DNA of 64,000 nucleotides from NCBI RefSeq assembly GCF_012027555.1, contig NZ_SNUQ01000003.1:1-64000 (forward strand), in the 5' to 3' direction. This stretch comes from Thermococcus sp. CX2. Its GTDB lineage: Archaea; Methanobacteriota_B; Thermococci; Thermococcales; Thermococcaceae. Both the position numbers and the translations under genes were made by a program. The notes beneath the pieces were generated by a model, which had not been told where the DNA came from, searched no databases, and saw only the letters and a program-made list of their open reading frames with translations. Shown piece by piece: positions 1-64,000 of this stretch; the stretch's first letter is position 1, and every line of letters begins with the position of its first letter.

Positions 1-149
1 TTGTCCATACCCTTCGGACCGAGGGTGGTCCTGATGGTCTCGGCGACTATCCTAGCGGCCAGAATGTTGAGCCTCTGGGCGTCCCTTCCAACGTACCTCT
101 GGGTTCCCTCGGGCAGAATAACAACCGGCTGTCCAGCGAGCTGGGCCAT
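1..149 (-). CDS. Thermosome (group II chaperonin) subunit, 5' end only
   Basis: The first 49 codons of a group II chaperonin gene, which continues beyond base 1. The reading begins [19 protein letters not shown] and reaches TTLGPKGMD, the conserved N-terminal ATP-binding region of archaeal thermosomes. The protein forms a double-ring ATP-dependent folding machine in the cytoplasm. The ATG at 149 has a strong GGAGGTGAGGGG ribosome binding site directly upstream. It is transcribed in the same direction as the chelatase operon, but about 240 bases with a separate TATA box lie between them, so it is probably an independent unit. Which paralogue (alpha or beta) cannot be told from this fragment. 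Confidence 0.93.
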
Positions 150-235
150 CTCCCCTCACCTCCGCCCGTTCTCTTTTTTATGAGTGGAGGACTTTTAGTT
201 ACAATTAGTGCATCCGCTTTATCGTTCCTTTGGGC

Positions 236-250
236 TATTTATAAAATTTT
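236..250 (-). promoter_or_regulatory. TATA box of the thermosome gene
   Basis: On the minus strand the bases read AAAATTTTATAAATAG, a near-consensus archaeal TATA box. A start about 25 bases downstream would give a leader of roughly 65 bases before the ATG at 149. The rest of 150-388 shows no coding potential that I can support; it holds the 3' flank of the chelatase operon. Confidence 0.6.
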
Positions 251-388
251 CGGTCCCTTGCTACGCCAGTGCGGCAGTGCGGTACGCCAGGGGATGAAAG
301 TTTCAGGAAATCAGAGCCGCCAGGTGACCCAGTCTTCTCTCTTAACACTAACACCGTCATTCTTCCAACTACAGAGCGCTTCAGAGGG

Positions 389-2317
389 CTAAACTTTGTG
401 CACCTTTGCCCCAGCAACCCGCTCCAGGATGGGGACGTAGGACAGGCCCGGGTTTATTCCCCTTCCTCTCGTGTCATAAACCGTAAGCTCAATATCCCTC
501 TTTTTCAGCGCCCTGGCCAGCTCCGTTATTTCCTCCTTAATCCTCTTTCCAAAGAACGGAACGTTCGCCTTTCCGTCGGTTATTAGAAAAGCTCTCACCT
601 TGACCGACCGGTCCTTCATCCTCTCCCTGTTCGCTAAAAGCAAAAGATTGTAGAGGGCAGAGCTTAAAGGTGTCCTCCCTCCAGTCGGAACGCTCTCTAT
701 TTTCTCAAGCACTTCCCAGTAGTTCTTAGTGGGTGGGACGAATATCTCCGCCTGGTTACCTTTCGCAACGATCAGGGCCATCTTTGACTTTTTGATGTAG
801 CCGTTCTCAACCAGCTTCTCCGCTATCCCCTTCGCGATGCTAATTCTTTTCTGCACAGCCATGCTTCCGCTCGAATCCAGGAGCAGAACCCAGAGCGTTG
901 GTGCCTTTGCTTTCCTGACTCTAACGCGAAGGTCGTTTAAATCAAGCTTTATTGGAGGCTTTTTTCCATTCAACATGGCGCAGATAGCCGAGTTGTAAAA
1001 ATCAACATCCCTTATTTCACCTTTGGGGGGAACGTAAGAGACGGGAATGCCTTTCGGAAAGTTTACCACTGTAACGCTGACGTCCCTTGAGGAGCGGTAT
1101 CCTATGAATTCGCTTCCATCGAAGTTTTTGCTCTCTATCCTTGGGATTTTAGCTTCGCTTGAGCGAAAATTTTTCTCTAAATTTCCAATCCCCTGACTTC
1201 GAGACTCCTGGTTTCTCCTTTCACTTTTTTCTTCCTTCTTGTGCTCATGCTTATGGTCGTGTTTGTGGTCGTGATTGTGCTTGCCATCGTCCTTAGGCTT
1301 TGGGGGCCTCATCTGGGGTGGCTTTTGGAAGGGCTTGTCCCGCAGGCGGTGCGGTAAAGCTAATTCCATGGCTTTTTCTAGGTCTTCCAGTGAGACCCTT
1401 CTCCTTCCGTTTAGGGCAGCTATTGCCTTGGCCGTCTTTATCGTTGCTATCTCGGCCCTGTTGGTTTTGATTCCCAGGTTAACGACCGTTTCAGCCAAAA
1501 GCTTCAGCAAATCGTCGCTTATCTCGACCTTCGGCAGAATCTCCCTTGCCTTAACGATCCTCTCCGTGAGCTTCTTCTCTTCGCTCTCATACTTTCTGTA
1601 GAAGCTTATGGGGTCTTCATGGAACTCCTCAACGCGCTTGACTATCTCTATCCTCTCCTCTGGGTTCATCGGTGCTGAAACTTCAACGCATAAACCGAAC
1701 CTGTCGAGGATCTGCGGTCTGAGCTCGCCTTCCTCAGGGTTCATGCTTCCAACCAGGATGAACCTCGCCGGATGCCTGAAAGAAATCCCTTCCCTCTCTA
1801 TCGTGTTCCATCCCATTGCTGCAGCATCTAAGAGTGAATCGGCTATGTAGTCATCGAGAAGGTTCACCTCATCGATGTAAAGGACCCCTCTGTTTGCTTC
1901 CGCTAGTATTCCCGGCTGCAGAGCTTTTTTGCCCTCCTTCAAAAAGCGCTCCACATCAACGGTTCCAACGAGCCTGTCTATGGTAACACTAAGGGGCAAG
2001 TCCACAACGCGCATCTTCCTCTTTGCAACCGGCAGCTCTTCTCCCCGCTCATACCTCTCATAACAGCTGTCGCACATCTCCAAAGGATTTCTCGGATTGC
2101 AGTTGAAGGGACAATCTGCCACAACTTCAATCTCGGGCAAAACGTTGGCCAAAGCCCTAACTAGGGTCGATTTCCCCGTTCCCTTATCACCCTTAAGCAG
2201 GACACCACCGATCAGCGGATTAACGGCCACAGCCAGCAACGCCAGCTTGGCCTTTTCCTGCCCGACTATTGCAGAGAACGGGAAGACCAAACGCTTGTCT
2301 CTTTGAGCTTTTTCCAT
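389..2317 (-). CDS. Fused ChlI-ChlD (BchI/BchD-type) chelatase AAA+/VWA subunit
   Basis: Predicted motor subunit of a class I metal chelatase, which uses ATP to drive metal insertion by a CobN/ChlH partner. An AAA+ domain (about residues 10-330) has Walker [10 protein letters not shown] at 43-51, four cysteines at 69-85 and Walker B VLYIDE near 145-150. A linker at 347-359 has seven histidines at alternating positions. A VWA domain near 475-640 has the MIDAS motif DSSGS at 481-485, followed by TGGRTP and TDGKAN. The start at 2317 was chosen for its GGAGGTGA site, giving 642 residues and 13 bases after the upstream cobN. It is the last gene of the six-gene operon. The metal is not known. Confidence 0.88.
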
Positions 2318-2330
2318 TGATGTCACCTCC

Positions 2331-5300
2331 TCAGATCTCTTCTTCAAGCATTCCGTCCAGCTCAAGGTATCTGTCCTCTAGTTCATCCAAAACTTCCTCA
2401 TCAGCGTCCCAGTAACCCCTCTTATTCGCTTCAAGGAGCCTTTCGAGTATTTCCTTTGTCGCATACGGATTGCTTTCCTTTAGCCTTTCAAATATCTCCT
2501 CATCAAACACAAACCTTTCAGCAACTTTATCCCATACCCAGTTTTCCACGGCATTTGTAGTTGCCGCCAAGCCGAGCAGGTTCTCAATCCTTTCCGCTAT
2601 TTTTTGCACTCCTAAAAACTCATGCTTCAGCATCTCATTTATCCACTTTGGATTGAGGATCCTTGTTATGGTTCCTCTTTCTATCGCCTCTTTAACGCTC
2701 TCAACTTTTACAACCTCCCTTGTAGTGTCCGCTATGAGCATTTCTGGCTTCTCACCCTTCAGGAGTTCAATGGATTTTGATAAACCGCCAAAAAACTCGT
2801 AGTAATGGTCTAAATCCGTGATTTCGTAGTCGTGAGAGTCCCTCACTTGCGAAACGAGGTCCACTTTCCTCAAAAGACTTTCGAAGACTTCACGCGCCTC
2901 CCTGGAGTAGTGCCCTTTTGTGTATGCGTAACTCATGGAGGAGATGTAAGCTTCTGCTAGGTCTCTTTCTTCGCCCCAAATGCCATCCTCGACAAGTTGG
3001 AGTAATCTCGTGTTGTATTCTGTTGAAGTAGGCCCAAAAATTCTCGCCTTTGCCAGCTCTCCATAGTTACCTAGCTCTTTCACATGTTTTTTCACAAAGT
3101 TCATCTCTTCCGGCTCATCAAGCTCCGCGACCATTCTAAAGGCTTTATCGAGCAGCTCCATAACATTTGGAAACATCTCCCTAAAGAAGCCACATATTGT
3201 AACGACAACGTCTATCCTCGGCCTTCCAAGTTCCTCAAGGGGAATCACTTCAAGCTTCTTTTCCCAGGGGCTTGCGTGAACTACCCTGACCCCAATGTAT
3301 TCCAGTATTTGGGCGATTGTTTCTCCATAAGTTTTTGCCGTTTCAAATCCCCAAAGAACTACACCGACGCTCTCTGGATATTTTCCATGCTTTTCTAGAT
3401 ATTTCCTTATTGTTGTCTCTGCTATTTTCCTTCCCCTCTCAACGGCGGATTCCGTTGGGACTTTTAGCGGATCAAATGCGTAAATGTTCCTTCCCGTTGG
3501 CAAGACCTCTGGATTTCTTATAACGTCTCCTCCAACGGAGGGCTCTATATACAGCCCGTTCAGACCTTCAATCAAGTTTTCAAGCTCCAAAGAGTTATCT
3601 GCAAACTTTTTAGCAACCTCAAGAGCGTGTTTCAGTGTCTTCTCATACTCCGGGAATCTTTCGCCCTTTAAAAATCGCTTAACAATTTCTTTCGCCTCTT
3701 CCTCGATTTCTTTGAGTTTTGATGGGTTGTTAAGCACTTCTTCGTAGGCTAAACCCTTCTTCTCGGCGATTAACCTGTTCAGGGACTTTATCTCCCCTCT
3801 ATCGTATCTTGCTATGAGTGTTATGAAGTCCTCCAATTCCTCCAGGCTGTATTCCTCCCCTATTACGTGCAGGCCCTTTGGAATTATTGAGCGTTTGTAT
3901 TCGTAGAGTTTTGCCTCTATTTCGTCCAGGTTGTCCCCAAGATTTAACTTCTCCGCAAGCTCTAACGCTTTTTTCTTTGCTATCTCCGCCCTCGGCTCAT
4001 CTTTGCCTGAGGCCTCTCTGTACTCATTTAAGAGCTCCTCAAGCCTTGCATATTCCTCGTAAAGCCCGGAGGTCGTATATGGAGGGGAGTTGTAGCTGAT
4101 TAAAGTCCCGTAAAGTCTTCTTTTGGCTATCGTCGCTTCAGAGGTGTTTATAACATGGTAGACGTAGAGGTTTGGCATCGTTCCGATTAAAATGTCCGGG
4201 AAGCATTTCGAACTCAATCCCACTTCCTTCCCTTTCATAAACTCCGCCAGCCCGTGGGTTCCAACGTGAATAACACAATCCGCCCTGAAAACATTCTCAA
4301 TCCACTTGTAGAATGCTATGTACTGATGGTGAGGCGGCTTAGTTTGGTCGTGAATTGCCGAATAAAGATCCTCACAGCTCAGCGGGGGCCTTGACGGCTG
4401 AACGCCAATGAAGACGTTTCCTAAAATTACTCCGGGGATTAAAATGCCATCCTCATCGACCATTATTTCTCCCGGCGGCTCTCCCCAGAATTTTATAACC
4501 TCCTCTCTAACATCCTCCGGCAGCTCGTTGAAGTATCTCAAATACTCTTCAAGGCTCATCCTCGGACATTCGATTTTTTCTGGGGGATAGAGCTTTGGAT
4601 TGAAGAGCTTTCTTTCTATGAATAGATCCTTTATTCTGGCTTTCTCAACTTTGTAACCTTCTTTTTCAAGCCTTTCAAGAATCCTCTCAACGCTCGCAAA
4701 GGTGTCTATGTAAGCCGCACTGCCGAGATTCTCTTCTCCAGGAGGATAATTGTAGATAATTATTGCCATCCTCTTCTCTTCATTTGGCTTCCTTTTAAGC
4801 TCAAGCCATTTGTTCACTCTATTGACAAACCTATCAACCCTATCCGGTATAGGGACAACTTCACAATCTCTCACCCCGCAGATAGGGATGGGCTCAACCC
4901 CACCATCCATCTCCGGCAGTTCAACAGTAGTTATGGTCTGAAGGACATTTAATCCCCTCTTGCTCCTTTCCCAGTCCTCTATCTCCTGCATCAGCATTAT
5001 AGCCGGCGTGAACAGCTTTGCCTTTTTCTTTTCCAAAAACTCTATCGCCGGCCTTGGGTCACCTCCCAAAGGCCCTCCGTTCAGCCGGAACCACAGCAAG
5101 CTGATTATGCAGTCGATGTCATCCTTAAGGTACTCCCTCATGGCTTTCAGATTCACAATCCCGTCGGAGTATACGGGGATTATATTCGCGTCCAGCCTGT
5201 TCATGATCTCCCTAAGTGTCGGTATGCAGGATTCGAGGTGCATCCCGCCGTAAAAGATTATTCCAACAGTTGGCTTGCTTGGATCGATTTGGGGCTTATA

Positions 5301-5885
5301 ACCGTACCCATAATCTGGGTGATACAGGCCAATCTCTGGATATTCAATTGGATTCCCAGCCCTGACGTCCAATCCCTTTATTTTGCAGATAAAGAGGAAC
5401 ATGTTCTTGTAGTTCTCATAGCCTCCGTTGGCCCAATACTTCACAATCCTGATGTAACTCCTGGCATCCCTAAAAACTCCAAAAGGCAGAATTTTTCCCA
5501 TCGCTTCTATAATGGTCTGAATTCTGTTTATCCACTTCTTTACGCTTTCAGGATTTGTTCCGTAAGACATGTTAGCTCCTTTTACCCTGCTCATTCTAAA
5601 ATTGCCAAGCTTTGCGAGGGAAAACAGGGAAGAGCCGCCAACTAAGATTACAACGTCCTTATCTTTATAATCAAGCTCTGTAAGCGAGAGAGGATCTCCT
5701 CTAACGTCTATTAAAACTATGTCTGCCCAATCAACATAGCTCTGGAGGTTATCCACCTTGTGAAGGTCGTGAGCAAATATTAGCTTGACATCTGCATGCT
5801 CCTTAACATCCTCAATTGCCCTCACGATGCTTCTGTTCACAATGGTCGAGATTAAGAGAATCTTCACCCTCTTATTTTCTGCCAT
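2331..5885 (-). CDS. CobN/ChlH-family chelatase large subunit, second copy (1184 aa)
   Basis: Large porphyrin/corrin-binding subunit of a class I chelatase (CobN/BchH family). The hallmark CobN region is present as [12 protein letters not shown] followed by [12 protein letters not shown] and [13 protein letters not shown] (about residues 510-560). Later come [36 protein letters not shown] and FGPTSTEYN, all normal family landmarks, and near the C-terminus [13 protein letters not shown], where the usual DYYQFHGGM motif sits. It overlaps the preceding cobN by 22 bases and its ATG has a GGGAGGTGG site. It is a diverged paralogue of its neighbour. The substrate is probably a tetrapyrrole or corrinoid, which is inferred only. 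Confidence 0.88.
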
Positions 5886-8800
5886 AGCTCTTCCACCTCC
5901 CTTATGTTTTCACTCCAGTGTTCGTCGTCTTCAGCCGTGTAAATTTCAATCGTCCCGCCCTGGACTTCCCCTTCACCAAGGCTTTCCTCCAGAATTCCCT
6001 CAATTTCCGAATAAACTTCCATGAGCCTTTCAATGAGCTCATCGCTCGTCTCCCACAGGCCGCGCTCATAAGCTTCAATCAATCTTCTTGCAATTTCCTC
6101 AATAGCATAGGGATTATGCTCCTCAAACCATCTCCTCATCTCTTCGTCCAGAACGTATTTCTGTGCTATCTCGTCAAAAACCCAGTCTTCAACGAGCTTC
6201 GTCGTTGCCTCCCAGCCGTATAGGTGGTTGATCTTCTTGGAGAACTCGCTCGCCCCCCTGTAGCCGTGCTTCTTCATCTCCTCAATCCAGCGCTCGTTGA
6301 GGAGCTTTGCCCTGACGACTCTCTCGAGCTCAACTTTCATGTCAACGATTTTGGTATCGCTTATGTCCCTCGTGTCTGTCTGAACCACTTCAGCGTTCTT
6401 GCCGGTTAGGGCATCAACTGCGGCCTTGAATCCTCCGTGATGGGCAAAATAGCAGCAGCAGTTAGTCGGGTCGTGCTCGTCGCTTATGTGGTTTCTGTTG
6501 ATTATATCTACTTCCTTTAGGTTCAAGACCAGCGAGTCATATGCTTCAACGCCAAAGGTATCCTTTCCGTAGGCGTAGCCGCTCCACTGAATCCATACCT
6601 TAGCCAAGTCCTCATCACTTCTCCAGCCCGATGATTCGACCGCTAAATTCACTCCAGCCCCGTAGGCACTCGGTGGGGCCGAGAAAACCCTAAACCTTGC
6701 GAACCTCTGTGCCTCTTCAAAGCTCTTTCCGAGCTCAATGAACTTTTTGATGTGCTCAACGTAGTGCTTTCTAATGTAGTTCATTTCCGGGGGTTCATCC
6801 AGCGTAACGACCTTCTCTATGGCCTCGTCAATCAGGTAGATGTAGTTCGGCAGCGTGTCCCTCACGATTCCGCTTATTCTAACCAGGACATCAATCCTCG
6901 GCCTTCCGAGCTCCTCCAGAGGTATGACTTCAAGCCCGGCAACCACATCTCCCTTCCAAACCGGCCGGACTCCGATCAGATACAGAATCTGGGCTATCTG
7001 CTCTCCATCCGCCTTATAACCGTCTATGCTCCAGAGAACCTGCCCGACGCTTTCCGGGTATTTTCCATGCTTTTTCATGTATTCCTCCAGGAGCTTCTCC
7101 GCGGTTTCGACTCCTATCTGCCACGCTGCTTTAGTCGGCAGAGTCCTTGGATCAACTGCATAGAAGTTCCTTCCCGTTGGCAAAATCTCGAACTTCCCCC
7201 TCGTTATCGCGCCCGAGGGGCCGGGTTCAACGTATTCTCCACTCAGTCCCTTCAAGAATCCTTCGTGCTCCTTTTTACACTCAATTATTTTCTCTGCAAC
7301 TTCCAGGGCTTTTCTAAACGTTTCTTCAAGCTTTTCTTCCTTCTTAACTTTAAATCCAAACTTTTCAATTTCTTCTGCAATGACTTCAAAGCTTTCTCCC
7401 TTAAGCAAACGCTCCAGGCTCTTGACTGCTATCCTGTGGAAAATCTCCAGAAGCTCCCTGTTCGTGAACCCGTTTGTAGTTCCCAAGGGGTTCTTTTTCA
7501 TCTCATCGTAGTCAAGGCCCACTGCCTCAGCTATGACGCGCTTAATCGAAGGAGAAGCGTAGGAATCATAGGCCATTGCAGTGGCAACGTATTCTGCCAG
7601 CCTCTCGGGCTCCTCTGGCGGATAGCCGAAGATGTGCAGGCCGAGGTTTATCTGGGAGCCCCTCATCAGCTCAACGTAGCGGTGTATCTCCTCTATCGTC
7701 CGCTCCTCATCTTCGGGATCTGCTATTCTCAGCCTGTTTTCCTTGGCCTTCTCAAGAATCTGTTCGTAAATTTTCTTTCTCCTTGCCTCGTCTCCCAAGT
7801 TCTTAGCCTTTGCATACTGGGTTAGGAGGGAGTCCAAATCGTCCAGAACCTCCGCCATTCCCATCGGGGGGTAGATGTGGTCTATCAACGTTGCGTAGCT
7901 TCTCCTCTTGGCGATAACACCCTCCATTGGATTGGAGACAGCATAAACGTAGAGGTGAGGAACGTCGTCCAGGCTCGCCTCAGGGACACACGAGGGGGAG
8001 AGCCCGACGCCTTTTCCGGGCCTGAATTCAAGGTAGCCGTGGGTTCCGAAGTGGACCATTACATCAGCCTTGAATTTCCTGGTTATCCACCTGTAAACGG
8101 CCCACCACTGGTGCGGTGGGACTATCCTTGGATCATGCAAAATTCTGCACACCTTTCCATCGCACCTTGCCCCAGCGCAGCCGAACTTGGGCTGGGGAGT
8201 TATGAAGACGTTCCCGAACCTTATCCCCGGGACGACGAACTTCCCGTCGTGGACCATACCGACCAGCGCTTTGTCAACTTTCCCAGCCAAAACATCCTCA
8301 GGTCTTCCCCAGTCCCTGACGATTCTCTCCCTCAAGTCCTCCGGTAGCTCGTTGAACCACTCCAGGTACTCCTCCAGGCCCACGAAGTCAATCGCCCCGC
8401 CGCTCTTGACAATCTCCTCAATGCTCGTCCACCTAAACTCGCTTATCGCCTTCCTCTCCAGGATCAGCTTTATCAGCTCTTCACCGTTCTCCGGCAGGTC
8501 TTCACCAACGTAGTAGCCTTCTTCTTTGAGCCTGTGCAGAAGTCTGACGATGCTTTCGGGAACGTCCAGGCCGAGGCCAACGGCGACGTTCGCCTCAAGG
8601 CCTTTGCACGGCGGGTTTATCAAAACGATTGCTATTCTAACTTCATCCTTGGGCTTCTTCCTGAGCTCGACCCACTTCTTCACCCTTCTGGCCAGGTACT
8701 TCATGTGCTCTTCATAGGGCTCGCCCTTCTTGTAGCCCTCAATGTTTCTGGTTCCGGCTATGAAAATCGGCTCAATTGCACCCGCGACTTCCGGAATTAT

Positions 8801-9619
8801 CACCCCATAAACCTGAGTCATGTAGTCAACGCCCTTCTCGCTTTTCTTCCAATCCTCGAGGGACTGGTGGTAGGATCTTATCGGGGCGAAGACCGGGACG
8901 TTGAGCCTCTGCAGGTTCTTCAGCTCGACCGTGCCGAAGGAGATTAAGCTCACGAGGGCTTCTACAACCGGCTTTCCATCCTTCATGAAGAACTCCTCAA
9001 CGGCCTCGCTCTTCTCCCTTCCAAGCCCCGTCCTTGAGTCTTTTCCGTAGGTGAAGACCGGGATTACCCCAAAGCCTTCCTCCTCAAGGGCCCTGATGAG
9101 CTCTCCAATTGGTCTGAAGTCCTTGTAGAGCCAGGTGCTCCTCCAGAAGAGAACTCCAATGAGGGGCTCCTTCCCGTAGGCTTTCAGGTATTCGTCCAGG
9201 CTTTCAAAAAGGCCCAGTTCAGGGTGGTAAATGCCGTGCATCGGCACCTCTTGGGGATCTTCGTAGTCGACCTCCGCTCCAGCGAGGCCCGCAAGGAACC
9301 TGACCAGGTTCCTCAGGTTCTTCTCGCCCCCGAGGACGTAGTAGGTCTTGGCCTTGATCAGAACCTCCTCCGGGACGTTTGCCAGGCCCTCCAGGCCGGC
9401 GCAGGCGATGACTTTAGCTTTGCTTTCTTTAATTCTCTCCTCCACTATTCCAGGAAGCTCGTGGGCGTAGATGAAGATTACATCCGACTTCTCTATCTTG
9501 TCCAGCTCTCTCTCACAGTTCTGGTCGGTGAGCACGAGCCCATCTATTCTCTCCTCCCCAAGTATCTCTTCTAGCAGGGGCAGGGGCCTCGCGCCGTATC
9601 CCAGGATGAAGCATATCAT
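5864..9619 (-). CDS. CobN/ChlH-family chelatase large subunit, first copy (1251 aa)
   Basis: CobN/BchH-family chelatase large subunit. It has VPPHQWWAVYRW, VMVHFGTHGYLEFRPGKG and VGLSPSCVPE in the central domain, then [36 protein letters not shown] and FSAPPSAYGAGVN. Two cysteine features stand out: CAGARCDGKVC just before the PPHQWW motif, and DPTNCCCYFAHHGGF where most CobN proteins have DYYQFHGGM. The ATG at 9619 overlaps the ATPase stop (ATGA) and has GGAGGTGATTC upstream. It probably works with the ChlI-ChlD protein. Corrin, heme-type or nickel tetrapyrrole substrates are all possible. Confidence 0.88.
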   Translation of the reverse strand: MICFILGYGARPLPLLEEILGEERIDGLVLTDQNCERELDKIEKSDVIFIYAHELPGIVEERIKESKAKVIACAGLEGLANVPEEVLIKAKTYYVLGGEKNLRNLVRFLAGLAGAEVDYEDPQEVPMHGIYHPELGLFESLDEYLKAYGKEPLIGVLFWRSTWLYKDFRPIGELIRALEEEGFGVIPVFTYGKDSRTGLGREKSEAVEEFFMKDGKPVVEALVSLISFGTVELKNLQRLNVPVFAPIRSYHQSLEDWKKSEKGVDYMTQVYGVIIPEVAGAIEPIFIAGTRNIEGYKKGEPYEEHMKYLARRVKKWVELRKKPKDEVRIAIVLINPPCKGLEANVAVGLGLDVPESIVRLLHRLKEEGYYVGEDLPENGEELIKLILERKAISEFRWTSIEEIVKSGGAIDFVGLEEYLEWFNELPEDLRERIVRDWGRPEDVLAGKVDKALVGMVHDGKFVVPGIRFGNVFITPQPKFGCAGARCDGKVCRILHDPRIVPPHQWWAVYRWITRKFKADVMVHFGTHGYLEFRPGKGVGLSPSCVPEASLDDVPHLYVYAVSNPMEGVIAKRRSYATLIDHIYPPMGMAEVLDDLDSLLTQYAKAKNLGDEARRKKIYEQILEKAKENRLRIADPEDEERTIEEIHRYVELMRGSQINLGLHIFGYPPEEPERLAEYVATAMAYDSYASPSIKRVIAEAVGLDYDEMKKNPLGTTNGFTNRELLEIFHRIAVKSLERLLKGESFEVIAEEIEKFGFKVKKEEKLEETFRKALEVAEKIIECKKEHEGFLKGLSGEYVEPGPSGAITRGKFEILPTGRNFYAVDPRTLPTKAAWQIGVETAEKLLEEYMKKHGKYPESVGQVLWSIDGYKADGEQIAQILYLIGVRPVWKGDVVAGLEVIPLEELGRPRIDVLVRISGIVRDTLPNYIYLIDEAIEKVVTLDEPPEMNYIRKHYVEHIKKFIELGKSFEEAQRFARFRVFSAPPSAYGAGVNLAVESSGWRSDEDLAKVWIQWSGYAYGKDTFGVEAYDSLVLNLKEVDIINRNHISDEHDPTNCCCYFAHHGGFKAAVDALTGKNAEVVQTDTRDISDTKIVDMKVELERVVRAKLLNERWIEEMKKHGYRGASEFSKKINHLYGWEATTKLVEDWVFDEIAQKYVLDEEMRRWFEEHNPYAIEEIARRLIEAYERGLWETSDELIERLMEVYSEIEGILEESLGEGEVQGGTIEIYTAEDDEHWSENIREVEELWQKIRG

Positions 9620-10389
9620 TGAATCACCTCCGTTCTGGGGAGTATGAGCCTGAAGCCGTCGAACTCAAGGACGCACACGGGGACGCCGTAGACATCGCGG
9701 AGTATCTCCTCCCGCAGGACTTCAGGCGGTCTCCCGACGGCCCTGATCTTGCCCTCCCTGACGAGGGCTATCCTGTCGGAGTAGAGGGAGGCCAAATTGG
9801 GGTCGTGGAGCGTCATGATGGCCGAGATGCCCTCCTCCCGCGCGAGCCTCTTGACTATCCCGAGGACTTTGACCTGGTTCTTGAAGTCAAGGTGAGCCGT
9901 TGGCTCGTCGAGGAGCAGAACCCTCGGCTCCTGGACGAGGGCCCTCGCTATCAGAACCAGCTGCATCTGACCGCCGCTCAGCTGGGTGTAAGGTTTATCC
10001 TTAAAGCGCTCGAGTCCGAGGAGCCTGAGCTTTTCGAGGGCCTTCTCGTAGTGCTCTTTTCTCGGGCTCTCAAAGGGACCGAGCTGGGAAGCTAAACCCG
10101 TGACGACCACGTCCAGAACCGTGTAGGAGAAGGGCGGCGTGTGGGACTGTGGGACGTAGCCGGCCAACTTGGCCCTCTCCCTGATGGGCAGCCCGTGGAA
10201 GTCCCGGCCGTCAATGAAGACGCACCTCTCCTTGGGCTTCAGCAGCCCGTAGATGGCCTTCAGTATGGTGGTCTTCCCGCTTCCGTTGGGGCCGAGGAGC
10301 GTCACGACTTCCCCTTCCTTCACCTCGAGGGTGACCCCTTCGATGCTGAAATCACCGTAGCTGAACGACAGGCCTCTGACCTCAAGCAT
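9616..10389 (-). CDS. ABC importer ATPase, BtuD/FepC-like
   Basis: ATP-binding subunit of a B12/siderophore-type importer, 257 residues from MLEVRGLSFSYGD. Walker A is LGPNGSGKTTI, the ABC signature is LSGGQMQLVLIARAL, Walker B is RVLLLDEP, and the switch histidine follows in MTLHDPNLA. The start at 10389 overlaps the permease stop by eight bases, which indicates translational coupling. It would energise import of whatever the lipoprotein two genes upstream binds. The family handles cobalamin, heme, ferric siderophores and similar chelates, so the sequence alone does not give the ligand. Being fused by overlap to a CobN gene suggests a tetrapyrrole or corrinoid. Confidence 0.93.
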   Translation of the reverse strand: MLEVRGLSFSYGDFSIEGVTLEVKEGEVVTLLGPNGSGKTTILKAIYGLLKPKERCVFIDGRDFHGLPIRERAKLAGYVPQSHTPPFSYTVLDVVVTGLASQLGPFESPRKEHYEKALEKLRLLGLERFKDKPYTQLSGGQMQLVLIARALVQEPRVLLLDEPTAHLDFKNQVKVLGIVKRLAREEGISAIMTLHDPNLASLYSDRIALVREGKIRAVGRPPEVLREEILRDVYGVPVCVLEFDGFRLILPRTEVIQ

Positions 10390-11434
10390 CCCATCCACCG
10401 CCCGTCTTCCTGAGCAGGTAAGCGAAGAAGGGAATTCCAAGGAGGGTCGTTATTATACCGATCGGTATCTCGTAGGTCGCCACAGACCTCGCGAGCGTAT
10501 CTGCTAGGGCCATGAACGAAGCCCCCAGGGTTATCGTCAGGGGTATCAGGGTCTTGTGGTCCGGACCGAAGGCCATCCTGACTATGTGGGGTATCATCAG
10601 CCCGACCCACCCGATTATACCGCAGAAGGCTATGGAGACGGCCGTTATCATGGAGACGATGACTATGAAGACGAACTTCAGCTTCTCGGTCTCGACACCC
10701 ACGATTTTAGCCTCCTCACCGAAGGAGAGCACGTTCAGCTGCCAGCGCATTGAGTATATCAGGAAACAGCCGACGAGGATCACCGGGAAGGCCACTCTGA
10801 CCGAGCCCCAGTCCGAGTTGGCGAAGCTCCCCATGAGCCAATAGACGATGCTCGCCAGCTTGTCGTGCTCCATAAGGAACTTGAGGAGGGATGTTAAAGC
10901 TGAAAAGAGGGCGTTGACTATGATTCCAGCGAGAACGAGCGAGACTGGGGTTATCCTCCCGCCGACCCTCGCCAGCGAGGTCGTTATGAAGACCGCGAGG
11001 AGCGCGAAGGCGAACGCTGAAGGAGTCACACCTACGCCAACGGAGAGGCCTATAGCTAAAGCCGCGCCGAAGGCAGCCCCGGAAGAGATGCCAAGGATGT
11101 AGCTGTTGACGAGGGGGTTCCTGAATATGGCCTGCAGGACGGCACCCGAAATGGCAAGGGCCGAGCCGACGAGCATGGCCATCAGGACGCGGGGGAGGCG
11201 TATCTCAAAGAGTATGGTCTGGTAAACGCTCGGGTAGGGGATTGTGACGGAGAAGGATATCTTTCCAAGGGTTAAAGTTTTCAAAACTTCGGAGATGATC
11301 TGAGCCCCTTTAAGGAGCACCATACTCACGACGGCGGAGGGAGGAATTGGATAGGTTCCTATACACAGGCTTACGATGAGGGCAAGAACCGGGGAGAGCA
11401 AAAAGGAAAGGTGGAGGGCCTTCCTCATGCTCAC
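10382..11434 (-). CDS. ABC importer permease, BtuC/FecCD family
   Basis: Membrane subunit of a type II ABC importer, 350 residues with about ten predicted helices. Family landmarks include LPRVLMAMLVGSALAISGAV, FRNPLVNSYILGISSGAAFG, GIIGWVGLMIPHIVR and YEIPIGIITTLLGIPFFAYL. FecCD proteins usually have 320-350 residues, so it looks intact. Its start overlaps the binding-protein stop by four bases (ATGA) and its end overlaps the ATPase start by eight. It forms the channel with the ATPase encoded immediately downstream. Confidence 0.94.
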   Translation of the reverse strand: MSMRKALHLSFLLSPVLALIVSLCIGTYPIPPSAVVSMVLLKGAQIISEVLKTLTLGKISFSVTIPYPSVYQTILFEIRLPRVLMAMLVGSALAISGAVLQAIFRNPLVNSYILGISSGAAFGAALAIGLSVGVGVTPSAFAFALLAVFITTSLARVGGRITPVSLVLAGIIVNALFSALTSLLKFLMEHDKLASIVYWLMGSFANSDWGSVRVAFPVILVGCFLIYSMRWQLNVLSFGEEAKIVGVETEKLKFVFIVIVSMITAVSIAFCGIIGWVGLMIPHIVRMAFGPDHKTLIPLTITLGASFMALADTLARSVATYEIPIGIITTLLGIPFFAYLLRKTGGGWDA

Positions 11435-12561
11435 CCACCCTGGTAGAACGGGCTGTAGAATTTCTCAATCAGCTCGTCCCTGACCGACTCCCAGCTCTGG
11501 TAGCGGTCGGGGTAGATTACGTTGGCCATCTGGTAGAGGCCGACTATTATCCTCGGGCCCCAGTCGAGGTAGCCCTTTGAACCTGCGAGGATGCCGTAGA
11601 CGTGTCCTTCCCTCACGGCCTTGATTTCCTGCCACCTTGAGTCATTTTTAATGCCGTTCACGGCGCTGTCAAGCTTGTCCTGGCTGAATGACGTCACAAT
11701 TAAAACGTCCGTGTCGTTGCCCCAGTAGGCGATTATCTTCTCGAGGTCGAGCTTGGGCCACTGGGTATCGAAGGTCATGTCGAAAGCTAAGTTGTGGGCA
11801 CCGACGAGCTCCACCATGCTCGCCCACGCGCTTCCGTTGGCGTAGACAGTGACCGGGCCCGCGATGTCCTTGGGGGCGCTTATGAGAAGGGCGTTCTTCC
11901 TCTCACTCTCTGGAATCTGGGCGGCGGTTTCCTTCACGGCGCTGAGCTTCTCCTCCATCCACCCGGCCAGCTCACCGGCCTTCTCTTCTTCATCAAAGAC
12001 CTTTCCAAGGAGCTCGACGACCTCCACGTTATCCTCGATGGTCTTAGCAGTGAGCGCTATGACGGGTATGCCGAGCTCTTCCGCCTTCTGTATAGTCTCG
12101 GCATCGGCGTACTTGCCGCCGTACCAGTCGATTATTATGAGGTCTGGATTTAAGCCGACGACGGTCTCCCAGTTGAGGCCCTTGAAGTTGCTGCCAACGA
12201 CGGTCTTGTTCTTCACATCATCCGGGAGGTAGGGGTCATAGGGGACGTACTTGCCTATGCCGATTATCCTGTCCTGGACGCCGAGGACGCAGAGTATCTC
12301 CGCCCAGTAGCCGGAGAGCACTATCACCCTCTCGGGCGGCTTATCTATGGTGACGGTCCTTCCCGCGAAGTCCGTGACGGTTATCGGGTACTTGGGAGCG
12401 GCAGTGGTGGTTGTCTGAGATGAAGTCGTCTCGACGTGACTGGAGGGGGGCGCGGTGGTAGTCGTCGTGGCGGTCCCGCCGCTTATACAGCCGCTCGCCA
12501 CGACGCCAAAAATCAAAACCCCGACCAGAAACAGGGTGAATATCTTTCCGCGGGATTTCAT
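11431..12561 (-). CDS. Substrate-binding lipoprotein of the BtuF/FhuD type
   Basis: Extracellular receptor of the importer. From the chosen ATG (12561) the protein begins MKSRGKIFTLF, with a hydrophobic signal segment ending in the lipobox VVASGC. A threonine-rich spacer follows as a flexible tether. The mature part has the class III binding-protein pattern: ITVTDFAGRTVTIDKPPERV, then NPDLIIIDWYG and a long helix between two lobes. About 376 residues, normal for archaea. It is the first gene of the operon. The start was chosen because GGTGAG lies at the correct distance; a start 15 bases earlier is possible. Ligand unknown. Confidence 0.92.
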   Translation of the reverse strand: MKSRGKIFTLFLVGVLIFGVVASGCISGGTATTTTTAPPSSHVETTSSQTTTTAAPKYPITVTDFAGRTVTIDKPPERVIVLSGYWAEILCVLGVQDRIIGIGKYVPYDPYLPDDVKNKTVVGSNFKGLNWETVVGLNPDLIIIDWYGGKYADAETIQKAEELGIPVIALTAKTIEDNVEVVELLGKVFDEEEKAGELAGWMEEKLSAVKETAAQIPESERKNALLISAPKDIAGPVTVYANGSAWASMVELVGAHNLAFDMTFDTQWPKLDLEKIIAYWGNDTDVLIVTSFSQDKLDSAVNGIKNDSRWQEIKAVREGHVYGILAGSKGYLDWGPRIIVGLYQMANVIYPDRYQSWESVRDELIEKFYSPFYQGG

Positions 12562-12635
12562 TGTGCTCACCACCATGTTGTGCTACTAATTTTCAACTTA
12601 GTAATACAAAACCCGTGGAGTATAGCTGACTTTTA

Positions 12636-12652
12636 ACACTTTTTAAAACAAC
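12636..12652 (-). promoter_or_regulatory. Possible TATA box of the importer-chelatase operon
   Basis: The minus strand reads TGTTTTAAAAAGTGTTA, an AT-rich TATA-like element about 80 bases upstream of the lipoprotein ATG. A second TTAAAAG lies close by, so the exact element is uncertain. Confidence 0.45.
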
Positions 12653-12668
12653 AAGTTCCAAACTTATG

Positions 12669-12689
12669 GTTTTTGATAATACCAAAAAC
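12669..12689. promoter_or_regulatory. Perfect 7-7-7 inverted repeat, candidate operator
   Basis: GTTTTTG at 12669-12675 and CAAAAAC at 12683-12689 are exact reverse complements separated by seven bases. The element lies just upstream of the TATA-like box of the importer-chelatase operon, where an archaeal repressor or activator could act. The rest of 12690-12866 shows nothing recognisable. Confidence 0.45.
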
Positions 12690-12866
12690 GAAAAGAATTA
12701 GACCCACCTGTTTATGTGGACTTCGACGCCGAGCCCTCAAGCCCTATCCCTGTATGTTCCACTTCTTCCTTTAGCCCAGGGATTTTAGCATTAGTCATTG
12801 TTCCGAGCCTTTAGAATCAAGCAAATGTCCGAGTCTTTGATGACACATCGGCCGGGTATAAGCCAT

Positions 12867-12877
12867 ACCTTTTTAAC
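12867..12877 (+). promoter_or_regulatory. TATA-like box of the TPR gene
   Basis: ACCTTTTTAAC lies about 40 bases before the ATG at 12911. GGGTATAAGCC at 12853-12863 is an alternative. Confidence 0.4.
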
Positions 12878-12910
12878 TGGTTTAGGCTAACCGAAGGCAG
12901 GTGATGAGGA

Positions 12911-13921
12911 ATGAACGAGTTTGAGAAGGCGTTAGCCGAGAAGGACTGCGAGAAGCTCCTGGAGCTCTTTGATGATTACATAGAGGGCATTGAGGACGAA
13001 GAGAAGCTCAGGGAAGAGCTGAAAAAGCTTGAGGAAGTCGTCATCGAGTGCGACGACCCCTACGATTTGGCCCACGAGATAGCTCACGTCTACGCCCACC
13101 TCGACGACGTCGAGAGGGGCATCGAGCTCTACAAGAGGATAGCAGAGAGGAAAAAGGACGACCCCGAGGAGTACGCTACCGCGCTCTACTATCTGGCGGA
13201 TGCATACGAGCACTTCGGCATGCCCGAGAAGGCAATAGAGACATATGAGGAGCTTCTCAAGCTTGAGGAAGAACTTGGAAACGAGAGGGAGATAGCCCTG
13301 ACCCTGGCCAACCTGGCGATAAACTACGACGAGCTGGGCGAGACCGAGAAGGCCCTAGAGCTCATGGAGCGCGCGAGGGACATCTTCTCGAGGCTCAGCG
13401 ACGAGAAGAACCACCTCATAAGCCTCCTCGACTTGGCCCACTTTCACTACGAGCTCGGGGACTACGAGAAGGCGGAGACTCTCATCAGAGAAGTCCTCAG
13501 GAGCCCGAGGGAGGACGAGATTGAGATAAACGCCAAGCTCGTCGAGGCCGAGATATGGGCTGGCAGAGAGGACTACAAAAAGGCATTCTTGGCCCTCAGG
13601 GACGCCCTCCTGAAGGCGGTAGAGACCAGCGACGAACTCTTTGGGCTGGTCTTCGACACGCTGGTGGACTTCATAGAGGGGCTCTTCAACGAGAAAGCCT
13701 ACAGGGAGGTCTACGAGAACGTCCACCTCTTTGCCGAGGCCTTTGAAGATGACACGGCCGACTTCTTCAGAGCCATAGGCGAGCTCGCCCGCTGGAAGGA
13801 AGGTGACGAGGAAGCGAAGAAGAGGTTCGACGAGCTCTATTCAAATGTCGAGAACGAGGATCTGAAAGCAATCCTCGACGAGTGGAAGAGGCCGAAGCTG
13901 AGCCTGAGCGTGGGGCTTTGA
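12911..13921 (+). CDS. Acidic tetratricopeptide-repeat protein
   Basis: A 336-residue, strongly acidic, all-helical cytoplasmic protein without signal peptide. TPR-like units are visible, for example ALYYLADAYEHFGMPEKAIE, ALTLANLAINYDELGETEKA and SLLDLAHFHYELGDYEKAE, which are typical 34-residue repeats between about residues 60 and 200. TPR arrays act as protein-protein interaction scaffolds; the partner cannot be told. The ATG follows AGGTGATGAGGA. It stands alone, divergent from the importer operon and convergent with the aEF-1beta gene. High glutamate and aspartate content is common in Thermococcales. Confidence 0.85.
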   Translation: MNEFEKALAEKDCEKLLELFDDYIEGIEDEEKLREELKKLEEVVIECDDPYDLAHEIAHVYAHLDDVERGIELYKRIAERKKDDPEEYATALYYLADAYEHFGMPEKAIETYEELLKLEEELGNEREIALTLANLAINYDELGETEKALELMERARDIFSRLSDEKNHLISLLDLAHFHYELGDYEKAETLIREVLRSPREDEIEINAKLVEAEIWAGREDYKKAFLALRDALLKAVETSDELFGLVFDTLVDFIEGLFNEKAYREVYENVHLFAEAFEDDTADFFRAIGELARWKEGDEEAKKRFDELYSNVENEDLKAILDEWKRPKLSLSVGL

Positions 13922-13929
13922 GCTGGAGT

Positions 13930-13953
13930 ATCCCTTTTTGACTCCTTTTTAAT
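13930..13953 (+). terminator. T-rich terminator after the TPR gene
   Basis: Two T5 runs (CCCTTTTTG and CCTTTTTAA) follow the stop codon within 30 bases. Pyrimidine-rich T tracts without a strong hairpin are the usual archaeal termination signal. Confidence 0.5.
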
Positions 13954-14034
13954 ATTCCGTATAGAAACGCAACGGCCTACAGGCCAAATGATTCCCAGAC
14001 AGAAGCCTGGAAGATTAAAAGTAGAGAAGAGGAT

Positions 14035-14310
14035 TCAGATCCTCGAAACGGTCTCAACTTCCGCGCTCTCGACGTTCTCAACCTGCCTGAAGATCTCGGT
14101 GACCTCGTCGTAGGAGTAGCCCTCGGCGTCCTTACCGAGGATGTAGAACTTAAGCGCAACGAGACCGAAAGCAATCGGCTCGCGCTCGACCTTGGCGAGG
14201 CCGAACTTTTCTGGAATAACAGCCTTGAGCTTCTCCTCGAGCTCGTCGAGGTTGACATCCGGGTCGGTCGGCATGATCTTTATAACGCCAACAAGGTTGA
14301 AGTCGCTCAT
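14035..14310 (-). CDS. Translation elongation factor aEF-1beta
   Basis: A 91-residue protein matching archaeal elongation factor 1-beta, the nucleotide exchange factor that recharges aEF-1A with GTP. It reads MSDFNLVGVIKIMPTDPDV, then IAFGLVALKFYILGKD and ends VENVESAEVETVSRI, the typical ferredoxin-like fold with conserved GLVALK core. Length is normal for the family. A GGAGGTG site precedes the ATG. It follows a zinc-ribbon gene by 18 bases and forms a two-gene operon with it, an arrangement common in Thermococcales. Confidence 0.95.
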   Translation of the reverse strand: MSDFNLVGVIKIMPTDPDVNLDELEEKLKAVIPEKFGLAKVEREPIAFGLVALKFYILGKDAEGYSYDEVTEIFRQVENVESAEVETVSRI

Positions 14311-14328
14311 TCTTTTTCACCTCCTAAT

Positions 14329-14508
14329 TCATGGCCCCTCCCAGCCGCACTTGGGGCACTTGTAGGGGACTGAGAGGACCCTGCAGCTTTCGCAGCGCCA
14401 GATGATCTCCTCTCCACAGTTCGGGCAGACAAAGTGAGTGGCGTGCTCCCTTGGGGTTATCTCCTTTCCGCATGACGTGCATACGGGTATCTCGAACTTG
14501 GCTTCCAC
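14329..14508 (-). CDS. Small zinc-ribbon protein, two CxxC pairs
   Basis: A 59-residue protein with four CxxC or CxxC-like knuckles: CTSCGK, CPNCGE, CESCRV and CPKCGW, enough to bind two zinc ions. This is the archaeal zinc-ribbon family routinely found beside aEF-1beta; the molecular role is not established, but a nucleic-acid or ribosome link is plausible from the neighbour. The GTG at 14508 is preferred because GGAGGTG lies six bases upstream; the longer ATG start at 14523 would place that site inside the gene. Confidence 0.85.
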
Positions 14509-14561
14509 TGCGAACACCTCCAAGAAAGGTGGTTTTTAATCACTGGTGAGCGTTGAGGAAG

Positions 14562-14575
14562 CTGACTTATAAACC
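14562..14575 (-). promoter_or_regulatory. TATA box of the zinc ribbon/aEF-1beta operon
   Basis: The minus strand reads GGTTTATAAGTC, an excellent BRE/TATA match. It lies about 55-65 bases upstream of the GTG at 14508. Confidence 0.65.
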
Positions 14576-14584
14576 TTTCCCCCT

Positions 14585-15101
14585 CAAACTTTTCTAGCGA
14601 AAAGTTTGATCAAAAGTAGTTCACTGCAAAATTTGAGCCTTTCACAAAAGTGTGTTTCCTTTTGAATTTTGCTCGTTTTCAGGAGAATTCACCATAAATT
14701 CCGCACCTGAAATCAAGCAGGTTTTAATTCTCACCCGGCGCTCGAAGAGCACAATCGGGGGTAAACTTCTAAAACAAGCAATTTTGAGAAGGGCATACGA
14801 GCTTTGATCAAACTTTTGCTTGGCAAACAAGCCTTTGGAAAAAGCTTGACCAAAACTGTTCCCTTTCTGTTAAATTGGTAGGGAACAAAAGCGTGCACTC
14901 TTAAAACTGCCTTTGAAAGAGGGTTTGCCCCCAGAAACAGCCGATTAAACAGTTTCACTTCATATTCTGGCGTCCGAAGGACGCCTTGTGGAGAGTGAAA
15001 CTTTGAAAACTGGCCGTTAGAAGGGTAAACCCTGTATGGATACGCGTTTTTAGAAACGCACGCAAGCTTTCCGTCAACGCTTTGCGCCAGCAAAGGGTTG
15101 T
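14585..15101. repeat. Dispersed intergenic repeat, copy A
   Basis: A 517-base non-coding stretch with a partner at 49960-50676. It opens with a perfect hairpin (10-base arms CAAACTTTTC/GAAAAGTTTG, loop TAGC, 14585-14608) followed by GATCAAA. It ends two bases before the CCA end of tRNA-Ile. The last 308 bases (14794-15101) align end to end with 50369-50676, including ACTTTTGCTTGGCAAACAAG, the hairpin GGCGTCC-GAA-GGACGCC and the terminal CTTTGC-GCCA-GCAAAG hairpin (15080-15095). Reading frames in it (for example 14731-15093 minus) change frame relative to the other copy, so I do not treat them as genes. Confidence 0.75.
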
Positions 15102-15103
15102 AC

Positions 15104-15181
15104 TGGTGGGCCCGCGGGGCTTCGAACCCCGGACCTCCCGCTTATCAGGCGGGCGCTCTGACCAGGCTGAGCCACGGGCCC
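15104..15181 (-). tRNA. tRNA-Ile (GAU), CCA encoded
   Basis: Cloverleaf on the minus strand: acceptor stem GGGCCCG/CGGGCCC, anticodon arm with loop reading GAT, T arm GGGGTTCGAAGCCCC-like. CCA is encoded in the DNA, usual in this order. No intron. It is 14 bases from tRNA-Glu and probably cotranscribed with it. Confidence 0.93.
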
Positions 15182-15195
15182 GCGAGAAATGTTTT

Positions 15196-15273
15196 TGGTG
15201 CCCCGGCCGGGATTTGAACCCGGGTCGCGGGATCGAGAGTCCCGCATGATTGACCGGGCTACACCACCGGGGC
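15196..15273 (-). tRNA. tRNA-Glu (CUC), CCA encoded
   Basis: Acceptor stem GCCCCGG/CCGGGGC, anticodon stem CGGGA/TCCCG with seven-base loop CTCTCGA, so the anticodon is CTC. T arm CCGGGTTCAAATCCCGG. CCA is encoded. It lies upstream of tRNA-Ile on the same strand. Confidence 0.93.
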
Positions 15274-15347
15274 GTGCGTCCAATATCATAGGGCCGAGGT
15301 TGCTTTAAAAAGTTTTCGGTGGGGAGGAAGCCCCTGTGAGACTAGGG

Positions 15348-15598
15348 CACCCCCACCGGGGCAAACGATACCCGCCAGAATACTGGACATCAGCCGATGC
15401 CAGAAAACTGAACCGATGCCGCTACCAATTTTCCAGCAGTCCGCATAAGATTGAACCTGGATGCGTGCCAAACTTGGCGGTGTTCCTGAGGGCGTCATAG
15501 CGGTTCCATTCCACTTCAAGGCCAACAGGCTGACGAACGAGGCACTTAACAAGGCTGGAACTCCAGAGTTCAAGTCCTCTGCCTGCAGAATAAGGAAG
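15348..15598 (+). pseudogene. Remnant of a molybdopterin oxidoreductase / formate dehydrogenase alpha C-terminus
   Basis: Decayed coding sequence between tRNA-Glu and purF. In one frame from about 15348 the reading is RYPPEYWTSADARKLNR, resembling the start of the MopB C-terminal domain (typically PEPYVEINPEDAKKLGI). After a frameshift and stop near 15454 a second frame reads WMRAKLGGVPEGVIAVPFHF, then NRLTNEALNKAGTPEFKS and ends ACRIRKL. This is the usual end of FdhA-type proteins (VPEGVVAIPFHF, then LTNPALDP, then PEFKVCAVRI). Only the last 80 or so residues remain and they are broken. It ends against the purF stop. No intact copy is in the window. Confidence 0.75.
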
Positions 15599-15599
15599 C

Positions 15600-16931
15600 T
15601 CAGAAGCGGAAGGCCCACTCTGGATACTCACCCGTGAGGCAGGCCATGCAGAGCCCTTCTTTCCCAACCACTTTTTTCAGTCCGCCAACGCTGAGATAGG
15701 CTAGGCTGTCGGCGCCTATAGCCGATTTCACTTTTTCAACGCCCCCGAAGGCTGCTATGAGCTCGTGCCTCGTGGGTATGTCTATACCCATGTAGCAGGG
15801 ATGTTTTATGGGCGGAGAGGCTATTCTTACGTGCACCTCCTTCGCGCCGGCCTTTTTGAGCATGGCCACTATCCTCTTCATCGTCGTGCCCCTGACTATT
15901 GAATCGTCCACGAGGACGACGCTTTTGCCCGAGACGACCTCCTTAACTGGCGAGAGCTTGAGCCTGACCTTCAGCTCGCGGTGGAACTGGCCAGGGGTTA
16001 TGAAGGTTCTCCCGATGTAGCGGTTCTTTATTAGGCCTTCGGAGTAGGGGATGCCGCTCTCCTGGGAAAAGCCTAAAGCGGCTGCCCTTCCGGAGTCGGG
16101 AACTGCTATGACGACGTCCCCATCGGCGGGGCTTTCTTTAGCGAGCTCGCGGCCCATCCTCACGCGGGCGCTGTAAACGTTCACCCCGTCGAGCGTGCTG
16201 TCCGGTCTGGCGAAGTAGATGTACTCGAAGACGCAGTGGTGGTGGCTCTCCTCCGCTAGAACTTTGCTCTCAACCGAATCATCCACGAGGAAGACCTCGC
16301 CGGGCTTTACGTCCCGTATCTCATCAACAAAGAGCCTCAGCGCGGAATCCTCGGAGGCGAAGTAGTGGCCGTCGCCCCTTCCGTAGCTCAATGGTCTAAA
16401 ACCAACTGGGTCCCTTGCGACGAGGAGCTTACCGTCGAAGAGGAAGGCAACGGAATAAGCGCCTTTGACCTCGTTGAAAACTTCCCGCATCGCCTCGAAC
16501 TCGTCCCCAGTTTCCTTGAGGTGCCAGAGGAAGGAAACGCCAAGGAGCTCGGAATCGACGGAGTGGCTGAACCTCACGCCGAGCCTCTCGTAATGCCTCC
16601 TCAGGGGGAGAAAATTCGTGAGGGTACCATTGTGAGCCAAAGCAAGCCTCTTCCCGCAGCAGGAAACTTCGAGCGGCTGGGCCTCATTGAGCGAGCCTGA
16701 GGTGGAGTAGCGGACGTGGGCTATAGCTAAGTCCGACTTGAGCCTGCTCAGCTTGTCTCCCTTAAAAACCTCTGAGACGAGACCAGGCCCCTTGAGGGTT
16801 TTAACCATGCTCTCCCAGACGCTTATGCCAGCGCTCTCCTGGCCGCGGTGCTGAAGAGCTATGAGGGCATAGTATGCCTTCTTTGGGGCGTTTTCAGTCT
16901 TCGCTGCAAAGATTCCGCACTTCTCCCTCAT
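15600..16931 (-). CDS. purF: Amidophosphoribosyltransferase
   Basis: First committed step of purine synthesis: PRPP plus glutamine to phosphoribosylamine. The 443-residue protein has an N-terminal nucleophile glutamine amidotransferase domain after a four-residue propeptide (MREK-Cys5-GIF), with HRGQESAG and HNGTLTN, and a C-terminal phosphoribosyltransferase domain with the PRPP loop [13 protein letters not shown]. No iron-sulfur cysteine cluster is obvious. The start has GAGGGTTCACC upstream. It is divergent from purC across a 166-base gap that holds a long inverted repeat. The 3' end touches the formate dehydrogenase remnant. Confidence 0.95.
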
Positions 16932-16959
16932 GGTGAACCCTCTTGAGGCTCTATGTTGA

Positions 16960-17017
16960 TTTAAACATGATGATTAGAGCCAATCTTTCCAGGATTTTTA
17001 GCTCCTACATGTTTAAA
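16960..17017. promoter_or_regulatory. 10-base inverted repeat between divergent purF and purC
   Basis: TTTAAACATG at 16960-16969 and CATGTTTAAA at 17008-17017 are perfect reverse complements 38 bases apart. The left arm coincides with the likely purF TATA box (minus strand GTTTAAATC). A dimeric regulator could bind both arms. CATGTT also recurs upstream of purD at 22655-22660. Confidence 0.45.
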
Positions 17018-17039
17018 AACTTTGTCCATCTTTTGCCAT

Positions 17040-17097
17040 ATTTTTGATAAAACAAGCCTTAAATAGTCGCTAATTTTACACATAAATGGTGAAGTTC
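17040..17097 (+). promoter_or_regulatory. purC promoter and leader, near copy of the purD promoter
   Basis: The block contains TAAAACAAGCCTTAAA (TATA part CTTAAATA near 17059) and TTTTACACATAAATGGTG just before the true start. An almost identical block precedes purD at 22673-22730. GGTGA in the block is the ribosome binding site of the ATG at 17098, so the upstream ATG at 17086 is not the likely start. Confidence 0.6.
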
Positions 17098-17793
17098 ATG
17101 GAGATCTACGAGGGCAAGGCCAAGAAAATAATCCCGCTCGACGATGGAAAGGCCGTAATGGAGTTCAAGGACGATACCACGGCCTTCGATGGCAGAAAGA
17201 AGGCTCAGTTCAGGGGCAAGGGCTGGCTGAATGCTCAGATTAGCGCGAGGCTCTTCAAGCTCCTTGAGGAGAGGGGTATAAAGACTCACTTCATAGGGGT
17301 CGCTGGGGAGGACAGACTCATCGTCGAGAGGCTCAGGATGTACCCCATCGAGGTTGTTGTGAGAAACGTCGTCGCTGGAAGTCTTAAGAAGCGCCTGCCA
17401 CTTGAGGAAGGCACCGAGCTGAGCGAGCCGATAGTCGAGCTTTACTACAAGGACGACTCGCTCGGAGACCCGATGATAAATCACTACCACGCCAGGGTTC
17501 TCGGCATAAGCGAGGAGGAAATTAGAGAGATGGAGCTCATAGCTCTGAAGGTCAACGAAATTCTGAGGAAGTACTTCGCGGAGAGGGGAATAATCCTGGT
17601 GGACTTTAAGCTGGAGTTCGGGAAGAACGAGCGTGATGAGATAATCTTGGCCGATGAGATAAGCCCAGACACCTGCCGCTTCTGGGATGCAAAAACCGGA
17701 AAAAGCCTCGACAAGGACGTCTTCCGCTTCGACAGGGGGGATTTGATAAGCGCTTACGAGGAGCTTTATAAGAGGCTTACGGGCGAGGCCTGA
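17098..17793 (+). CDS. purC: SAICAR synthetase
   Basis: Joins aspartate to CAIR with ATP to make SAICAR. The 231-residue protein starts MEIYEGKAKKI, the standard PurC beginning, and contains RNVVAGSL, the nucleotide region DFKLEFG and the family signature ADEISPDTCRFWD. Length is typical of archaeal and bacterial PurC. The start at 17098 is supported by GGTGA eight bases upstream. It is transcribed alone, divergent from purF. Its last 17 bases overlap, tail to tail, the end of a small gene on the other strand. Confidence 0.95.
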   Translation: MEIYEGKAKKIIPLDDGKAVMEFKDDTTAFDGRKKAQFRGKGWLNAQISARLFKLLEERGIKTHFIGVAGEDRLIVERLRMYPIEVVVRNVVAGSLKKRLPLEEGTELSEPIVELYYKDDSLGDPMINHYHARVLGISEEEIREMELIALKVNEILRKYFAERGIILVDFKLEFGKNERDEIILADEISPDTCRFWDAKTGKSLDKDVFRFDRGDLISAYEELYKRLTGEA

Positions 17794-17941
17794 AATCCGA
17801 GTCATAGGTTATCCACACAGTGTAGCATCCCTTTTCGTCCTCCACTATTTCTATCCTTCTCAGTCTGGGTCCGTACTCTTTGAGGGCCTCCTCAACGACC
17901 TTGGGGAGCTCCTCAAGAAAGGCCTTTCTCTTAACCGTCAT
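17777..17941 (-). CDS. Small conserved-looking protein of unknown function (54 aa)
   Basis: A 54-residue reading frame starting MTVKRKAFLEELPKVVEE and ending in ITYDSDFRPRP. It has a helix then two beta strands (RRIEIVEDEKGCYTVWITY). It has no signal peptide or membrane segment. The ATG at 17941 has AGGTGGAG upstream. It lies in the purine island between purM and purC, in line with its neighbours' spacing, which argues it is real. I do not recognise the family and give no function. Confidence 0.65.
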   Translation of the reverse strand: MTVKRKAFLEELPKVVEEALKEYGPRLRRIEIVEDEKGCYTVWITYDSDFRPRP

Positions 17942-17979
17942 CTCCACCTGCTCCACCCAAGAAAAGTAAAGGTAGGGGC

Positions 17980-18984
17980 TTAAAGCCTTACCCCGTAGTT
18001 CTCCACCTTTATCCCGGGCTCTTTCGTCACGCTTCCGAGGGAAAAGCTCTCATAGTGCTTGTTGAGTATTTCCAGGGCTTCTTCCTTATCCTCCTCTGGA
18101 AGGGCGACGACGAAGCCCACGCCCATGTTAAAAACCCTGAACATCTCCTCAAACGGAACGCCGCTTTCGTGAATGAGCTTGAATATCCCCCCTAGTGGGG
18201 GCATCTCAAGGGAAAAGCCGTAGTTCGTTAGGCGCTTGAGGTTGAGCAGGCCGCCACCGGTTATATGCGCCAACCCGTGGATCTCTACCCTCTCCAGCAG
18301 TTCAAGGATTGGCTTGACATAAATCCTCGTCGGCTCGAGGAGATGCTCCCAGAGCTTTTTCCCATCGAACTCGTAGTTGAGGCCGTATCTTGGAATGAGA
18401 AGCTTTCTCGCAAGGGTTAGGCCGTTTGAATGTATCCCCGAACTGGAAATTCCAATGACCGCGTCTCCGGGCTTTATCTTCTCGCCCGTTATTACTCCAT
18501 GTTTCTCGACGACACCGATGGCGGTTCCGGCTAAATCGTAGCCGTTGATGAGGTCGGGCATTACAGCAGTTTCGCCGCCGACTATGGCTATTCCCGCTTG
18601 CTTTGCCCCCTCGTGGAGACCCTTCGCAATCTGGGAAAAGACTCCTTCGTCGGGCTCTTTTACCGCGAGGTAATCGACGAGCGCTATTGGCTCAGCCCCA
18701 ACGCAGAGCAGGTCGTTCACGTTCATGGCTATCATGTCTATGCCAATGGTGTCGAACTTACCAACGGCCTCAGCAACCAGAATCTTAGTGCCTACTCCGT
18801 CGGTCGTCATGGCGAGGTAAAAGTCCCCGAAGTCCATTAATGCCGCGTAGTGGCCGAGGTTCTGAGCCGGTTCTCCGAGCTTTCCTTTCCTGAAGGCAAA
18901 GGTTGTCTTGGCGGCATTTATTATACTCTTTAGAGCTTTAGCCGTCTTTTCGTCGTCCACACCAGCCTGGGCATAGGTCAGCAT
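17980..18984 (-). CDS. purM: AIR synthetase (FGAM cyclo-ligase)
   Basis: Converts FGAM to AIR with ATP. The 334-residue protein begins [19 protein letters not shown] and has the PurM landmarks [43 protein letters not shown] and [12 protein letters not shown]. The start at 18984 follows AGGTGTTGCTC. It is divergent from purT and is followed on the same strand by the small gene at 17941-17777. Intact. Confidence 0.96.
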
Positions 18985-19012
18985 GAGCAACACCTAGCCT
19001 TAGTTTGCGTGG

Positions 19013-19060
19013 AGGCTTAAAAGATTTGCCATCTTTATGCTTAAAAAGGCTTAAATATAT
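19013..19060. promoter_or_regulatory. Divergent purM / purT promoters
   Basis: Minus strand ATCTTTTAAGCC (19013-19025) suits purM, and plus strand GGCTTAAATATATG (about 19048-19061) suits purT. The TATA boxes are about 35 bases apart, so the two genes may share regulation. Confidence 0.5.
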
Positions 19061-19102
19061 GCAATTTTTAACATCTTAACGTCAAACATTGGGGTGGATT
19101 TC

Positions 19103-20392
19103 ATGATAGACCCAAGGAATGAACTCGGTACACCCCTCACCGACGGGGCAGTTAAGGTTCTTCTCCTCGGGAGCGGTGAGCTCGGAAAGGAGATAGCCAT
19201 TGAGGCCCAGCGCCTGGGCGTTGAGGTTGTAGCGGTGGATAGATACGCCAACGCCCCTGCCATGCAGGTTGCTCACAGCTCTTATGTGGGCAACATGAAG
19301 GATAGGGACTTCCTCTGGAGCGTTGTCGAGCGGGAGAGGCCCGATGCCATAATCCCCGAGATTGAGGCCATCAACCTCGACGCGCTGTTTGAGATTGAGA
19401 AAGAAGGTTATTTTGTCGTGCCCAACGCCAAGGCAACCTGGATAGCCATGCACCGCGAGAGGACGAGGGAAACCTTAGCAAAGGAAGCCAACGTCCCAAC
19501 GTCAAGATACGCCTATGCAACAACTCTCGACGAGCTCTACGAGACGTGTGAAAAGATTGGCTATCCCTGCCACACCAAGGCCATAATGAGCTCCAGCGGA
19601 AAGGGCTCCTACTTCGTGAAGGGTCCTGAGGATATCCCCAAGGCCTGGGAGGAAGCGAAGAAAAAAGCTAGGGGGAGTGCAGACAAGATAATCGTCGAGG
19701 AGCACATCGATTTCGACGTCGAGATAACCGAGCTGGCAGTTAGGCACTACGATGAGAACGGGGAAATTGTGACTACCTTCCCCAAGCCCGTTGGCCACTA
19801 CCAGATAGACGGTGACTACCATGCCAGCTGGCAGCCGGCCGAGATAAGCGAGAAAGCTGAACGGGAGGTTTACAGGATAGCGAAGCGCATAACGGATGTT
19901 CTCGGTGGTCTTGGCCTCTTCGGCGTCGAGATGTTCGTTAAGGGCGACAAGGTCTGGGCCAACGAAGTCTCCCCGAGACCCCACGACACTGGAATGGTGA
20001 CGCTCGCCTCCCATCCGCCAGGCTTCTCGGAGTTTGGCCTCCACCTGAGGGCCGTTCTCGGCTTGCCAATACCTGGTGAATGGGTTGATGGTTATCGCCT
20101 ATTCCCGATGCTGACCCCAGCGGCGACCCACGTCATCAAGTCCAACGTTTCAGGTTATTCTCCGCGCTTTAGGGGGCTGGCCAAAGCTCTGAGCGTTCCG
20201 AATGCTACAGTAAGGCTCTTCGGAAAGCCCGAAGCTTACCCTGGAAGGCGCTTGGGTGTTGCTTTAGCATGGGACAAACACGTTGGAGAAGCTAAGAAAA
20301 GGGCTGAAAAGGTTGCCCACATGGTCGAACTCAGGACGAGAAGCTCCGACTGGTACGATCAAGACTATGAAAAGAGGATGCACCTTCTTTAA
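19103..20392 (+). CDS. purT: Formate-dependent GAR transformylase
   Basis: ATP-grasp enzyme that formylates GAR using formate and ATP, avoiding folate. The 429-residue protein begins MIDPRNELGTPLTDGAVKV and carries LLLGSGELGKEIAIEAQRLG, PEIEAIN, the ATP-grasp loop SSSGKGSYFV and NEVSPRPHDTGMVTLA. The start at 19103 follows GGGGTGGA. With the two PurP proteins downstream it makes both formyl transfers of the pathway formate-dependent. Confidence 0.96.
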   Translation: MIDPRNELGTPLTDGAVKVLLLGSGELGKEIAIEAQRLGVEVVAVDRYANAPAMQVAHSSYVGNMKDRDFLWSVVERERPDAIIPEIEAINLDALFEIEKEGYFVVPNAKATWIAMHRERTRETLAKEANVPTSRYAYATTLDELYETCEKIGYPCHTKAIMSSSGKGSYFVKGPEDIPKAWEEAKKKARGSADKIIVEEHIDFDVEITELAVRHYDENGEIVTTFPKPVGHYQIDGDYHASWQPAEISEKAEREVYRIAKRITDVLGGLGLFGVEMFVKGDKVWANEVSPRPHDTGMVTLASHPPGFSEFGLHLRAVLGLPIPGEWVDGYRLFPMLTPAATHVIKSNVSGYSPRFRGLAKALSVPNATVRLFGKPEAYPGRRLGVALAWDKHVGEAKKRAEKVAHMVELRTRSSDWYDQDYEKRMHLL

Positions 20393-20409
20393 CACCTTTT
20401 TTTAGGTGT
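20392..20409 (+). terminator. Terminator after purT
   Basis: ACACCT, six T residues, AGGTGT: a perfect six-base stem with an all-T loop immediately after the purT stop. Confidence 0.55.
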
Positions 20410-20410
20410 C

Positions 20411-20694
20411 GGCTTTCTTGGAGTTGGCAGGATTAGTCCCTAACACGTGACGGGCGCAGAATGTACTTTTTTGACATAACAAATGAGCACAAAACGCCCT
20501 AATTTGTAGACAACATGTGATGTAACGTTGGATAGTTTTTGGCATCGTGATGAGGATTTTAGAACTCTATCAAATCTTTGGAAAAAATGCGAAAAATTTA
20601 AATTTGATTAATGTGCCTATATTATGTATGCTCTCTTGATGTTAAAATCAGGCGGTTGAAATCAGCCCCGACCTTAAGGGGAGCCACTAACCGC
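20411..20694. other. AT-rich gap between purT and purE with a 3' stem structure
   Basis: No gene was found here. It contains a TATA-like AAAAATTTAAATTTG near 20602-20616. Before the purE stop there is a nested stem: GCGGTT (20652-20657) pairs with AACCGC (20689-20694) and encloses CCCC/GGGG. The stem covers the purE stop codon on the minus strand and could be its 3' end structure. Confidence 0.4.
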
Positions 20695-21118
20695 GCATCC
20701 TTTCCCTATAATCTTCGAGCTTCTTTCTTAGTCTCTCATCCCTGAGTGCGAGTATCTCCACCGCGAGCAGAGCCGCGTTCTTGCCGTTGTCTATGCCGAC
20801 GGTAGCGACGGGAACGCCCGGAGGAAGCTGGGCAATGCTGAGCAGGGCGTCGAGACCGTTTAGCTTAGCAGATACCGGAACGCCTATTACTGGCTTGACC
20901 GTGTGGGCCGCTATAATCCCGGGTAAAGCTGCACTCAGGCCCGCTATGGCTATAAAGACGTCGTAGTCCTTCTTTGCCAGCTCCTCAACCTTCTTCGGAT
21001 TTCTGTGGGCCGAAGCAACCTCGAGGTCGTATGGAACTCCGAACTCGTCGAGAACTGAAGTCACCTTCTCGGCTATATGGCTGTCGCTTTTACTCCCCAT
21101 GACCACAAGCACTTTCAT
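20687..21118 (-). CDS. purE: N5-CAIR mutase / AIR carboxylase, PurE family
   Basis: Makes CAIR in the purine pathway. The 143-residue protein has [16 protein letters not shown], the conserved SAHRNP, and [14 protein letters not shown] where bacterial class I enzymes have GGAAHLPG. No purK is in this window, so either it lies elsewhere or the enzyme takes CO2 or bicarbonate directly (class II behaviour). The class cannot be settled here. The start follows GGTGATCCC. It is minus-strand, downstream of two unrecognised genes with a 67-base gap. Confidence 0.93.
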
Positions 21119-21184
21119 GGGATCACCATAAACAAAAACTCGACGATTTTAAAATATTTTTGTCCTAAAGCTGACATGAACATG

Positions 21185-21934
21185 TTAAAGCTCCCTTAGT
21201 TTAAGCCCGGATTTAGTGATCTCGTACTCAAACTCTACTGTGTCTTCCAACCCAGGAGCCTTGAGAATCTTCAAACGACGTTTAACTTCCCATCCTTCAA
21301 TATAGCTCTCCGTTTTTATGATGTATTTGGCCTTGCGGTATAGGAAGGGAAGAACCTTGTTATCAACGCCAGAGTAAAGCCATATGTTGGTTCCGGAGGG
21401 ATACTTCCGGTAGACATCGGAACGCCGTCTTATCTCCGAGGACACCTCAAGGTAACGGAGCGTGGCATCAACGCCGAATATGTGCTTGTATTCCGACATA
21501 ACTATCGAGCTGCCCCACAGCTCGCGTCCATCGAACATACCCTTTTCTGCCCAGTACTGCTTGTAACGTCTTATCACATCGATGTACTTCTGCCCGAGGG
21601 TTTCTAGTGAGATTGGGCCATTGAGATACCAGACGTTCTTGATGTTGTACCTCATGCCATAGATGCTACCAAAGGTATCGATTATTACCAGTCGATCTTC
21701 GTTGAGATGTTTGGTAGCGCTAACGCCGTTTCGCTCCAGTATGGAAAGCAGCACAGGAATGGGATAGCTTATGTTGAAGAGGCCAACGAGGTTATCACTG
21801 TCGAGCTTGGAGGAGATTATCTTAAACACTATCTCCTTTCCTCTCGAGCGTGAATCGGCTTCATGAAATAGTATTAGGGATCCTTTTTCTATGTCTCCTA
21901 AAACATTGTCAAGTTCCTTAACTCCAAGTTTCAT
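21185..21934 (-). CDS. RecA/KaiC-like fold protein without a Walker A motif
   Basis: A 249-residue protein beginning MKLGVKELDNVLGDIEKGSL. The layout of the first strands recalls KaiC/RadA-type proteins (LDxxLGGGIxxGSxxLIxG), but ILFHEADSRSRGKEIVF replaces the usual GxxGxGKT loop, so ATP binding in the normal way is unlikely. RLVIIDTFGSIYG resembles a Walker B strand. No membrane segments. It follows a related 210-residue gene by three bases, so the two are one operon inside the purine island. I do not recognise a function. Confidence 0.7.
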   Translation of the reverse strand: MKLGVKELDNVLGDIEKGSLILFHEADSRSRGKEIVFKIISSKLDSDNLVGLFNISYPIPVLLSILERNGVSATKHLNEDRLVIIDTFGSIYGMRYNIKNVWYLNGPISLETLGQKYIDVIRRYKQYWAEKGMFDGRELWGSSIVMSEYKHIFGVDATLRYLEVSSEIRRRSDVYRKYPSGTNIWLYSGVDNKVLPFLYRKAKYIIKTESYIEGWEVKRRLKILKAPGLEDTVEFEYEITKSGLKLREL

Positions 21935-21937
21935 CTC

Positions 21938-22570
21938 TCATTCCCCCTTTGTAACTATGAAATGTCTCTTCCCTCCGTCGGTGTAGACCTCAACTACAAC
22001 ATCCGAATAAGAATAGATGAAATCTTCCAGCTCAGGGCACTCTGCGGGATTGTAAGTAAGTATTGCCCTGATATCGCTCTGGGGAACTTCGTATCGGAGA
22101 GCCCAAATGGACTTGTACGTCCTGAGGGGATTAGAGAAAAGCCTGCAAACATCAGATGCCAAATAATCAACTATCCACACGCGCTTAGGAATCTGAGAGA
22201 GACTTCCGATGAAGCTCCTTATAAGATTACGGTACTTCGTCACAAAAACGCCGTCGTCGAGGTAGCCGCCGATAACGTAAACTCCAGGTTCAAGATGCTC
22301 TATCCTCTTCATGCTCCCAAAGACGTCCACGATGTAAAGGTTCTTCCCCAGAAAATCATCCACATTTATGCCAACAAATTTTAGATTTGCAAGGAGACTT
22401 AGAAGAGGCTCATATGATACCAACCAGACGGTTTCTTCTATACTGAGAAGGTAATTGACCATCTTTAGAGCTTCAAGGGCTCCAAACGACTCCATATCTC
22501 TTTCTATTATTGCCATAGTATTGTTCTTTCCCAGTGACTTTAGTAGCTCTATTAAGTTAATCTCCTCCAT
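21938..22570 (-). CDS. Paralogue of the adjacent RecA/KaiC-like protein
   Basis: A 210-residue protein, MEEINLIELLKSLGKNNTMA. It shares with its neighbour the pattern of short strand-helix units, an IVD(V/T)FGS strand (YIVDVFGSMKR here) and a WxVxY region, and it also lacks a Walker A loop. The ATG has GAGGGGGG upstream and a TATA-like CTATTTAAGC (minus strand, about 22606-22616) precedes it. It is first in the two-gene unit. Function unknown; a catalytically dead KaiC-like pair acting as a regulator or structural heterodimer is only a guess. Confidence 0.7.
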   Translation of the reverse strand: MEEINLIELLKSLGKNNTMAIIERDMESFGALEALKMVNYLLSIEETVWLVSYEPLLSLLANLKFVGINVDDFLGKNLYIVDVFGSMKRIEHLEPGVYVIGGYLDDGVFVTKYRNLIRSFIGSLSQIPKRVWIVDYLASDVCRLFSNPLRTYKSIWALRYEVPQSDIRAILTYNPAECPELEDFIYSYSDVVVEVYTDGGKRHFIVTKGE

Positions 22571-22672
22571 AAATAACCCCCCTCAAATTAGAAATTCTTC
22601 CACGATGCTTAAATAGTTAATCCTCGAGTTTGGACGTTTCACTTGAATTCCCGACATGTTCTTTGTTTACAA

Positions 22673-22730
22673 ATTTTTGTTAAAACAAGCCTTAAAAACT
22701 TAAGATTTTTACACAAAAATGGTGAAGTTT
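22673..22730 (+). promoter_or_regulatory. purD promoter and leader, near copy of the purC promoter
   Basis: Contains TTTTTGTTAAAACAAGCCTT, the TATA part CCTTAAAAAC, and TTTTTACACAAAAATGGTGA. It matches the purC upstream block at 17040-17097 at most positions over about 55 bases. Confidence 0.6.
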
Positions 22731-24047
22731 ATGAGGGTTCTGCTCATTGGCGGCGGTGGTAGGGAGAACGCGATAGGTGAAGCGTTAGTTAATGCTGGGG
22801 CCGAGCTATACGTCATTTCAAAGCACAGAAATCCGGGCCTTCTAAGACTGGCCAAAGATTACGGAATAGCAAAAGAAACGGACGTCCTCAAGGTTCTGGG
22901 CTACGCGGAAAAGTGGAACGTCGAACTGGCCTTCATAGGCCCGGAGGCACCATTGGAGGCAGGGATAGTAAACGCACTCGAAGAGGCGGGCATTCCGGTT
23001 GTTGGGCCGAGCAGAGAAGCTGCACAACTCGAGACTAACAAGGCCTTCGCGCGCTCGCTTATGGAGAGACATGACATCCCTGGAAGGAAGCTCTTCCGCG
23101 TTTTTGACAGCATTGAGGAGATGAAGCGTTGGATAGACGACTTTGGAAGGCCCGTAGTTGTTAAGCCCTTTGGCCTCACCGGAGGCAAGGGCGTTAAAGT
23201 TGTCGGCTACCAGCTGAGGGACAACGAGGAAGCAAAAGCCTACGCTGAAGGGCTCATAAGGAAGGATGGAAGGGTTCTCATCGAGGAGAGGACCGATGGC
23301 GTTGAGTTCACCTTCCAGGTCTTCACCGACGGGAAGAGAGTTCTGCCGATGCCTCTAGTCCAGGACTACCCACACGCCTACGAGAACGACGAAGGCCCGA
23401 TAACGGGCGGAATGGGCTCATACTCGTGCTCAAATCACCTCCTGCCCTTCGTCATGAAGGATGACTACGAGAAGGCTCTGAAGACGCTGAAGGCAACGGT
23501 CGAGGCCATGAGGAAAGAAGGAATTCCCTACAAGGGTATCCTCTACGGCCAGTTCATGCTGAGCAAGGAGGGGCCGGTGATAATCGAGTACAACGCCCGC
23601 TTCGGCGATCCGGAGGCCATGAACGTCTTGCCCCTGCTCAGGACGAGCCTCCTTGAGATAGCCGAGGGAATAGTGGACGGGAGCCTCTGTAGGGCAGAGT
23701 TTGAAAAAAAGGCAACGGTCGTGAAGTACCTTGCGCCGAGGGGCTATCCAGAGAACCCCGTGAAGGGCGCTAGGATTGAGGTGGACGAGAAGGCAATAGC
23801 TGAGACCGGAGCGAAGCTCTACTACGCCTCAATTGACGAGAATCTCACTCTCCTGGGCTCTCGCGCATTGGCAATCGTCGGCATCGCCGATACCCTCGAG
23901 GAGGCCGAGCGCATAGCCGCCGCTGGAATAGGCTACGTTAGGGGCGAGCTCTTCTACAGGAAAGACGTCGGCACGAGGAGGAGCGTGGAGAAGAGGATCC
24001 AGCTGATGAAGGAGCTTGGAAAGGAGTTTGAGCCGTTCGGATGCTGA
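22731..24047 (+). CDS. purD: Glycinamide ribonucleotide (GAR) synthetase
   Basis: Joins glycine to phosphoribosylamine with ATP. From the start at 22731 the 438-residue protein begins MRVLLIGGGGRENAIGEAL and shows GPEAPLEAGIVNALE, the ATP-grasp elements KPFGLTGGKGVKVVGY, and EYNARFGDPEAMNVLPLL. GGTGA eight bases upstream supports this start over the ATG at 22719. It is the first gene of a long purine operon (purD, purP, purS, purQ, purL, purP). Confidence 0.96.
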   Translation: MRVLLIGGGGRENAIGEALVNAGAELYVISKHRNPGLLRLAKDYGIAKETDVLKVLGYAEKWNVELAFIGPEAPLEAGIVNALEEAGIPVVGPSREAAQLETNKAFARSLMERHDIPGRKLFRVFDSIEEMKRWIDDFGRPVVVKPFGLTGGKGVKVVGYQLRDNEEAKAYAEGLIRKDGRVLIEERTDGVEFTFQVFTDGKRVLPMPLVQDYPHAYENDEGPITGGMGSYSCSNHLLPFVMKDDYEKALKTLKATVEAMRKEGIPYKGILYGQFMLSKEGPVIIEYNARFGDPEAMNVLPLLRTSLLEIAEGIVDGSLCRAEFEKKATVVKYLAPRGYPENPVKGARIEVDEKAIAETGAKLYYASIDENLTLLGSRALAIVGIADTLEEAERIAAAGIGYVRGELFYRKDVGTRRSVEKRIQLMKELGKEFEPFGC

Positions 24048-24057
24048 GGTGGTTGTG

Positions 24058-25200
24058 ATGATAAGTCGCGAGGATATTTTGGGCGTTCTCGAGAAATACG
24101 ATCCAGAGAAGATAACCGTTGGCGTCATTGGAAGCCATTCCGCGCTGGACATAGCCGATGGTGCTAAGGAGGAAGGTCTCCCGACGCTTGTGGTGGCTCA
24201 GAGGGGCAGGCACAGAACCTATGCCCACTACTTCAAGCTCAGGAGGACGAAGGACGGCCTAACCAAGGGGTTCATCGACGAGGTCATCGTCTTGGAGAAG
24301 TTCGCCCGGATAATTGACGTTCAAGAGGAGCTGAGAAGGAGGAATGTCATCTTCGTTCCCAACCGCTCCTTCGTCGTTTACGCTGGCATCGACAGGGTCG
24401 AGAACGACTTTTTAGTCCCGCTCTTTGGCAGCAGAAACCTCCTCAGGAGTGAGGAGAGGAGCGAGGAAAAGAGCTACTACTGGCTGCTCGAGAAGGCTGG
24501 CCTTCCTTATCCCGAGCCAGTGGGGCCAGAGGAGATTGACGACGTCGGTCTGGTAATAATCAAGCTCCCCCACGCGAAGAAGAGGCTGGAGAGAGGCTTC
24601 TTTACGGCTGCCTCTTATCGGGAGTTCCGCGAGAAGGCGGAGAAGTTGATTAAGCTTGGGGTGATCACGGAGGAAGATTTGAGCAGGGCCAGAATCGAGC
24701 GCTACATAATCGGCCCGGTGTTCAACTTCGACTTCTTCTACTCGCCTATCGATGGGGAAATCGAGCTTTTGGGAATAGACTGGCGCTTCGAGACGAGCTT
24801 AGACGGCCACGTTCGCCTGCCCGCTTCCCAGCAGCTCACCCTGCCCGAGCACCAGTTCGAGCCAGAATACACGGTTACTGGTCATGCGAGCTCCACTTTG
24901 AGGGAGAGCCTGCTTGAGAAGGTCTTTGACATGGCTGAGAAGTACGTGAAGGCGACGCGGGAGTATTATCCCCCTGGCATAATCGGGCCCTTCACTCTTC
25001 AGACGGCCGTTGACAAGGACCTCAACTTCTACATCTACGACGTTGCTCCAAGAACCGGCGGCGGAACGAACATACATATGGCCATGGGCCACCCCTACGG
25101 CAACGCCCTCTGGAGGAGGCCGATGAGCACTGGAAGGAGGATGGCACTTGAGATTAAGAGAGCTGTGGAGCTGGGCGAGCTTGAGAAGGTCGTTACATGA
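24058..25200 (+). CDS. purP: FAICAR synthetase (formate-dependent), first PurP
   Basis: ATP-grasp enzyme that makes FAICAR from AICAR with formate and ATP, the archaeal replacement for the folate-dependent PurH step. The 380-residue protein begins MISREDILGVLEKYD and has VGVIGSHSALDIADGAK, QRGRHRTY, the YIIGPVFNFDFFYSP segment and VAPRTGGGTNIHMAMGHPYG. The ATG at 24058 follows GGTGG 11 bases after the purD stop. A second, clearly diverged PurP lies three genes downstream; which one does the FAICAR step cannot be told. Confidence 0.9.
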   Translation: MISREDILGVLEKYDPEKITVGVIGSHSALDIADGAKEEGLPTLVVAQRGRHRTYAHYFKLRRTKDGLTKGFIDEVIVLEKFARIIDVQEELRRRNVIFVPNRSFVVYAGIDRVENDFLVPLFGSRNLLRSEERSEEKSYYWLLEKAGLPYPEPVGPEEIDDVGLVIIKLPHAKKRLERGFFTAASYREFREKAEKLIKLGVITEEDLSRARIERYIIGPVFNFDFFYSPIDGEIELLGIDWRFETSLDGHVRLPASQQLTLPEHQFEPEYTVTGHASSTLRESLLEKVFDMAEKYVKATREYYPPGIIGPFTLQTAVDKDLNFYIYDVAPRTGGGTNIHMAMGHPYGNALWRRPMSTGRRMALEIKRAVELGELEKVVT

Positions 25201-25210
25201 GGTGGCCTGA

Positions 25211-25456
25211 ATGAGGTGGAAGGTCAGGGTCATAGTCCGCTTGAAGGAGGGCCTGAACGACCCCGAGGGAAGGGTGATAGGAAAGGCCCTTAGAAACCTC
25301 GGCTACTCCGTTGGGTGCCTCAAAGTTCCGAAGTGCTTTGAGTTTGAGCTGGAGAGCGACGAGCCGGAGAGGGAAGTTGAGGAGATGTGCAGAAAGCTGC
25401 TCGCCAATCCAGTTGTCCATACCTACGAGTACCAAATCGAGCCCCTGGGTGAGTGA
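25211..25456 (+). CDS. purS: FGAM synthase small subunit
   Basis: An 81-residue PurS, the bridging subunit of the three-part FGAM synthase (PurS-PurQ-PurL). It reads [20 protein letters not shown], then GKALRNLGY and ends EYQIEPLGE, the usual PurS layout. It starts 10 bases after purP and is separated from purQ by one base. Confidence 0.95.
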
Positions 25457-25457
25457 C

Positions 25458-26129
25458 ATGCCGAGGTTCGCGGTGGTGGTTTTTCCAGGGACGAACTGCG
25501 ACTTCGAGACCGAGCGGGCAATAAGAAAGGCCGGCGGCGAGGCCGAGAGAATCTGGTACAGAACCTCGCTCAAGAATTTTGATGGCGTCGTCCTTCCTGG
25601 GGGCTTCAGCTATGCCGATTATCTACGCGCTGGAGCGATAGCGGCGAGGCAGGAAATAATGGAGGAAGTGAAGGAGCTGGCAAAGGACGGAAAGCCTGTC
25701 CTCGGCATCTGCAACGGCTTTCAAATACTGACTGAATCCGGCCTCCTCCCGGGTGCTCTGAGACCCAACAGGATTCCGAGGTTCATCTGTAAGTGGGTTA
25801 ATCTTAGAATAACTGACACCGAGACAGCCTTCACTCAGTTCTACGAGCCTGGTGAAGTGATAAGAATGCCAATAGCCCACGCTGAGGGCAATTACTACGT
25901 TGACGAGCCGTCAAAGGTTCGCATAGCCTTCCAGTACAGCGACGAGAGTGGGAACATCACGGAGGAAGCAAACCCCAACGGCTCGCTGCTCAATATAGCG
26001 GCCATAGCCAACGGGAAGGGCAACGTCCTCGGAACCATGCCTCACCCGGAGAGAGCCAGCGACCGCTTCTTAGGGAGTGAAGACGGCCTCAGAGTTTTCC
26101 GTTCGATAGTGGCTTACGCGAAGAGGTGA
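25458..26129 (+). CDS. purQ: FGAM synthase glutaminase subunit
   Basis: Class I glutamine amidotransferase that supplies ammonia to PurL. The 223-residue protein begins [19 protein letters not shown]. The nucleophile cysteine is in [12 protein letters not shown], and the acid-base pair is in MPHPERAS near the C-terminus. The start at 25458 directly follows the purS stop (25454-25456), so the longer upstream frame is not used. It is followed by purL. Confidence 0.95.
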
Positions 26130-26134
26130 AGACA

Positions 26135-29271
<3,137 letters not shown>

Positions 29272-29293
29272 ACTTGAGGATTTGCTACAGGAT

Positions 29294-29306
29294 AGATTTA
29301 TAAATT
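29294..29306 (+). promoter_or_regulatory. TATA box of the GMP synthetase genes
   Basis: GATTTATAAATTG lies about 40 bases before the ATG at 29339, so the gua genes probably have their own promoter after the long purine operon. Confidence 0.55.
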
Positions 29307-29338
29307 GACTGTCCAATGCGAAGGAAAAGGTGATGCTC

Positions 29339-30262
29339 ATGTGGGAGAACTTCATAGAGGAGAAGGTTAGAGAGATTAGGGAAACCGTTGGCGATGGAAA
29401 GGCCATCATAGCGCTCAGCGGCGGTGTTGACAGCTCTACTGCCGCGGTTCTGGCACACAGGGCCATCGGGAATAAACTTCACGCGGTCTTCGTGAACACG
29501 GGCTTCCTAAGGAAGGGCGAGCCGGAGTTCGTGGTGAAGACCTTCAGGGACGAGCTCGGTATGAACCTTCACTACGTTGACGCTCAGGAGAGGTTCTTCG
29601 AGGCCCTCAAGGGCATAACCGACCCCGAGGAGAAGAGGAAGATAATAGGCAGGGTCTTCATAGAGGTGTTCGAGGAGGTTGCGAGGGAAATAGACGCGGA
29701 GTTCCTGATTCAGGGCACGATAGCCCCAGACTGGATAGAGAGCGAGGGCAAGATAAAGAGCCACCATAACGTCGGCGGACTGCCGGAGAGGCTGAACCTC
29801 AAGCTTATCGAGCCGTTGAGGGACCTCTACAAGGATGAAGTCAGGGAACTGGCAAAGGAGCTCGGCCTTCCGGAGAAGATATACAACAGGATGCCCTTCC
29901 CGGGTCCCGGACTGGCCGTCAGGGTTCTTGGGGAGGTTACCCCCGAAAAGGTCGCCATCGTCAGGGAGGCCAACGCCATCGTGGAGGAGGAGATAGCTAA
30001 AGCTGGACTGAGGCCGTGGCAGGCCTTCGCGGTTCTGCTGGGCGTCAAGACCGTCGGCGTTCAGGGTGACATAAGGGCCTACAAGGAGACGATTGCCGTT
30101 AGGGTCGTGGAGAGCCTCGACGGCATGACTGCAAATGCCATGAACGTCCCCTTTGAGGTTCTCCAGAGAATAGCCTTCAGGATAACGAGCGAGATTCCAC
30201 AGGTTGGCAGAGTCCTCTACGATATAACCAACAAGCCGCCGGCGACTATAGAGTTCGAGTGA
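29339..30262 (+). CDS. guaAB: GMP synthetase, ATP pyrophosphatase subunit
   Basis: Synthetase half of the split archaeal GMP synthetase (XMP to GMP). The 307-residue protein begins [20 protein letters not shown] and has the PP-loop [44 protein letters not shown] and the C-terminal dimerisation part ending [11 protein letters not shown]. The ATG at 29339 has AAGGTGATG upstream. The glutaminase partner follows ten bases later. Confidence 0.95.
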
Positions 30263-30272
30263 GGTGAAGTGA

Positions 30273-30839
30273 ATGATAGTCATAATGGACAACGGCGGCC
30301 AATACGTCCACAGGATTTGGCGTACTCTTAGATACCTCGGCGTCGAGGCGAAGATAATTCCCAACACTACGCCCCTCGAAGAAATCAAGGCAATGAGGCC
30401 CAAGGGAATAATCTTCTCTGGGGGACCGGACATAAACAAAACTGGCAACTGTGAGGCGATTCTGGAGCACTACGACGAGTTCAGCGTGCCTATCCTCGGT
30501 ATCTGCCTCGGCCACCAGCTCATAGCGAGGCACTTCGGCGGTAAGGTCGGCAGGGGCGAGAAGGCCGAATACAGCCTCGTGGAGATTGAGATACTCGAGG
30601 AGAACGACATCTTCAAAGGGCTTCCGAAGAGGCTCAAGGTTTGGGAAAGCCATATGGACGAGGTGAAGGAGCTCCCGCCTGGCTTCAAACTTCTGGCAAA
30701 GAGTGAGACCTGCCCGATCGAGGCTATGAAGCACGAGGAATTGCCAATCTACGGCGTTCAGTTCCATCCGGAGGTCGCCCACACCGAGCGGGGTAATGAT
30801 ATCTACCGCAACTTCGCTCAGCTCTGCGGGGAGCTCTAG
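30273..30839 (+). CDS. guaAA: GMP synthetase, glutaminase subunit
   Basis: Glutamine amidotransferase half of GMP synthetase, 188 residues. It begins [19 protein letters not shown]. The nucleophile is Cys78 in ILGICLGHQ, and His165 and Glu167 in QFHPEV complete the triad. A GAGGTGAAG site precedes the start. It is the last gene of the purine island on this strand. A start at 30285 is less likely, because the preceding residues match the family. Confidence 0.94.
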
Positions 30840-31005
30840 TCAGCTAGTCGATCCTCTCCTCATCTTTTTCTCGGCAACGGGTTTACTCATCATCCCCGTT
30901 TGACCCTTCTTTTATCTGCCTTAAAGCCTTTCCTCTGGTTACGACTGGACATTGCAAAATCAAAAACTTTTTAAAGTTTTGCTTTTTACTCTTTGTGGTG
31001 ATATC

Positions 31006-31284
31006 TTGGGGCACACGGTATACTATCGCACGCGCATTGAGCAGTGGGATGACTTTAGGCGGTTCATCGAGAGAATTTGCGAGGGCATCGGCTATGAGTT
31101 AATAGAAACGAACGACTCCATAATCATACTCCCAGAATGCCCAGGCGTCGAACCCCTCGAAATAAAGAGGGAGGGGGATGGTTTCGTCAAGACGAACTTA
31201 GTCGAACCCTGCCACTCCATCTACCTGCTCGTCATTCACTCGCTCTGCTCCTTTGGTTCGGTCGAGCTCTGGGAAGATAAGTAA
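31006..31284 (+). CDS. Small protein of unknown function, TTG start (92 aa)
   Basis: A 92-residue soluble protein reading GHTVYYRTRIEQWDDFRRF, then a beta-rich half ending SFGSVELWEDK. Start TTG at 31006 is chosen because GGTGATA lies at the right distance and a TATA-like TTTTTAAAG is 35 bases upstream (30967-30977). A longer frame from 30952 would cover the promoter. The last 49 bases overlap, tail to tail, the membrane protein gene on the minus strand. I do not recognise a function; the fold looks ferredoxin-like. Confidence 0.65.
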   Translation: MGHTVYYRTRIEQWDDFRRFIERICEGIGYELIETNDSIIILPECPGVEPLEIKREGDGFVKTNLVEPCHSIYLLVIHSLCSFGSVELWEDK

Positions 31285-31985
31285 ATCTCGATTATCTTCG
31301 TTGGCACCGCGCCCCTAAGGCGCCTGTCCTCAACGATGAGCTTCACGACCCTTCCGACTTCGAGGTCGTCAACTGCATCCACCCAGTAGTGCCCGGGCTT
31401 GACGTTGGCGGCGATGTCGTCATGAACGAAGACCTTCACCGCGTTGCTCCTTATCTCCTCCACCACTCCATACGTCCAGTCTCGGCCGTATTTGCTCTTG
31501 AAGTACCACCTGAATGCTATGACTGCTATGAACACCAGCACAAGGTAGCCGTAGTAGTGGTAGATGCTAGTGGCGATTTTCCTGATGAGGGCATAGCCGA
31601 GGAACGCGCCGAAGGAGATCAGTGAGATATAGTAGTAGAAGAACCTGTACGGCTCTGGGTCCACGAAGAACTCCCAGTTCCTGACTATTGTATAGCGCAG
31701 GTAGAGGAAGTAAATTATGGCTATCCCAACGATCCAGGGGATGCTGAGTCTGAGAAAGAGCACTGTGAGGTTGACGATGAGGTACAGCAGGAACCCCATC
31801 TGGAGCCTGAGGCTCAGGAACTCGTGGACTGTCAGTGGTTTTTTGACGAGCTTTTTGAGGTGTTTGAACTGGGGGGGACTTTTGGTAGGAGTTGGTAGAA
31901 TTATTGGTTTTATTGCTCTTTTGGCCCTCTTGACGCTATATTCAGCGAATTCTCCGACTGAGTAAAGAAAATCAATTATTTTCAT
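31236..31985 (-). CDS. Membrane protein of unknown function, four to five helices
   Basis: A 249-residue protein with a basic N-terminal region (about residues 1-60), hydrophobic segments near 65-80, 83-98, 115-135 and 140-160, and a soluble C-terminal domain of about 80 residues rich in beta strands (YGVVEEIRSNAVKVFVHDDI), which could be OB-like. It resembles the uncharacterised archaeal DUF2101 family, a recall I cannot check here. It ends the minus-strand cluster of prepilin-like genes, 19 bases after the previous one, so it may belong to that operon. Confidence 0.65.
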   Translation of the reverse strand: MKIIDFLYSVGEFAEYSVKRAKRAIKPIILPTPTKSPPQFKHLKKLVKKPLTVHEFLSLRLQMGFLLYLIVNLTVLFLRLSIPWIVGIAIIYFLYLRYTIVRNWEFFVDPEPYRFFYYYISLISFGAFLGYALIRKIATSIYHYYGYLVLVFIAVIAFRWYFKSKYGRDWTYGVVEEIRSNAVKVFVHDDIAANVKPGHYWVDAVDDLEVGRVVKLIVEDRRLRGAVPTKIIEIYLSSQSSTEPKEQSE

Positions 31986-32004
31986 AGTTTTTCACCGTCC
32001 TACT

Positions 32005-33075
32005 TTAGGATCCCATGATGGCTTCGTAACTATATGGATCGAGTATAATGTTATATTCTGAGCCGGGCACGGGTGATCCGTCTAAACACTGATCGTCTAT
32101 GGCACATCTCAGATAGTAGTAGTCTATACTTGTGGAATCTGGGGAAGGTGCCGTTCCAAGAGCCCTTAGGGTTTCTAGTAGAACATTATCTAAAGAGGGC
32201 ACCATTAATGTCACTAGGCCAATGGGAAGGGGAGTTTCAGTCCCTAGGTCCTTCTGAAATTCTCTAGCCAGAGATAGGTAGCGTGCGTGGTTGTTCGTAT
32301 TGCCCTCAAAGCGTTCTAGGATTGATGGATATGCTATTTCATCGCTTTCTATTCCGATATAGCACTGCTCCAGTGCAGCGTTGTCTAGCTCTGAAACGTT
32401 GTAGTATCCATATTCGCTCCCTGGGAACGGGATTCTGCATGGTTCTATTACGCGGGTATAAAGTCCATTCAGCTTCCTAACTATAAATGGGTCCTCAAAT
32501 CCAGAAATACTCATGATGGCGTAGATATAGCCCTCTTGGGGAAGATCACCGGTGTACATGACTTTTCCTGATGAGTCCACTATGGTGATGTCTTTTACTT
32601 TGATTCTTACTGCTAAGTGGAAAGAATCTAGAGGGGCTACTGTAACCTCAAGGTGATTAGAGACGAATTCCTCGGGGTTGTCTGGAGTTATTGCTATTCC
32701 TTGAGCTTGTAGGTAGTCCACCATGTTTTCAAACCAGTATTTTAGTGTGAAGTTTTCCATTTGGGCTTGTGATATTCCGTTGATTTCCCCGTAGATTATG
32801 AGATCTGCCATGGTTTTGGAAGCATTATCGACGAATCCGTTGTTTATCACGTATTCTGTCATGAGTAGGTATGACTTTTTCATGCTGAGATCCACAGCGT
32901 TCCTTAGGTCATCTTGAAGGCTTAGTATGCTGAAGTATTCCCTCTCAGCGTTGATTCTATCATTTTGGGCGGAGATTATTCCAAAGGATGCATTCTCATA
33001 AGTGGCCAAGAGAAGTAGTAAGGGAATTATAAGGATGAGGACGGTAGTGTTCAGCAGGAAAGCCCTACGCCTCAT
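32005..33075 (-). CDS. Prepilin-like membrane-anchored protein (356 aa)
   Basis: Begins MRRRAFLLNTTVLILIIPLL: basic residues, then one N-terminal hydrophobic segment as in type IV prepilins, although +5 Glu/Asp is absent. The rest (about 330 residues) is predicted outside the cell, with a helical start (QNDRINAEREYFSILSLQDD) and a beta-rich body, and four cysteines. GGAGGGG precedes the ATG at 33075; the gene starts two bases after the 852-residue gene ends. Sixth prepilin-like gene of the cluster. Base composition is lower in GC than the purine genes. Function not recognised. Confidence 0.72.
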   Translation of the reverse strand: MRRRAFLLNTTVLILIIPLLLLLATYENASFGIISAQNDRINAEREYFSILSLQDDLRNAVDLSMKKSYLLMTEYVINNGFVDNASKTMADLIIYGEINGISQAQMENFTLKYWFENMVDYLQAQGIAITPDNPEEFVSNHLEVTVAPLDSFHLAVRIKVKDITIVDSSGKVMYTGDLPQEGYIYAIMSISGFEDPFIVRKLNGLYTRVIEPCRIPFPGSEYGYYNVSELDNAALEQCYIGIESDEIAYPSILERFEGNTNNHARYLSLAREFQKDLGTETPLPIGLVTLMVPSLDNVLLETLRALGTAPSPDSTSIDYYYLRCAIDDQCLDGSPVPGSEYNIILDPYSYEAIMGS

Positions 33076-33077
33076 CT

Positions 33078-35636
33078 TTAACCCCTCCATATCCTAAGAG
33101 TTACTTCTATAGGGCCAAGAGATGTGGGGACATTTCTAATGCCTATTGACTTCGCTGAGAGCCCCTGGAGTCTCACCCGTATTGGATTGTCCTCGGTTCC
33201 TGGTAGCTGGGTGTAATCCTCCCTTGCCCCAAGCTGGACGAAGAGTCGGAATATTGCATCATCCAACGCATACTCAGAGGGCTTCAACGCCGATGCATTT
33301 ATTGGTATGGGTGTTTCGCCGGGTTTGCAGTTTCCTATAACTACCGTGTCTTGGCCTATCGTACCCGTTAGGTTGTACCAGTATATTAAATTGTAGCCAC
33401 AGGCGTTGTCTTGAGAGTAATGGAGGAATATTCTGCCGTAGGGGACATAGCCGTACAGGAAATAACGGACGAGGGCCCTGCTGTCGTCGTATCTAAATGT
33501 GTAATCATCTGAACTGCTTATGATTTTGAATGTATTCTCTTGGCCGGGAACCATTATTTGGTCTGTTAACCTCCTATAAGCAACACGTATCAAATAATGA
33601 TCTAGTGGAAATTCTAGGAAATTGGCTTCTGCGTTAGCTCCCTCATAGAGATCTGTAGTACCGGAAGGATATCCCCTAAAGTATATTGCACTCCATATAT
33701 CAACGTACCACGGGACTGCCTTTTCTGGAAGATAATATGAGAAGGTCATTCCCGTGTATGTGCTTGCCCAGCTTACCGGCTCTCCCGTGGGATCAAGGGT
33801 CTTGAACTCCTCCTGTGGAATGTAGAATCTGTTTATGCTGACATCGCTATCGTATTGTATCCGGATAAACGAATCGGGATACCCATAGAGTCTTCTTGGA
33901 TTGTTCCAAGTTGTATTGTAATCTTGACCGGCGTATCTAACGACTCGGTCATAGCTTGGGTCATAATAAGCGTCGAGCATTATAACCAGGTTGAAATTCT
34001 TTTTGTTGAGGTTTTCCAGAGTAGTGTAGTTTAATATCCCCCCAAGGAGGGTATCGTTGGATATTGTAAGTGTTGTTAAACTTCCATCGAGGGTGGTGTT
34101 CTTGTACACTAAGTTTAGGGTGGTTCCGTCGGAATAATATATCCTTACCTCATGAACCCCCTCAACTGTTAAAGTGGCCTCAATTCCCTTTATCTGTCCT
34201 GGAACAAATAAGGAGTTTAGGTAGTATATACCAGTGGCTGAACTGTTGATATCGTATAGTTCTACCAGTCCAGGGTCCTGGACACTAGGGTCGGTGGTTG
34301 TATATTTTAAATAAAGCCAGCTACCGCTGCCGAAGCCTATCTCCTCGTCTCCGTAGCTTGTAAAGGTGGCCTGTACTTCGTTTGAACCTGCGTGGAAGAG
34401 TGAACTCACATTTTGGTCGTACGGATTGGTGAGTAGATTCCCATTTATTATGACCTGCATTGTTTCATAATTCGATCTCTGGGCCGCGTGCCATTGTCCG
34501 TCAAATATTGAAGCATCGAAAGGTAAAGTTATGTTAAACCCAATCTGAAGGGTATTGTATGGAGATGTATAGTACGTTGCCTCTCTTATCTGGGGAGAGT
34601 TTGTATATACTTGTGAGGACTGAATGTAATCTTTTACGAACTTCCCTTTTTCCCTATGTCCTTGCCAAGTAACCTCTAAGTAAACGCCTCTGTTTAGGAG
34701 AATTTCAATGTAATTCCCATTGGTATAGTAGTAATAGAGTGCATAGATTTCATAAGTCTCGGTCAGGGTATTTCCTATGGGATCCCCCGAAAGATACGAA
34801 GTGCCTGCTATGATAATATACTTGTCAGAGTATACTCTGAATCTCCATACGATTTTATTATAAAGATCATAGACTACTTGGTTATTATTTAGGTTTTCGT
34901 TTATGCTGATTACTGAAGTGTCGTACGTTGCGATTAGTTGGAACTGACCAAAAGTTATTGTATCACTTGCTAGTGCAGTATTATACTCGAAGTTAAACTG
35001 CTGGACAGAAAGATCAAAGTTTTCGGATTCCTTAATACCTCCTGCTAGAACCCTCTGAATTCCTATCAAATCTTGCCTTACAAAGGAGCCCTTGGTGAGT
35101 TGAGCCTTGGCTACATATCCACGGGGAATCATGTTCTTGACGTATCCGCTAACCACAGTAGTGGCGACTCCAACATCCCTTGCGTTTTGATAGGAGTTAT
35201 CAAAGGTCAGAAATGGGCTGGTATAGTTGTTGATTATGAGTTGGTACTTGTACTCCCGAGAGAGTCTTTCTAGTAGATAACTAAGAATCACCTCTGCCCT
35301 CTTCCGATATGAGGGATTTGTTGCTTGTATGTCATTAATAGCCCAATACGTGGCGACGATATCTAGAGGTGGCATATCTGGAGTAACATACGTTAAATCA
35401 AGAGTTCCGTTCTCTATCCACTTATCAATTACACTCGGATCAACCAGCTGATTGAGTGCAACTGTTCTCATGATTTCCAGAATGCCCTGCGCTACTGCTT
35501 TATTTTGGTTCTGAAGCGCCGGAACATAAATTCGTGAGGGCGTCCCTGTTACAGAAGCTATGCTGACTACTATCATGAGAACTAACAGGAGTGACAGTAA
35601 TGCATCCAGAGTAAATATGAATCCTCTCCTTTTCAT
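33078..35636 (-). CDS. Large prepilin-like surface protein (852 aa)
   Basis: Begins MKRRGFIFTLDALLSLLLVL: a basic RRG processing site and a hydrophobic helix with an acidic residue at position +6, as in class III signal peptides. The following 820 residues are rich in Tyr, Asn, Thr and Ser, mostly beta-type, and contain GVHEVRIYYSDGTTLN-like strands, consistent with an extracellular adhesin or filament-associated protein. The stop of the previous gene overlaps its ATG. Unusually long for a pilin, so it may be a tip or minor component. No enzymatic motif was seen. Confidence 0.72.
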   Translation of the reverse strand: MKRRGFIFTLDALLSLLLVLMIVVSIASVTGTPSRIYVPALQNQNKAVAQGILEIMRTVALNQLVDPSVIDKWIENGTLDLTYVTPDMPPLDIVATYWAINDIQATNPSYRKRAEVILSYLLERLSREYKYQLIINNYTSPFLTFDNSYQNARDVGVATTVVSGYVKNMIPRGYVAKAQLTKGSFVRQDLIGIQRVLAGGIKESENFDLSVQQFNFEYNTALASDTITFGQFQLIATYDTSVISINENLNNNQVVYDLYNKIVWRFRVYSDKYIIIAGTSYLSGDPIGNTLTETYEIYALYYYYTNGNYIEILLNRGVYLEVTWQGHREKGKFVKDYIQSSQVYTNSPQIREATYYTSPYNTLQIGFNITLPFDASIFDGQWHAAQRSNYETMQVIINGNLLTNPYDQNVSSLFHAGSNEVQATFTSYGDEEIGFGSGSWLYLKYTTTDPSVQDPGLVELYDINSSATGIYYLNSLFVPGQIKGIEATLTVEGVHEVRIYYSDGTTLNLVYKNTTLDGSLTTLTISNDTLLGGILNYTTLENLNKKNFNLVIMLDAYYDPSYDRVVRYAGQDYNTTWNNPRRLYGYPDSFIRIQYDSDVSINRFYIPQEEFKTLDPTGEPVSWASTYTGMTFSYYLPEKAVPWYVDIWSAIYFRGYPSGTTDLYEGANAEANFLEFPLDHYLIRVAYRRLTDQIMVPGQENTFKIISSSDDYTFRYDDSRALVRYFLYGYVPYGRIFLHYSQDNACGYNLIYWYNLTGTIGQDTVVIGNCKPGETPIPINASALKPSEYALDDAIFRLFVQLGAREDYTQLPGTEDNPIRVRLQGLSAKSIGIRNVPTSLGPIEVTLRIWRG

Positions 35637-37090
35637 TAGGTCTCACCTCCCCAGTCGTCCCACACTTCGACTCTCATGAGAAACGTATCGAATTTTGGAT
35701 CCAGGAATGGTTCTAGACTCGGCGTGATAGTTACATGTAGAGAATCTCTACTCCACCCAGATAAGGAGTACATCCATAGGCCTATAACTTCGCCTTCTTG
35801 GATTTCATAAAGATCCTTTAGGGGGATGCTTACAGAGAGGTTTCCGGAATACATTTTTATTGAGCCATTCTTGTAGACTAAGACTGCCTTTAATCCCTCA
35901 TTGGACTCGTTTCTGTAAACCTTAAGTCCCGCGAGTCTTGATCCACTCATGATGACAAACTCCACGCTACCGATGTCATCCGGGGCAGAAATTGTAAAGA
36001 TTCCACTTTCAGGTATCTGGTACTTGAGTTCGCCATAGATTAATGGCATTGTAGTAGAGGGCCCGGCTAGGAGGTTGTAGTGAATTCTGCTCACAATGGC
36101 GACCCTATGTGCTACTTCAATCCACTGCGATCTTTCCTTTGAACTCTTTATCTCGTCGGGATCAGTTACTATCTCCTTGTCTATTACAGCGAACATATAA
36201 GTAGGCTCATTTTTTTCTACGAGTTCATCATATGTTGTGTAGTTTGCCCAGATCCCTGGGCGAGAATTGTCGTATGCGGAGACTGTTATAACAACGTTTC
36301 CAATACCAACGAACTTAAAACTGTACGGGCATTCCCCACCTTGTCCACCAAAGTTCAACTGAAAGTTGCTAACCTCTGGACCAGTTATGTACATTTCTAC
36401 GATCGCATTTGAGGGTATGACGTAATTCTCGGTGTATTGTCCTCGTTTGGCAGTGAGATACACCGTCTGACCGGTTATGAATTTTATATAATCTCCCTCG
36501 ACCAAGTTAATATTATTGCCCCGTTTAAGATCACAGATGGACTCGTTTATATATGTGTTCCCTCCCCGCCTTATTTCGATATAAGTTACCACGAACACAT
36601 TGTTTCCATTTGGATCCCCCGTTATTCTGAAATTTATGCCTGGGGGGTTATCTTTGGGGTTCTCAAAAGTCTTGTTATACAGGTATATTTTGGGGAAATC
36701 CCCGGATATTCCAACTCGGAATTCAGAAAGATAACCCTCAAGAAGAACGTCCTTGTCGTTGACCATTTTGGCGAGAATGCTTTTTAATGCCTCCTTAGAT
36801 TCATTGAGCGCTATCAATTTATCGTAGTCCAAGGGATACATACTATTGTTCTTTCTCAGCCCTACAACCTCTGCATTAGACGGCTCAAGTACCCAGTTGC
36901 TTGGCTCCCCGGGACTTTTGGTCAATAAATCCAGCATATTGTCAGCTAGGTTTGCCCTTTCGTACCAGCCCAGCATGGCGGTTATATCGTCCTTCAGTGC
37001 GCTGGATGTGCTGGTTATGGCTCCAAGCATGAGGATAACTATGACCAATGAGAGCATCGCGTCAAAGGACAGCAGCTGACCCCGCCTCAT
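35636..37090 (-). CDS. Prepilin-like surface protein (484 aa)
   Basis: Begins MRRGQLLSFDAMLSLVIVIL, a good class III signal pattern (RRG then Q, Asp at +6, hydrophobic helix). The ectodomain has several predicted beta-sandwich-like stretches and N-glycosylation sequons (for example NESK, NKTF, NESN). It overlaps the preceding small pilin by four bases and the following 852-residue gene by one base. The start codon and reading match the same N-terminal plan as the other five genes, which argues for a shared peptidase and export route. Confidence 0.75.
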   Translation of the reverse strand: MRRGQLLSFDAMLSLVIVILMLGAITSTSSALKDDITAMLGWYERANLADNMLDLLTKSPGEPSNWVLEPSNAEVVGLRKNNSMYPLDYDKLIALNESKEALKSILAKMVNDKDVLLEGYLSEFRVGISGDFPKIYLYNKTFENPKDNPPGINFRITGDPNGNNVFVVTYIEIRRGGNTYINESICDLKRGNNINLVEGDYIKFITGQTVYLTAKRGQYTENYVIPSNAIVEMYITGPEVSNFQLNFGGQGGECPYSFKFVGIGNVVITVSAYDNSRPGIWANYTTYDELVEKNEPTYMFAVIDKEIVTDPDEIKSSKERSQWIEVAHRVAIVSRIHYNLLAGPSTTMPLIYGELKYQIPESGIFTISAPDDIGSVEFVIMSGSRLAGLKVYRNESNEGLKAVLVYKNGSIKMYSGNLSVSIPLKDLYEIQEGEVIGLWMYSLSGWSRDSLHVTITPSLEPFLDPKFDTFLMRVEVWDDWGGET

Positions 37091-37560
37091 TTTCTCATCA
37101 CATCCACGTTTATCTCAACCTCTTTCCCACCAAAATACAGCTTACCGTCTCTCATCTGAACGTTCGTCTTCGAAGCGAGGTCGTTGACTATATACTGCTC
37201 TATGTTGGTCTCTATGCTCGTCTCCGGGAAGGTGCCCCCTGCGTATAGTATGGTGACGTTAACCTGTATTCTGTCGGCCAGCTCTTTCATGGTGAGGGAT
37301 GCGAGCTGGAATGAATAGTATGTGTAGTTGTTTGCGGTTATTATTGCGTTCAGAGGGGTGTACTCGGTTTCGTTGGTCACCACCCCAGTGTTCAGGTACG
37401 CACAGGCATTGGACGCAGAATTCCTTACATAGACTACCAGTGAGATGTCCCTGTTTTCGTTCAGGTAGGGAGGCACTATTATTAGAATGCCCGTGAGGAT
37501 TATCGCGATTATGAAGAGGCTCTCAATCGCAGTCTGGGCCTTACGGCGAGACATCGACAT
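37087..37560 (-). CDS. Small prepilin-like protein (157 aa)
   Basis: Begins MSMSRRKAQTAIESLFIIAI: RRKA before the expected cleavage, Q-T-A-I-E with Glu at +5, then a hydrophobic helix. This is the classic type IV prepilin layout. The C-terminal part is short and beta-rich, ending EVEINVDVMRK. It overlaps the previous gene by 20 bases and the next by four. A second in-frame ATG at 37554 is also possible. Likely a pilin or pseudopilin; whether it forms a filament is unknown. Confidence 0.8.
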   Translation of the reverse strand: MSMSRRKAQTAIESLFIIAIILTGILIIVPPYLNENRDISLVVYVRNSASNACAYLNTGVVTNETEYTPLNAIITANNYTYYSFQLASLTMKELADRIQVNVTILYAGGTFPETSIETNIEQYIVNDLASKTNVQMRDGKLYFGGKEVEINVDVMRK

Positions 37561-37981
37561 AGAGCCTCTCCTCCGTCTCGTTGTACGTTGCCACTATGTG
37601 GAATTCCTTTTTTGCCGCGGTGAGGGTGACTGAACTCTCCCTGTAAATCGGCACTGGGCTCTTCTGGATGACGAGATATTTTCTCCCCGCTATCGTGGCG
37701 TTTATCATGATAGTATCGTTGGAGGGCACGAGTGTGACTGTGACTTTGTCGCCCGCATCTAGGGACATGGACAGTTCTTTCTTGATACTAAAGCCGTCTC
37801 CAACCGCGTAGACTTTAGTAACGGAATCCCTAACGTCTATTGAGAACACTTTGAGTTTCGTAATCACATCGAAGGTTTCGGCGTAGCTCGTCTCGCTGCT
37901 GGCAATATAGACTAAGTTGACCATCGTCAAGGTTATCAGAGTAACCGCAAAGAGGAAGTCTAGACTTATCTGTGCTCTCAT
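37541..37981 (-). CDS. Small prepilin-like protein (146 aa)
   Basis: Begins MRAQISLDFLFAVTLITLTM, with A-Q cleavage context, Asp at +5 and a hydrophobic helix; then a beta-rich 110-residue ectodomain. The ATG at 37981 is chosen for GGTGGC upstream and because it places the signal at the N-terminus; the longer frame would run through the upstream gene. It starts two bases after the previous stop. Same layout as the adjacent prepilin-like genes. Confidence 0.8.
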   Translation of the reverse strand: MRAQISLDFLFAVTLITLTMVNLVYIASSETSYAETFDVITKLKVFSIDVRDSVTKVYAVGDGFSIKKELSMSLDAGDKVTVTLVPSNDTIMINATIAGRKYLVIQKSPVPIYRESSVTLTAAKKEFHIVATYNETEERLYVDVSP

Positions 37982-37983
37982 CT

Positions 37984-38619
37984 TCAGCCACCGGGATTGA
38001 TGTTTATTCTCAGCTCGCCCTTGGCCGAGTCGAACGTCCAGCTCTCCGGCTGCTCCGGGTTCCACTCAACGACTATCTTCAGGGTTGGGGGGAGGTTTGT
38101 GGGATCTATCTCCAGGCCGTACAGCGTAATAGTTCCAACTGTGATGCTCCCGGATGGTGACCATACGGATGAGTTGCCGTAGGGCACCGCCTGATACATC
38201 GACCTGCTCCAGAAAACGTTCTTGTTCCCGCCCGTCAGAACGGGAGTAAACCCCGTGCCTGTGACCGTAACATAGGTGCCGTTACCATCGCTACTATAGT
38301 TGCCATAGGTTATGAATATTTTCGGACTCTCCAGGTTCAGGGCCTTTTCGAGCATGCCCGCATCCCTTAAGTATGTCAGCTTGACGTATGTAGTGGACTT
38401 GGCACCCGGTCCCTGGGCGTAGACCTGGCTTATCGTGTTGGAAATAGCGTTGGCGAGGTTCTTCTCCTCAAGACTTACCTGAATACGGAGGGTTTCGATT
38501 GAAGTTGAACCTTCCCGGAAAGTAATGTTGTTCACAGAGTAAAGTAACAGTATAAGCATTATACCGAATATAAGCATGAACTCCAGTGATATCTGGCCAC
38601 GCCTAGCTTTTTGCATCAT
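37984..38619 (-). CDS. Prepilin-like protein (211 aa)
   Basis: Begins MMQKARRGQISLEFMLIFGI, the best class III signal in the cluster: RRG before Q-I-S-L-E and Glu at +5. The ectodomain contains TLRIQVSLEEKNLANAISNT, typical of a pilin alpha-helix spine, then a beta domain ending GELRININPGG. GAGGGGAG precedes the ATG at 38619 and a TATA box lies about 40 bases upstream, so this gene may begin its own transcript within the cluster. Confidence 0.82.
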   Translation of the reverse strand: MMQKARRGQISLEFMLIFGIMLILLLYSVNNITFREGSTSIETLRIQVSLEEKNLANAISNTISQVYAQGPGAKSTTYVKLTYLRDAGMLEKALNLESPKIFITYGNYSSDGNGTYVTVTGTGFTPVLTGGNKNVFWSRSMYQAVPYGNSSVWSPSGSITVGTITLYGLEIDPTNLPPTLKIVVEWNPEQPESWTFDSAKGELRININPGG

Positions 38620-38654
38620 ATATTCTCCCCTCAATAGTGATTAGTTGTGAGCAT

Positions 38655-38667
38655 CTATTTAACCGTT
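38655..38667 (-). promoter_or_regulatory. Internal TATA box in front of the prepilin-like genes
   Basis: On the minus strand the bases read GGTTAAATAGAT, about 40 bases upstream of the ATG at 38619. A start 25 bases downstream would give a leader near 16 bases with the GAGGGGAG site inside it. The element overlaps the end of the upstream coding region. Confidence 0.5.
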
Positions 38668-39288
38668 ACTCTCCGATTTTTCGGCCTTTACTACCGCAAA
38701 AAGGCTCGTTCCGATTTTTTTAGTTGCAACTCCAAAGTAATCACCGCTGAAGATTTTGAATTTGTACCTTTCTGGAGGCAGGGAGTGCTTCCTCACGAGC
38801 TCGTCCAGTTCGTCAATAAAGAACTGGGTTAGCTCATAGTACATCAAATCGAGCTTTTCCTTTGTGTAGTCTCTAATGAAGAGAAGGGCAGGGAGCAGTG
38901 CGAGGCCGATGATAAAGTAGGGCTGGCTGAAGAGGACGGAAGCTACAATTGTCGCGGCTATAGCTCCTCCGATTACAGCGTAGGAGGCTTTTTCCGCATT
39001 CTTTATCCTCTTGGCTTCCTTTACTTTACCCTCCCAGATGTCGAGAAGTGCTGGGTTGTAGAAGTCGAAGGCCGTGTGGCGCTTCCCCTTGGCTATTCTT
39101 TTTCGGATTAAATCGTCCCAGTCGTCTTGATAATAAATGACCTCTCCGTGTATCTTTGCTCTCTCGGCATCTAGTGAGGAGATAATTCTGATTATATCCT
39201 CGGCGCTCTCGTGGGCTATGTGGGAGTAGACTTCCTTCTCGTCGAGCTCTAAAGCGACCTCGACGGAGTCCTTTATTGGCTCGGTCAT
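38659..39288 (-). CDS. Two-helix membrane protein of unknown function
   Basis: A 209-residue protein. About residues 1-95 are soluble and charged, with SVEVALELDEKEVYSHIAHE near the start. Two close hydrophobic segments follow (near 100-135: AVIGGAIAATIVASVLF, then FIIGLALLPALLFI), and then a soluble tail of about 70 residues. It has no prepilin signal. Its start overlaps the FtsZ/CetZ-like stop by four bases, so the two proteins are probably made together; a membrane partner for the GTPase is a natural guess. Function not recognised. Confidence 0.7.
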   Translation of the reverse strand: MTEPIKDSVEVALELDEKEVYSHIAHESAEDIIRIISSLDAERAKIHGEVIYYQDDWDDLIRKRIAKGKRHTAFDFYNPALLDIWEGKVKEAKRIKNAEKASYAVIGGAIAATIVASVLFSQPYFIIGLALLPALLFIRDYTKEKLDLMYYELTQFFIDELDELVRKHSLPPERYKFKIFSGDYFGVATKKIGTSLFAVVKAEKSESNG

Positions 39289-40376
39289 TCTTCACCACCT
39301 GGGTATATGTCATCGAAGTCCGGCAGGCCACTCAGGAGTTCCTTCTTCCTGGTTTCCGCTTCGGCCTTCGCCTCCATGAAGGACCGAGCGTAGTGCTTTG
39401 CGGTCAGAACTATGTCCTCTATGCTCTTGCTGTCGTAGATGCCGCTGAGGAGTGTAACTACCTCTACCTCTCTCTCGCGCGGGTCTGGATAGAAACCCCT
39501 GAATATCTGTTTGCCCCTTATCTTGTTGGTGAGATACTCTAAGGCCTCAAATATCTCAGTGGCTTTGAGTATCTCTGGTGGGCCGTGTATTGCAACCAGC
39601 CCGTAGAGGGCGGATTCTATGTTCGCATCGAGGTAGAGCCCCTCGTTCTCGAAGGACTTCATTATGAGCCGGGAGAGGCTTTTGACCTTGTTCGCGTCGG
39701 CCTTTGCGTAACCAATCGTCGCAAAGCTTCCAAAGGCCTTCAGCACGAATTTCAAGTCGCTCGCGTCAAGGGTCTGCTCCCCTGGCACGTCAACGAGGGC
39801 CAGTAGGGAAGCTATGCGCTCGACTATGGTGTAGTTTATCCTCTCGTAGGCCTTGGTTATGTCGTCGCCGCTTTCTTTCAGTTTGTTGTTGTCGATGGCT
39901 ATTATGGAGTCTGCTATCTTTGAGAGCTTGTCGATGGTTATGGCCGCGTTGATGGTGGGCCTTATGCCCTCCTCTCTGAGGGGGAGTGCCCCGATGGCTA
40001 CAACAAGGGAATCTGGGTATTCCTCCTTGAGTGCCTGGGCCAGAACTGGTGTTCCCCCCGCGCCAGTTCCGCCTCCGAATCCAAAAGTGAGGAAGAAGAC
40101 GTCAACGTCCTCATAGCCGATTATCGAGCCTATCTTGCGCATGACTATTTGCAGGTCGCGCTTCATGGCTTCCCTGCCGAGGAGGGGGTTGGCGTTTACA
40201 CCTTTGCCACCTGTGAGACCTTCTCCTATGAGTACCCTTCTCTCCGGCGGGATGTGCTTGAGGTACTCTAGGTCGCCTTTGGATGTGTTTATGGCGAGAG
40301 TTTCGAAGTCCACCAGCGCGAAGAGGTCGGCTATCTTAGTTCCACACTGACCAACCCCTATGATTATAGCCCTCAC
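39285..40376 (-). CDS. Tubulin/FtsZ-superfamily GTPase (CetZ-like)
   Basis: A 363-residue cytoplasmic GTPase that would polymerise into filaments. The N-terminus MRAIIIGVGQCGTKIADLFA is the GTPase start of the superfamily; the tubulin signature loop is FGFGGGTGAGGTP (GGGTGAG at 101-107). TLDASDLKF (202-210) matches the T7 loop region, whose acidic residue is needed for polymerisation-coupled hydrolysis. It most resembles the archaeal CetZ group, which shapes cells and surface structures rather than dividing them; this is family knowledge, not shown here. It follows the toroid protein gene by seven bases. Confidence 0.87.
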   Translation of the reverse strand: MRAIIIGVGQCGTKIADLFALVDFETLAINTSKGDLEYLKHIPPERRVLIGEGLTGGKGVNANPLLGREAMKRDLQIVMRKIGSIIGYEDVDVFFLTFGFGGGTGAGGTPVLAQALKEEYPDSLVVAIGALPLREEGIRPTINAAITIDKLSKIADSIIAIDNNKLKESGDDITKAYERINYTIVERIASLLALVDVPGEQTLDASDLKFVLKAFGSFATIGYAKADANKVKSLSRLIMKSFENEGLYLDANIESALYGLVAIHGPPEILKATEIFEALEYLTNKIRGKQIFRGFYPDPREREVEVVTLLSGIYDSKSIEDIVLTAKHYARSFMEAKAEAETRKKELLSGLPDFDDIYPGGEE

Positions 40377-40383
40377 GACTTAA

Positions 40384-42609
40384 TCACCCCACGACTATAA
40401 CGCGCACCCTACTGTTCTCGTTAAGAAGGACAAGCGCGTCTCCCCTAAGGTATCTAATGAACCCTGTTGTGAATATTTCTTTTACGATTTCGGCGTTTTC
40501 TGGCTCGTAGAATATGAACAGCACGACGCCCTTAGGGGTCTTGCCAGGGATGAGTACCACTGCTTTGTCCGTTGGAACGGTGACGTTGCCCACCGTGACG
40601 GTTCCGTTCTCAACGTGGAACCTTAGGTAGGGGTTGTACTCCCTTATGCTGTATTCTCCAAAGTTCGCCATCACTATGTAGCTCTCTTCGCCGATGGTTG
40701 TGGAGTTGGCCTCGATAAATCCTCCTGCGAAGAGGTCGTTCAGCGTGGTGACTATCTCACTCACGCTCTCATTGTCCATTCCAGGCGCTATGATGTGGAA
40801 GACGTCCTCGTCGAGGGCCCTTTCAACGTCGTAGAGGTCGACTGGCGGTATGTACTGGAAGCGCGAGAGGTAGAGTATCGCGCTCGCTATCTCTATAGTA
40901 TTGTTTTCTATCAACCCGCTGTCGCGGGCGTCCATGACAAAGTTAAGAGTTTCATTGGTGTAGTTGTAGCCGTACTTGAGGAGCAGATCTGTGGTCCTAA
41001 CAGTAAGCTCAACGCTTGGCGTTCCTGGATATTCCTTGTTCTTCTCCCATATGTAGTATACCTTCCAGTAGGACCATCCGCCATTGACCCTCTGTTCGAT
41101 GAGCCACTCGATGTGTGGTTGAAGCTCCTCCCGCGTGGCTATTCCATCGAGGGCCTCGAGGACAGTGATAGTGGTGAGGACATCTGGCTTGAGCATATAT
41201 GAGAAGTATCTCGTGGTAACGTACGTTCCCCAGCCGTCGTCCGTTATGCTCAGGAGCCAGTCCTTGGCCTTCTGAATTAGCGGGTCGTCGGGGCTCACGC
41301 CGAGATCGCGAAGGGCCTTGATGGCCAGTGCCGTTTCGTAGGGCTGAGGACCGAGAATGGTGTTGCCCCAGAGGCCGTAGTCGAGCTGAGCGTTGCGTAT
41401 GAGCTCTATCGCCTGCTCCTTCTCCTCATCTGTGAGGTTGTTGTACATCAGGAGAGTCTCAAGGGCGTAATAGTAGCCGACTGACATCCTGCCGTTCTGC
41501 TCCACCCAAGCCGCATCCCTCTGGAAGGCATCCCTCGCCCACGCTACGGCCCTGTCTATTGACTCCTTCTCCGGATAGCAGGCTTCTATAGCTTTGAGAG
41601 CGTAGTAGGTGGCCGTCTCGTCGGATGGATAGTTCAGATGGAAGCCCCATCCGCCATCGGGGTTCTGCATGTTTTTGAGCTCTTCACAGGGCATCTCGTA
41701 GGGGTTTTTGGTCTCGGTTAGTGGAGTTATCTCAAAGGACGTTGACAGCGCCATCAGGGCGAATGAGGTAGTGGCTATCATCTCCGTGGAGGAGAACATG
41801 TTTGGCGTGTTTATCCAGTAAACGAGATCGTTGGTGGTTTTCTTGTAGGATTCGAGCTTCGTAAGTATCCTTGCGGTGTCAAAATCAAGAGGCGCGGAGA
41901 GAACGAGGGCGTAGGTTAGCATCGCCCTCTCCTTCATGGTTATGGTATCGTTGTTGAGTAGGATGCTCTTGACTTCCTCTATGGTCCCGTTATCGACAGG
42001 ATAGCCGATACTGTGGTACGCGATGAGTTTAAGGGCAAGGGCTTCGTAGTTAGATATCTCACAGGAAGCGTTTTCGATGTACTTAACCGCGTCGCGGATG
42101 GTCTGGCTGTTGTAGCTGTAGCCGCTCTCTCCGAGGGCCCAGATTGCTACCACCGTTGGGTAACATGAGGTAGGTGTCTCTGGAACATAGCCCCATCCGT
42201 TTTGGTTTTTCGCCAAAATCAGGTATGAAATTCCCCTTTCAATGGCGGATCTTACCTTGAGTCTCCCCTCCGTTCCCAGATATGGGTAAGCCTTCTTCAA
42301 CGCTATAACAGCATAGGCGGTATCGAGAACGTTGCTCGTCTCACCCGGGTAAAAGCCCCAACCGCCGTCGGGATTCTGGTTGGTGAGGAGCGTTTCTACT
42401 AAGGCTTCTATGTTGGGATCAATAATAACGCCCGAGGTTAAATCATCAACCGCCCCTGATAACGCCATCAATGCAAGGCTTATTTCCCTCGTCTGCTTTG
42501 TAGAGTCGGCTGCATCCCTGAGGAACCTTGCAGAACCATCTATCGTGCTCGCGCTGACGACTGGGATCAGCATGAAAACTACCAGTATCAAAGCTAGAAC
42601 CTTCTTCAT
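40384..42609 (-). CDS. Secreted alpha/alpha-toroid repeat protein (squalene cyclase/prenyltransferase-like fold)
   Basis: A 741-residue protein with signal peptide MKKVLALILVVFMLIPVVSA. The mature part has repeats like those of terpene cyclases and protein prenyltransferases: QNPDGGWGFYPGETSN, QNGWGYVPETPTS, QNPDGGWGFHLNYPSD, TDDGWGTYVTTRY and VNGGWSYWKVY. The domain is exported and no catalytic DxDD motif was seen, so it is not a terpene cyclase. It is probably a binding or surface domain. The C-terminal 150 residues form a second domain. AGGGGTG precedes the ATG. It is first in the gene cluster. Confidence 0.75.
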   Translation of the reverse strand: MKKVLALILVVFMLIPVVSASTIDGSARFLRDAADSTKQTREISLALMALSGAVDDLTSGVIIDPNIEALVETLLTNQNPDGGWGFYPGETSNVLDTAYAVIALKKAYPYLGTEGRLKVRSAIERGISYLILAKNQNGWGYVPETPTSCYPTVVAIWALGESGYSYNSQTIRDAVKYIENASCEISNYEALALKLIAYHSIGYPVDNGTIEEVKSILLNNDTITMKERAMLTYALVLSAPLDFDTARILTKLESYKKTTNDLVYWINTPNMFSSTEMIATTSFALMALSTSFEITPLTETKNPYEMPCEELKNMQNPDGGWGFHLNYPSDETATYYALKAIEACYPEKESIDRAVAWARDAFQRDAAWVEQNGRMSVGYYYALETLLMYNNLTDEEKEQAIELIRNAQLDYGLWGNTILGPQPYETALAIKALRDLGVSPDDPLIQKAKDWLLSITDDGWGTYVTTRYFSYMLKPDVLTTITVLEALDGIATREELQPHIEWLIEQRVNGGWSYWKVYYIWEKNKEYPGTPSVELTVRTTDLLLKYGYNYTNETLNFVMDARDSGLIENNTIEIASAILYLSRFQYIPPVDLYDVERALDEDVFHIIAPGMDNESVSEIVTTLNDLFAGGFIEANSTTIGEESYIVMANFGEYSIREYNPYLRFHVENGTVTVGNVTVPTDKAVVLIPGKTPKGVVLFIFYEPENAEIVKEIFTTGFIRYLRGDALVLLNENSRVRVIVVG

Positions 42610-42642
42610 TATCTTACACCCCTAAGTTTATTCTAAGCGGCC

Positions 42643-42656
42643 AAAATAAATAAACC
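42643..42656 (-). promoter_or_regulatory. TATA box of the toroid-CetZ-prepilin cluster
   Basis: On the minus strand GGTTTATTTATTTT lies about 35-45 bases upstream of the ATG at 42609, next to AAAAGG. Confidence 0.55.
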
Positions 42657-42681
42657 TTTTCCATAAAAAGGGAGAGAAAGC

Positions 42682-43668
42682 TCAGTGCTTTATGAAGCGT
42701 TCCGTTTTATCCACATCATCGCGCATTATCAGAACGACACGGCTCGGCTCGTACTCGTCCTCGATGTGGTAGCCCGGAAGGTGCCTGACGAGCTCTTCGG
42801 CGAAGGCCCTAATTTCCTCATGGCGCGGCATGTTGTTGATCGTCAGTCTATTGCGTGAGAAGCCGACGAACATGTAGGCCTTAGCCTCGACGAACATAGG
42901 CTTGGCTTTCATTATGAGCTTTGCGTAGCCCTCTGGATTATGCATGTTCTCGCCCTTGACGAGCGTGAGTCTTATCACCGTCCTCGTCGGCAGGCCGTTC
43001 ATGAGCTCGAGCGTTCTAAGGATTTTCTCCCAGCCGTCGGGAATCATTGGGACATTGACGCGGTTGTAGGTCTCTATATCTGGAGCTGTAAGCGAGACGT
43101 AGAGCTGGGTCGGGAGCTTGTCCTCTTTAATCATCTCTTCGAGTCTCTCCGGAACCGTTCCGTTGGTGACGATGAATGTTGTGAGGCCCCTCTTGTGGAA
43201 CTCCTCAACGAGGTCGCCCATGTACGGATAGAGCATGGGCTCACCCGAGAGGCTTATAGCTGCGTGCTTTGGATTCCATGCCTCCTCGAACTTCTTCATA
43301 TTTATTCCCGGCATGCCCTTGTAGCCGACCAAAAGCTTCCTCTGGGCCTTTATGCTCTCCTCGACTATAAACGCTGGATCGTCCCATGGCTTCGGCAGTT
43401 CGACGTCGAGGAACCCCTCCATTGGGCGCCAGCAGAATATACAATTGTGGGTGCACCAGGCAAGGACTGGGGTCATCTGGAGGCAGCGGTGGGCGTGAAT
43501 GCCGTAGAACTTCTGCTTGTAGCAGAATCTGTCATGCTTTATACTCTCCTTTAACCAGTGGCAGAGCTTCACTCCGCTGTGATGGCCCACTAGAGCGTAA
43601 TGTTGCTTCTTGAAGAGTCTCGCGATTTCTTCGGGCATGTTTGGATTGGACTTCACAACTATTGCCAT
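42682..43668 (-). CDS. taw1: 4-demethylwyosine synthase Taw1 (tRNA-Phe)
   Basis: Radical SAM enzyme that forms the tricyclic wyosine core on m1G37 of tRNA-Phe from pyruvate. The 328-residue protein begins MAIVVKSNPNMPEEIARLF. The radical SAM cluster motif is CTHNCIFCW, three cysteines bind the second cluster (HSGVKLCHW, DRFCYKQ, HRCLQ), and AISLSGEPMLYPYM follows. The start at 43668 has AGGTGAG upstream. Length is normal for archaeal Taw1. It stands alone, divergent from the small gene at 43800. Confidence 0.93.
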   Translation of the reverse strand: MAIVVKSNPNMPEEIARLFKKQHYALVGHHSGVKLCHWLKESIKHDRFCYKQKFYGIHAHRCLQMTPVLAWCTHNCIFCWRPMEGFLDVELPKPWDDPAFIVEESIKAQRKLLVGYKGMPGINMKKFEEAWNPKHAAISLSGEPMLYPYMGDLVEEFHKRGLTTFIVTNGTVPERLEEMIKEDKLPTQLYVSLTAPDIETYNRVNVPMIPDGWEKILRTLELMNGLPTRTVIRLTLVKGENMHNPEGYAKLIMKAKPMFVEAKAYMFVGFSRNRLTINNMPRHEEIRAFAEELVRHLPGYHIEDEYEPSRVVLIMRDDVDKTERFIKH

Positions 43669-43770
43669 TAGTCTCACCTAACTCGAGTTCAGGGATGCTT
43701 TTAAAAACCTGTTGGGAACACAACTGTCCCATATTTTATCGTCGAAAAATACTTCGACGATTGGGAAAGG

Positions 43771-43778
43771 TTTAAAAG
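43771..43778 (+). promoter_or_regulatory. BRE/TATA of the small gene at 43800
   Basis: GGGAAAGG then TTTAAAAG; the ATG at 43800 lies about 27 bases downstream, so the mRNA is probably leaderless. Confidence 0.6.
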
Positions 43779-43799
43779 CGGAAGTTCGAGGCTACTTTT

Positions 43800-43934
43800 A
43801 TGTTTGAGCGGATAAAACCAAACCTTGTGCTCAACGCAAGGGATCTGGAGCCCGTCCCTGAGGAGGAGACTGAAGTCGAAAGCAGGCCCAAAGTCAGGTT
43901 CCTCTTTGAGATTAAGAGGCGCCACCTGGCTTAA
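43800..43934 (+). CDS. Small basic protein, probably leaderless (44 aa)
   Basis: A 44-residue protein starting MFERIKPNLVLNARDLEPV, with an acidic middle (PEEETEVES) and a basic end (LFEIKRRHLA). A very good TATA box is placed for transcription start at or near the ATG, and the codon usage looks like real protein. The last four bases overlap, tail to tail, the HemK2-like gene on the other strand. I do not recognise a family or function. Confidence 0.6.
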   Translation: MFERIKPNLVLNARDLEPVPEEETEVESRPKVRFLFEIKRRHLA

Positions 43935-44512
43935 TCATCAAACGATGCATTTATCAGCACTATATCTTCGAAAAAGACATGCTTCTTAGCGGCTATTTTC
44001 CCACGCAGTCCAACCGCTTCAAGGTTTCTGAGGGTCTCCTCTATCCCTGTTATGGAGCTCTGGACTATCTGGACGGTTCCTCCAGGCTTGAGGTAATTCT
44101 TCACTTCGTTGATGAACCTGTCTAACACTTCCCTGCCCGTTTCCCCACCCACGAGGGCAAGGTCTATGGGCTCCTCGGGCTCACCTGGAAGGTAGGGGGC
44201 GTTGAAGGTGATGATGTCAAATTTCCCTTCGACGTTCTCAAAGAGGTCGCTAACACGGAACTCGGCGTTTTTTATGCCGTTCAGCCTTGCGTTCTCCCTG
44301 GCAAGCTCCACTGCGAGAGGGTTTATATCAATTCCAAGAACGAATTTGGCTTTCCTCGCCATCAGGAGGGCGATTATTCCGGTGCCTGTGCCCACATCCA
44401 GGGCAACGTCGCCTTTTTTAACCGCTAAGTTCTCGGCTAAGAGGAATGTGTCCTCCGCTGGCTCGTAGACCTGGGGATGGAGTTTTATCCTCAGTCCTCC
44501 GTAATACAGCAT
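43931..44512 (-). CDS. HemK2/N6AMT-like protein methyltransferase
   Basis: A 193-residue class I SAM methyltransferase. SAM binding is by DVGTGTGIIALLMARK and GIDINPLAVELARENA, and the acceptor motif is TFNAPYLPGEP, a NAPY form of the usual NPPY. Archaeal relatives methylate the glutamine of release factor aRF1 (GGQ) or other targets, which is the most likely job. The N-terminus MLYYGGLRIKLHPQVYEPAEDTF is typical. Divergent promoter shared with the subtilisin gene region. Confidence 0.88.
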   Translation of the reverse strand: MLYYGGLRIKLHPQVYEPAEDTFLLAENLAVKKGDVALDVGTGTGIIALLMARKAKFVLGIDINPLAVELARENARLNGIKNAEFRVSDLFENVEGKFDIITFNAPYLPGEPEEPIDLALVGGETGREVLDRFINEVKNYLKPGGTVQIVQSSITGIEETLRNLEAVGLRGKIAAKKHVFFEDIVLINASFDD

Positions 44513-44602
44513 GATGGTAGCTGGTTCCCAACCTTTTTGTGTTTAACGCTTTGTCTTTTGGCTTTGCTACGAAAGACTTAAGTGTGAATGCCTTCATGTA
44601 TG

Positions 44603-44611
44603 GTATATAAA
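44603..44611 (+). promoter_or_regulatory. TATA box of the subtilisin gene
   Basis: GTATATAAA with GG in front lies 22-30 bases upstream of the ATG at 44633; the leader would be very short, holding GGTGTTG. Confidence 0.55.
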
Positions 44612-44632
44612 CATGTACTGGGGTGTTGTTGA

Positions 44633-45913
44633 ATGAACAGGAAAGTAGTTATAAGTGGTTTGATGGCTCTACTGCTTCTGGCAGCAATCTTTGCAGTCCC
44701 CGCTGTCGCTGAGAAGCCAGAGATGATCAGGGTGGTAGTGCACATTGATAAGGCCCAGTTCAAGCCGAACGAGGTCCTTGGAATTGGTGGTCATGTTATC
44801 TACCAGTTCAAGCTCATAGATGCCGCCGTTGTTGAGATACCCTCAACCGCAGTGGGCAAACTTAAGAAGCTACCTGGAGTCAAAATGGTTGAGTTCGACC
44901 ATCAAGCGGTCCTCTTAGGAAAGCCTCCGGGAGTCGGAAAGCCTGGGAGTTCCCAGCCGGCCCAGACGATTCCGTGGGGAATTGAGCGTGTTCAGGCCCC
45001 AACCGTCTGGAGCATAACCGACGGTTCTAGTGGTGGGGTCATCGAAGTTGCAATTCTCGATACTGGAATAGACTATGACCACCCAGATCTTGCGGCTAAT
45101 CTTGCTTGGGGTGTTAGCACCTTGAGGGGCAAAGTTTCTACAAAGCCGAGAGCCTACTACGACCAGAACGGCCACGGAACCCACGTTGCTGGAACGATAG
45201 CCGCCCTTAACAACGACATTGGCGTCGTCGGCGTCGCCCCGAAGGTTGAGATATATGCAATCAGGGTCCTTGACGCCAGCGGAAGGGGTTCTTACATCGA
45301 CATTGCCATTGGAATTGAGCAGGCCCTCCTCGGTCCCGATGGGGTTCTCGATGCCGATGGCGACGGAGTAATAGTCGGCGATCCGGATGACGACGCTGCC
45401 GAGGTCATAAGCATGTCCCTCGGCGGTTCGGCCGATGACCAGTACCTCCACGACATGATCACCAAGGCCTACTTGTACGGCGTCGTGATAGTTGCCGCCG
45501 CCGGTAACGAGGGCGCCGACAGCCCGAGCTACCCGGCCGCCTACCCAGAGGTCATCGCCGTCGGTGCCACCGACTCAACCGACGCCATAGCCTACTTCAG
45601 CAACCTCCGGCCTGAGGTCAGCGCTCCGGGTGTTGACATCCTCAGCACCTATCCGGACGACACCTACAAGACCCTCAGCGGAACCTCAATGGCCACCCCG
45701 CACGTCAGCGGTGTCGTTGCGCTTATCCAGGCTGCGTACTACAACAAGTACGGCGAGGTCCTTCCGGTCGGAACCTTTGACGACATGGGCACGGACACCG
45801 TCAGGGGAATCCTCCACGTTACGGCCGATGACCTCGGGGATCCAGGGTGGGACATATACTACGGCTACGGAATAGTCAGGGCCGACCTGGCCGTTCAGGC
45901 GGCCATCGGCTGA
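44633..45913 (+). CDS. Tk-subtilisin-like secreted serine protease
   Basis: A 426-residue preproprotein of the Thermococcus subtilisin family. A signal peptide (about residues 1-26, [20 protein letters not shown]) is followed by an I9-type propeptide (about 27-95), then the S8 catalytic domain: Asp143 in ILDTG, His181 in NGHGTHVAG, Asn292 of the oxyanion hole in AGNEGA, and Ser352 in [12 protein letters not shown]. The insertion [15 protein letters not shown] is the calcium-binding loop of this family. Likely secreted, maturing with calcium at high temperature. Its TATA box is directly upstream. Confidence 0.95.
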
Positions 45914-46036
45914 TTCTCTTCTTTATTCCCCTTTGATGGTCCTTCTCAGAAAAGTTTTCCAACTTTCGCAAAGTTCTAAAGGTTCGAAATGATCCCGAGA
46001 AACGTTCTAAGGCGATTTAGAGAAGAGAAAAAGAAA

Positions 46037-46192
46037 TCACTTCCTCTTCCACTCGGTGTAGCCGCACCTTCCGCAGCTCCAGCGGTCCTTGTGCTCGGCC
46101 ATGAAGACACCCGGACCGCAGCGCGGGCAGAACTTGTTCTTCCTCTTGACCTTACCGCCCTGAACCTCGTAGAGCTTCCACTTCTGTCCCAT
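46037..46192 (-). CDS. rps27ae: Ribosomal protein S27ae
   Basis: A 51-residue zinc-binding protein of the small ribosomal subunit. It begins [19 protein letters not shown], with zinc cysteines in FCPRCGPG and WSCGRCGY, and ends TEWKRK. This is the normal archaeal S27ae length without the ubiquitin extension found in eukaryotes. Only two bases separate it from S24e on the same strand, with which it forms a standard archaeal operon. Confidence 0.95.
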
Positions 46193-46194
46193 CT

Positions 46195-46491
46195 TCACTC
46201 CTCCTCCTTGGTTATTATTCCGTCCCTAATGAGAATGTATTCGGGCTCGATATAGAGCATCCTCTCCTTGCTCTCGTAGGCCTTGGCATAGCCCTTGCTG
46301 ACCCTGCTACCGAAGTAGGACCTAATGTACTGAACAACGGTGGTCTCAGGGTTGAGGTCGAGCATGGCAACGAGCTTGCCCTTGACGTCCTTCCTCGAGG
46401 GGGTCGGCTCACCCTCGTGGATAATGTCGAAGTATATCTCCTTTCTTCCGAGGAGCTTGTTCTCCTTTATCTCGGTAACCTTAATCTCCAT
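46195..46491 (-). CDS. rps24e: Ribosomal protein S24e
   Basis: A 98-residue small-subunit protein, [20 protein letters not shown], with the conserved [16 protein letters not shown] and [20 protein letters not shown]. Typical archaeal S24e length. Its start overlaps the end of the dephospho-CoA kinase by 11 bases. Part of the operon pyrophosphatase-rpoE-spt4-kinase-S24e-S27ae, though a break after ppa is possible. Confidence 0.96.
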
Positions 46492-47017
46492 CGCGAACCA
46501 CCTCCATCTTGGACATGAGCTTCCCGCACTTGAGCTTACATTCAGGAGTTACCTTTATAAGCACTACTCCCTCGTTGGGCTGGCCGTAGAGCACCACTGA
46601 GCCCTCGGGGGCGTAGAGCACCGCTGGAATCGCCGCGAGGTCTTCCTCTCCGCACACCTTTATGTAAACCCTACGGCCCCTCTCGGCCAGTCCAAACCCC
46701 TTTCTGATTGCGTTTAATAAAGCTTTCGTTATTGTTCCGGGGGGATTTTGCACGGTCATTATAACGGCTTCGTTCTCGATCTCGGGACTGTACTCCCGTC
46801 TTTTTGTCTTGTGGTCGTATATGGCCAAATTCGGCTTTATCCCGAGCCTGAGGACGTTCTCTGTGACGACGTCACCAACTGTAACGATATGCCTGGCCTT
46901 TTCAAGCTCGCCCCGTATCTTCAAGTAGGGTTCAGGAATCTCCCCTCGGATAAGCCTTCCGAGGGGCTCCTTCAGCACTTTTCGGAGCTCAGGAGTTAAT
47001 TTGAAGTAGAGCATCAT
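46481..47017 (-). CDS. GTP-dependent dephospho-CoA kinase
   Basis: Last step of coenzyme A synthesis using GTP, the archaeal replacement of CoaE. The 178-residue protein contains [46 protein letters not shown] and [15 protein letters not shown], matching the family characterised in Thermococcus kodakarensis (TK1697). The gene lies between spt4 and rps24e as in that genome. The ATG overlaps the spt4 stop (ATGA). Confidence 0.93.
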
Positions 47018-47199
47018 CTAACCCTTATCGCGTACTTTCCTGGAACCTTAACGCCCAGCTTCTGGGCTATCCTCGACTTCTCCGGCTCGGTAATGATGAC
47101 GAGGTCGAACCATTCATCGCTCAGGTCCCTGCCGCCGCAGACGGGGCAGCGGTCTTCCGTGGTGATGAAGTGGCAGTGCCTGCAGGCGCGCTCCTTCAT
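47014..47199 (-). CDS. spt4: Transcription elongation factor Spt4
   Basis: A 61-residue zinc-ribbon protein (also called RpoE''), MKERACRHCHFITTEDRCPV, with CRHC and CPVCGG as zinc ligands. Forms the Spt4-Spt5 clamp on RNA polymerase that raises processivity. It overlaps rpoE by four bases, the standard archaeal order. Confidence 0.95.
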   Translation of the reverse strand: MKERACRHCHFITTEDRCPVCGGRDLSDEWFDLVIITEPEKSRIAQKLGVKVPGKYAIRVR

Positions 47200-47756
47200 G
47201 CCTCGCCCTCCTTGCGCTTCTCCTTCTCAATCCACTCGAACTTTCCAAGACCGGGCTGCCTCATCGTCAGGCCGATCTTGTTCTCCCTTATGACCCTGCT
47301 CTTGATGCTCACCGCGATAATCCTCGCCCTGACTTCGTCTCCAAGCTTAAGGGTTCTCTTGGTTTCTTTACCGAGGAACTGCTTGTTCTTCTCGTCAAAG
47401 ACGACGTAGTCGTCCATGAGCTGTGAGATGTGAACGAGACCGTCCATCGGGCCTATCCTTATGAAGGCACCGTAGGGAGCAACGTCGATGACCTCGCCCT
47501 CAACCACCTCGTGCATCTCCGGCTTCCAGACGAGGACGTTGAAAATCACGTCGTGGTAGGTCGCTCCGTCTCCAGGGACGACGACGCCTTGGCTTATCTC
47601 CTCAACGTCCATAACGGCTAAGATGACTCCCTCGTCCCTGTCGTAGATTCCCTCATACGTCTCTCTCAAAACTATCTTCGCGGCTTCCTTTGGGTCCATG
47701 GTGAACATCTTGGGTGGAATCCTCACGACGTCCTTAATCTTCAGGAGCTTGTACAT
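47196..47756 (-). CDS. rpoE: RNA polymerase subunit RpoE' (Rpo7)
   Basis: A 186-residue subunit of the archaeal RNA polymerase stalk (partner Rpo4). It begins MYKLLKIKDVVRIPPKMFTM, with the tip domain followed by the S1/OB domain (EVVEGEVIDVAPYGAFIRIG, VHISQLMDDYV). The C-terminal KFEWIEKEKRKEGEA tail is typical. It precedes spt4, as usual. Confidence 0.96.
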   Translation of the reverse strand: MYKLLKIKDVVRIPPKMFTMDPKEAAKIVLRETYEGIYDRDEGVILAVMDVEEISQGVVVPGDGATYHDVIFNVLVWKPEMHEVVEGEVIDVAPYGAFIRIGPMDGLVHISQLMDDYVVFDEKNKQFLGKETKRTLKLGDEVRARIIAVSIKSRVIRENKIGLTMRQPGLGKFEWIEKEKRKEGEA

Positions 47757-47792
47757 GCCTTTACCTCCTCTCTCAAAATAAAGTGGGGAAAA

Positions 47793-48329
47793 TCAGTCCT
47801 TCTTGCCGAACTTCTCCTTGTAGAGCTCGATGGCACGGAGGATTTCTTTCTTAGCTTCTTCCGCGTTGCCCCAGCCCTCTATCTTGGTGACCTTGCCCTG
47901 GAGCTCCTTGTACCTCTGGAAGAAGTGGGCTATCTCGTCGAGGAAGGCCTTCGGAACGTCGTCGACGTCCTTCCAGTCGTCGAAGTACGGGTCCTCAACG
48001 GGAACGGCCAGAACCTTCCAGTCCTTGTCACCGCTGTCCTCCATCTTCATTATGCCTATTGGCCTGGCCTCGACGATGGTGAACGGGTAAACGGGCTCGC
48101 GCATGATGACCATTATATCAAAGGGATCTTCATCGTCGTACCAGGTCTGTGGAATTATTCCGTAGTCGATCGGATAGAAGAACGGGCTGTAGAGGACTCT
48201 GTCGAGCTTGAGAAGGCCGGTCTTTTTGTCTATCTCGTACTTGTTCCTGCTCCCCTTTGGAATCTCTATGAGAGCGTAAACAACCTCGGGAACCTCCGGT
48301 CCTGGCTCCAGATCATGGAACGGGTTCAT
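47793..48329 (-). CDS. ppa: Inorganic pyrophosphatase
   Basis: Soluble family I pyrophosphatase, 178 residues from [20 protein letters not shown]. Metal-binding DPFDIMVI and [14 protein letters not shown] with the family signature [13 protein letters not shown] are present. The start at 48329 follows GAGGTGGTAGTG. A TATA box on the minus strand (CTTTAAAAGC, 48382-48392) lies about 55 bases upstream. Confidence 0.96.
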
Positions 48330-48381
48330 CACTACCACCTCTTACCACTTGTAGAACTTCTAGGTTAGGCTTTCGGATAGG

Positions 48382-48392
48382 GCTTTTAAAGT
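48382..48392 (-). promoter_or_regulatory. TATA box of the ppa operon
   Basis: AACTTTAAAAGCC on the minus strand, about 55 bases before the ppa ATG. Confidence 0.55.
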
Positions 48393-48440
48393 TGTTGGTT
48401 GTGAAACGGGGAAAATAGTAAAGGGAAAAAGAAAAGGGAG

Positions 48441-48874
48441 TCAGTTGGCCTTCTTCTTCTCTTCGGGCAGGGGTTTCCTGTACTCATAGGAGATGCCGCC
48501 CTCGATTATGGCGTAGACTTCTTCTTCGCCCTCTATATAGTGCAGTATTGGCTTGTCCAGCAGCTCAAAAGTCGTCTCCAGATCCTTTGGAGTCCTTAGA
48601 ACGACTTCCATGTAGAGGGTCACGTCCTCTGGAATCTTCAGGAGTGTGACAACACCATGGTTGAAAGTGACCACACCTTCCCTCTCAAGCTTGGGGATGT
48701 GGGTCTGCATCAGGCTGACGTAGACGCTTTTTTATGCTTCCGGTTGGTGTCCCCTTCTTTCTCGGCTATATACTCAACGAGCTCCCTGAGTTCGGCCTTG
48801 CCTTCACATCTCTGTAGGAACTCTATCAGGAGCATCCTCCTGTCGTTCCCCAGTATCATCGTTGCGGTACCCAT
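48441..48874 (-). pseudogene. HTH-type regulator gene split by a frameshift in an A-run
   Basis: From ATG 48874 (after GGTGATACT) the reading is MGTATMILGNDRRMLLIEFL, then LRELVEYIAEKEGDTNRKHK, a winged-helix start. It then runs into a stop. In another frame the reading resumes as VYVSLMQTHIPKLEREGVV, the normal continuation (KHxSVYVSLxQTHLPKLE), to the stop at 48441. The break sits in six adenines (T6 at 728-733 on the plus strand, i.e. 48728-48733); one base added would restore the frame. It could be a sequencing error, a real mutation or slippage. Confidence 0.7.
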
Positions 48875-48878
48875 AGTA

Positions 48879-49094
48879 TCACCGTAGGCGATAATGCTTC
48901 CGCTTGTTTCCGTTGGTGTAAAATGCCTCTACCTTTTTCTGGTCTATCATCTTCCTGAGCGTTCTTTCAACTTTCTGTCTCGTGCAGCATATTCCTCTCT
49001 CATTCAGGAATCTCGTCAGAAACGCTACGCTCAATGAACCGTGAACCCTCAGGAGGTTTGCAATCTCTCCCTCAAGGTTTATTACAGTGTTCAT
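48879..49094 (-). CDS. Small winged-helix DNA-binding protein (71 aa)
   Basis: A 71-residue protein, MNTVINLEGEIANLLRVHGS, then LSVAFLTRFLNERGICCTRQ and RTLRKMIDQKKVEAFYTNG, a compact winged-helix layout. Two adjacent cysteines (ICC) are in the recognition region. GGGGGTGAGGGC precedes the ATG. It is upstream of the frameshifted HTH gene by four bases and has a TATA box at 49162-49174. I would expect autoregulation, but the regulated genes are unknown. Confidence 0.75.
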   Translation of the reverse strand: MNTVINLEGEIANLLRVHGSLSVAFLTRFLNERGICCTRQKVERTLRKMIDQKKVEAFYTNGNKRKHYRLR

Positions 49095-49495
49095 GCCCTC
49101 ACCCCCATCTTAGGCAAGTAAAATGTAACACTAAAGTCCTGTACCTATCTCTGTGACGATACTATTTAAAAGTTCCCAAAAAGTCTGATTTTTGAATTTT
49201 TTCGATTTTCGTGTTTATTTTCGCCTAAAAGAAGCTTATTTTAAAAGAAACGGTAAGATATTCCCATTTCTGTTGTTTTTTGATATGGGGCTTTTTTGAG
49301 TTGTTGGAAAATATGTAACACTACAGGCTCTAACCCACCATATAGGCTCCTTGACTTGTTCAACTTCCAAAAGTCGGCTGGCATTCATGATAAAGCCCCT
49401 TAATGACGTGATACATTGTGAGGTATAACATGAGGTTCGAGATTAGAACACAGAAGATGATAAAAGGGGGGTTCGACGTCTGGAGCCCAGTTGAA
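49095..49495. other. 400-base gap with a TATA box and an 11-base direct repeat
   Basis: No convincing gene here. The minus-strand TATA box AACTTTTAAATAGT (49162-49174) serves the winged-helix gene. ATGTAACACTA occurs at 49123-49133, just after the expected transcription start, and again at 49313-49323, 190 bases further out; no other copies were noticed. A 23-codon frame at 49430-49501 ends in the tRNA-Gln CCA and is not accepted as a gene. Confidence 0.45.
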
Positions 49496-49571
49496 TGGTA
49501 GCCCCGCGGGGATTCGAACCCCGGTCGCGGGATCCAGAGTCCCGCATGCTTGGCCGCTACACCACGGGGCT
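49496..49571 (-). tRNA. tRNA-Gln (CUG), CCA encoded
   Basis: Acceptor stem AGCCCCG/CGGGGCT, anticodon stem CGGGA/TCCCG with loop CTCTGGA, so anticodon CTG. T arm GGGGTTCGAATCCCC. CCA is encoded. A TATA box AATTTATAAATC (minus, about 49597-49608) lies upstream. Confidence 0.93.
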
Positions 49572-49653
49572 GTGCCCGTTGATAGGTTCAGGTATTGATT
49601 TATAAATTTTATCCTCTCCCCTGGAATTTCATGCTCCTAGCGGGGCTTATGCA

Positions 49654-49666
49654 AAAAATTTATATT
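49654..49666 (+). promoter_or_regulatory. TATA box of the small membrane protein gene
   Basis: AAATTTATATTTT, about 35-45 bases before the ATG at 49699. Confidence 0.5.
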
Positions 49667-49698
49667 TTTCTCTACTTCAATGGTAACTGGTGGGAGCA

Positions 49699-49956
49699 AT
49701 GGACTTCGCCCTCTTCATGGAGAGGTACGGCTACCGAATTTTGGTGCTGGTTTTTGGCGCCGCTATACTCGGAATCATGCTCGCGCCCTTTGTGATGACT
49801 TTCTGGGCCTTCAGCAGCAGCGGCATTGCGGCCGCGGTTATCGCGGTGATAGTGCTCGCAATAGGCATTGCATTGATGGTCGTCCCGAAGTTCTGGAATT
49901 TCGCTGACAAGATGAGACAGACCCACGTCATTGAAGACTGGAACGAGGAAAAGTAG
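49699..49956 (+). CDS. Small two-helix membrane protein (85 aa)
   Basis: An 85-residue protein, MDFALFMERYGYRILVLVFG, with two hydrophobic segments (residues 13-40 and 43-62) and a charged C-terminus ending QTHVIEDWNEEK. The start at 49699 follows GGTGGGAGCA. It stands alone between tRNA-Gln and repeat copy B, which starts three bases after its stop. Function unknown. Confidence 0.75.
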   Translation: MDFALFMERYGYRILVLVFGAAILGIMLAPFVMTFWAFSSSGIAAAVIAVIVLAIGIALMVVPKFWNFADKMRQTHVIEDWNEEK

Positions 49957-49959
49957 CGC

Positions 49960-50676
49960 CAAACTTTGCAGCGCAAAGTTTGATCAAAGAGTAGACTTCC
50001 TGCTAAATTGGTTGGAGTGAGTTCGCATGTCTTTTATGGAACACTGTAAAACTGCCAATTGGGGAATAAACCCACTTAAGAACCGGCCATTTTGGGATTG
50101 ACATGCGAGCCTTGATCAAACTTTGCGAAGGCGAACAACCCTTGCACTGCAAAGGTTGATCAAAGTTTTAAACTCCCTCAAAACTTGCTGGAAAGAGTTC
50201 GTATGTCTTTCTAAAAGTGGGAATCACAAATTGGTTTTGTTTTAAGCTTGGCTTTTTAAATTGTTTCTATTTTCTTTTGGCGCCCTTCGGGCGCTTTCTT
50301 GAGTGAAACACCGTAAAACGGCCTTTTAATTGTAGAAACCACTTGGGAATTGGCAATTCCAAAAGCGACATACTGACTTTGATGAAACTTTTGCTTGGCA
50401 AACAAGCTTTTGGAAAAAGCTTGACCAAAAGTTTCCCTTTCTGTTAAAGTGCCAGAGAGCAAAGCGTGCGCTCTAAAACTCGCTCTTAAAAGAGAGGGTA
50501 ACTCCAAAACAAGCCTGTTAAGAGGTTTCGCTTTCATTCTGGCGTCTTTCGGACGCCCTGGGGAGAGTGAAACTATGGCAAATTGAGATTTGAAGAGTAA
50601 ACCCGACTTTGAAAATTGCGTTTCAAAAAAAGCACGCGATTTTTCCGTCAACGCTTTGCGCAAGCAAAGGGTTGTT
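49960..50676. repeat. Dispersed intergenic repeat, copy B
   Basis: Second copy of the element at 14585-15101. It opens with a perfect hairpin (10-base arms CAAACTTTGC/GCAAAGTTTG, loop AGC, 49960-49982) followed by GATCAAAG. An internal partial copy starts near 50101 (ATGCGAGCCTTGATCAAAC). Bases 50369-50676 align with 14794-15101 over an equal 308 bases, with the hairpin GGCGTC-TTTCG-GACGCC and the terminal CTTTGC-GCAA-GCAAAG hairpin (50654-50669). It ends one base from the CCA of tRNA-Pro. Extra sequence makes it 200 bases longer than copy A. Confidence 0.75.
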
Positions 50677-50677
50677 A

Positions 50678-50755
50678 TGGTGGGGCCGCCGAGATTTGAA
50701 CTCGGGTCCCCGGCTCCCGAAGCCGGAAGGATAAGCCAAGCTACCCCACGGCCCC
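50678..50755 (-). tRNA. tRNA-Pro (CGG), CCA encoded
   Basis: Acceptor stem GGGGCCG/CGGCCCC, anticodon stem CCGGC/GCCGG with loop TTCGGGA, so anticodon CGG. T arm GAGTTCAAATCTC. CCA is encoded. It is divergent from the glycosyltransferase gene. Confidence 0.93.
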
Positions 50756-50834
50756 ATGCCCGCTGATAAGGGGACTCGCAGGACTTATAAAGTTTACGGA
50801 GTAGTCTGATGTACAGGGTGGAGGAGTGGAGAAC

Positions 50835-51893
50835 ATGAAGGTCTCGGTGATAGTACCAACGTACAACGAGCGCGACAACCTTGAGGAGCTCTTCGAGAGA
50901 ATAAGCAAGGCCCTTGCTGATTACGATTATGAAATCATCGTTGTTGACGACGATTCTCCTGATAAAACTTGGGAATTTGCCCAGAAGCTAGCCGAAAAGT
51001 ATCCAGTTAAGGTTATCCGCCGGACGAAGGAGAAGGGTCTCTCCTCGGCGGTCATCCGTGGCTTCAAGGAGGCGAACGGCGACGTCTTCGTCGTGATGGA
51101 CGCCGACCTACAGCATCCACCGGAGGTGATTCCCCGGCTGCTGGAGGCAATCGAGAACGGCGCGGACATAGCCATAGCCTCCCGCTACGTTAAGGGAGGG
51201 GGCGTTAAGAACTGGTACTGGTACAGGAAGCTGATCTCCAAGGGAGCTATAATGATCGGCCGCATCGCCCTGCCGAAGATAAGGGACGTTAAGGATCCCG
51301 TGAGCGGCTTCTTCGCCCTCAGAAGGGAAGTCGTCGAAAACGCCCAGCTTAACCCCATCGGCTTCAAGATACTTATGGAGATACTCATCAAGGGCAGATA
51401 CCAGCGCGTCGAAGAGGTTCCATTTATCTTTGGCCTCAGACACGCCGGCGAGAGCAAGCTCGGCGGAAAGACAATAATCAACTACCTCAAGCATATTTAC
51501 AGGCTCATGAAGTGGGAGGGCGAGCTGGACAGGCTGGTGAAGTTCACGCTCGTTGGCCTCTCGGGAGTACTCGTCAACCAGGGCTTTCTCTGGTTCTTTG
51601 TCGAAAAGCTCGGCTGGGACAAGATACTCGCCAACATTCCTGCCATGGAGCTGGCCATACTCAACAACTTCACCTGGAACGACCTCTGGACTTTCAGAGA
51701 CCTGAAAAGCAGGCCCCTTTATCAGCGCCTCCTGAGCTTCCACCTTGCCGCTCTAACTGGGGCAATCGTCCAGTGGATCATCTACGCTACCCTCGTCTTC
51801 CTTGGAATGAACTACCTCCTTGCTAACCTGGTCGGCATCGCCGTCTCGTTCATAGTCCGCTTCCTCGTGAACAGGCACGTCACCTGGGGTTAG
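50835..51893 (+). CDS. Dolichol-phosphate mannose/glucose synthase with GtrA-like membrane domain
   Basis: A 352-residue GT2 glycosyltransferase. The catalytic domain (residues 1-225) starts MKVSVIVPTYNERDNLEELF and has EIIVVDDDSPDKTW and the DxD motif VVMDADLQHPPE. A GtrA-like membrane domain with four helices follows (LDRLVKFTLVGLSGVLVNQG to FIVRFLVNRHVTW). This is the architecture of the Pyrococcus dolichyl-phosphate mannose synthase, which makes the lipid donor for N-glycosylation at the cell membrane. The sugar is not certain. The start is set at 50835; a GTG at 50826 is possible. Confidence 0.9.
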   Translation: MKVSVIVPTYNERDNLEELFERISKALADYDYEIIVVDDDSPDKTWEFAQKLAEKYPVKVIRRTKEKGLSSAVIRGFKEANGDVFVVMDADLQHPPEVIPRLLEAIENGADIAIASRYVKGGGVKNWYWYRKLISKGAIMIGRIALPKIRDVKDPVSGFFALRREVVENAQLNPIGFKILMEILIKGRYQRVEEVPFIFGLRHAGESKLGGKTIINYLKHIYRLMKWEGELDRLVKFTLVGLSGVLVNQGFLWFFVEKLGWDKILANIPAMELAILNNFTWNDLWTFRDLKSRPLYQRLLSFHLAALTGAIVQWIIYATLVFLGMNYLLANLVGIAVSFIVRFLVNRHVTWG

Positions 51894-51958
51894 TTGGCTT
51901 TTTCATTTTCCCTGCCGGAGGCCAACCTTAAATATCCAGAGGGCTATTTCCTCCGGGG

Positions 51959-53653
51959 ATGGACATGATGCGCTTTTTGAAGGAAGCAGAGGTTTTTGAT
52001 TCGACCAACGTTCTCCACTACATAGCCGAGATAAGCCAGTTCCACAGGATACAGGGCTCGAAGGAGCTCCCTGAGGCAGTTAAGTTTATCAGGGAGGAGC
52101 TCAGAATCTGGGGGGTTAACTCTCAGCTCTTCGAGGAGTTCTACGATGGGAAGACCCGCTATCTGACGTTAAAGTCTCCTATAGCGTGGGATTTAGTCCA
52201 TGGAAAGGTCGAGCTCCTTGGAAAGGTTCTCACGACTTCGATGAGCCCTCTGGTGGTGATGGCCCACTCCCCGAGCGGGAAAGCTGAAGGTGAAGTCGTC
52301 CACATAGCCAAGGACGAGGACTGGGAGAAGGCTGAAGGGAAAATAGTCCTGGCTGGTAGGGACTGGAGGGACGCCTATAGAAGGGCCAACGAGGTAAAGG
52401 CAAAGGCGTTCATCGCCTACAGGGAGGGAACCGGGGACGCAATTCCATACATCGGCCTCTTCCTCACTAAGGATGAACTCGAATGGGCAAGGATTCCGGC
52501 CGTTGCAGTTCCAGAGAGCCTAGCAAAGGCGGTCATAGGCAAGCTGAATTCGGGAGAAACAGTTAAAGCGAAAATAGAGGTCGAGACCCAGATAAACGAG
52601 CGTCAGGTTCTCCCAATCCTCTACGCCGAGATAGGAAGGCCTCCGTTCATACTCTTCACGGCCCATATCTGCCACCCCAAGCCCGGGGCCAACGACAACG
52701 CCTCGGGAAGTGCGATGCTCATAGAGCTCGCGAGGGTTCTCAACGGCCTTTACGACGACTCCTTCCGCTTTGGTTTTGCCTTCCTCTGGATACCTGAGTA
52801 CTATGGCACTCAGGCATTCATCGAGAAGTACGCCGAGCTCGACAAGTACTATGCTGTTATAAACCTCGACATGGTTGCCGGGAGCGAGGACAGGGCCGGT
52901 TCGACGGTGATGCTCGTTAGAACCCCTGTGTCGAGGTTCTCGGTGGTCTCAGGGGTTCTTGAATATTTCCTCGAAAAGGCAAACGGAGCCGGAAAAAGCT
53001 TCTCGGGAAGCCCAATGCCGAGGCTCAAGCTTAAGTCTTATCCCTACGAGATGGGCAGCGACCACGATGTCTTCAACTTCTTTGGTATTCCCTCGGTAAT
53101 GTCCATAACGTGGCCCGACCGCTTCTACCACTCCAGTGAGGATACCATCGATAAGGTGAGCAAGGCAACCATCGAGCTGATTGGTAAGGCTGTTCTGGCG
53201 ACTGCCCTGGCACTGGCAAAGGCAGAAAAGGACGAACTCCAGCGCTTCGCCAGGGGCTACGCCATGAAGTATCTGGGTGAACTCGGGCGCGACAGGGACA
53301 CCGAAAAGGTTGAGAGGCTCGTCATGATGGGCCTCGCGAGGGACTCGCGCTTCCTCGAAATCCAGAGCGGCCACGACTTCGAGAGAATGCCATGGCTTAA
53401 GTGGGTGAGGAAGGGTATCATTTCGGCGACTTTCATCCGTGAAATTGACGAGAAGGCCTATGAGGAGTTTAAAGCACTGACGAAGGATAGAAAAGTTCTC
53501 GCCCACCTTCACGAGCTCTTAATGCTGGGTGAGCTTCTACCGAAGGACGAAGCCTTTGAAGCCCTTGAGGAGGAGTTTGGCAAGGTGGATGTGGAGAAGC
53601 TCGAGAGGCTCGTGGAGATGCTGGAAAAAACAGGAATTGTGGGGCTCCTCTAA
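51959..53653 (+). CDS. M28-like metallopeptidase (DUF4910 type)
   Basis: A 564-residue protein combining a PA-like domain (about 90-190) with an M28/DUF4910 peptidase domain. Zinc ligands are likely His in FTAHICHPKPGANDNASG, Glu in FLWIPEYYGTQAFIE and the later Asp and His residues in NLDMVAGSEDRAG and YHSSEDTIDKV. A helical C-terminal domain follows. No signal peptide was seen, so it is probably cytoplasmic and an aminopeptidase. TATA AACCTTAAATATCC at 51925-51937 gives a very short leader; ATG codons at 51965 and 51968 are alternative starts. Its end overlaps a regulator gene on the other strand. Confidence 0.83.
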   Translation: MDMMRFLKEAEVFDSTNVLHYIAEISQFHRIQGSKELPEAVKFIREELRIWGVNSQLFEEFYDGKTRYLTLKSPIAWDLVHGKVELLGKVLTTSMSPLVVMAHSPSGKAEGEVVHIAKDEDWEKAEGKIVLAGRDWRDAYRRANEVKAKAFIAYREGTGDAIPYIGLFLTKDELEWARIPAVAVPESLAKAVIGKLNSGETVKAKIEVETQINERQVLPILYAEIGRPPFILFTAHICHPKPGANDNASGSAMLIELARVLNGLYDDSFRFGFAFLWIPEYYGTQAFIEKYAELDKYYAVINLDMVAGSEDRAGSTVMLVRTPVSRFSVVSGVLEYFLEKANGAGKSFSGSPMPRLKLKSYPYEMGSDHDVFNFFGIPSVMSITWPDRFYHSSEDTIDKVSKATIELIGKAVLATALALAKAEKDELQRFARGYAMKYLGELGRDRDTEKVERLVMMGLARDSRFLEIQSGHDFERMPWLKWVRKGIISATFIREIDEKAYEEFKALTKDRKVLAHLHELLMLGELLPKDEAFEALEEEFGKVDVEKLERLVEMLEKTGIVGLL

Positions 53654-53991
53654 CTCCTCTGGCCAGAGGAGCCCTTTAATTCTTTCTCCAGCTCGTTTAT
53701 CCTCTTTACAAGGTTCTCCTTAATGTTTTCGAGGACCTCACTCGGTGAGACCGCGGTGTAGACGTAGCCGAGCCATCCCTGCTCGATGAGCCTCCTTTTT
53801 AGAATTCCTCTTCTATACAGCCTCAGGACGTGCTCCCTGACCGAGCGTTCGCTTATTCCGAGCTCCCTCTGTATTTCAGTTATTCTCATTGGCTCCCTTT
53901 TCTCAAGCAGGAGGCGGTATATTCTCAGTTCCGTCTTCTTGATACCCATTGAGCGCAGCAGTGCCTCGAGCTTCTCATAGACGTCGCTCAT
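53650..53991 (-). CDS. TrmB-like winged-helix regulator (113 aa)
   Basis: From the ATG at 53991 (after GGTGGGGAAG) the protein reads MSDVYEKLEALLRSMGIKKT, then the helix-turn-helix RITEIQRELGISERSVREHV and a wing, then a coiled coil (NLVKRINELEKELKG). The layout suits the small TrmB/sugar-type archaeal regulators without an effector domain. It converges on the M28 peptidase, sharing four bases, so antisense control of the two is possible. Targets unknown. Confidence 0.8.
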   Translation of the reverse strand: MSDVYEKLEALLRSMGIKKTELRIYRLLLEKREPMRITEIQRELGISERSVREHVLRLYRRGILKRRLIEQGWLGYVYTAVSPSEVLENIKENLVKRINELEKELKGSSGQRS

Positions 53992-54060
53992 CTTCCCCAC
54001 CTGATGTACTCTCATCCCACCTATGAAAAGTTGTCTTCATACTCATTAATAAAGTTTGTC

Positions 54061-54711
54061 CTACCGGAAGGAAACTTCACCTATGTAGAGCCCGTCGGGT
54101 AAAAAAGCCTTTCCCTTCTTTGCATTTCTCAAGAAGGGGACCATCTTAATACCTTCCCTCGCATCAAAGCCCTCTAGGTATGGATTTACGGAGGGCAGGA
54201 TTAGAAACTTCTCCACCCTCAAGAAGCACTTGGTTTTTCTGAGGACTCTACCCCTCTTGATGCCACAAGCGGGATGTATGTGGCCGAGGTAGGCCTCAAC
54301 GAACTCCACCTCTGGCAGGTTTGTGTGTCCGTGGAGTAAAAGGAGGCCGTCAATGACGAGATGGTCAACGACATTGATGTTTGGAAACTTCCCGGCAACC
54401 TCTTCTATGCGCCCGTCATGATTGCCTTTGGTTATTACAGTTGGAATCTCTCTCAGCTCGGAAAAGAACCCCATCAACAGGCGCTTCATCGTGAAACTAA
54501 GTCCAATGGGCTCTTTGACATCCCCCAGGAGTATCAGCAGGTCGGGGTCTCTCTCCCTTATGAACTCGGCGAGCCTCTCTTCGAAGTGGGTCCTTATCCT
54601 CAGCCCGCGGGAAAGCTCAAACCCTATGTGTGCATCGGCCAGGAGGAGGGTCTTCCCCCTTGAGGTTTTAAGCTCGAGTGAGAGCTTCTCGAAGGCATCG
54701 AAAAAGTCCAT
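54061..54711 (-). CDS. Metallophosphoesterase, archaeal MJ0037-like
   Basis: A 216-residue calcineurin-type phosphoesterase from MDFFDAFEKLSLELKTSRG. Metal ligands follow the family order: LLADAHIGFE, LLILLGDVKEP, VITKGNHDGRIEEVAG, LLLHGHTNLPE and AYLGHIHPACGI. Small archaeal members of this type are grouped with DNA ligase-associated exonuclease-like proteins; the substrate is not known. GGTGGTGCT precedes the start. Followed upstream by the L41e gene on the same strand. Confidence 0.85.
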   Translation of the reverse strand: MDFFDAFEKLSLELKTSRGKTLLLADAHIGFELSRGLRIRTHFEERLAEFIRERDPDLLILLGDVKEPIGLSFTMKRLLMGFFSELREIPTVITKGNHDGRIEEVAGKFPNINVVDHLVIDGLLLLHGHTNLPEVEFVEAYLGHIHPACGIKRGRVLRKTKCFLRVEKFLILPSVNPYLEGFDAREGIKMVPFLRNAKKGKAFLPDGLYIGEVSFR

Positions 54712-54755
54712 AGCACCACCAAAAAGCAAATCGATAGAAAAGGAGAGGAGGGTTA

Positions 54756-54869
54756 TCAGATGAGTCCGCGCTCCTTCCTCCTCTGCCTCTTGAGGCGCCT
54801 GATCCTCTTCTTAATCCACTTCCACCTCATCCTTCCCTTCTTCTTCCACTTCCTGGGTCTCCTCTTCAT
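54756..54869 (-). CDS. rpl41e: Ribosomal protein L41e-like (37 aa)
   Basis: A 37-residue, almost entirely basic protein: [19 protein letters not shown], then [18 protein letters not shown]. This matches the tiny archaeal L41e seen in Pyrococcus ribosomes. ATG at 54869 follows GGTGATGCTC. TATA-like GCTTAAAAAGG (minus, 54914-54926) lies 45-55 bases upstream. Too short for most gene finders. Confidence 0.85.
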
Positions 54870-54929
54870 GAGCATCACCCCTGAGCTTTAACTCCACCCT
54901 TAGCTCCAGCGGCTCCTTTTTAAGCTTTT

Positions 54930-55228
54930 CCGTGGGGAAAGGTTAGCTCCCTTTGGACGGTCGAAAAGGTGCATCCACGCCCAGACCTGCCCGAAACGTC
55001 GAGCGAGGATAGGTTCTCACTTTCAGATTTTTCCTAGGTTTTTATTATAGTTCGGCCTGTTTTGGTAAATTAAATTGCCAATATGCCAAAATGCGTTATC
55101 ATGAAAATCGCAAATCTTGAATACAGTTTTATGAAACGTTTGTGAAGCCTGAAACGCTACATAAGATGCGGCATGTTCTACTCCGCTAACCTTATCTACT
55201 CCACCAACAAAGATTGGACGGTGGTGTT
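54930..55228. other. Non-coding gap before the nitrilase gene
   Basis: About 300 bases without a supported gene. It is AT-rich from 55020 on (GGTTTTTATTATAG, GGTAAATTAAATTGCC) and contains an imperfect repeat AAAATGCG / AAAATCGC around 55088-55113. The C/D-box pattern was not clear. The nitrilase TATA was not obvious; CCTTATCTAC near 55189-55198 is the nearest candidate. Confidence 0.3.
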
Positions 55229-56023
55229 ATGCGGGTAGCCTACGTCCAGATGGAGCCCAGGCTTTTGGAAGTGGACAGGAACCTGAGCAGGGCCGAGAGG
55301 CTCATCAAGGATGCCGCCAAAGAGGGCGCGAAGCTCGTAGTTCTTCCCGAGTTGTTTGATACGGGCTACAATTTTGAGACCCGGGGGGAAGTTGAGGACG
55401 TTGCGATGCAGATACCAGATGGTCAGACAACCGAGTTCCTCGTCGAGCTGGCGAGGGAGCTCGAGGTCTTTATAGTCGGAGGAACTGCTGAAAAGGATGA
55501 GAAAGGAAAGCTCTACAACTCCGCCGTTATAGTTGGCCCCATTGGATTGGGCTACATTGGAAAATATCGTAAGATACACCTCTTCTACCGCGAGAAACTA
55601 TTCTTTGAGCCGGGCAACCTCGGCTTTCGCGTCTTCAACATCGGAATTGCCAAGGTCGGCGTGATGATATGCTTCGACTGGTTCTTCCCCGAGTCAATGA
55701 GGACTCTCGCGCTCAAGGGTGCCGAGGTGATAGCTCATCCCTCCAACCTCGTCATGCCGTACGCCCCGCGCGCGATGCCAATAAGGGCCCTTGAGAACCG
55801 CGTTTACACAATAACGGCCAACCGCGTTGGTGAGGAGAGAGGTCTGAGGTTCATAGGCAAGAGCACGATAGCCTCGCCGAAGGCGGAAGTTTTGGCCATG
55901 GGGAGTGAAAGCTCAGAGGAAGTCGGGGTAGTCGAGATAAACCTCGAGCTCGCCAGGGACAAGAGGCTCAACGAACTCAACGACGTTTTCAAGGACAGGC
56001 GGCCCGAGTTTTATTTTGTATGA
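55229..56023 (+). CDS. Nitrilase-superfamily amidase
   Basis: Carbon-nitrogen hydrolase of 264 residues, MRVAYVQMEPRLLEVDRNLS. The catalytic triad is Glu41 (LPELFDTGYN), Lys115 (KYRKIHLF) and Cys148 (VMICFDWFFPES). It closely resembles the Pyrococcus abyssi nitrilase in length and motifs; related enzymes hydrolyse small nitriles or amides. The true substrate in the cell is unknown. GGTGGTGTT supports the start at 55229. Confidence 0.9.
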   Translation: MRVAYVQMEPRLLEVDRNLSRAERLIKDAAKEGAKLVVLPELFDTGYNFETRGEVEDVAMQIPDGQTTEFLVELARELEVFIVGGTAEKDEKGKLYNSAVIVGPIGLGYIGKYRKIHLFYREKLFFEPGNLGFRVFNIGIAKVGVMICFDWFFPESMRTLALKGAEVIAHPSNLVMPYAPRAMPIRALENRVYTITANRVGEERGLRFIGKSTIASPKAEVLAMGSESSEEVGVVEINLELARDKRLNELNDVFKDRRPEFYFV

Positions 56024-56315
56024 GCCGATGTCCTTCAGCTTCCATTTGTTTTATCTTGCTTTGTCGGTCGGGTGATGTAAGCCTCTGGCAGATGTTGTAG
56101 TAATGAAACTTGTAACGATAGTATCTTGGGGAGTAAGCAATTGGTCTTGGCGGATTTTTCATTAAAGCCGTTGTTCTTCTTGTAATTCACAATGAGCATA
56201 CAAGAACTTGGAGAAACAGCATAAAAGACTGCGGATTGCACAGCTTTTTGGCGATGGGGCTATTTTTCGAAAGAGTTTTAAAAAATAAGGCCTTAAATGA
56301 AAGCTGGTGCTGAAA

Positions 56316-56693
56316 ATGAGAAGACTAATCCTCCCCGGAGTATTGCTTGTGATTGCAGTGGTGGTTGGTTTTGTTGCACAGGCGGCACTCCTGCCGGCCA
56401 ACTACGTTTACGAGAAAAGCTATGTGTGTCCCAATCACATCCAGGCCGAATTCATTCCAGCCAACACTTCCGTCACTGGGTACATCAGGGCAGAACATCC
56501 ATTTTCGGCTTACGTGATTATCTCAGATTCTGGCTATTTTGGGGAGTTTGATCCTTCGAGTGCCGTGATGATGTGGGAGAATGTAACTGCAGTAGAGCTT
56601 GACTTCCAGGCTCCTGGGGAGGATTGTTACCTCGTCGTAAGGAACGGAAACACGAGCCAGATAGTCGAGATAAAGTTCAAAGCGGAGCACTGA
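56316..56693 (+). CDS. Membrane-anchored exported protein with a beta-sandwich (125 aa)
   Basis: A 125-residue protein with an N-terminal hydrophobic segment (MRRLILPGVLLVIAVVVGFV) and a beta-rich exported domain with two cysteines (KSYVCPNHIQ, EDCYLVVRN) that could form a disulfide. The layout recalls a GOLD or emp24-like sandwich, which is only a suggestion. GGTGCTG precedes the ATG, and the TATA box GTTTTAAAAAATAAGG lies near 56272-56287. The gap 56024-56260 shows nothing I recognise. Confidence 0.7.
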   Translation: MRRLILPGVLLVIAVVVGFVAQAALLPANYVYEKSYVCPNHIQAEFIPANTSVTGYIRAEHPFSAYVIISDSGYFGEFDPSSAVMMWENVTAVELDFQAPGEDCYLVVRNGNTSQIVEIKFKAEH

Positions 56694-56709
56694 ATGGAAA
56701 CGCAGAAGA

Positions 56710-57498
56710 TCAAAAATCAGTGAGCACTCCTCTGGCGATATTCTTCCTCGGCCTTCTGAAGTAGAGCAGGTGGGAAACACTGTTGATCCCGTGTTCGTTT
56801 CTTGTGATGAGCTTCCATTCCCTGAAGAAGACGCTCCCGATGGCCAGCTGCGACGCAACGTCCCAGAGCCTGTACTCCTCTTCGGTGATCTTCTCGAAGC
56901 CCGGCAGCTTGTAGTATGTCCTCCTGAAGGTGCCCCTCTTGAGGTTGTAGCCTTCGTGAACTGAGACTATGGTGTGGTCCTCCGTTTTAGATTCGACGAG
57001 GAAGTCTTTGTAGCCTATATGGTATAGAATTCCGTAAACCCTGTCAGTTTCCTCCATGACGAAAACTCCATCTTCGCTCAGGCTCAGGGCGACATTTGCG
57101 AATATTCTTACGGCATCGAAGGGGTCGAAGTGTGGCATGGTTAGACCCCAGAGAACGGCCAGATCGTGCTCTCCTACGAGCTTTGAAACTTCCCTCACAT
57201 CTCCAGTGATGAGCTTAAGCTCTGGACTTATCCCCGCTATCTCGAGCCACTTCCTGGCCTTCTCAAGGTCCTCATTCCTTGCGTCCAGAACCGTCAGCAG
57301 TGGGGCATTAGTGGCCTTGGCAGCGGCCGCTCCGGCAATTCCCGTACCGGCGCAGAGGTCGAGCACTCTGGGCTCTTCCGGCAGGAGCCCCTCCATGAAT
57401 TCAAAGACCTTTACTATCCTCCAGAACCTCCCCACGGCTCTTTCGTCATCGGGCTCCATTCTCCAACGAAGGTAGCGGTAGAGCTCCTCGAGGGACAT
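56710..57498 (-). CDS. SAM-dependent methyltransferase, class I
   Basis: A 262-residue methyltransferase starting MSLEELYRYLRWRMEPDDER, with SAM motifs RVLDLCAGTGIAGAAAAK and LTVLDARNEDLEKARKW, and motif IV-like LAVLWGLTMPHFDPFDAV. The C-terminal part (TFRRTYYKLPGFEKITEEEY) looks like a substrate domain. The target is unknown. The start at 57498 follows GGTGATACC. It follows the two-helix membrane gene by 20 bases. Confidence 0.85.
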   Translation of the reverse strand: MSLEELYRYLRWRMEPDDERAVGRFWRIVKVFEFMEGLLPEEPRVLDLCAGTGIAGAAAAKATNAPLLTVLDARNEDLEKARKWLEIAGISPELKLITGDVREVSKLVGEHDLAVLWGLTMPHFDPFDAVRIFANVALSLSEDGVFVMEETDRVYGILYHIGYKDFLVESKTEDHTIVSVHEGYNLKRGTFRRTYYKLPGFEKITEEEYRLWDVASQLAIGSVFFREWKLITRNEHGINSVSHLLYFRRPRKNIARGVLTDF

Positions 57499-57518
57499 GG
57501 TATCACCTGTTTTACTAA

Positions 57519-57764
57519 TCATCGGAGGATATTAAATTTTTGATCACAGTATCCTTCTTCCCCCACTGCGATGAGCAGGCGGGATATCTGGAGGAACACA
57601 ACCCCTAGGAGCCCGAACGTGATGAGAAGCCCAAGGATGGTGTTGTTAAGAAGTATTCCGTAGGCGCTTGAGAGGATTATCAGAACCCATAGGAACGCGA
57701 AGATAACCGTAATGACTGTTAGAGTTTCGGCGAAGATTCTCGAAGGCGTGGGTGAGCGCTCCAA
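57519..57764 (-). CDS. Small two-helix membrane protein (81 aa)
   Basis: An 81-residue protein with two hydrophobic segments (about 13-34 and 40-66: LTVITVIFAFLWVLIILSSA, then ILGLLITFGLLGVVF). It begins with a TTG codon at 57764; no strong ribosome binding site is visible, so the start is uncertain. It lies between PadR and the methyltransferase on the same strand. Function unknown. Confidence 0.55.
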   Translation of the reverse strand: MERSPTPSRIFAETLTVITVIFAFLWVLIILSSAYGILLNNTILGLLITFGLLGVVFLQISRLLIAVGEEGYCDQKFNILR

Positions 57765-57799
57765 CAGGTATCATAAGCCAGCTATAAAGAGCTGGTTCG

Positions 57800-58180
57800 T
57801 TACGGCTCCCATAACTCCTCGCCCATCCGCTTTATCACCTCTGCTATCTCCTTTATTTCACCCCTCAACTCTGCCAGAATTTCCCTTCCAAGATCCGTAA
57901 GTCTGTAGTACTTCCTTGGCCTTCCGCCGACCTCGGCCCAGAAGTCCTCAACGAGTCCGTACTTCTTCAGGCTCTTTAGGAGGTCGTAGAGCGTTCCCTC
58001 GCTCGGAACGAGCCTTCCACTGCTCAGCTTCTCAAGCTCCTTCCTTATCGCGTAGCCGTGGAGCTCACCCTTCCTTTCGAGCAGGGAAAGAACAAGGTAA
58101 GAGTAAAGACCGGAGCGTAGGTCCTTGAGAAGCTTTTTGAGGGCTCTCTCCTTTTTGCTCCCAAGCAAACACTTCACCAT
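57800..58180 (-). CDS. PadR-family transcriptional regulator
   Basis: A 126-residue regulator with a winged helix (SYLVLSLLERKGELHGYAIR, PSEGTLYDLLKSLKKYGLVE) and the family PRKYYRLTDLGREIL. PadR proteins often repress an adjacent membrane protein gene, here the YhfC-like gene whose end it overlaps by seven bases. A later TTG at 58168 would also be preceded by GGTGAAG, so the first four residues are uncertain. Confidence 0.88.
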   Translation of the reverse strand: MVKCLLGSKKERALKKLLKDLRSGLYSYLVLSLLERKGELHGYAIRKELEKLSSGRLVPSEGTLYDLLKSLKKYGLVEDFWAEVGGRPRKYYRLTDLGREILAELRGEIKEIAEVIKRMGEELWEP

Positions 58181-58878
58181 ATTACTTTTTCTTCCTCAGG
58201 CTTCTCGACCTTCACCCTGGGGATTATGTAGTACATGAGCGCGAGCGCTATTACGGCAAAGATTGCCTCAGTGGCGTACATAAATATCTCGCTCCCGGTC
58301 AGCTGATAGTAGGCTGCCATTGAGTCAACGATCGTATGCAGACCGACGATTGCAATCAACCCCTTCTTTCCGAAGCCTTCTCTGTATGCGTAGGCGAGGA
58401 AGACCGTTGTCCCTACATGGAAGAGCACGGCGAAGTAGCGCTCGACCAGCGAGAGGAGGGCCGTGCTGACTGGAACGTCCAGAGGGGTCTCGCTCGCTAT
58501 CGCGGCAACGGCGGCGATTATTCCCACAAAGAAAGCTTCGGTGACGCCGAATCCAAGCCCCACGAAGAGAGCAGTCCTCAGGTCTTTCCCTTTAACGAGA
58601 AGATATTTGGTGCCCTCCTGGACGAGGCCAGCAACAAAGCCCAGCCACAGCGAGGCCGCTATGGTAAAGGCCGCCCCCTTGGCTATGACATCTGCGTTCG
58701 AGCGTATTCCCAGAGCCAGCAGGGGCAGCTGCTGGATTGGGTTCTGGACGATTATCGCAATGAAGAATATCGCCAGCCCGAATACGAACTCTGACCACTT
58801 CGTCCTTTTGAAGCCTAGGAAGTATATCGTGGCCCAAGCGAGCAAACCTCCCAGTATCGGGAACGGGAGGAGGTACAT
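58174..58878 (-). CDS. YhfC/CPBP-like intramembrane protein
   Basis: A 234-residue membrane protein with about seven helices from MYLLPFPILGGLLAWATIYF. Conserved acidic and histidine positions lie in or near helices: LVQEGTKYLL, GVTEAFFVGI, LFHVGTTVFLAY and GLHTIVDSMAAYY. This pattern fits the YhfC family of putative intramembrane metalloproteases, related in plan to CAAX proteases and PrsW. Activity is not proved. GGAGTG precedes the ATG. It follows YbjQ by five bases. Confidence 0.78.
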   Translation of the reverse strand: MYLLPFPILGGLLAWATIYFLGFKRTKWSEFVFGLAIFFIAIIVQNPIQQLPLLALGIRSNADVIAKGAAFTIAASLWLGFVAGLVQEGTKYLLVKGKDLRTALFVGLGFGVTEAFFVGIIAAVAAIASETPLDVPVSTALLSLVERYFAVLFHVGTTVFLAYAYREGFGKKGLIAIVGLHTIVDSMAAYYQLTGSEIFMYATEAIFAVIALALMYYIIPRVKVEKPEEEKVIW

Positions 58879-58883
58879 GGCAA

Positions 58884-59213
58884 TCACTCCTTTTCCACGA
58901 CCACCGCAGTACCGTAGGCATAAACCTCGGCAACGCTAGAACCGACGTTTGCAGTCGCGAAGCGAACGTTTACAACGGCGTTGGCGCCGAGCTCCTTGGC
59001 GTGGAGTACCATCCTTTTCAGGGCTTCCTCCCTGGCCTCGGCCATCATCTGGGTGTACTCCTTCACCTCCCCGCCTTTGATGTTCCTGAAGAAGGCCGTT
59101 ATGTCCCTGCCCAGATGGGTGGCCTTAACTATTCCTCCCCTGGCTATTCCTTTGATCTCAACTATTCGGTATCCGGGCACGCTTTCGGTCGTAACCACTA
59201 TGATGTCCTCCAT
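58884..59213 (-). CDS. YbjQ/UPF0145-family protein
   Basis: A 109-residue cytoplasmic protein, MEDIIVVTTESVPGYRIVEI, with KGIARGGIVKATHLGRD and LGANAVVNVRFATA, characteristic of the pentameric YbjQ family of unknown function. The ATG at 59213 follows GGGGGTGACGTT; the longer frame upstream is not used. First gene of a five-gene minus-strand operon (YbjQ, YhfC, PadR, membrane protein, methyltransferase). Confidence 0.9.
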   Translation of the reverse strand: MEDIIVVTTESVPGYRIVEIKGIARGGIVKATHLGRDITAFFRNIKGGEVKEYTQMMAEAREEALKRMVLHAKELGANAVVNVRFATANVGSSVAEVYAYGTAVVVEKE

Positions 59214-59261
59214 AACGTCACCCCCAATACATCGGACTTCGAGGTATATTGGGTGTGAAAA

Positions 59262-59270
59262 TATAAAAAT
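59262..59270 (-). promoter_or_regulatory. TATA box of the YbjQ operon
   Basis: TTTTTATATTTT on the minus strand about 50 bases upstream of the ATG at 59213. Confidence 0.5.
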
Positions 59271-59331
59271 GTTCCCTCCCCTTCTGGGGAAGAATTTTAA
59301 GGCCCCCTTATGAAGGCTCATTGGTGAGAGG

Positions 59332-60366
59332 ATGCACGAGATAAATGAGCGAGAGATATTGAAAGTACTTGGAGAGCTTAAAGCTAAGCGCGTCCTTATC
59401 CAGACCCCTGAGGGGCTCAAGCGCGAGGCCCAGTTTCTGGCCGACTTTCTTGAAGAGAACGGGATAGAGGCGATAATAAGCGGCGACATCAACTACGGTG
59501 CCTGTGACCCTGCTGACAGGGAGGCGAAGGCCCTCGGTTGCGACGCGCTCATTCACCTCGGACACAGCTACATGAAGCTCAACCTTGAGGTTCCCACCAT
59601 CTTTATTCCAGCCTTTGCCAAAGTTGACGTTCTTCCTGCGCTGGAGAAGAATCTGGACGAGATTAAAAAGCTCGGGAGGAAGATAGCGCTCGTTACAACC
59701 GCCCAGCACATACACCAGCTGGAAAGGGCCAGGGAGTTCCTTGAAAATGCCGGCTTTGAAGTCCTCGTAGATGAGGGTGACGGAAGAGTAAGCTGGCGCG
59801 GCCAGGTTATCGGCTGCAACTTCACCGCCGCCAAAGTTGACGCCGATGGGGTGCTTTTCATCGGTGCTGGATACTTCCACCCGGTTGGAGTTGCCCTGGC
59901 AGTTAGGAAGCCCACCCTGGCGGTAAACCCCTACAGTGGGGATGCGATATGGATGAATGAAGAGGCCGAACGGATAATACGAAAGCGCTGGGCCCAGATA
60001 GCGAAGGCCTACGACGCGGAAAAGTTCGGTGTCGTTGTAAGCACCAAGAAGGGGCAGCTTCGTCTGGCGGAGGCGAGGAGAATAATTAAGCTCCTCCGCG
60101 AGCACGGGAAGTACGCGAAGCTCATAGCCATGAACCACATAAGCTATCCCGCTCTCGAAGGCTTTGACTTCGATGCCTATGTGGTCGTGGCCTGTCCAAG
60201 GGTGCCCATAGACGACGTCGAGAACTGGAAGAAGCCAGTTCTAACTCCACCTGAGGTGGAACTCCTTCTCGACCTGCGCGAGGACTACGAGTTCGATGAA
60301 ATCTTCGGGGGGAAACGCGATAAGGACGAGCCTTTTGGCATAGCCCTCCACGGGGTGAGAGGTTGA
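59332..60366 (+). CDS. dph2: Diphthamide synthase subunit Dph2
   Basis: First enzyme of diphthamide synthesis on elongation factor 2: an unusual radical-SAM-like [4Fe-4S] enzyme that transfers the 3-amino-3-carboxypropyl group of SAM. The 344-residue protein, MHEINEREILKVLGELKAKR, has the three cluster cysteines Cys58 (NYGACDPA), Cys162 (IGCNFTAAK) and Cys288 (VACPRVP), as in the Pyrococcus homodimer. GGTGAGAGG precedes the ATG. The next gene overlaps by four bases. Confidence 0.95.
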   Translation: MHEINEREILKVLGELKAKRVLIQTPEGLKREAQFLADFLEENGIEAIISGDINYGACDPADREAKALGCDALIHLGHSYMKLNLEVPTIFIPAFAKVDVLPALEKNLDEIKKLGRKIALVTTAQHIHQLERAREFLENAGFEVLVDEGDGRVSWRGQVIGCNFTAAKVDADGVLFIGAGYFHPVGVALAVRKPTLAVNPYSGDAIWMNEEAERIIRKRWAQIAKAYDAEKFGVVVSTKKGQLRLAEARRIIKLLREHGKYAKLIAMNHISYPALEGFDFDAYVVVACPRVPIDDVENWKKPVLTPPEVELLLDLREDYEFDEIFGGKRDKDEPFGIALHGVRG

Positions 60367-60974
60367 GGAAAAAGCACCTTGCAATGATCCTTTCAAGGCT
60401 GAAAGGCTTTCCAGAGCCGAAACCCGAGCTGGAGCAGTACAGAACCCCCGGAGACGTTGCGGCAGAATTGCTCTGGCTGGCTCACTCCATTGGAGACATT
60501 GAAGGCAAAGTCATCGCGGATTTGGGTGCCGGGACTGGAGTTCTGAGTGCAGGCGCATGCCTGATGGGGGCTGAAAGAGTCTACGCCGTTGAAATCGACG
60601 GGAAGGCTTTAAGAATCGCCAGGGAGAACGTTAAATCTCTTGGCCTTGAGAACTGTGTTGAGTTTGTAAACTCTGACGTCTCGGATTTTGCCCTCCGTGT
60701 TGATACTGTGATAATGAACCCTCCCTTTGGCAGCCAGGTGAAGCATGCCGACAGGCCCTTTCTTATGAAAGCCTTTGAGATAAGTGACGTCACTTATTCC
60801 ATCCATCTCGCGAAGCCCGAGGTGAGGAGGTTCATCGAAGCGTTCGTTAGAGATGCCGGTTTTTCAATAACTCACAGGATAACTCTTCCTTTTGAGATTC
60901 CCGCCCAATTCTTCTTCCATCGAAAGAGACTGGAGAGGATTCTAGTCGATATTTACAGGTTCGAGAGGACTTAA
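60363..60974 (+). CDS. METTL5-like RNA methyltransferase
   Basis: A 203-residue class I methyltransferase starting at TTG (MRKKHLAMILSRLKG), with ADLGAGTGVLSAGACLMG, VYAVEIDGKALRIARENVKS and the adenine-binding NPPFGSQVKHADRPFL. The NPPF motif and KHADRPFL extension are typical of METTL5, which makes m6A in small-subunit rRNA. It is coupled to dph2 by a four-base overlap after GGTGAGAGG. Confidence 0.87.
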   Translation: MRKKHLAMILSRLKGFPEPKPELEQYRTPGDVAAELLWLAHSIGDIEGKVIADLGAGTGVLSAGACLMGAERVYAVEIDGKALRIARENVKSLGLENCVEFVNSDVSDFALRVDTVIMNPPFGSQVKHADRPFLMKAFEISDVTYSIHLAKPEVRRFIEAFVRDAGFSITHRITLPFEIPAQFFFHRKRLERILVDIYRFERT

Positions 60975-61051
60975 AACACCGACTGGCGAAAAAAATATAT
61001 TGGATAACCCCCAACCAATAGTAGTTGCTATAATCGATAGTGGTGGCTGTA

Positions 61052-62029
61052 ATGGGTGGTGTCTCCACCGATAAAATAAGGGAGCTGATACTTTCTTGGC
61101 AGATGATGGATGCGGTTGAACTGTCCCGGGGTAGTGAGGAGGCGCTTCTGGCACTTATTGACCTCGCCAGGGAGGAAGATAGAACCACAAAGATGAGGGC
61201 CCTTGCCGCGCTCGGGGAGGTTCTCAAGGGGACCGACAGAAAGACGAAGTCCCTAATATTGAAGAACGGTTTCGATGCAATAGTGGAGGCCCTCAATGAA
61301 GGAGATGAGCGACTTAACATGAGGGCCCTTGGGGTTTTAAAACGTCTGGTTGGGGAAACTCCCCTGGGGAAAAAACAGCTGGTGGACCTCGTGGATGCAC
61401 TCGCTTCACTGGTTTCCAGGGGCGAAGGCCTGGCATGGCTCGAGGCGGTGGAGCTTGCGGCGAAGATATCCGTGCCCTCTCCCCCCGATGGAGTGCTCTC
61501 CCGCATGGCGTCCCTCCTCAACTCGCCTAACCTCCACGGAAAGGCACTGGCTTTGAGGCTGCTTCTCAACATGGGACAACCGTCAAGTGAAAACTGGGGC
61601 CTTATCCTCAGGGGGACGGCGGAGCTCCTAAGGAGTGGGAATCCTCTCCTCGTAGAAGCTGCCCTAGATGCATTGGCAGACATACTAAAGCTCCCGAGTA
61701 CTGCCCCTATGGAGGGAGTTCTTCGGGAAATTCTTCCGGTTCTCAAAGAGCTTACAAAGACCGCCGATAACTTAGTCCTGCGCGCGAGGGCCCGTGAAGT
61801 TCTGGGGCTTTTGGAGGGCGCACTTTACAGCTACTACCGTTCGAGGCCGGGGGAAGCTAGGAATGTTGTTAAGAAGTTCCTGAACGCGGGTCTCATCGAT
61901 GAAGCAATGATCCTCGCTCTGGTTGTGGGGGACTCCTCTCTGTTGCTTGGAGTCGACGGTGAAATGCAGCCTCCCGACGTGCTTGGGCGGACGTTCGATA
62001 AACTGCCCGGGTCACCGCGCGGGCCATAG
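61052..62029 (+). CDS. HEAT/ARM-like helical repeat protein, first copy
   Basis: A 325-residue helical protein starting MGGVSTDKIRELILSWQMMD. Repeats of about 35-40 residues with paired helices are visible: KMRALAALGEVLKGTDRKTK, NMRALGVLKRLVGETPLGKK, EAALDALADILKLPS. Such arrays make curved scaffolds for protein binding. GGTGG precedes the ATG. A related gene follows. No catalytic motif was seen; partner and function are unknown. Confidence 0.75.
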   Translation: MGGVSTDKIRELILSWQMMDAVELSRGSEEALLALIDLAREEDRTTKMRALAALGEVLKGTDRKTKSLILKNGFDAIVEALNEGDERLNMRALGVLKRLVGETPLGKKQLVDLVDALASLVSRGEGLAWLEAVELAAKISVPSPPDGVLSRMASLLNSPNLHGKALALRLLLNMGQPSSENWGLILRGTAELLRSGNPLLVEAALDALADILKLPSTAPMEGVLREILPVLKELTKTADNLVLRARAREVLGLLEGALYSYYRSRPGEARNVVKKFLNAGLIDEAMILALVVGDSSLLLGVDGEMQPPDVLGRTFDKLPGSPRGP

Positions 62030-62151
62030 TGCTTGCCACTCCTCACTTCCCCGGGAGTGGTGGGGTGACTGGTTAGTTAGGAGAGCCACTTAAAATTCGT
62101 AAAGCGAAAAGCGAAATTAATATATGTTCGAAATTCGAATTATCTACTGTA

Positions 62152-62985
62152 ATGTCCCCGCGCAACACTCTATCAAAAGCCGAGCTCAGAGAGATTGTGC
62201 TTTCCTGGCAGATCTTGGAGGCGGTTAGACTGGCCTCCGAGGATGAGGGCCTTCTGTTTCTCATTCTGGAGCTTGCCAGGGAGCGGGATGATACTACGCG
62301 CCTTAGGGCGTTCATGGCCCTTAACGAGATTTTCAAGAGAACTGGTGGGGATGTGAAGAGCAAGGTTCTAAAGAACCATCTGGATGTGTTTATTGGTGCA
62401 CTGACTGACGAGAACGAGAGAATAGTAATGAAGGCGCTTCGTGCTCTGAGGCACCTGGTTGAGGGTATTCCCCTTGAAGAGAAGGAATTCCTGGAGATAA
62501 CAGAGGTTTTAACGAATCTTGTGGAAAATTCAAATCATCATGACATAGTGACGCTGGAAGCTATTGACGTGCTCTCAAAAGTTCGGCCACTCAGAATGTC
62601 CGAATCCGTAAACACCAAGATCAATAAACTCATCGGTTCCGATGACCCATACTTAAAAACGATAGGGCTGTGTCTTCTTGTCAATTCTTTTATTCCCTCT
62701 GATGACGTGGATGCTTTGAGACTCCTGCTTACTGAGGCATATACTCTCCTCTTGAGTGGGGATGATTTCCTTTTGGAACTGATCCTCGATGTGTTGGGGG
62801 ATGTTATGAAGTATCCTCTTCCTGCGGACGTAAAAGATGAGGTCGTAAGAATCTCTAAAGTTGTGGGGGAGTTAATCCACCAAAAAGAGGATCCTCTGGT
62901 GCGTATAAAAGCCAAGGAGGTCTCTGGACGGGTTACATCTTTTATTTCTAGTTCACAGTCTGTCAGGGAGTTTCGCAGGTTTTAA
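62152..62985 (+). CDS. HEAT/ARM-like helical repeat protein, second copy
   Basis: A 277-residue paralogue of the preceding gene, starting MSPRNTLSKAELREIVLSWQ. It shares RELILSWQ/REIVLSWQ at the start, LIDLAREEDRTTKMRAL/ILELARERDDTTRLRAF and the VLKNH/ILKNG segment. No ribosome binding site is visible. The TATA box ATTAATATATG (62116-62126) is about 30 bases upstream of the ATG, so a leaderless mRNA is likely. TTCGAAATTCGAA at 62127-62139 lies between them. The second copy is shorter at the C-terminus. Function unknown. Confidence 0.75.
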   Translation: MSPRNTLSKAELREIVLSWQILEAVRLASEDEGLLFLILELARERDDTTRLRAFMALNEIFKRTGGDVKSKVLKNHLDVFIGALTDENERIVMKALRALRHLVEGIPLEEKEFLEITEVLTNLVENSNHHDIVTLEAIDVLSKVRPLRMSESVNTKINKLIGSDDPYLKTIGLCLLVNSFIPSDDVDALRLLLTEAYTLLLSGDDFLLELILDVLGDVMKYPLPADVKDEVVRISKVVGELIHQKEDPLVRIKAKEVSGRVTSFISSSQSVREFRRF

Positions 62986-63021
62986 AACCCTAACCTCAAG
63001 AATTCCTTGAGGGGTGCAAAG

Positions 63022-64000
63022 TTGGGGAAGCTCAAACTGAGCGACAGACAGCTCTACGCGCTGATCGAGGCGGTAAAACTCGGTGAGGAGATTAAACCGA
63101 GCCAGAGTGCCAAGAGAAAGGCCTTCGCGAAATACCGAATCGATGGGTGGGAGAACTCCAAGCTTACCGGTATCTTCTATTCAATTCAGCGGAGGCTCGG
63201 CCTGATAGACGAGATAATCGAGGAGCTGGTCGGGGTTTCGCCCTACATCCTCGACCCCTGGCTGAGGGCGACGCTTAGGGTTGCCGTGGAGGCTGCCGTC
63301 TTCAGGGACCCGAGCGAGAAGACGAGGGGACATTTGAAGGGCCTCGCCCAGTTTCTCTCGAGGAGAACACACCCATTCGTGGGCTATTACTACTATGACC
63401 TTCTCCCGAGGGTTCTGGAATACGTCCCCAAGCTAGACACCGAGGAGAAACGCCTCAAATGGGAATACCTGTTTCCAGAGTGGTTTATCCACAGGATGAG
63501 GGAGCTCGTTGGGGAGGAAGCAGAGGAACTTCTCAAGGCCCTTAACGAGACCCTGCCAATGAGCATAAGGGTGAATCTCCTCAAGGCGAGCGTGGATGAG
63601 GTTGAGGACTACCTGGGGAATAAGGAAGTGCGCTTCGAGAGGAGCGAGAGGATTGAGACCGTTCTGAGAATCCTTGACCCGTTCAATCCCGAGTGGCTCT
63701 TCAACAAGGGGCTTGCCATACCACAGGAAGAGGCAGCAGCGGTCGCCTCGCTCATTTTGGCTCCCGAACCCGGGGAAACGGTGGTTGATTTGGCGGCCGC
63801 TCCCGGAGGCAAGACCGCCCACATGGCCGAGCTTATGAGAAACGAAGGAAGCATTTATGCCTTCGACGTTGATGGAGCAAGGATAAAGCGCATGAAGGAA
63901 ATTCTAAGGAGAAGTGGCGTTAAGATAGCTGAAGTAATCAAGGCCGACGGGAGGAAGGCTCCAGAAATCCTCGGGGAGGAGATAGCTGACAGAGTTCTCC
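63022..64000 (+). CDS. NOL1/NOP2/Sun-family RNA cytosine-5 methyltransferase, 3' end missing
   Basis: The reading frame runs off the window. From TTG at 63022 (after GAGGGGTG) it reads MGKLKLSDRQLYALIEAVKL, an N-terminal helical NusB-like domain to about residue 140, then PFNPEWLFNKGLAIPQEEAA and the SAM motif VVDLAAAPGGKTAHMAELM. That is the class signature of archaeal m5C tRNA/rRNA methyltransferases. The catalytic cysteine is beyond the window. The preceding HEAT gene ends 36 bases upstream; GGTTTTAAAACC (62978-62988) is a likely TATA box. Confidence 0.9.
   Translation, partial: MGKLKLSDRQLYALIEAVKLGEEIKPSQSAKRKAFAKYRIDGWENSKLTGIFYSIQRRLGLIDEIIEELVGVSPYILDPWLRATLRVAVEAAVFRDPSEKTRGHLKGLAQFLSRRTHPFVGYYYYDLLPRVLEYVPKLDTEEKRLKWEYLFPEWFIHRMRELVGEEAEELLKALNETLPMSIRVNLLKASVDEVEDYLGNKEVRFERSERIETVLRILDPFNPEWLFNKGLAIPQEEAAAVASLILAPEPGETVVDLAAAPGGKTAHMAELMRNEGSIYAFDVDGARIKRMKEILRRSGVKIAEVIKADGRKAPEILGEEIADRVL

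Follow-up and report, generated by a model that had tools for sequence, protein, structure and literature searches.

Why does a gene for a tubulin-superfamily GTPase sit among genes for prepilin-like surface proteins in Thermococcus sp. CX2, and what might its product do for a pilus? The ten open reading frames concerned occupy a single strand (−), running from position 42609 to position 31236 of the window, by which we mean the whole 64,000-nucleotide stretch of DNA that was analysed. The starts of g4 (38616), g5 (37981) and g9 (33075) were reassigned by comparison with orthologues, after which neighbouring genes either overlap or are separated by 2–42 bases; the description of ten tightly packed genes given by an earlier, sequence-only reading was thus borne out, as was their order (toroid protein, CetZ, membrane hairpin, small prepilins g4–g6, large g7–g9, DUF2101 protein). 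Across 61 loci of Thermococcaceae, representing six genera, the median intergenic gaps are −20 to +40 bases. Since a BRE/TATA-like element matching the consensus lies just 5' of g1, g1–g10 are likely to constitute one operon, and the reading of its products as a CetZ, a secreted toroid protein and six proteins resembling prepilins, conserved across the family, is supported. The features are as follows (arrows stand before residue +1):

42643..42662, −: BRE/TATA-like promoter 5' of the operon, AAAAGGTTTATTTATTTT, read directly and by resemblance to the consensus only
40384..42609, −: g1, secreted alpha/alpha-toroid protein, 741 aa, squalene-cyclase-like repeats, signal peptide, lacking DxDD
39285..40376, −: g2, CetZ tubulin-superfamily GTPase, 363 aa
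38659..39288, −: g3, conserved helical protein with membrane hairpin, 209 aa, overlapping cetZ; putative membrane partner
37984..38616, −: g4, small class III prepilin, 210 aa, RRG↓QISLEF
37541..37981, −: g5, small prepilin, 146 aa, RA↓QISLDF
37087..37560, −: g6, small prepilin, 157 aa, RRKA↓QTAIES
35636..37090, −: g7, large prepilin, 484 aa, RRG↓QLLSFD; the variable module begins here
33078..35636, −: g8, large prepilin-like surface protein, 852 aa, RRG↓FIFTLD
32005..33075, −: g9, divergent prepilin without the acidic residue, 356 aa, candidate tip cap, short form
31236..31985, −: g10, DUF2101 membrane protein, 249 aa (Pfam E=1.3e-75), restricted to the family

Elsewhere in the window, positions 389–12576 (−) hold genes for two adjacent CobN/Mg-chelatase-like proteins, an AAA+VWA protein and an ABC importer.

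Relation to described pilus loci

The sequence-only reading knew of no described system with this layout, which proved wrong. Clade 1 type IV pilus loci with an FtsZ-family GTPase and a squalene cyclase were reported from most Thermococci by Makarova et al. 2016 (PMC4858521), a paper that cites Szabo et al. 2007 for the first description of the Thermococci loci, and Brown & Duggin 2023 (PMC9856176) placed all Thermococcales cetZ genes in a pilus locus and proposed CetZ as a pilus scaffold. Both the layout and the main hypothesis were therefore already known, and the block is the known clade 1 minor-pilin/CetZ operon of Thermococcaceae. As in the window, the clade 1 locus of Thermococci comprises the FtsZ-family GTPase arCOG02202, the squalene cyclase arCOG03396 and at least five minor pilins; it also includes large DUF2341 surface proteins, which were proposed as tip adhesins, membrane proteins and two TadC-like platform proteins (PMC4858521). 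The present genome differs in having its ATPase and platform genes on another contig and in a g9 without DUF2341. The same pilin arCOGs were found in conserved order in 15/15 regions around Thermococcales cetZ (PMC9856176), to which we add a set of 61 loci, the paired architectures of g8 and g9, and their exchange.

Two further systems are comparable. In the haloarchaeal cetZ2-pilB2/C2 locus, too, a CetZ gene neighbours a type IV pilus regulon (PMC9856176), but the ATPase there belongs to clade 4F, the pilin set is another one, and ATPase and PilC are encoded in the same locus. The Epd/EppA pilus of Methanococcus maripaludis is also of clade 1, with class III pilins, EppA, MinD and a DUF2341 protein; it differs in that the parts of the sources available to us (PMC10133366, PMC3875500) list neither CetZ nor a toroid protein.

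Conservation in Thermococcaceae and sister families

Conservation of the cluster, which the sequence-only reading had named as a check, was found to be almost complete: g2–g9 keep order and strand in 61/61 loci, g1 is present in 59 (absent from two) and g10 in 60 (displaced in one). Of 94 family genomes, 91 have CetZ_C and 91 have DUF2101, whereas both are absent from all 21 genomes of sister families. A CetZ protein search of 80 family genomes gave a match in 80/80, the matches in G026 (75% complete) being of FtsZ level only, and those of a g8 profile were confined to family members. The same reading held that separate conservation of the genes would count against it. Within the family, pilins and CetZ occur together in all 61 loci; in 14 of the 21 sister-family genomes, however, a pilus ATPase homologue (34–41% identity) occurs without any CetZ_C protein, so the pilus machine is more widespread than its link to CetZ.

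As regards g10, one genome (G020:C1:1756298-1756915) has its DUF2101 gene some 35 kb away from the cetZ operon and on the opposite strand, and in another the gene is split into two frames (G016:C1:869437-870052), possibly through a frameshift or an assembly error. The g10 proteins of L050 (G060) and L117 (G022, a different genus) are 91% identical; as the CetZ proteins show no such closeness, a recent transfer is likely.

Assembly machinery encoded elsewhere

The expectation that the assembly genes would be found in trans was confirmed. Contig C2 encodes one pilus-type T2SSE ATPase together with two T2SSF platform proteins, as well as a DUF515 protein and another whose N-terminus resembles a signal peptide; an A24-type prepilin peptidase is encoded on contig C3 at 81.4 kb (Arc_PepC, E=5.6e-29), and four single QxxxEY prepilins on contig C1 are candidate major pilins. 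The genome accordingly has the ATPase and two TadC-like platform proteins typical of clade 1, and a dedicated prepilin peptidase with a putative range of substrates. We infer that the ATPase belongs to clade 1, as it is the sole pilus-type ATPase of the genome and agrees with the description in PMC4858521. A second T2SSE match (contig C3, 145 kb) was rejected as a pilus ATPase, being a PIN-ATPase-KH protein; with no second pilus-type ATPase in this genome, an archaellum is unlikely. In complete genomes of relatives the ATPase gene is likewise distant from cetZ, the nearest case noticed being about 31 kb away (G035).

The pilus ATPase of many relatives has an in-frame insert of about 500 aa at query residues 455–459, absent from the copy in this genome (for example, G033:C1:158228-161710 vs G000:C2:428813-430675), which we take to be most likely the known KlbA intein. 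A tandem extra pilus-type ATPase sequence was seen in one genome (G003:C29:1434-4646).

Prepilin-like proteins

The N-termini of g4–g7 keep (G/A)↓Q in 61 loci, with the acidic residue at +5 in g4, g5 and g6 and an aspartate at +6 in g7. The motif of g8, (G/A)↓F-x-F-T-L-D, also with D at +6, and that of g9, (G/A)↓(F/Y)-x-x-N, with a conserved asparagine and no acid near +5, are kept in the same 61 loci. These prepilin-like N-termini are conserved beyond chance, and by their Q+1 motifs g4–g7 give the locus the several class III prepilins of a clade 1 archaeal pilus; g4 is the only one of g4–g9 to score with the Pfam class III signal peptide (Class_IIIsignal). Processing of g8 and g9 is putative; they are divergent prepilins owing to F instead of Q at +1 and, in g9, the missing acid.

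At profile level, g7 and g8 have their first ~60 residues in common. Many beta-sheet domains are predicted for g8, and its fold search returned unrelated multi-domain beta proteins with TM-scores near 0.1, values that give no homology; the matches were taken to indicate no more than many beta-sandwich domains. NCBIfam yielded nothing useful beyond Pfam. We rejected the low GC content of g7–g9 as a sign of recent transfer: with averages of 0.46–0.47 across all 61 loci, it belongs in large part to the genes themselves.

The toroid protein

Behind its signal peptide, g1 has repeats that match the squalene-hopene-cyclase family (E~1e-15), and its gene product is named a squalene cyclase in PMC4858521. 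It might accordingly be a genuine squalene or terpenoid cyclase that makes membrane lipids near the pilus. We consider this very improbable, given the signal peptide and the absence of the catalytic DxDD motif of squalene-hopene cyclase from the six g1 orthologues inspected, where the site aligned to it reads mostly x-x-x-x-A/T-T-Y-Y in the commonest variants. That the first gene of the operon codes for a secreted protein could also point to a pseudopilus of the type II secretion kind, exporting proteins such as the toroid; but the toroid has a signal peptide of its own, it is missing from two genomes with an otherwise complete operon (L060 and L068; G021, G045), and the genome has single QxxxEY candidate major pilins, which together make a pseudopilus unlikely.

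Two architectures of g8 and g9 and their exchange

The large proteins occur in two forms. In nine loci, including that of the window, a g8 of 843–876 aa is paired with a g9 of 356–372 aa; in the other 52, a g8 of 640–791 aa is paired with a g9 of 458–1201 aa, and the length types of the two proteins match in 61/61 loci. The nine-locus form has extra residues in g8 (205–357), missing from the common architecture, whereas the 52-locus form has an insert in g9 after residues ~228–248 of the window's g9, which usually bears DUF2341. This domain was detected in 28/37 g9 orthologues, all of one architecture, and was not found in g8 or g9 of the window, so that it is a variable and not a defining feature of clade 1.

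In trees of g8 and of g9, built from their N-terminal parts with inserts and length-bearing columns left out, the nine loci fall into one clade each time (100). In the CetZ tree they are scattered, with five changes needed, and the CetZ+g3 tree rejects them as a single clade (p-AU 1.5e-5; the grouping was defined by length post hoc, for which the AU test makes no correction). In the window, g1, g2 and g4–g6 are nearest to L050 (76–96%), while g7–g9 are nearest to L094 (68–73%), with L050 near 51–53% for these three. Judged from these sequence comparisons, the tip-side genes seem to evolve apart from the CetZ side, with g8–g9 swapped between species as a unit. The paired architectures and their exchange are new as far as we found in the literature, though priority is not proven. 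A bactofilin-like stretch is present in some of the long g7 variants (L104:5688-8174, E=7.9e-08; L061:6193-8295, 7.7e-04), which again points to domain swapping on the tip side.

Exchange of the tip raises the question of which surface, virus or DNA it meets. The filament might chiefly be a competence pilus for DNA uptake, to which the operon would give a DNA-binding tip, instead of an adhesion pilus. Natural transformation of M. maripaludis depends on a type IV-like pilus whose parts include a DUF2341 protein, eppA and the epd pilins, and both T. kodakarensis and Pyrococcus furiosus figure as competent in the same paper (PMC10133366); the frequency of DUF2341 among g9 proteins agrees with this. 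However, variable and exchanged tip proteins are what would be expected of adhesins or virus targets, and g9 of the window is without DUF2341. We regard a role in DNA uptake, which is compatible with our main explanation, as the lesser possibility.

CetZ and the proposed role of the operon

CetZ (g2) has a Tubulin/FtsZ GTPase domain and a CetZ-type C-terminal domain, both over the Pfam cut-off (Tubulin, E=2e-30; CetZ_C, 1.2e-16), and is a CetZ protein; its best relatives of solved structure are PDB 4b46 and 4b45, the CetZ1 and CetZ2 of Haloferax (PMC9856176). The overlapping g3 is a candidate membrane partner. A scan of genome contigs for g3 outside the family used two peptide patterns, which distant relatives could escape; the titles of all 26 loci found name Thermococcus, Thermococcaceae, Thermococcales or Thermococci. 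A fold search with the predicted model gave no meaningful structural match (none at E<=0.001). By orthologue comparison, CetZ and g3 evolve slowly and g7–g9 fast, the former two presumably being the cytoplasmic side of the operon.

Our preferred explanation, which we consider probable, is that this operon encodes the minor pilins and the tip of the archaeon's single type IV pilus (clade 1 of Makarova et al.). The trans-encoded prepilin peptidase would cleave g4–g9, and the small pilins g4–g6 with g7 would form a priming complex. As a general rule, type 4 filaments start from a complex of minor pilins whose cap is a subunit lacking Glu5 (PMC10191384); g9, from whose motif the acid by which a pilin docks under its neighbour is likewise missing, fits such a tip cap, and the size and variation of g8 and g9 fit an exposed tip, on which they would bear the binding domains. 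The trans-encoded ATPase and platform would then lengthen a fibre of trans-encoded major pilins beneath the tip, while inside the cell CetZ may serve as a scaffold for placing or assembling the machine, with g3 as its membrane tether; the tip proteins diversify fast, and g8–g9 are traded between species together. The scaffold step is the least certain part, and we put it at somewhat short of an even chance. More tentatively, CetZ and g3 could be a dedicated membrane-bound cytoskeletal platform for one pilus with a swappable tip cartridge (g8 and g9, often g7 and g10), exchanged between genera on a CetZ platform that itself does not change.

Alternatively, CetZ may act in cell shape or another process and share a promoter with the pilins for co-expression, without a direct mechanical link. 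Elsewhere CetZ proteins function in rod shape and archaellum positioning (PMC9856176, PMC11621097), and the pilus ATPase homologues of sister families do without it. Yet CetZ and pilins are never apart in 61 loci of six genera, and cetZ overlaps g3 with the pilins in the same operon; we find mere co-expression rather doubtful. Given the permanent linkage, a CetZ–g3 scaffold is the simplest reading, even if linkage alone cannot separate it from co-expression. Counted against our main explanation are the sister-family ATPases without CetZ, F for Q at +1 in g8 and g9, the lack of a structural match for the g3 model, and a contact between CetZ and the pilus that we only infer. In the literature searched we found no experiment on CetZ in Thermococcus and no CetZ function established outside haloarchaea. 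A tubulin relative tied to a pilus operon throughout a family with a genetically tractable member offers a clean test of whether such a filament builds or positions pili.
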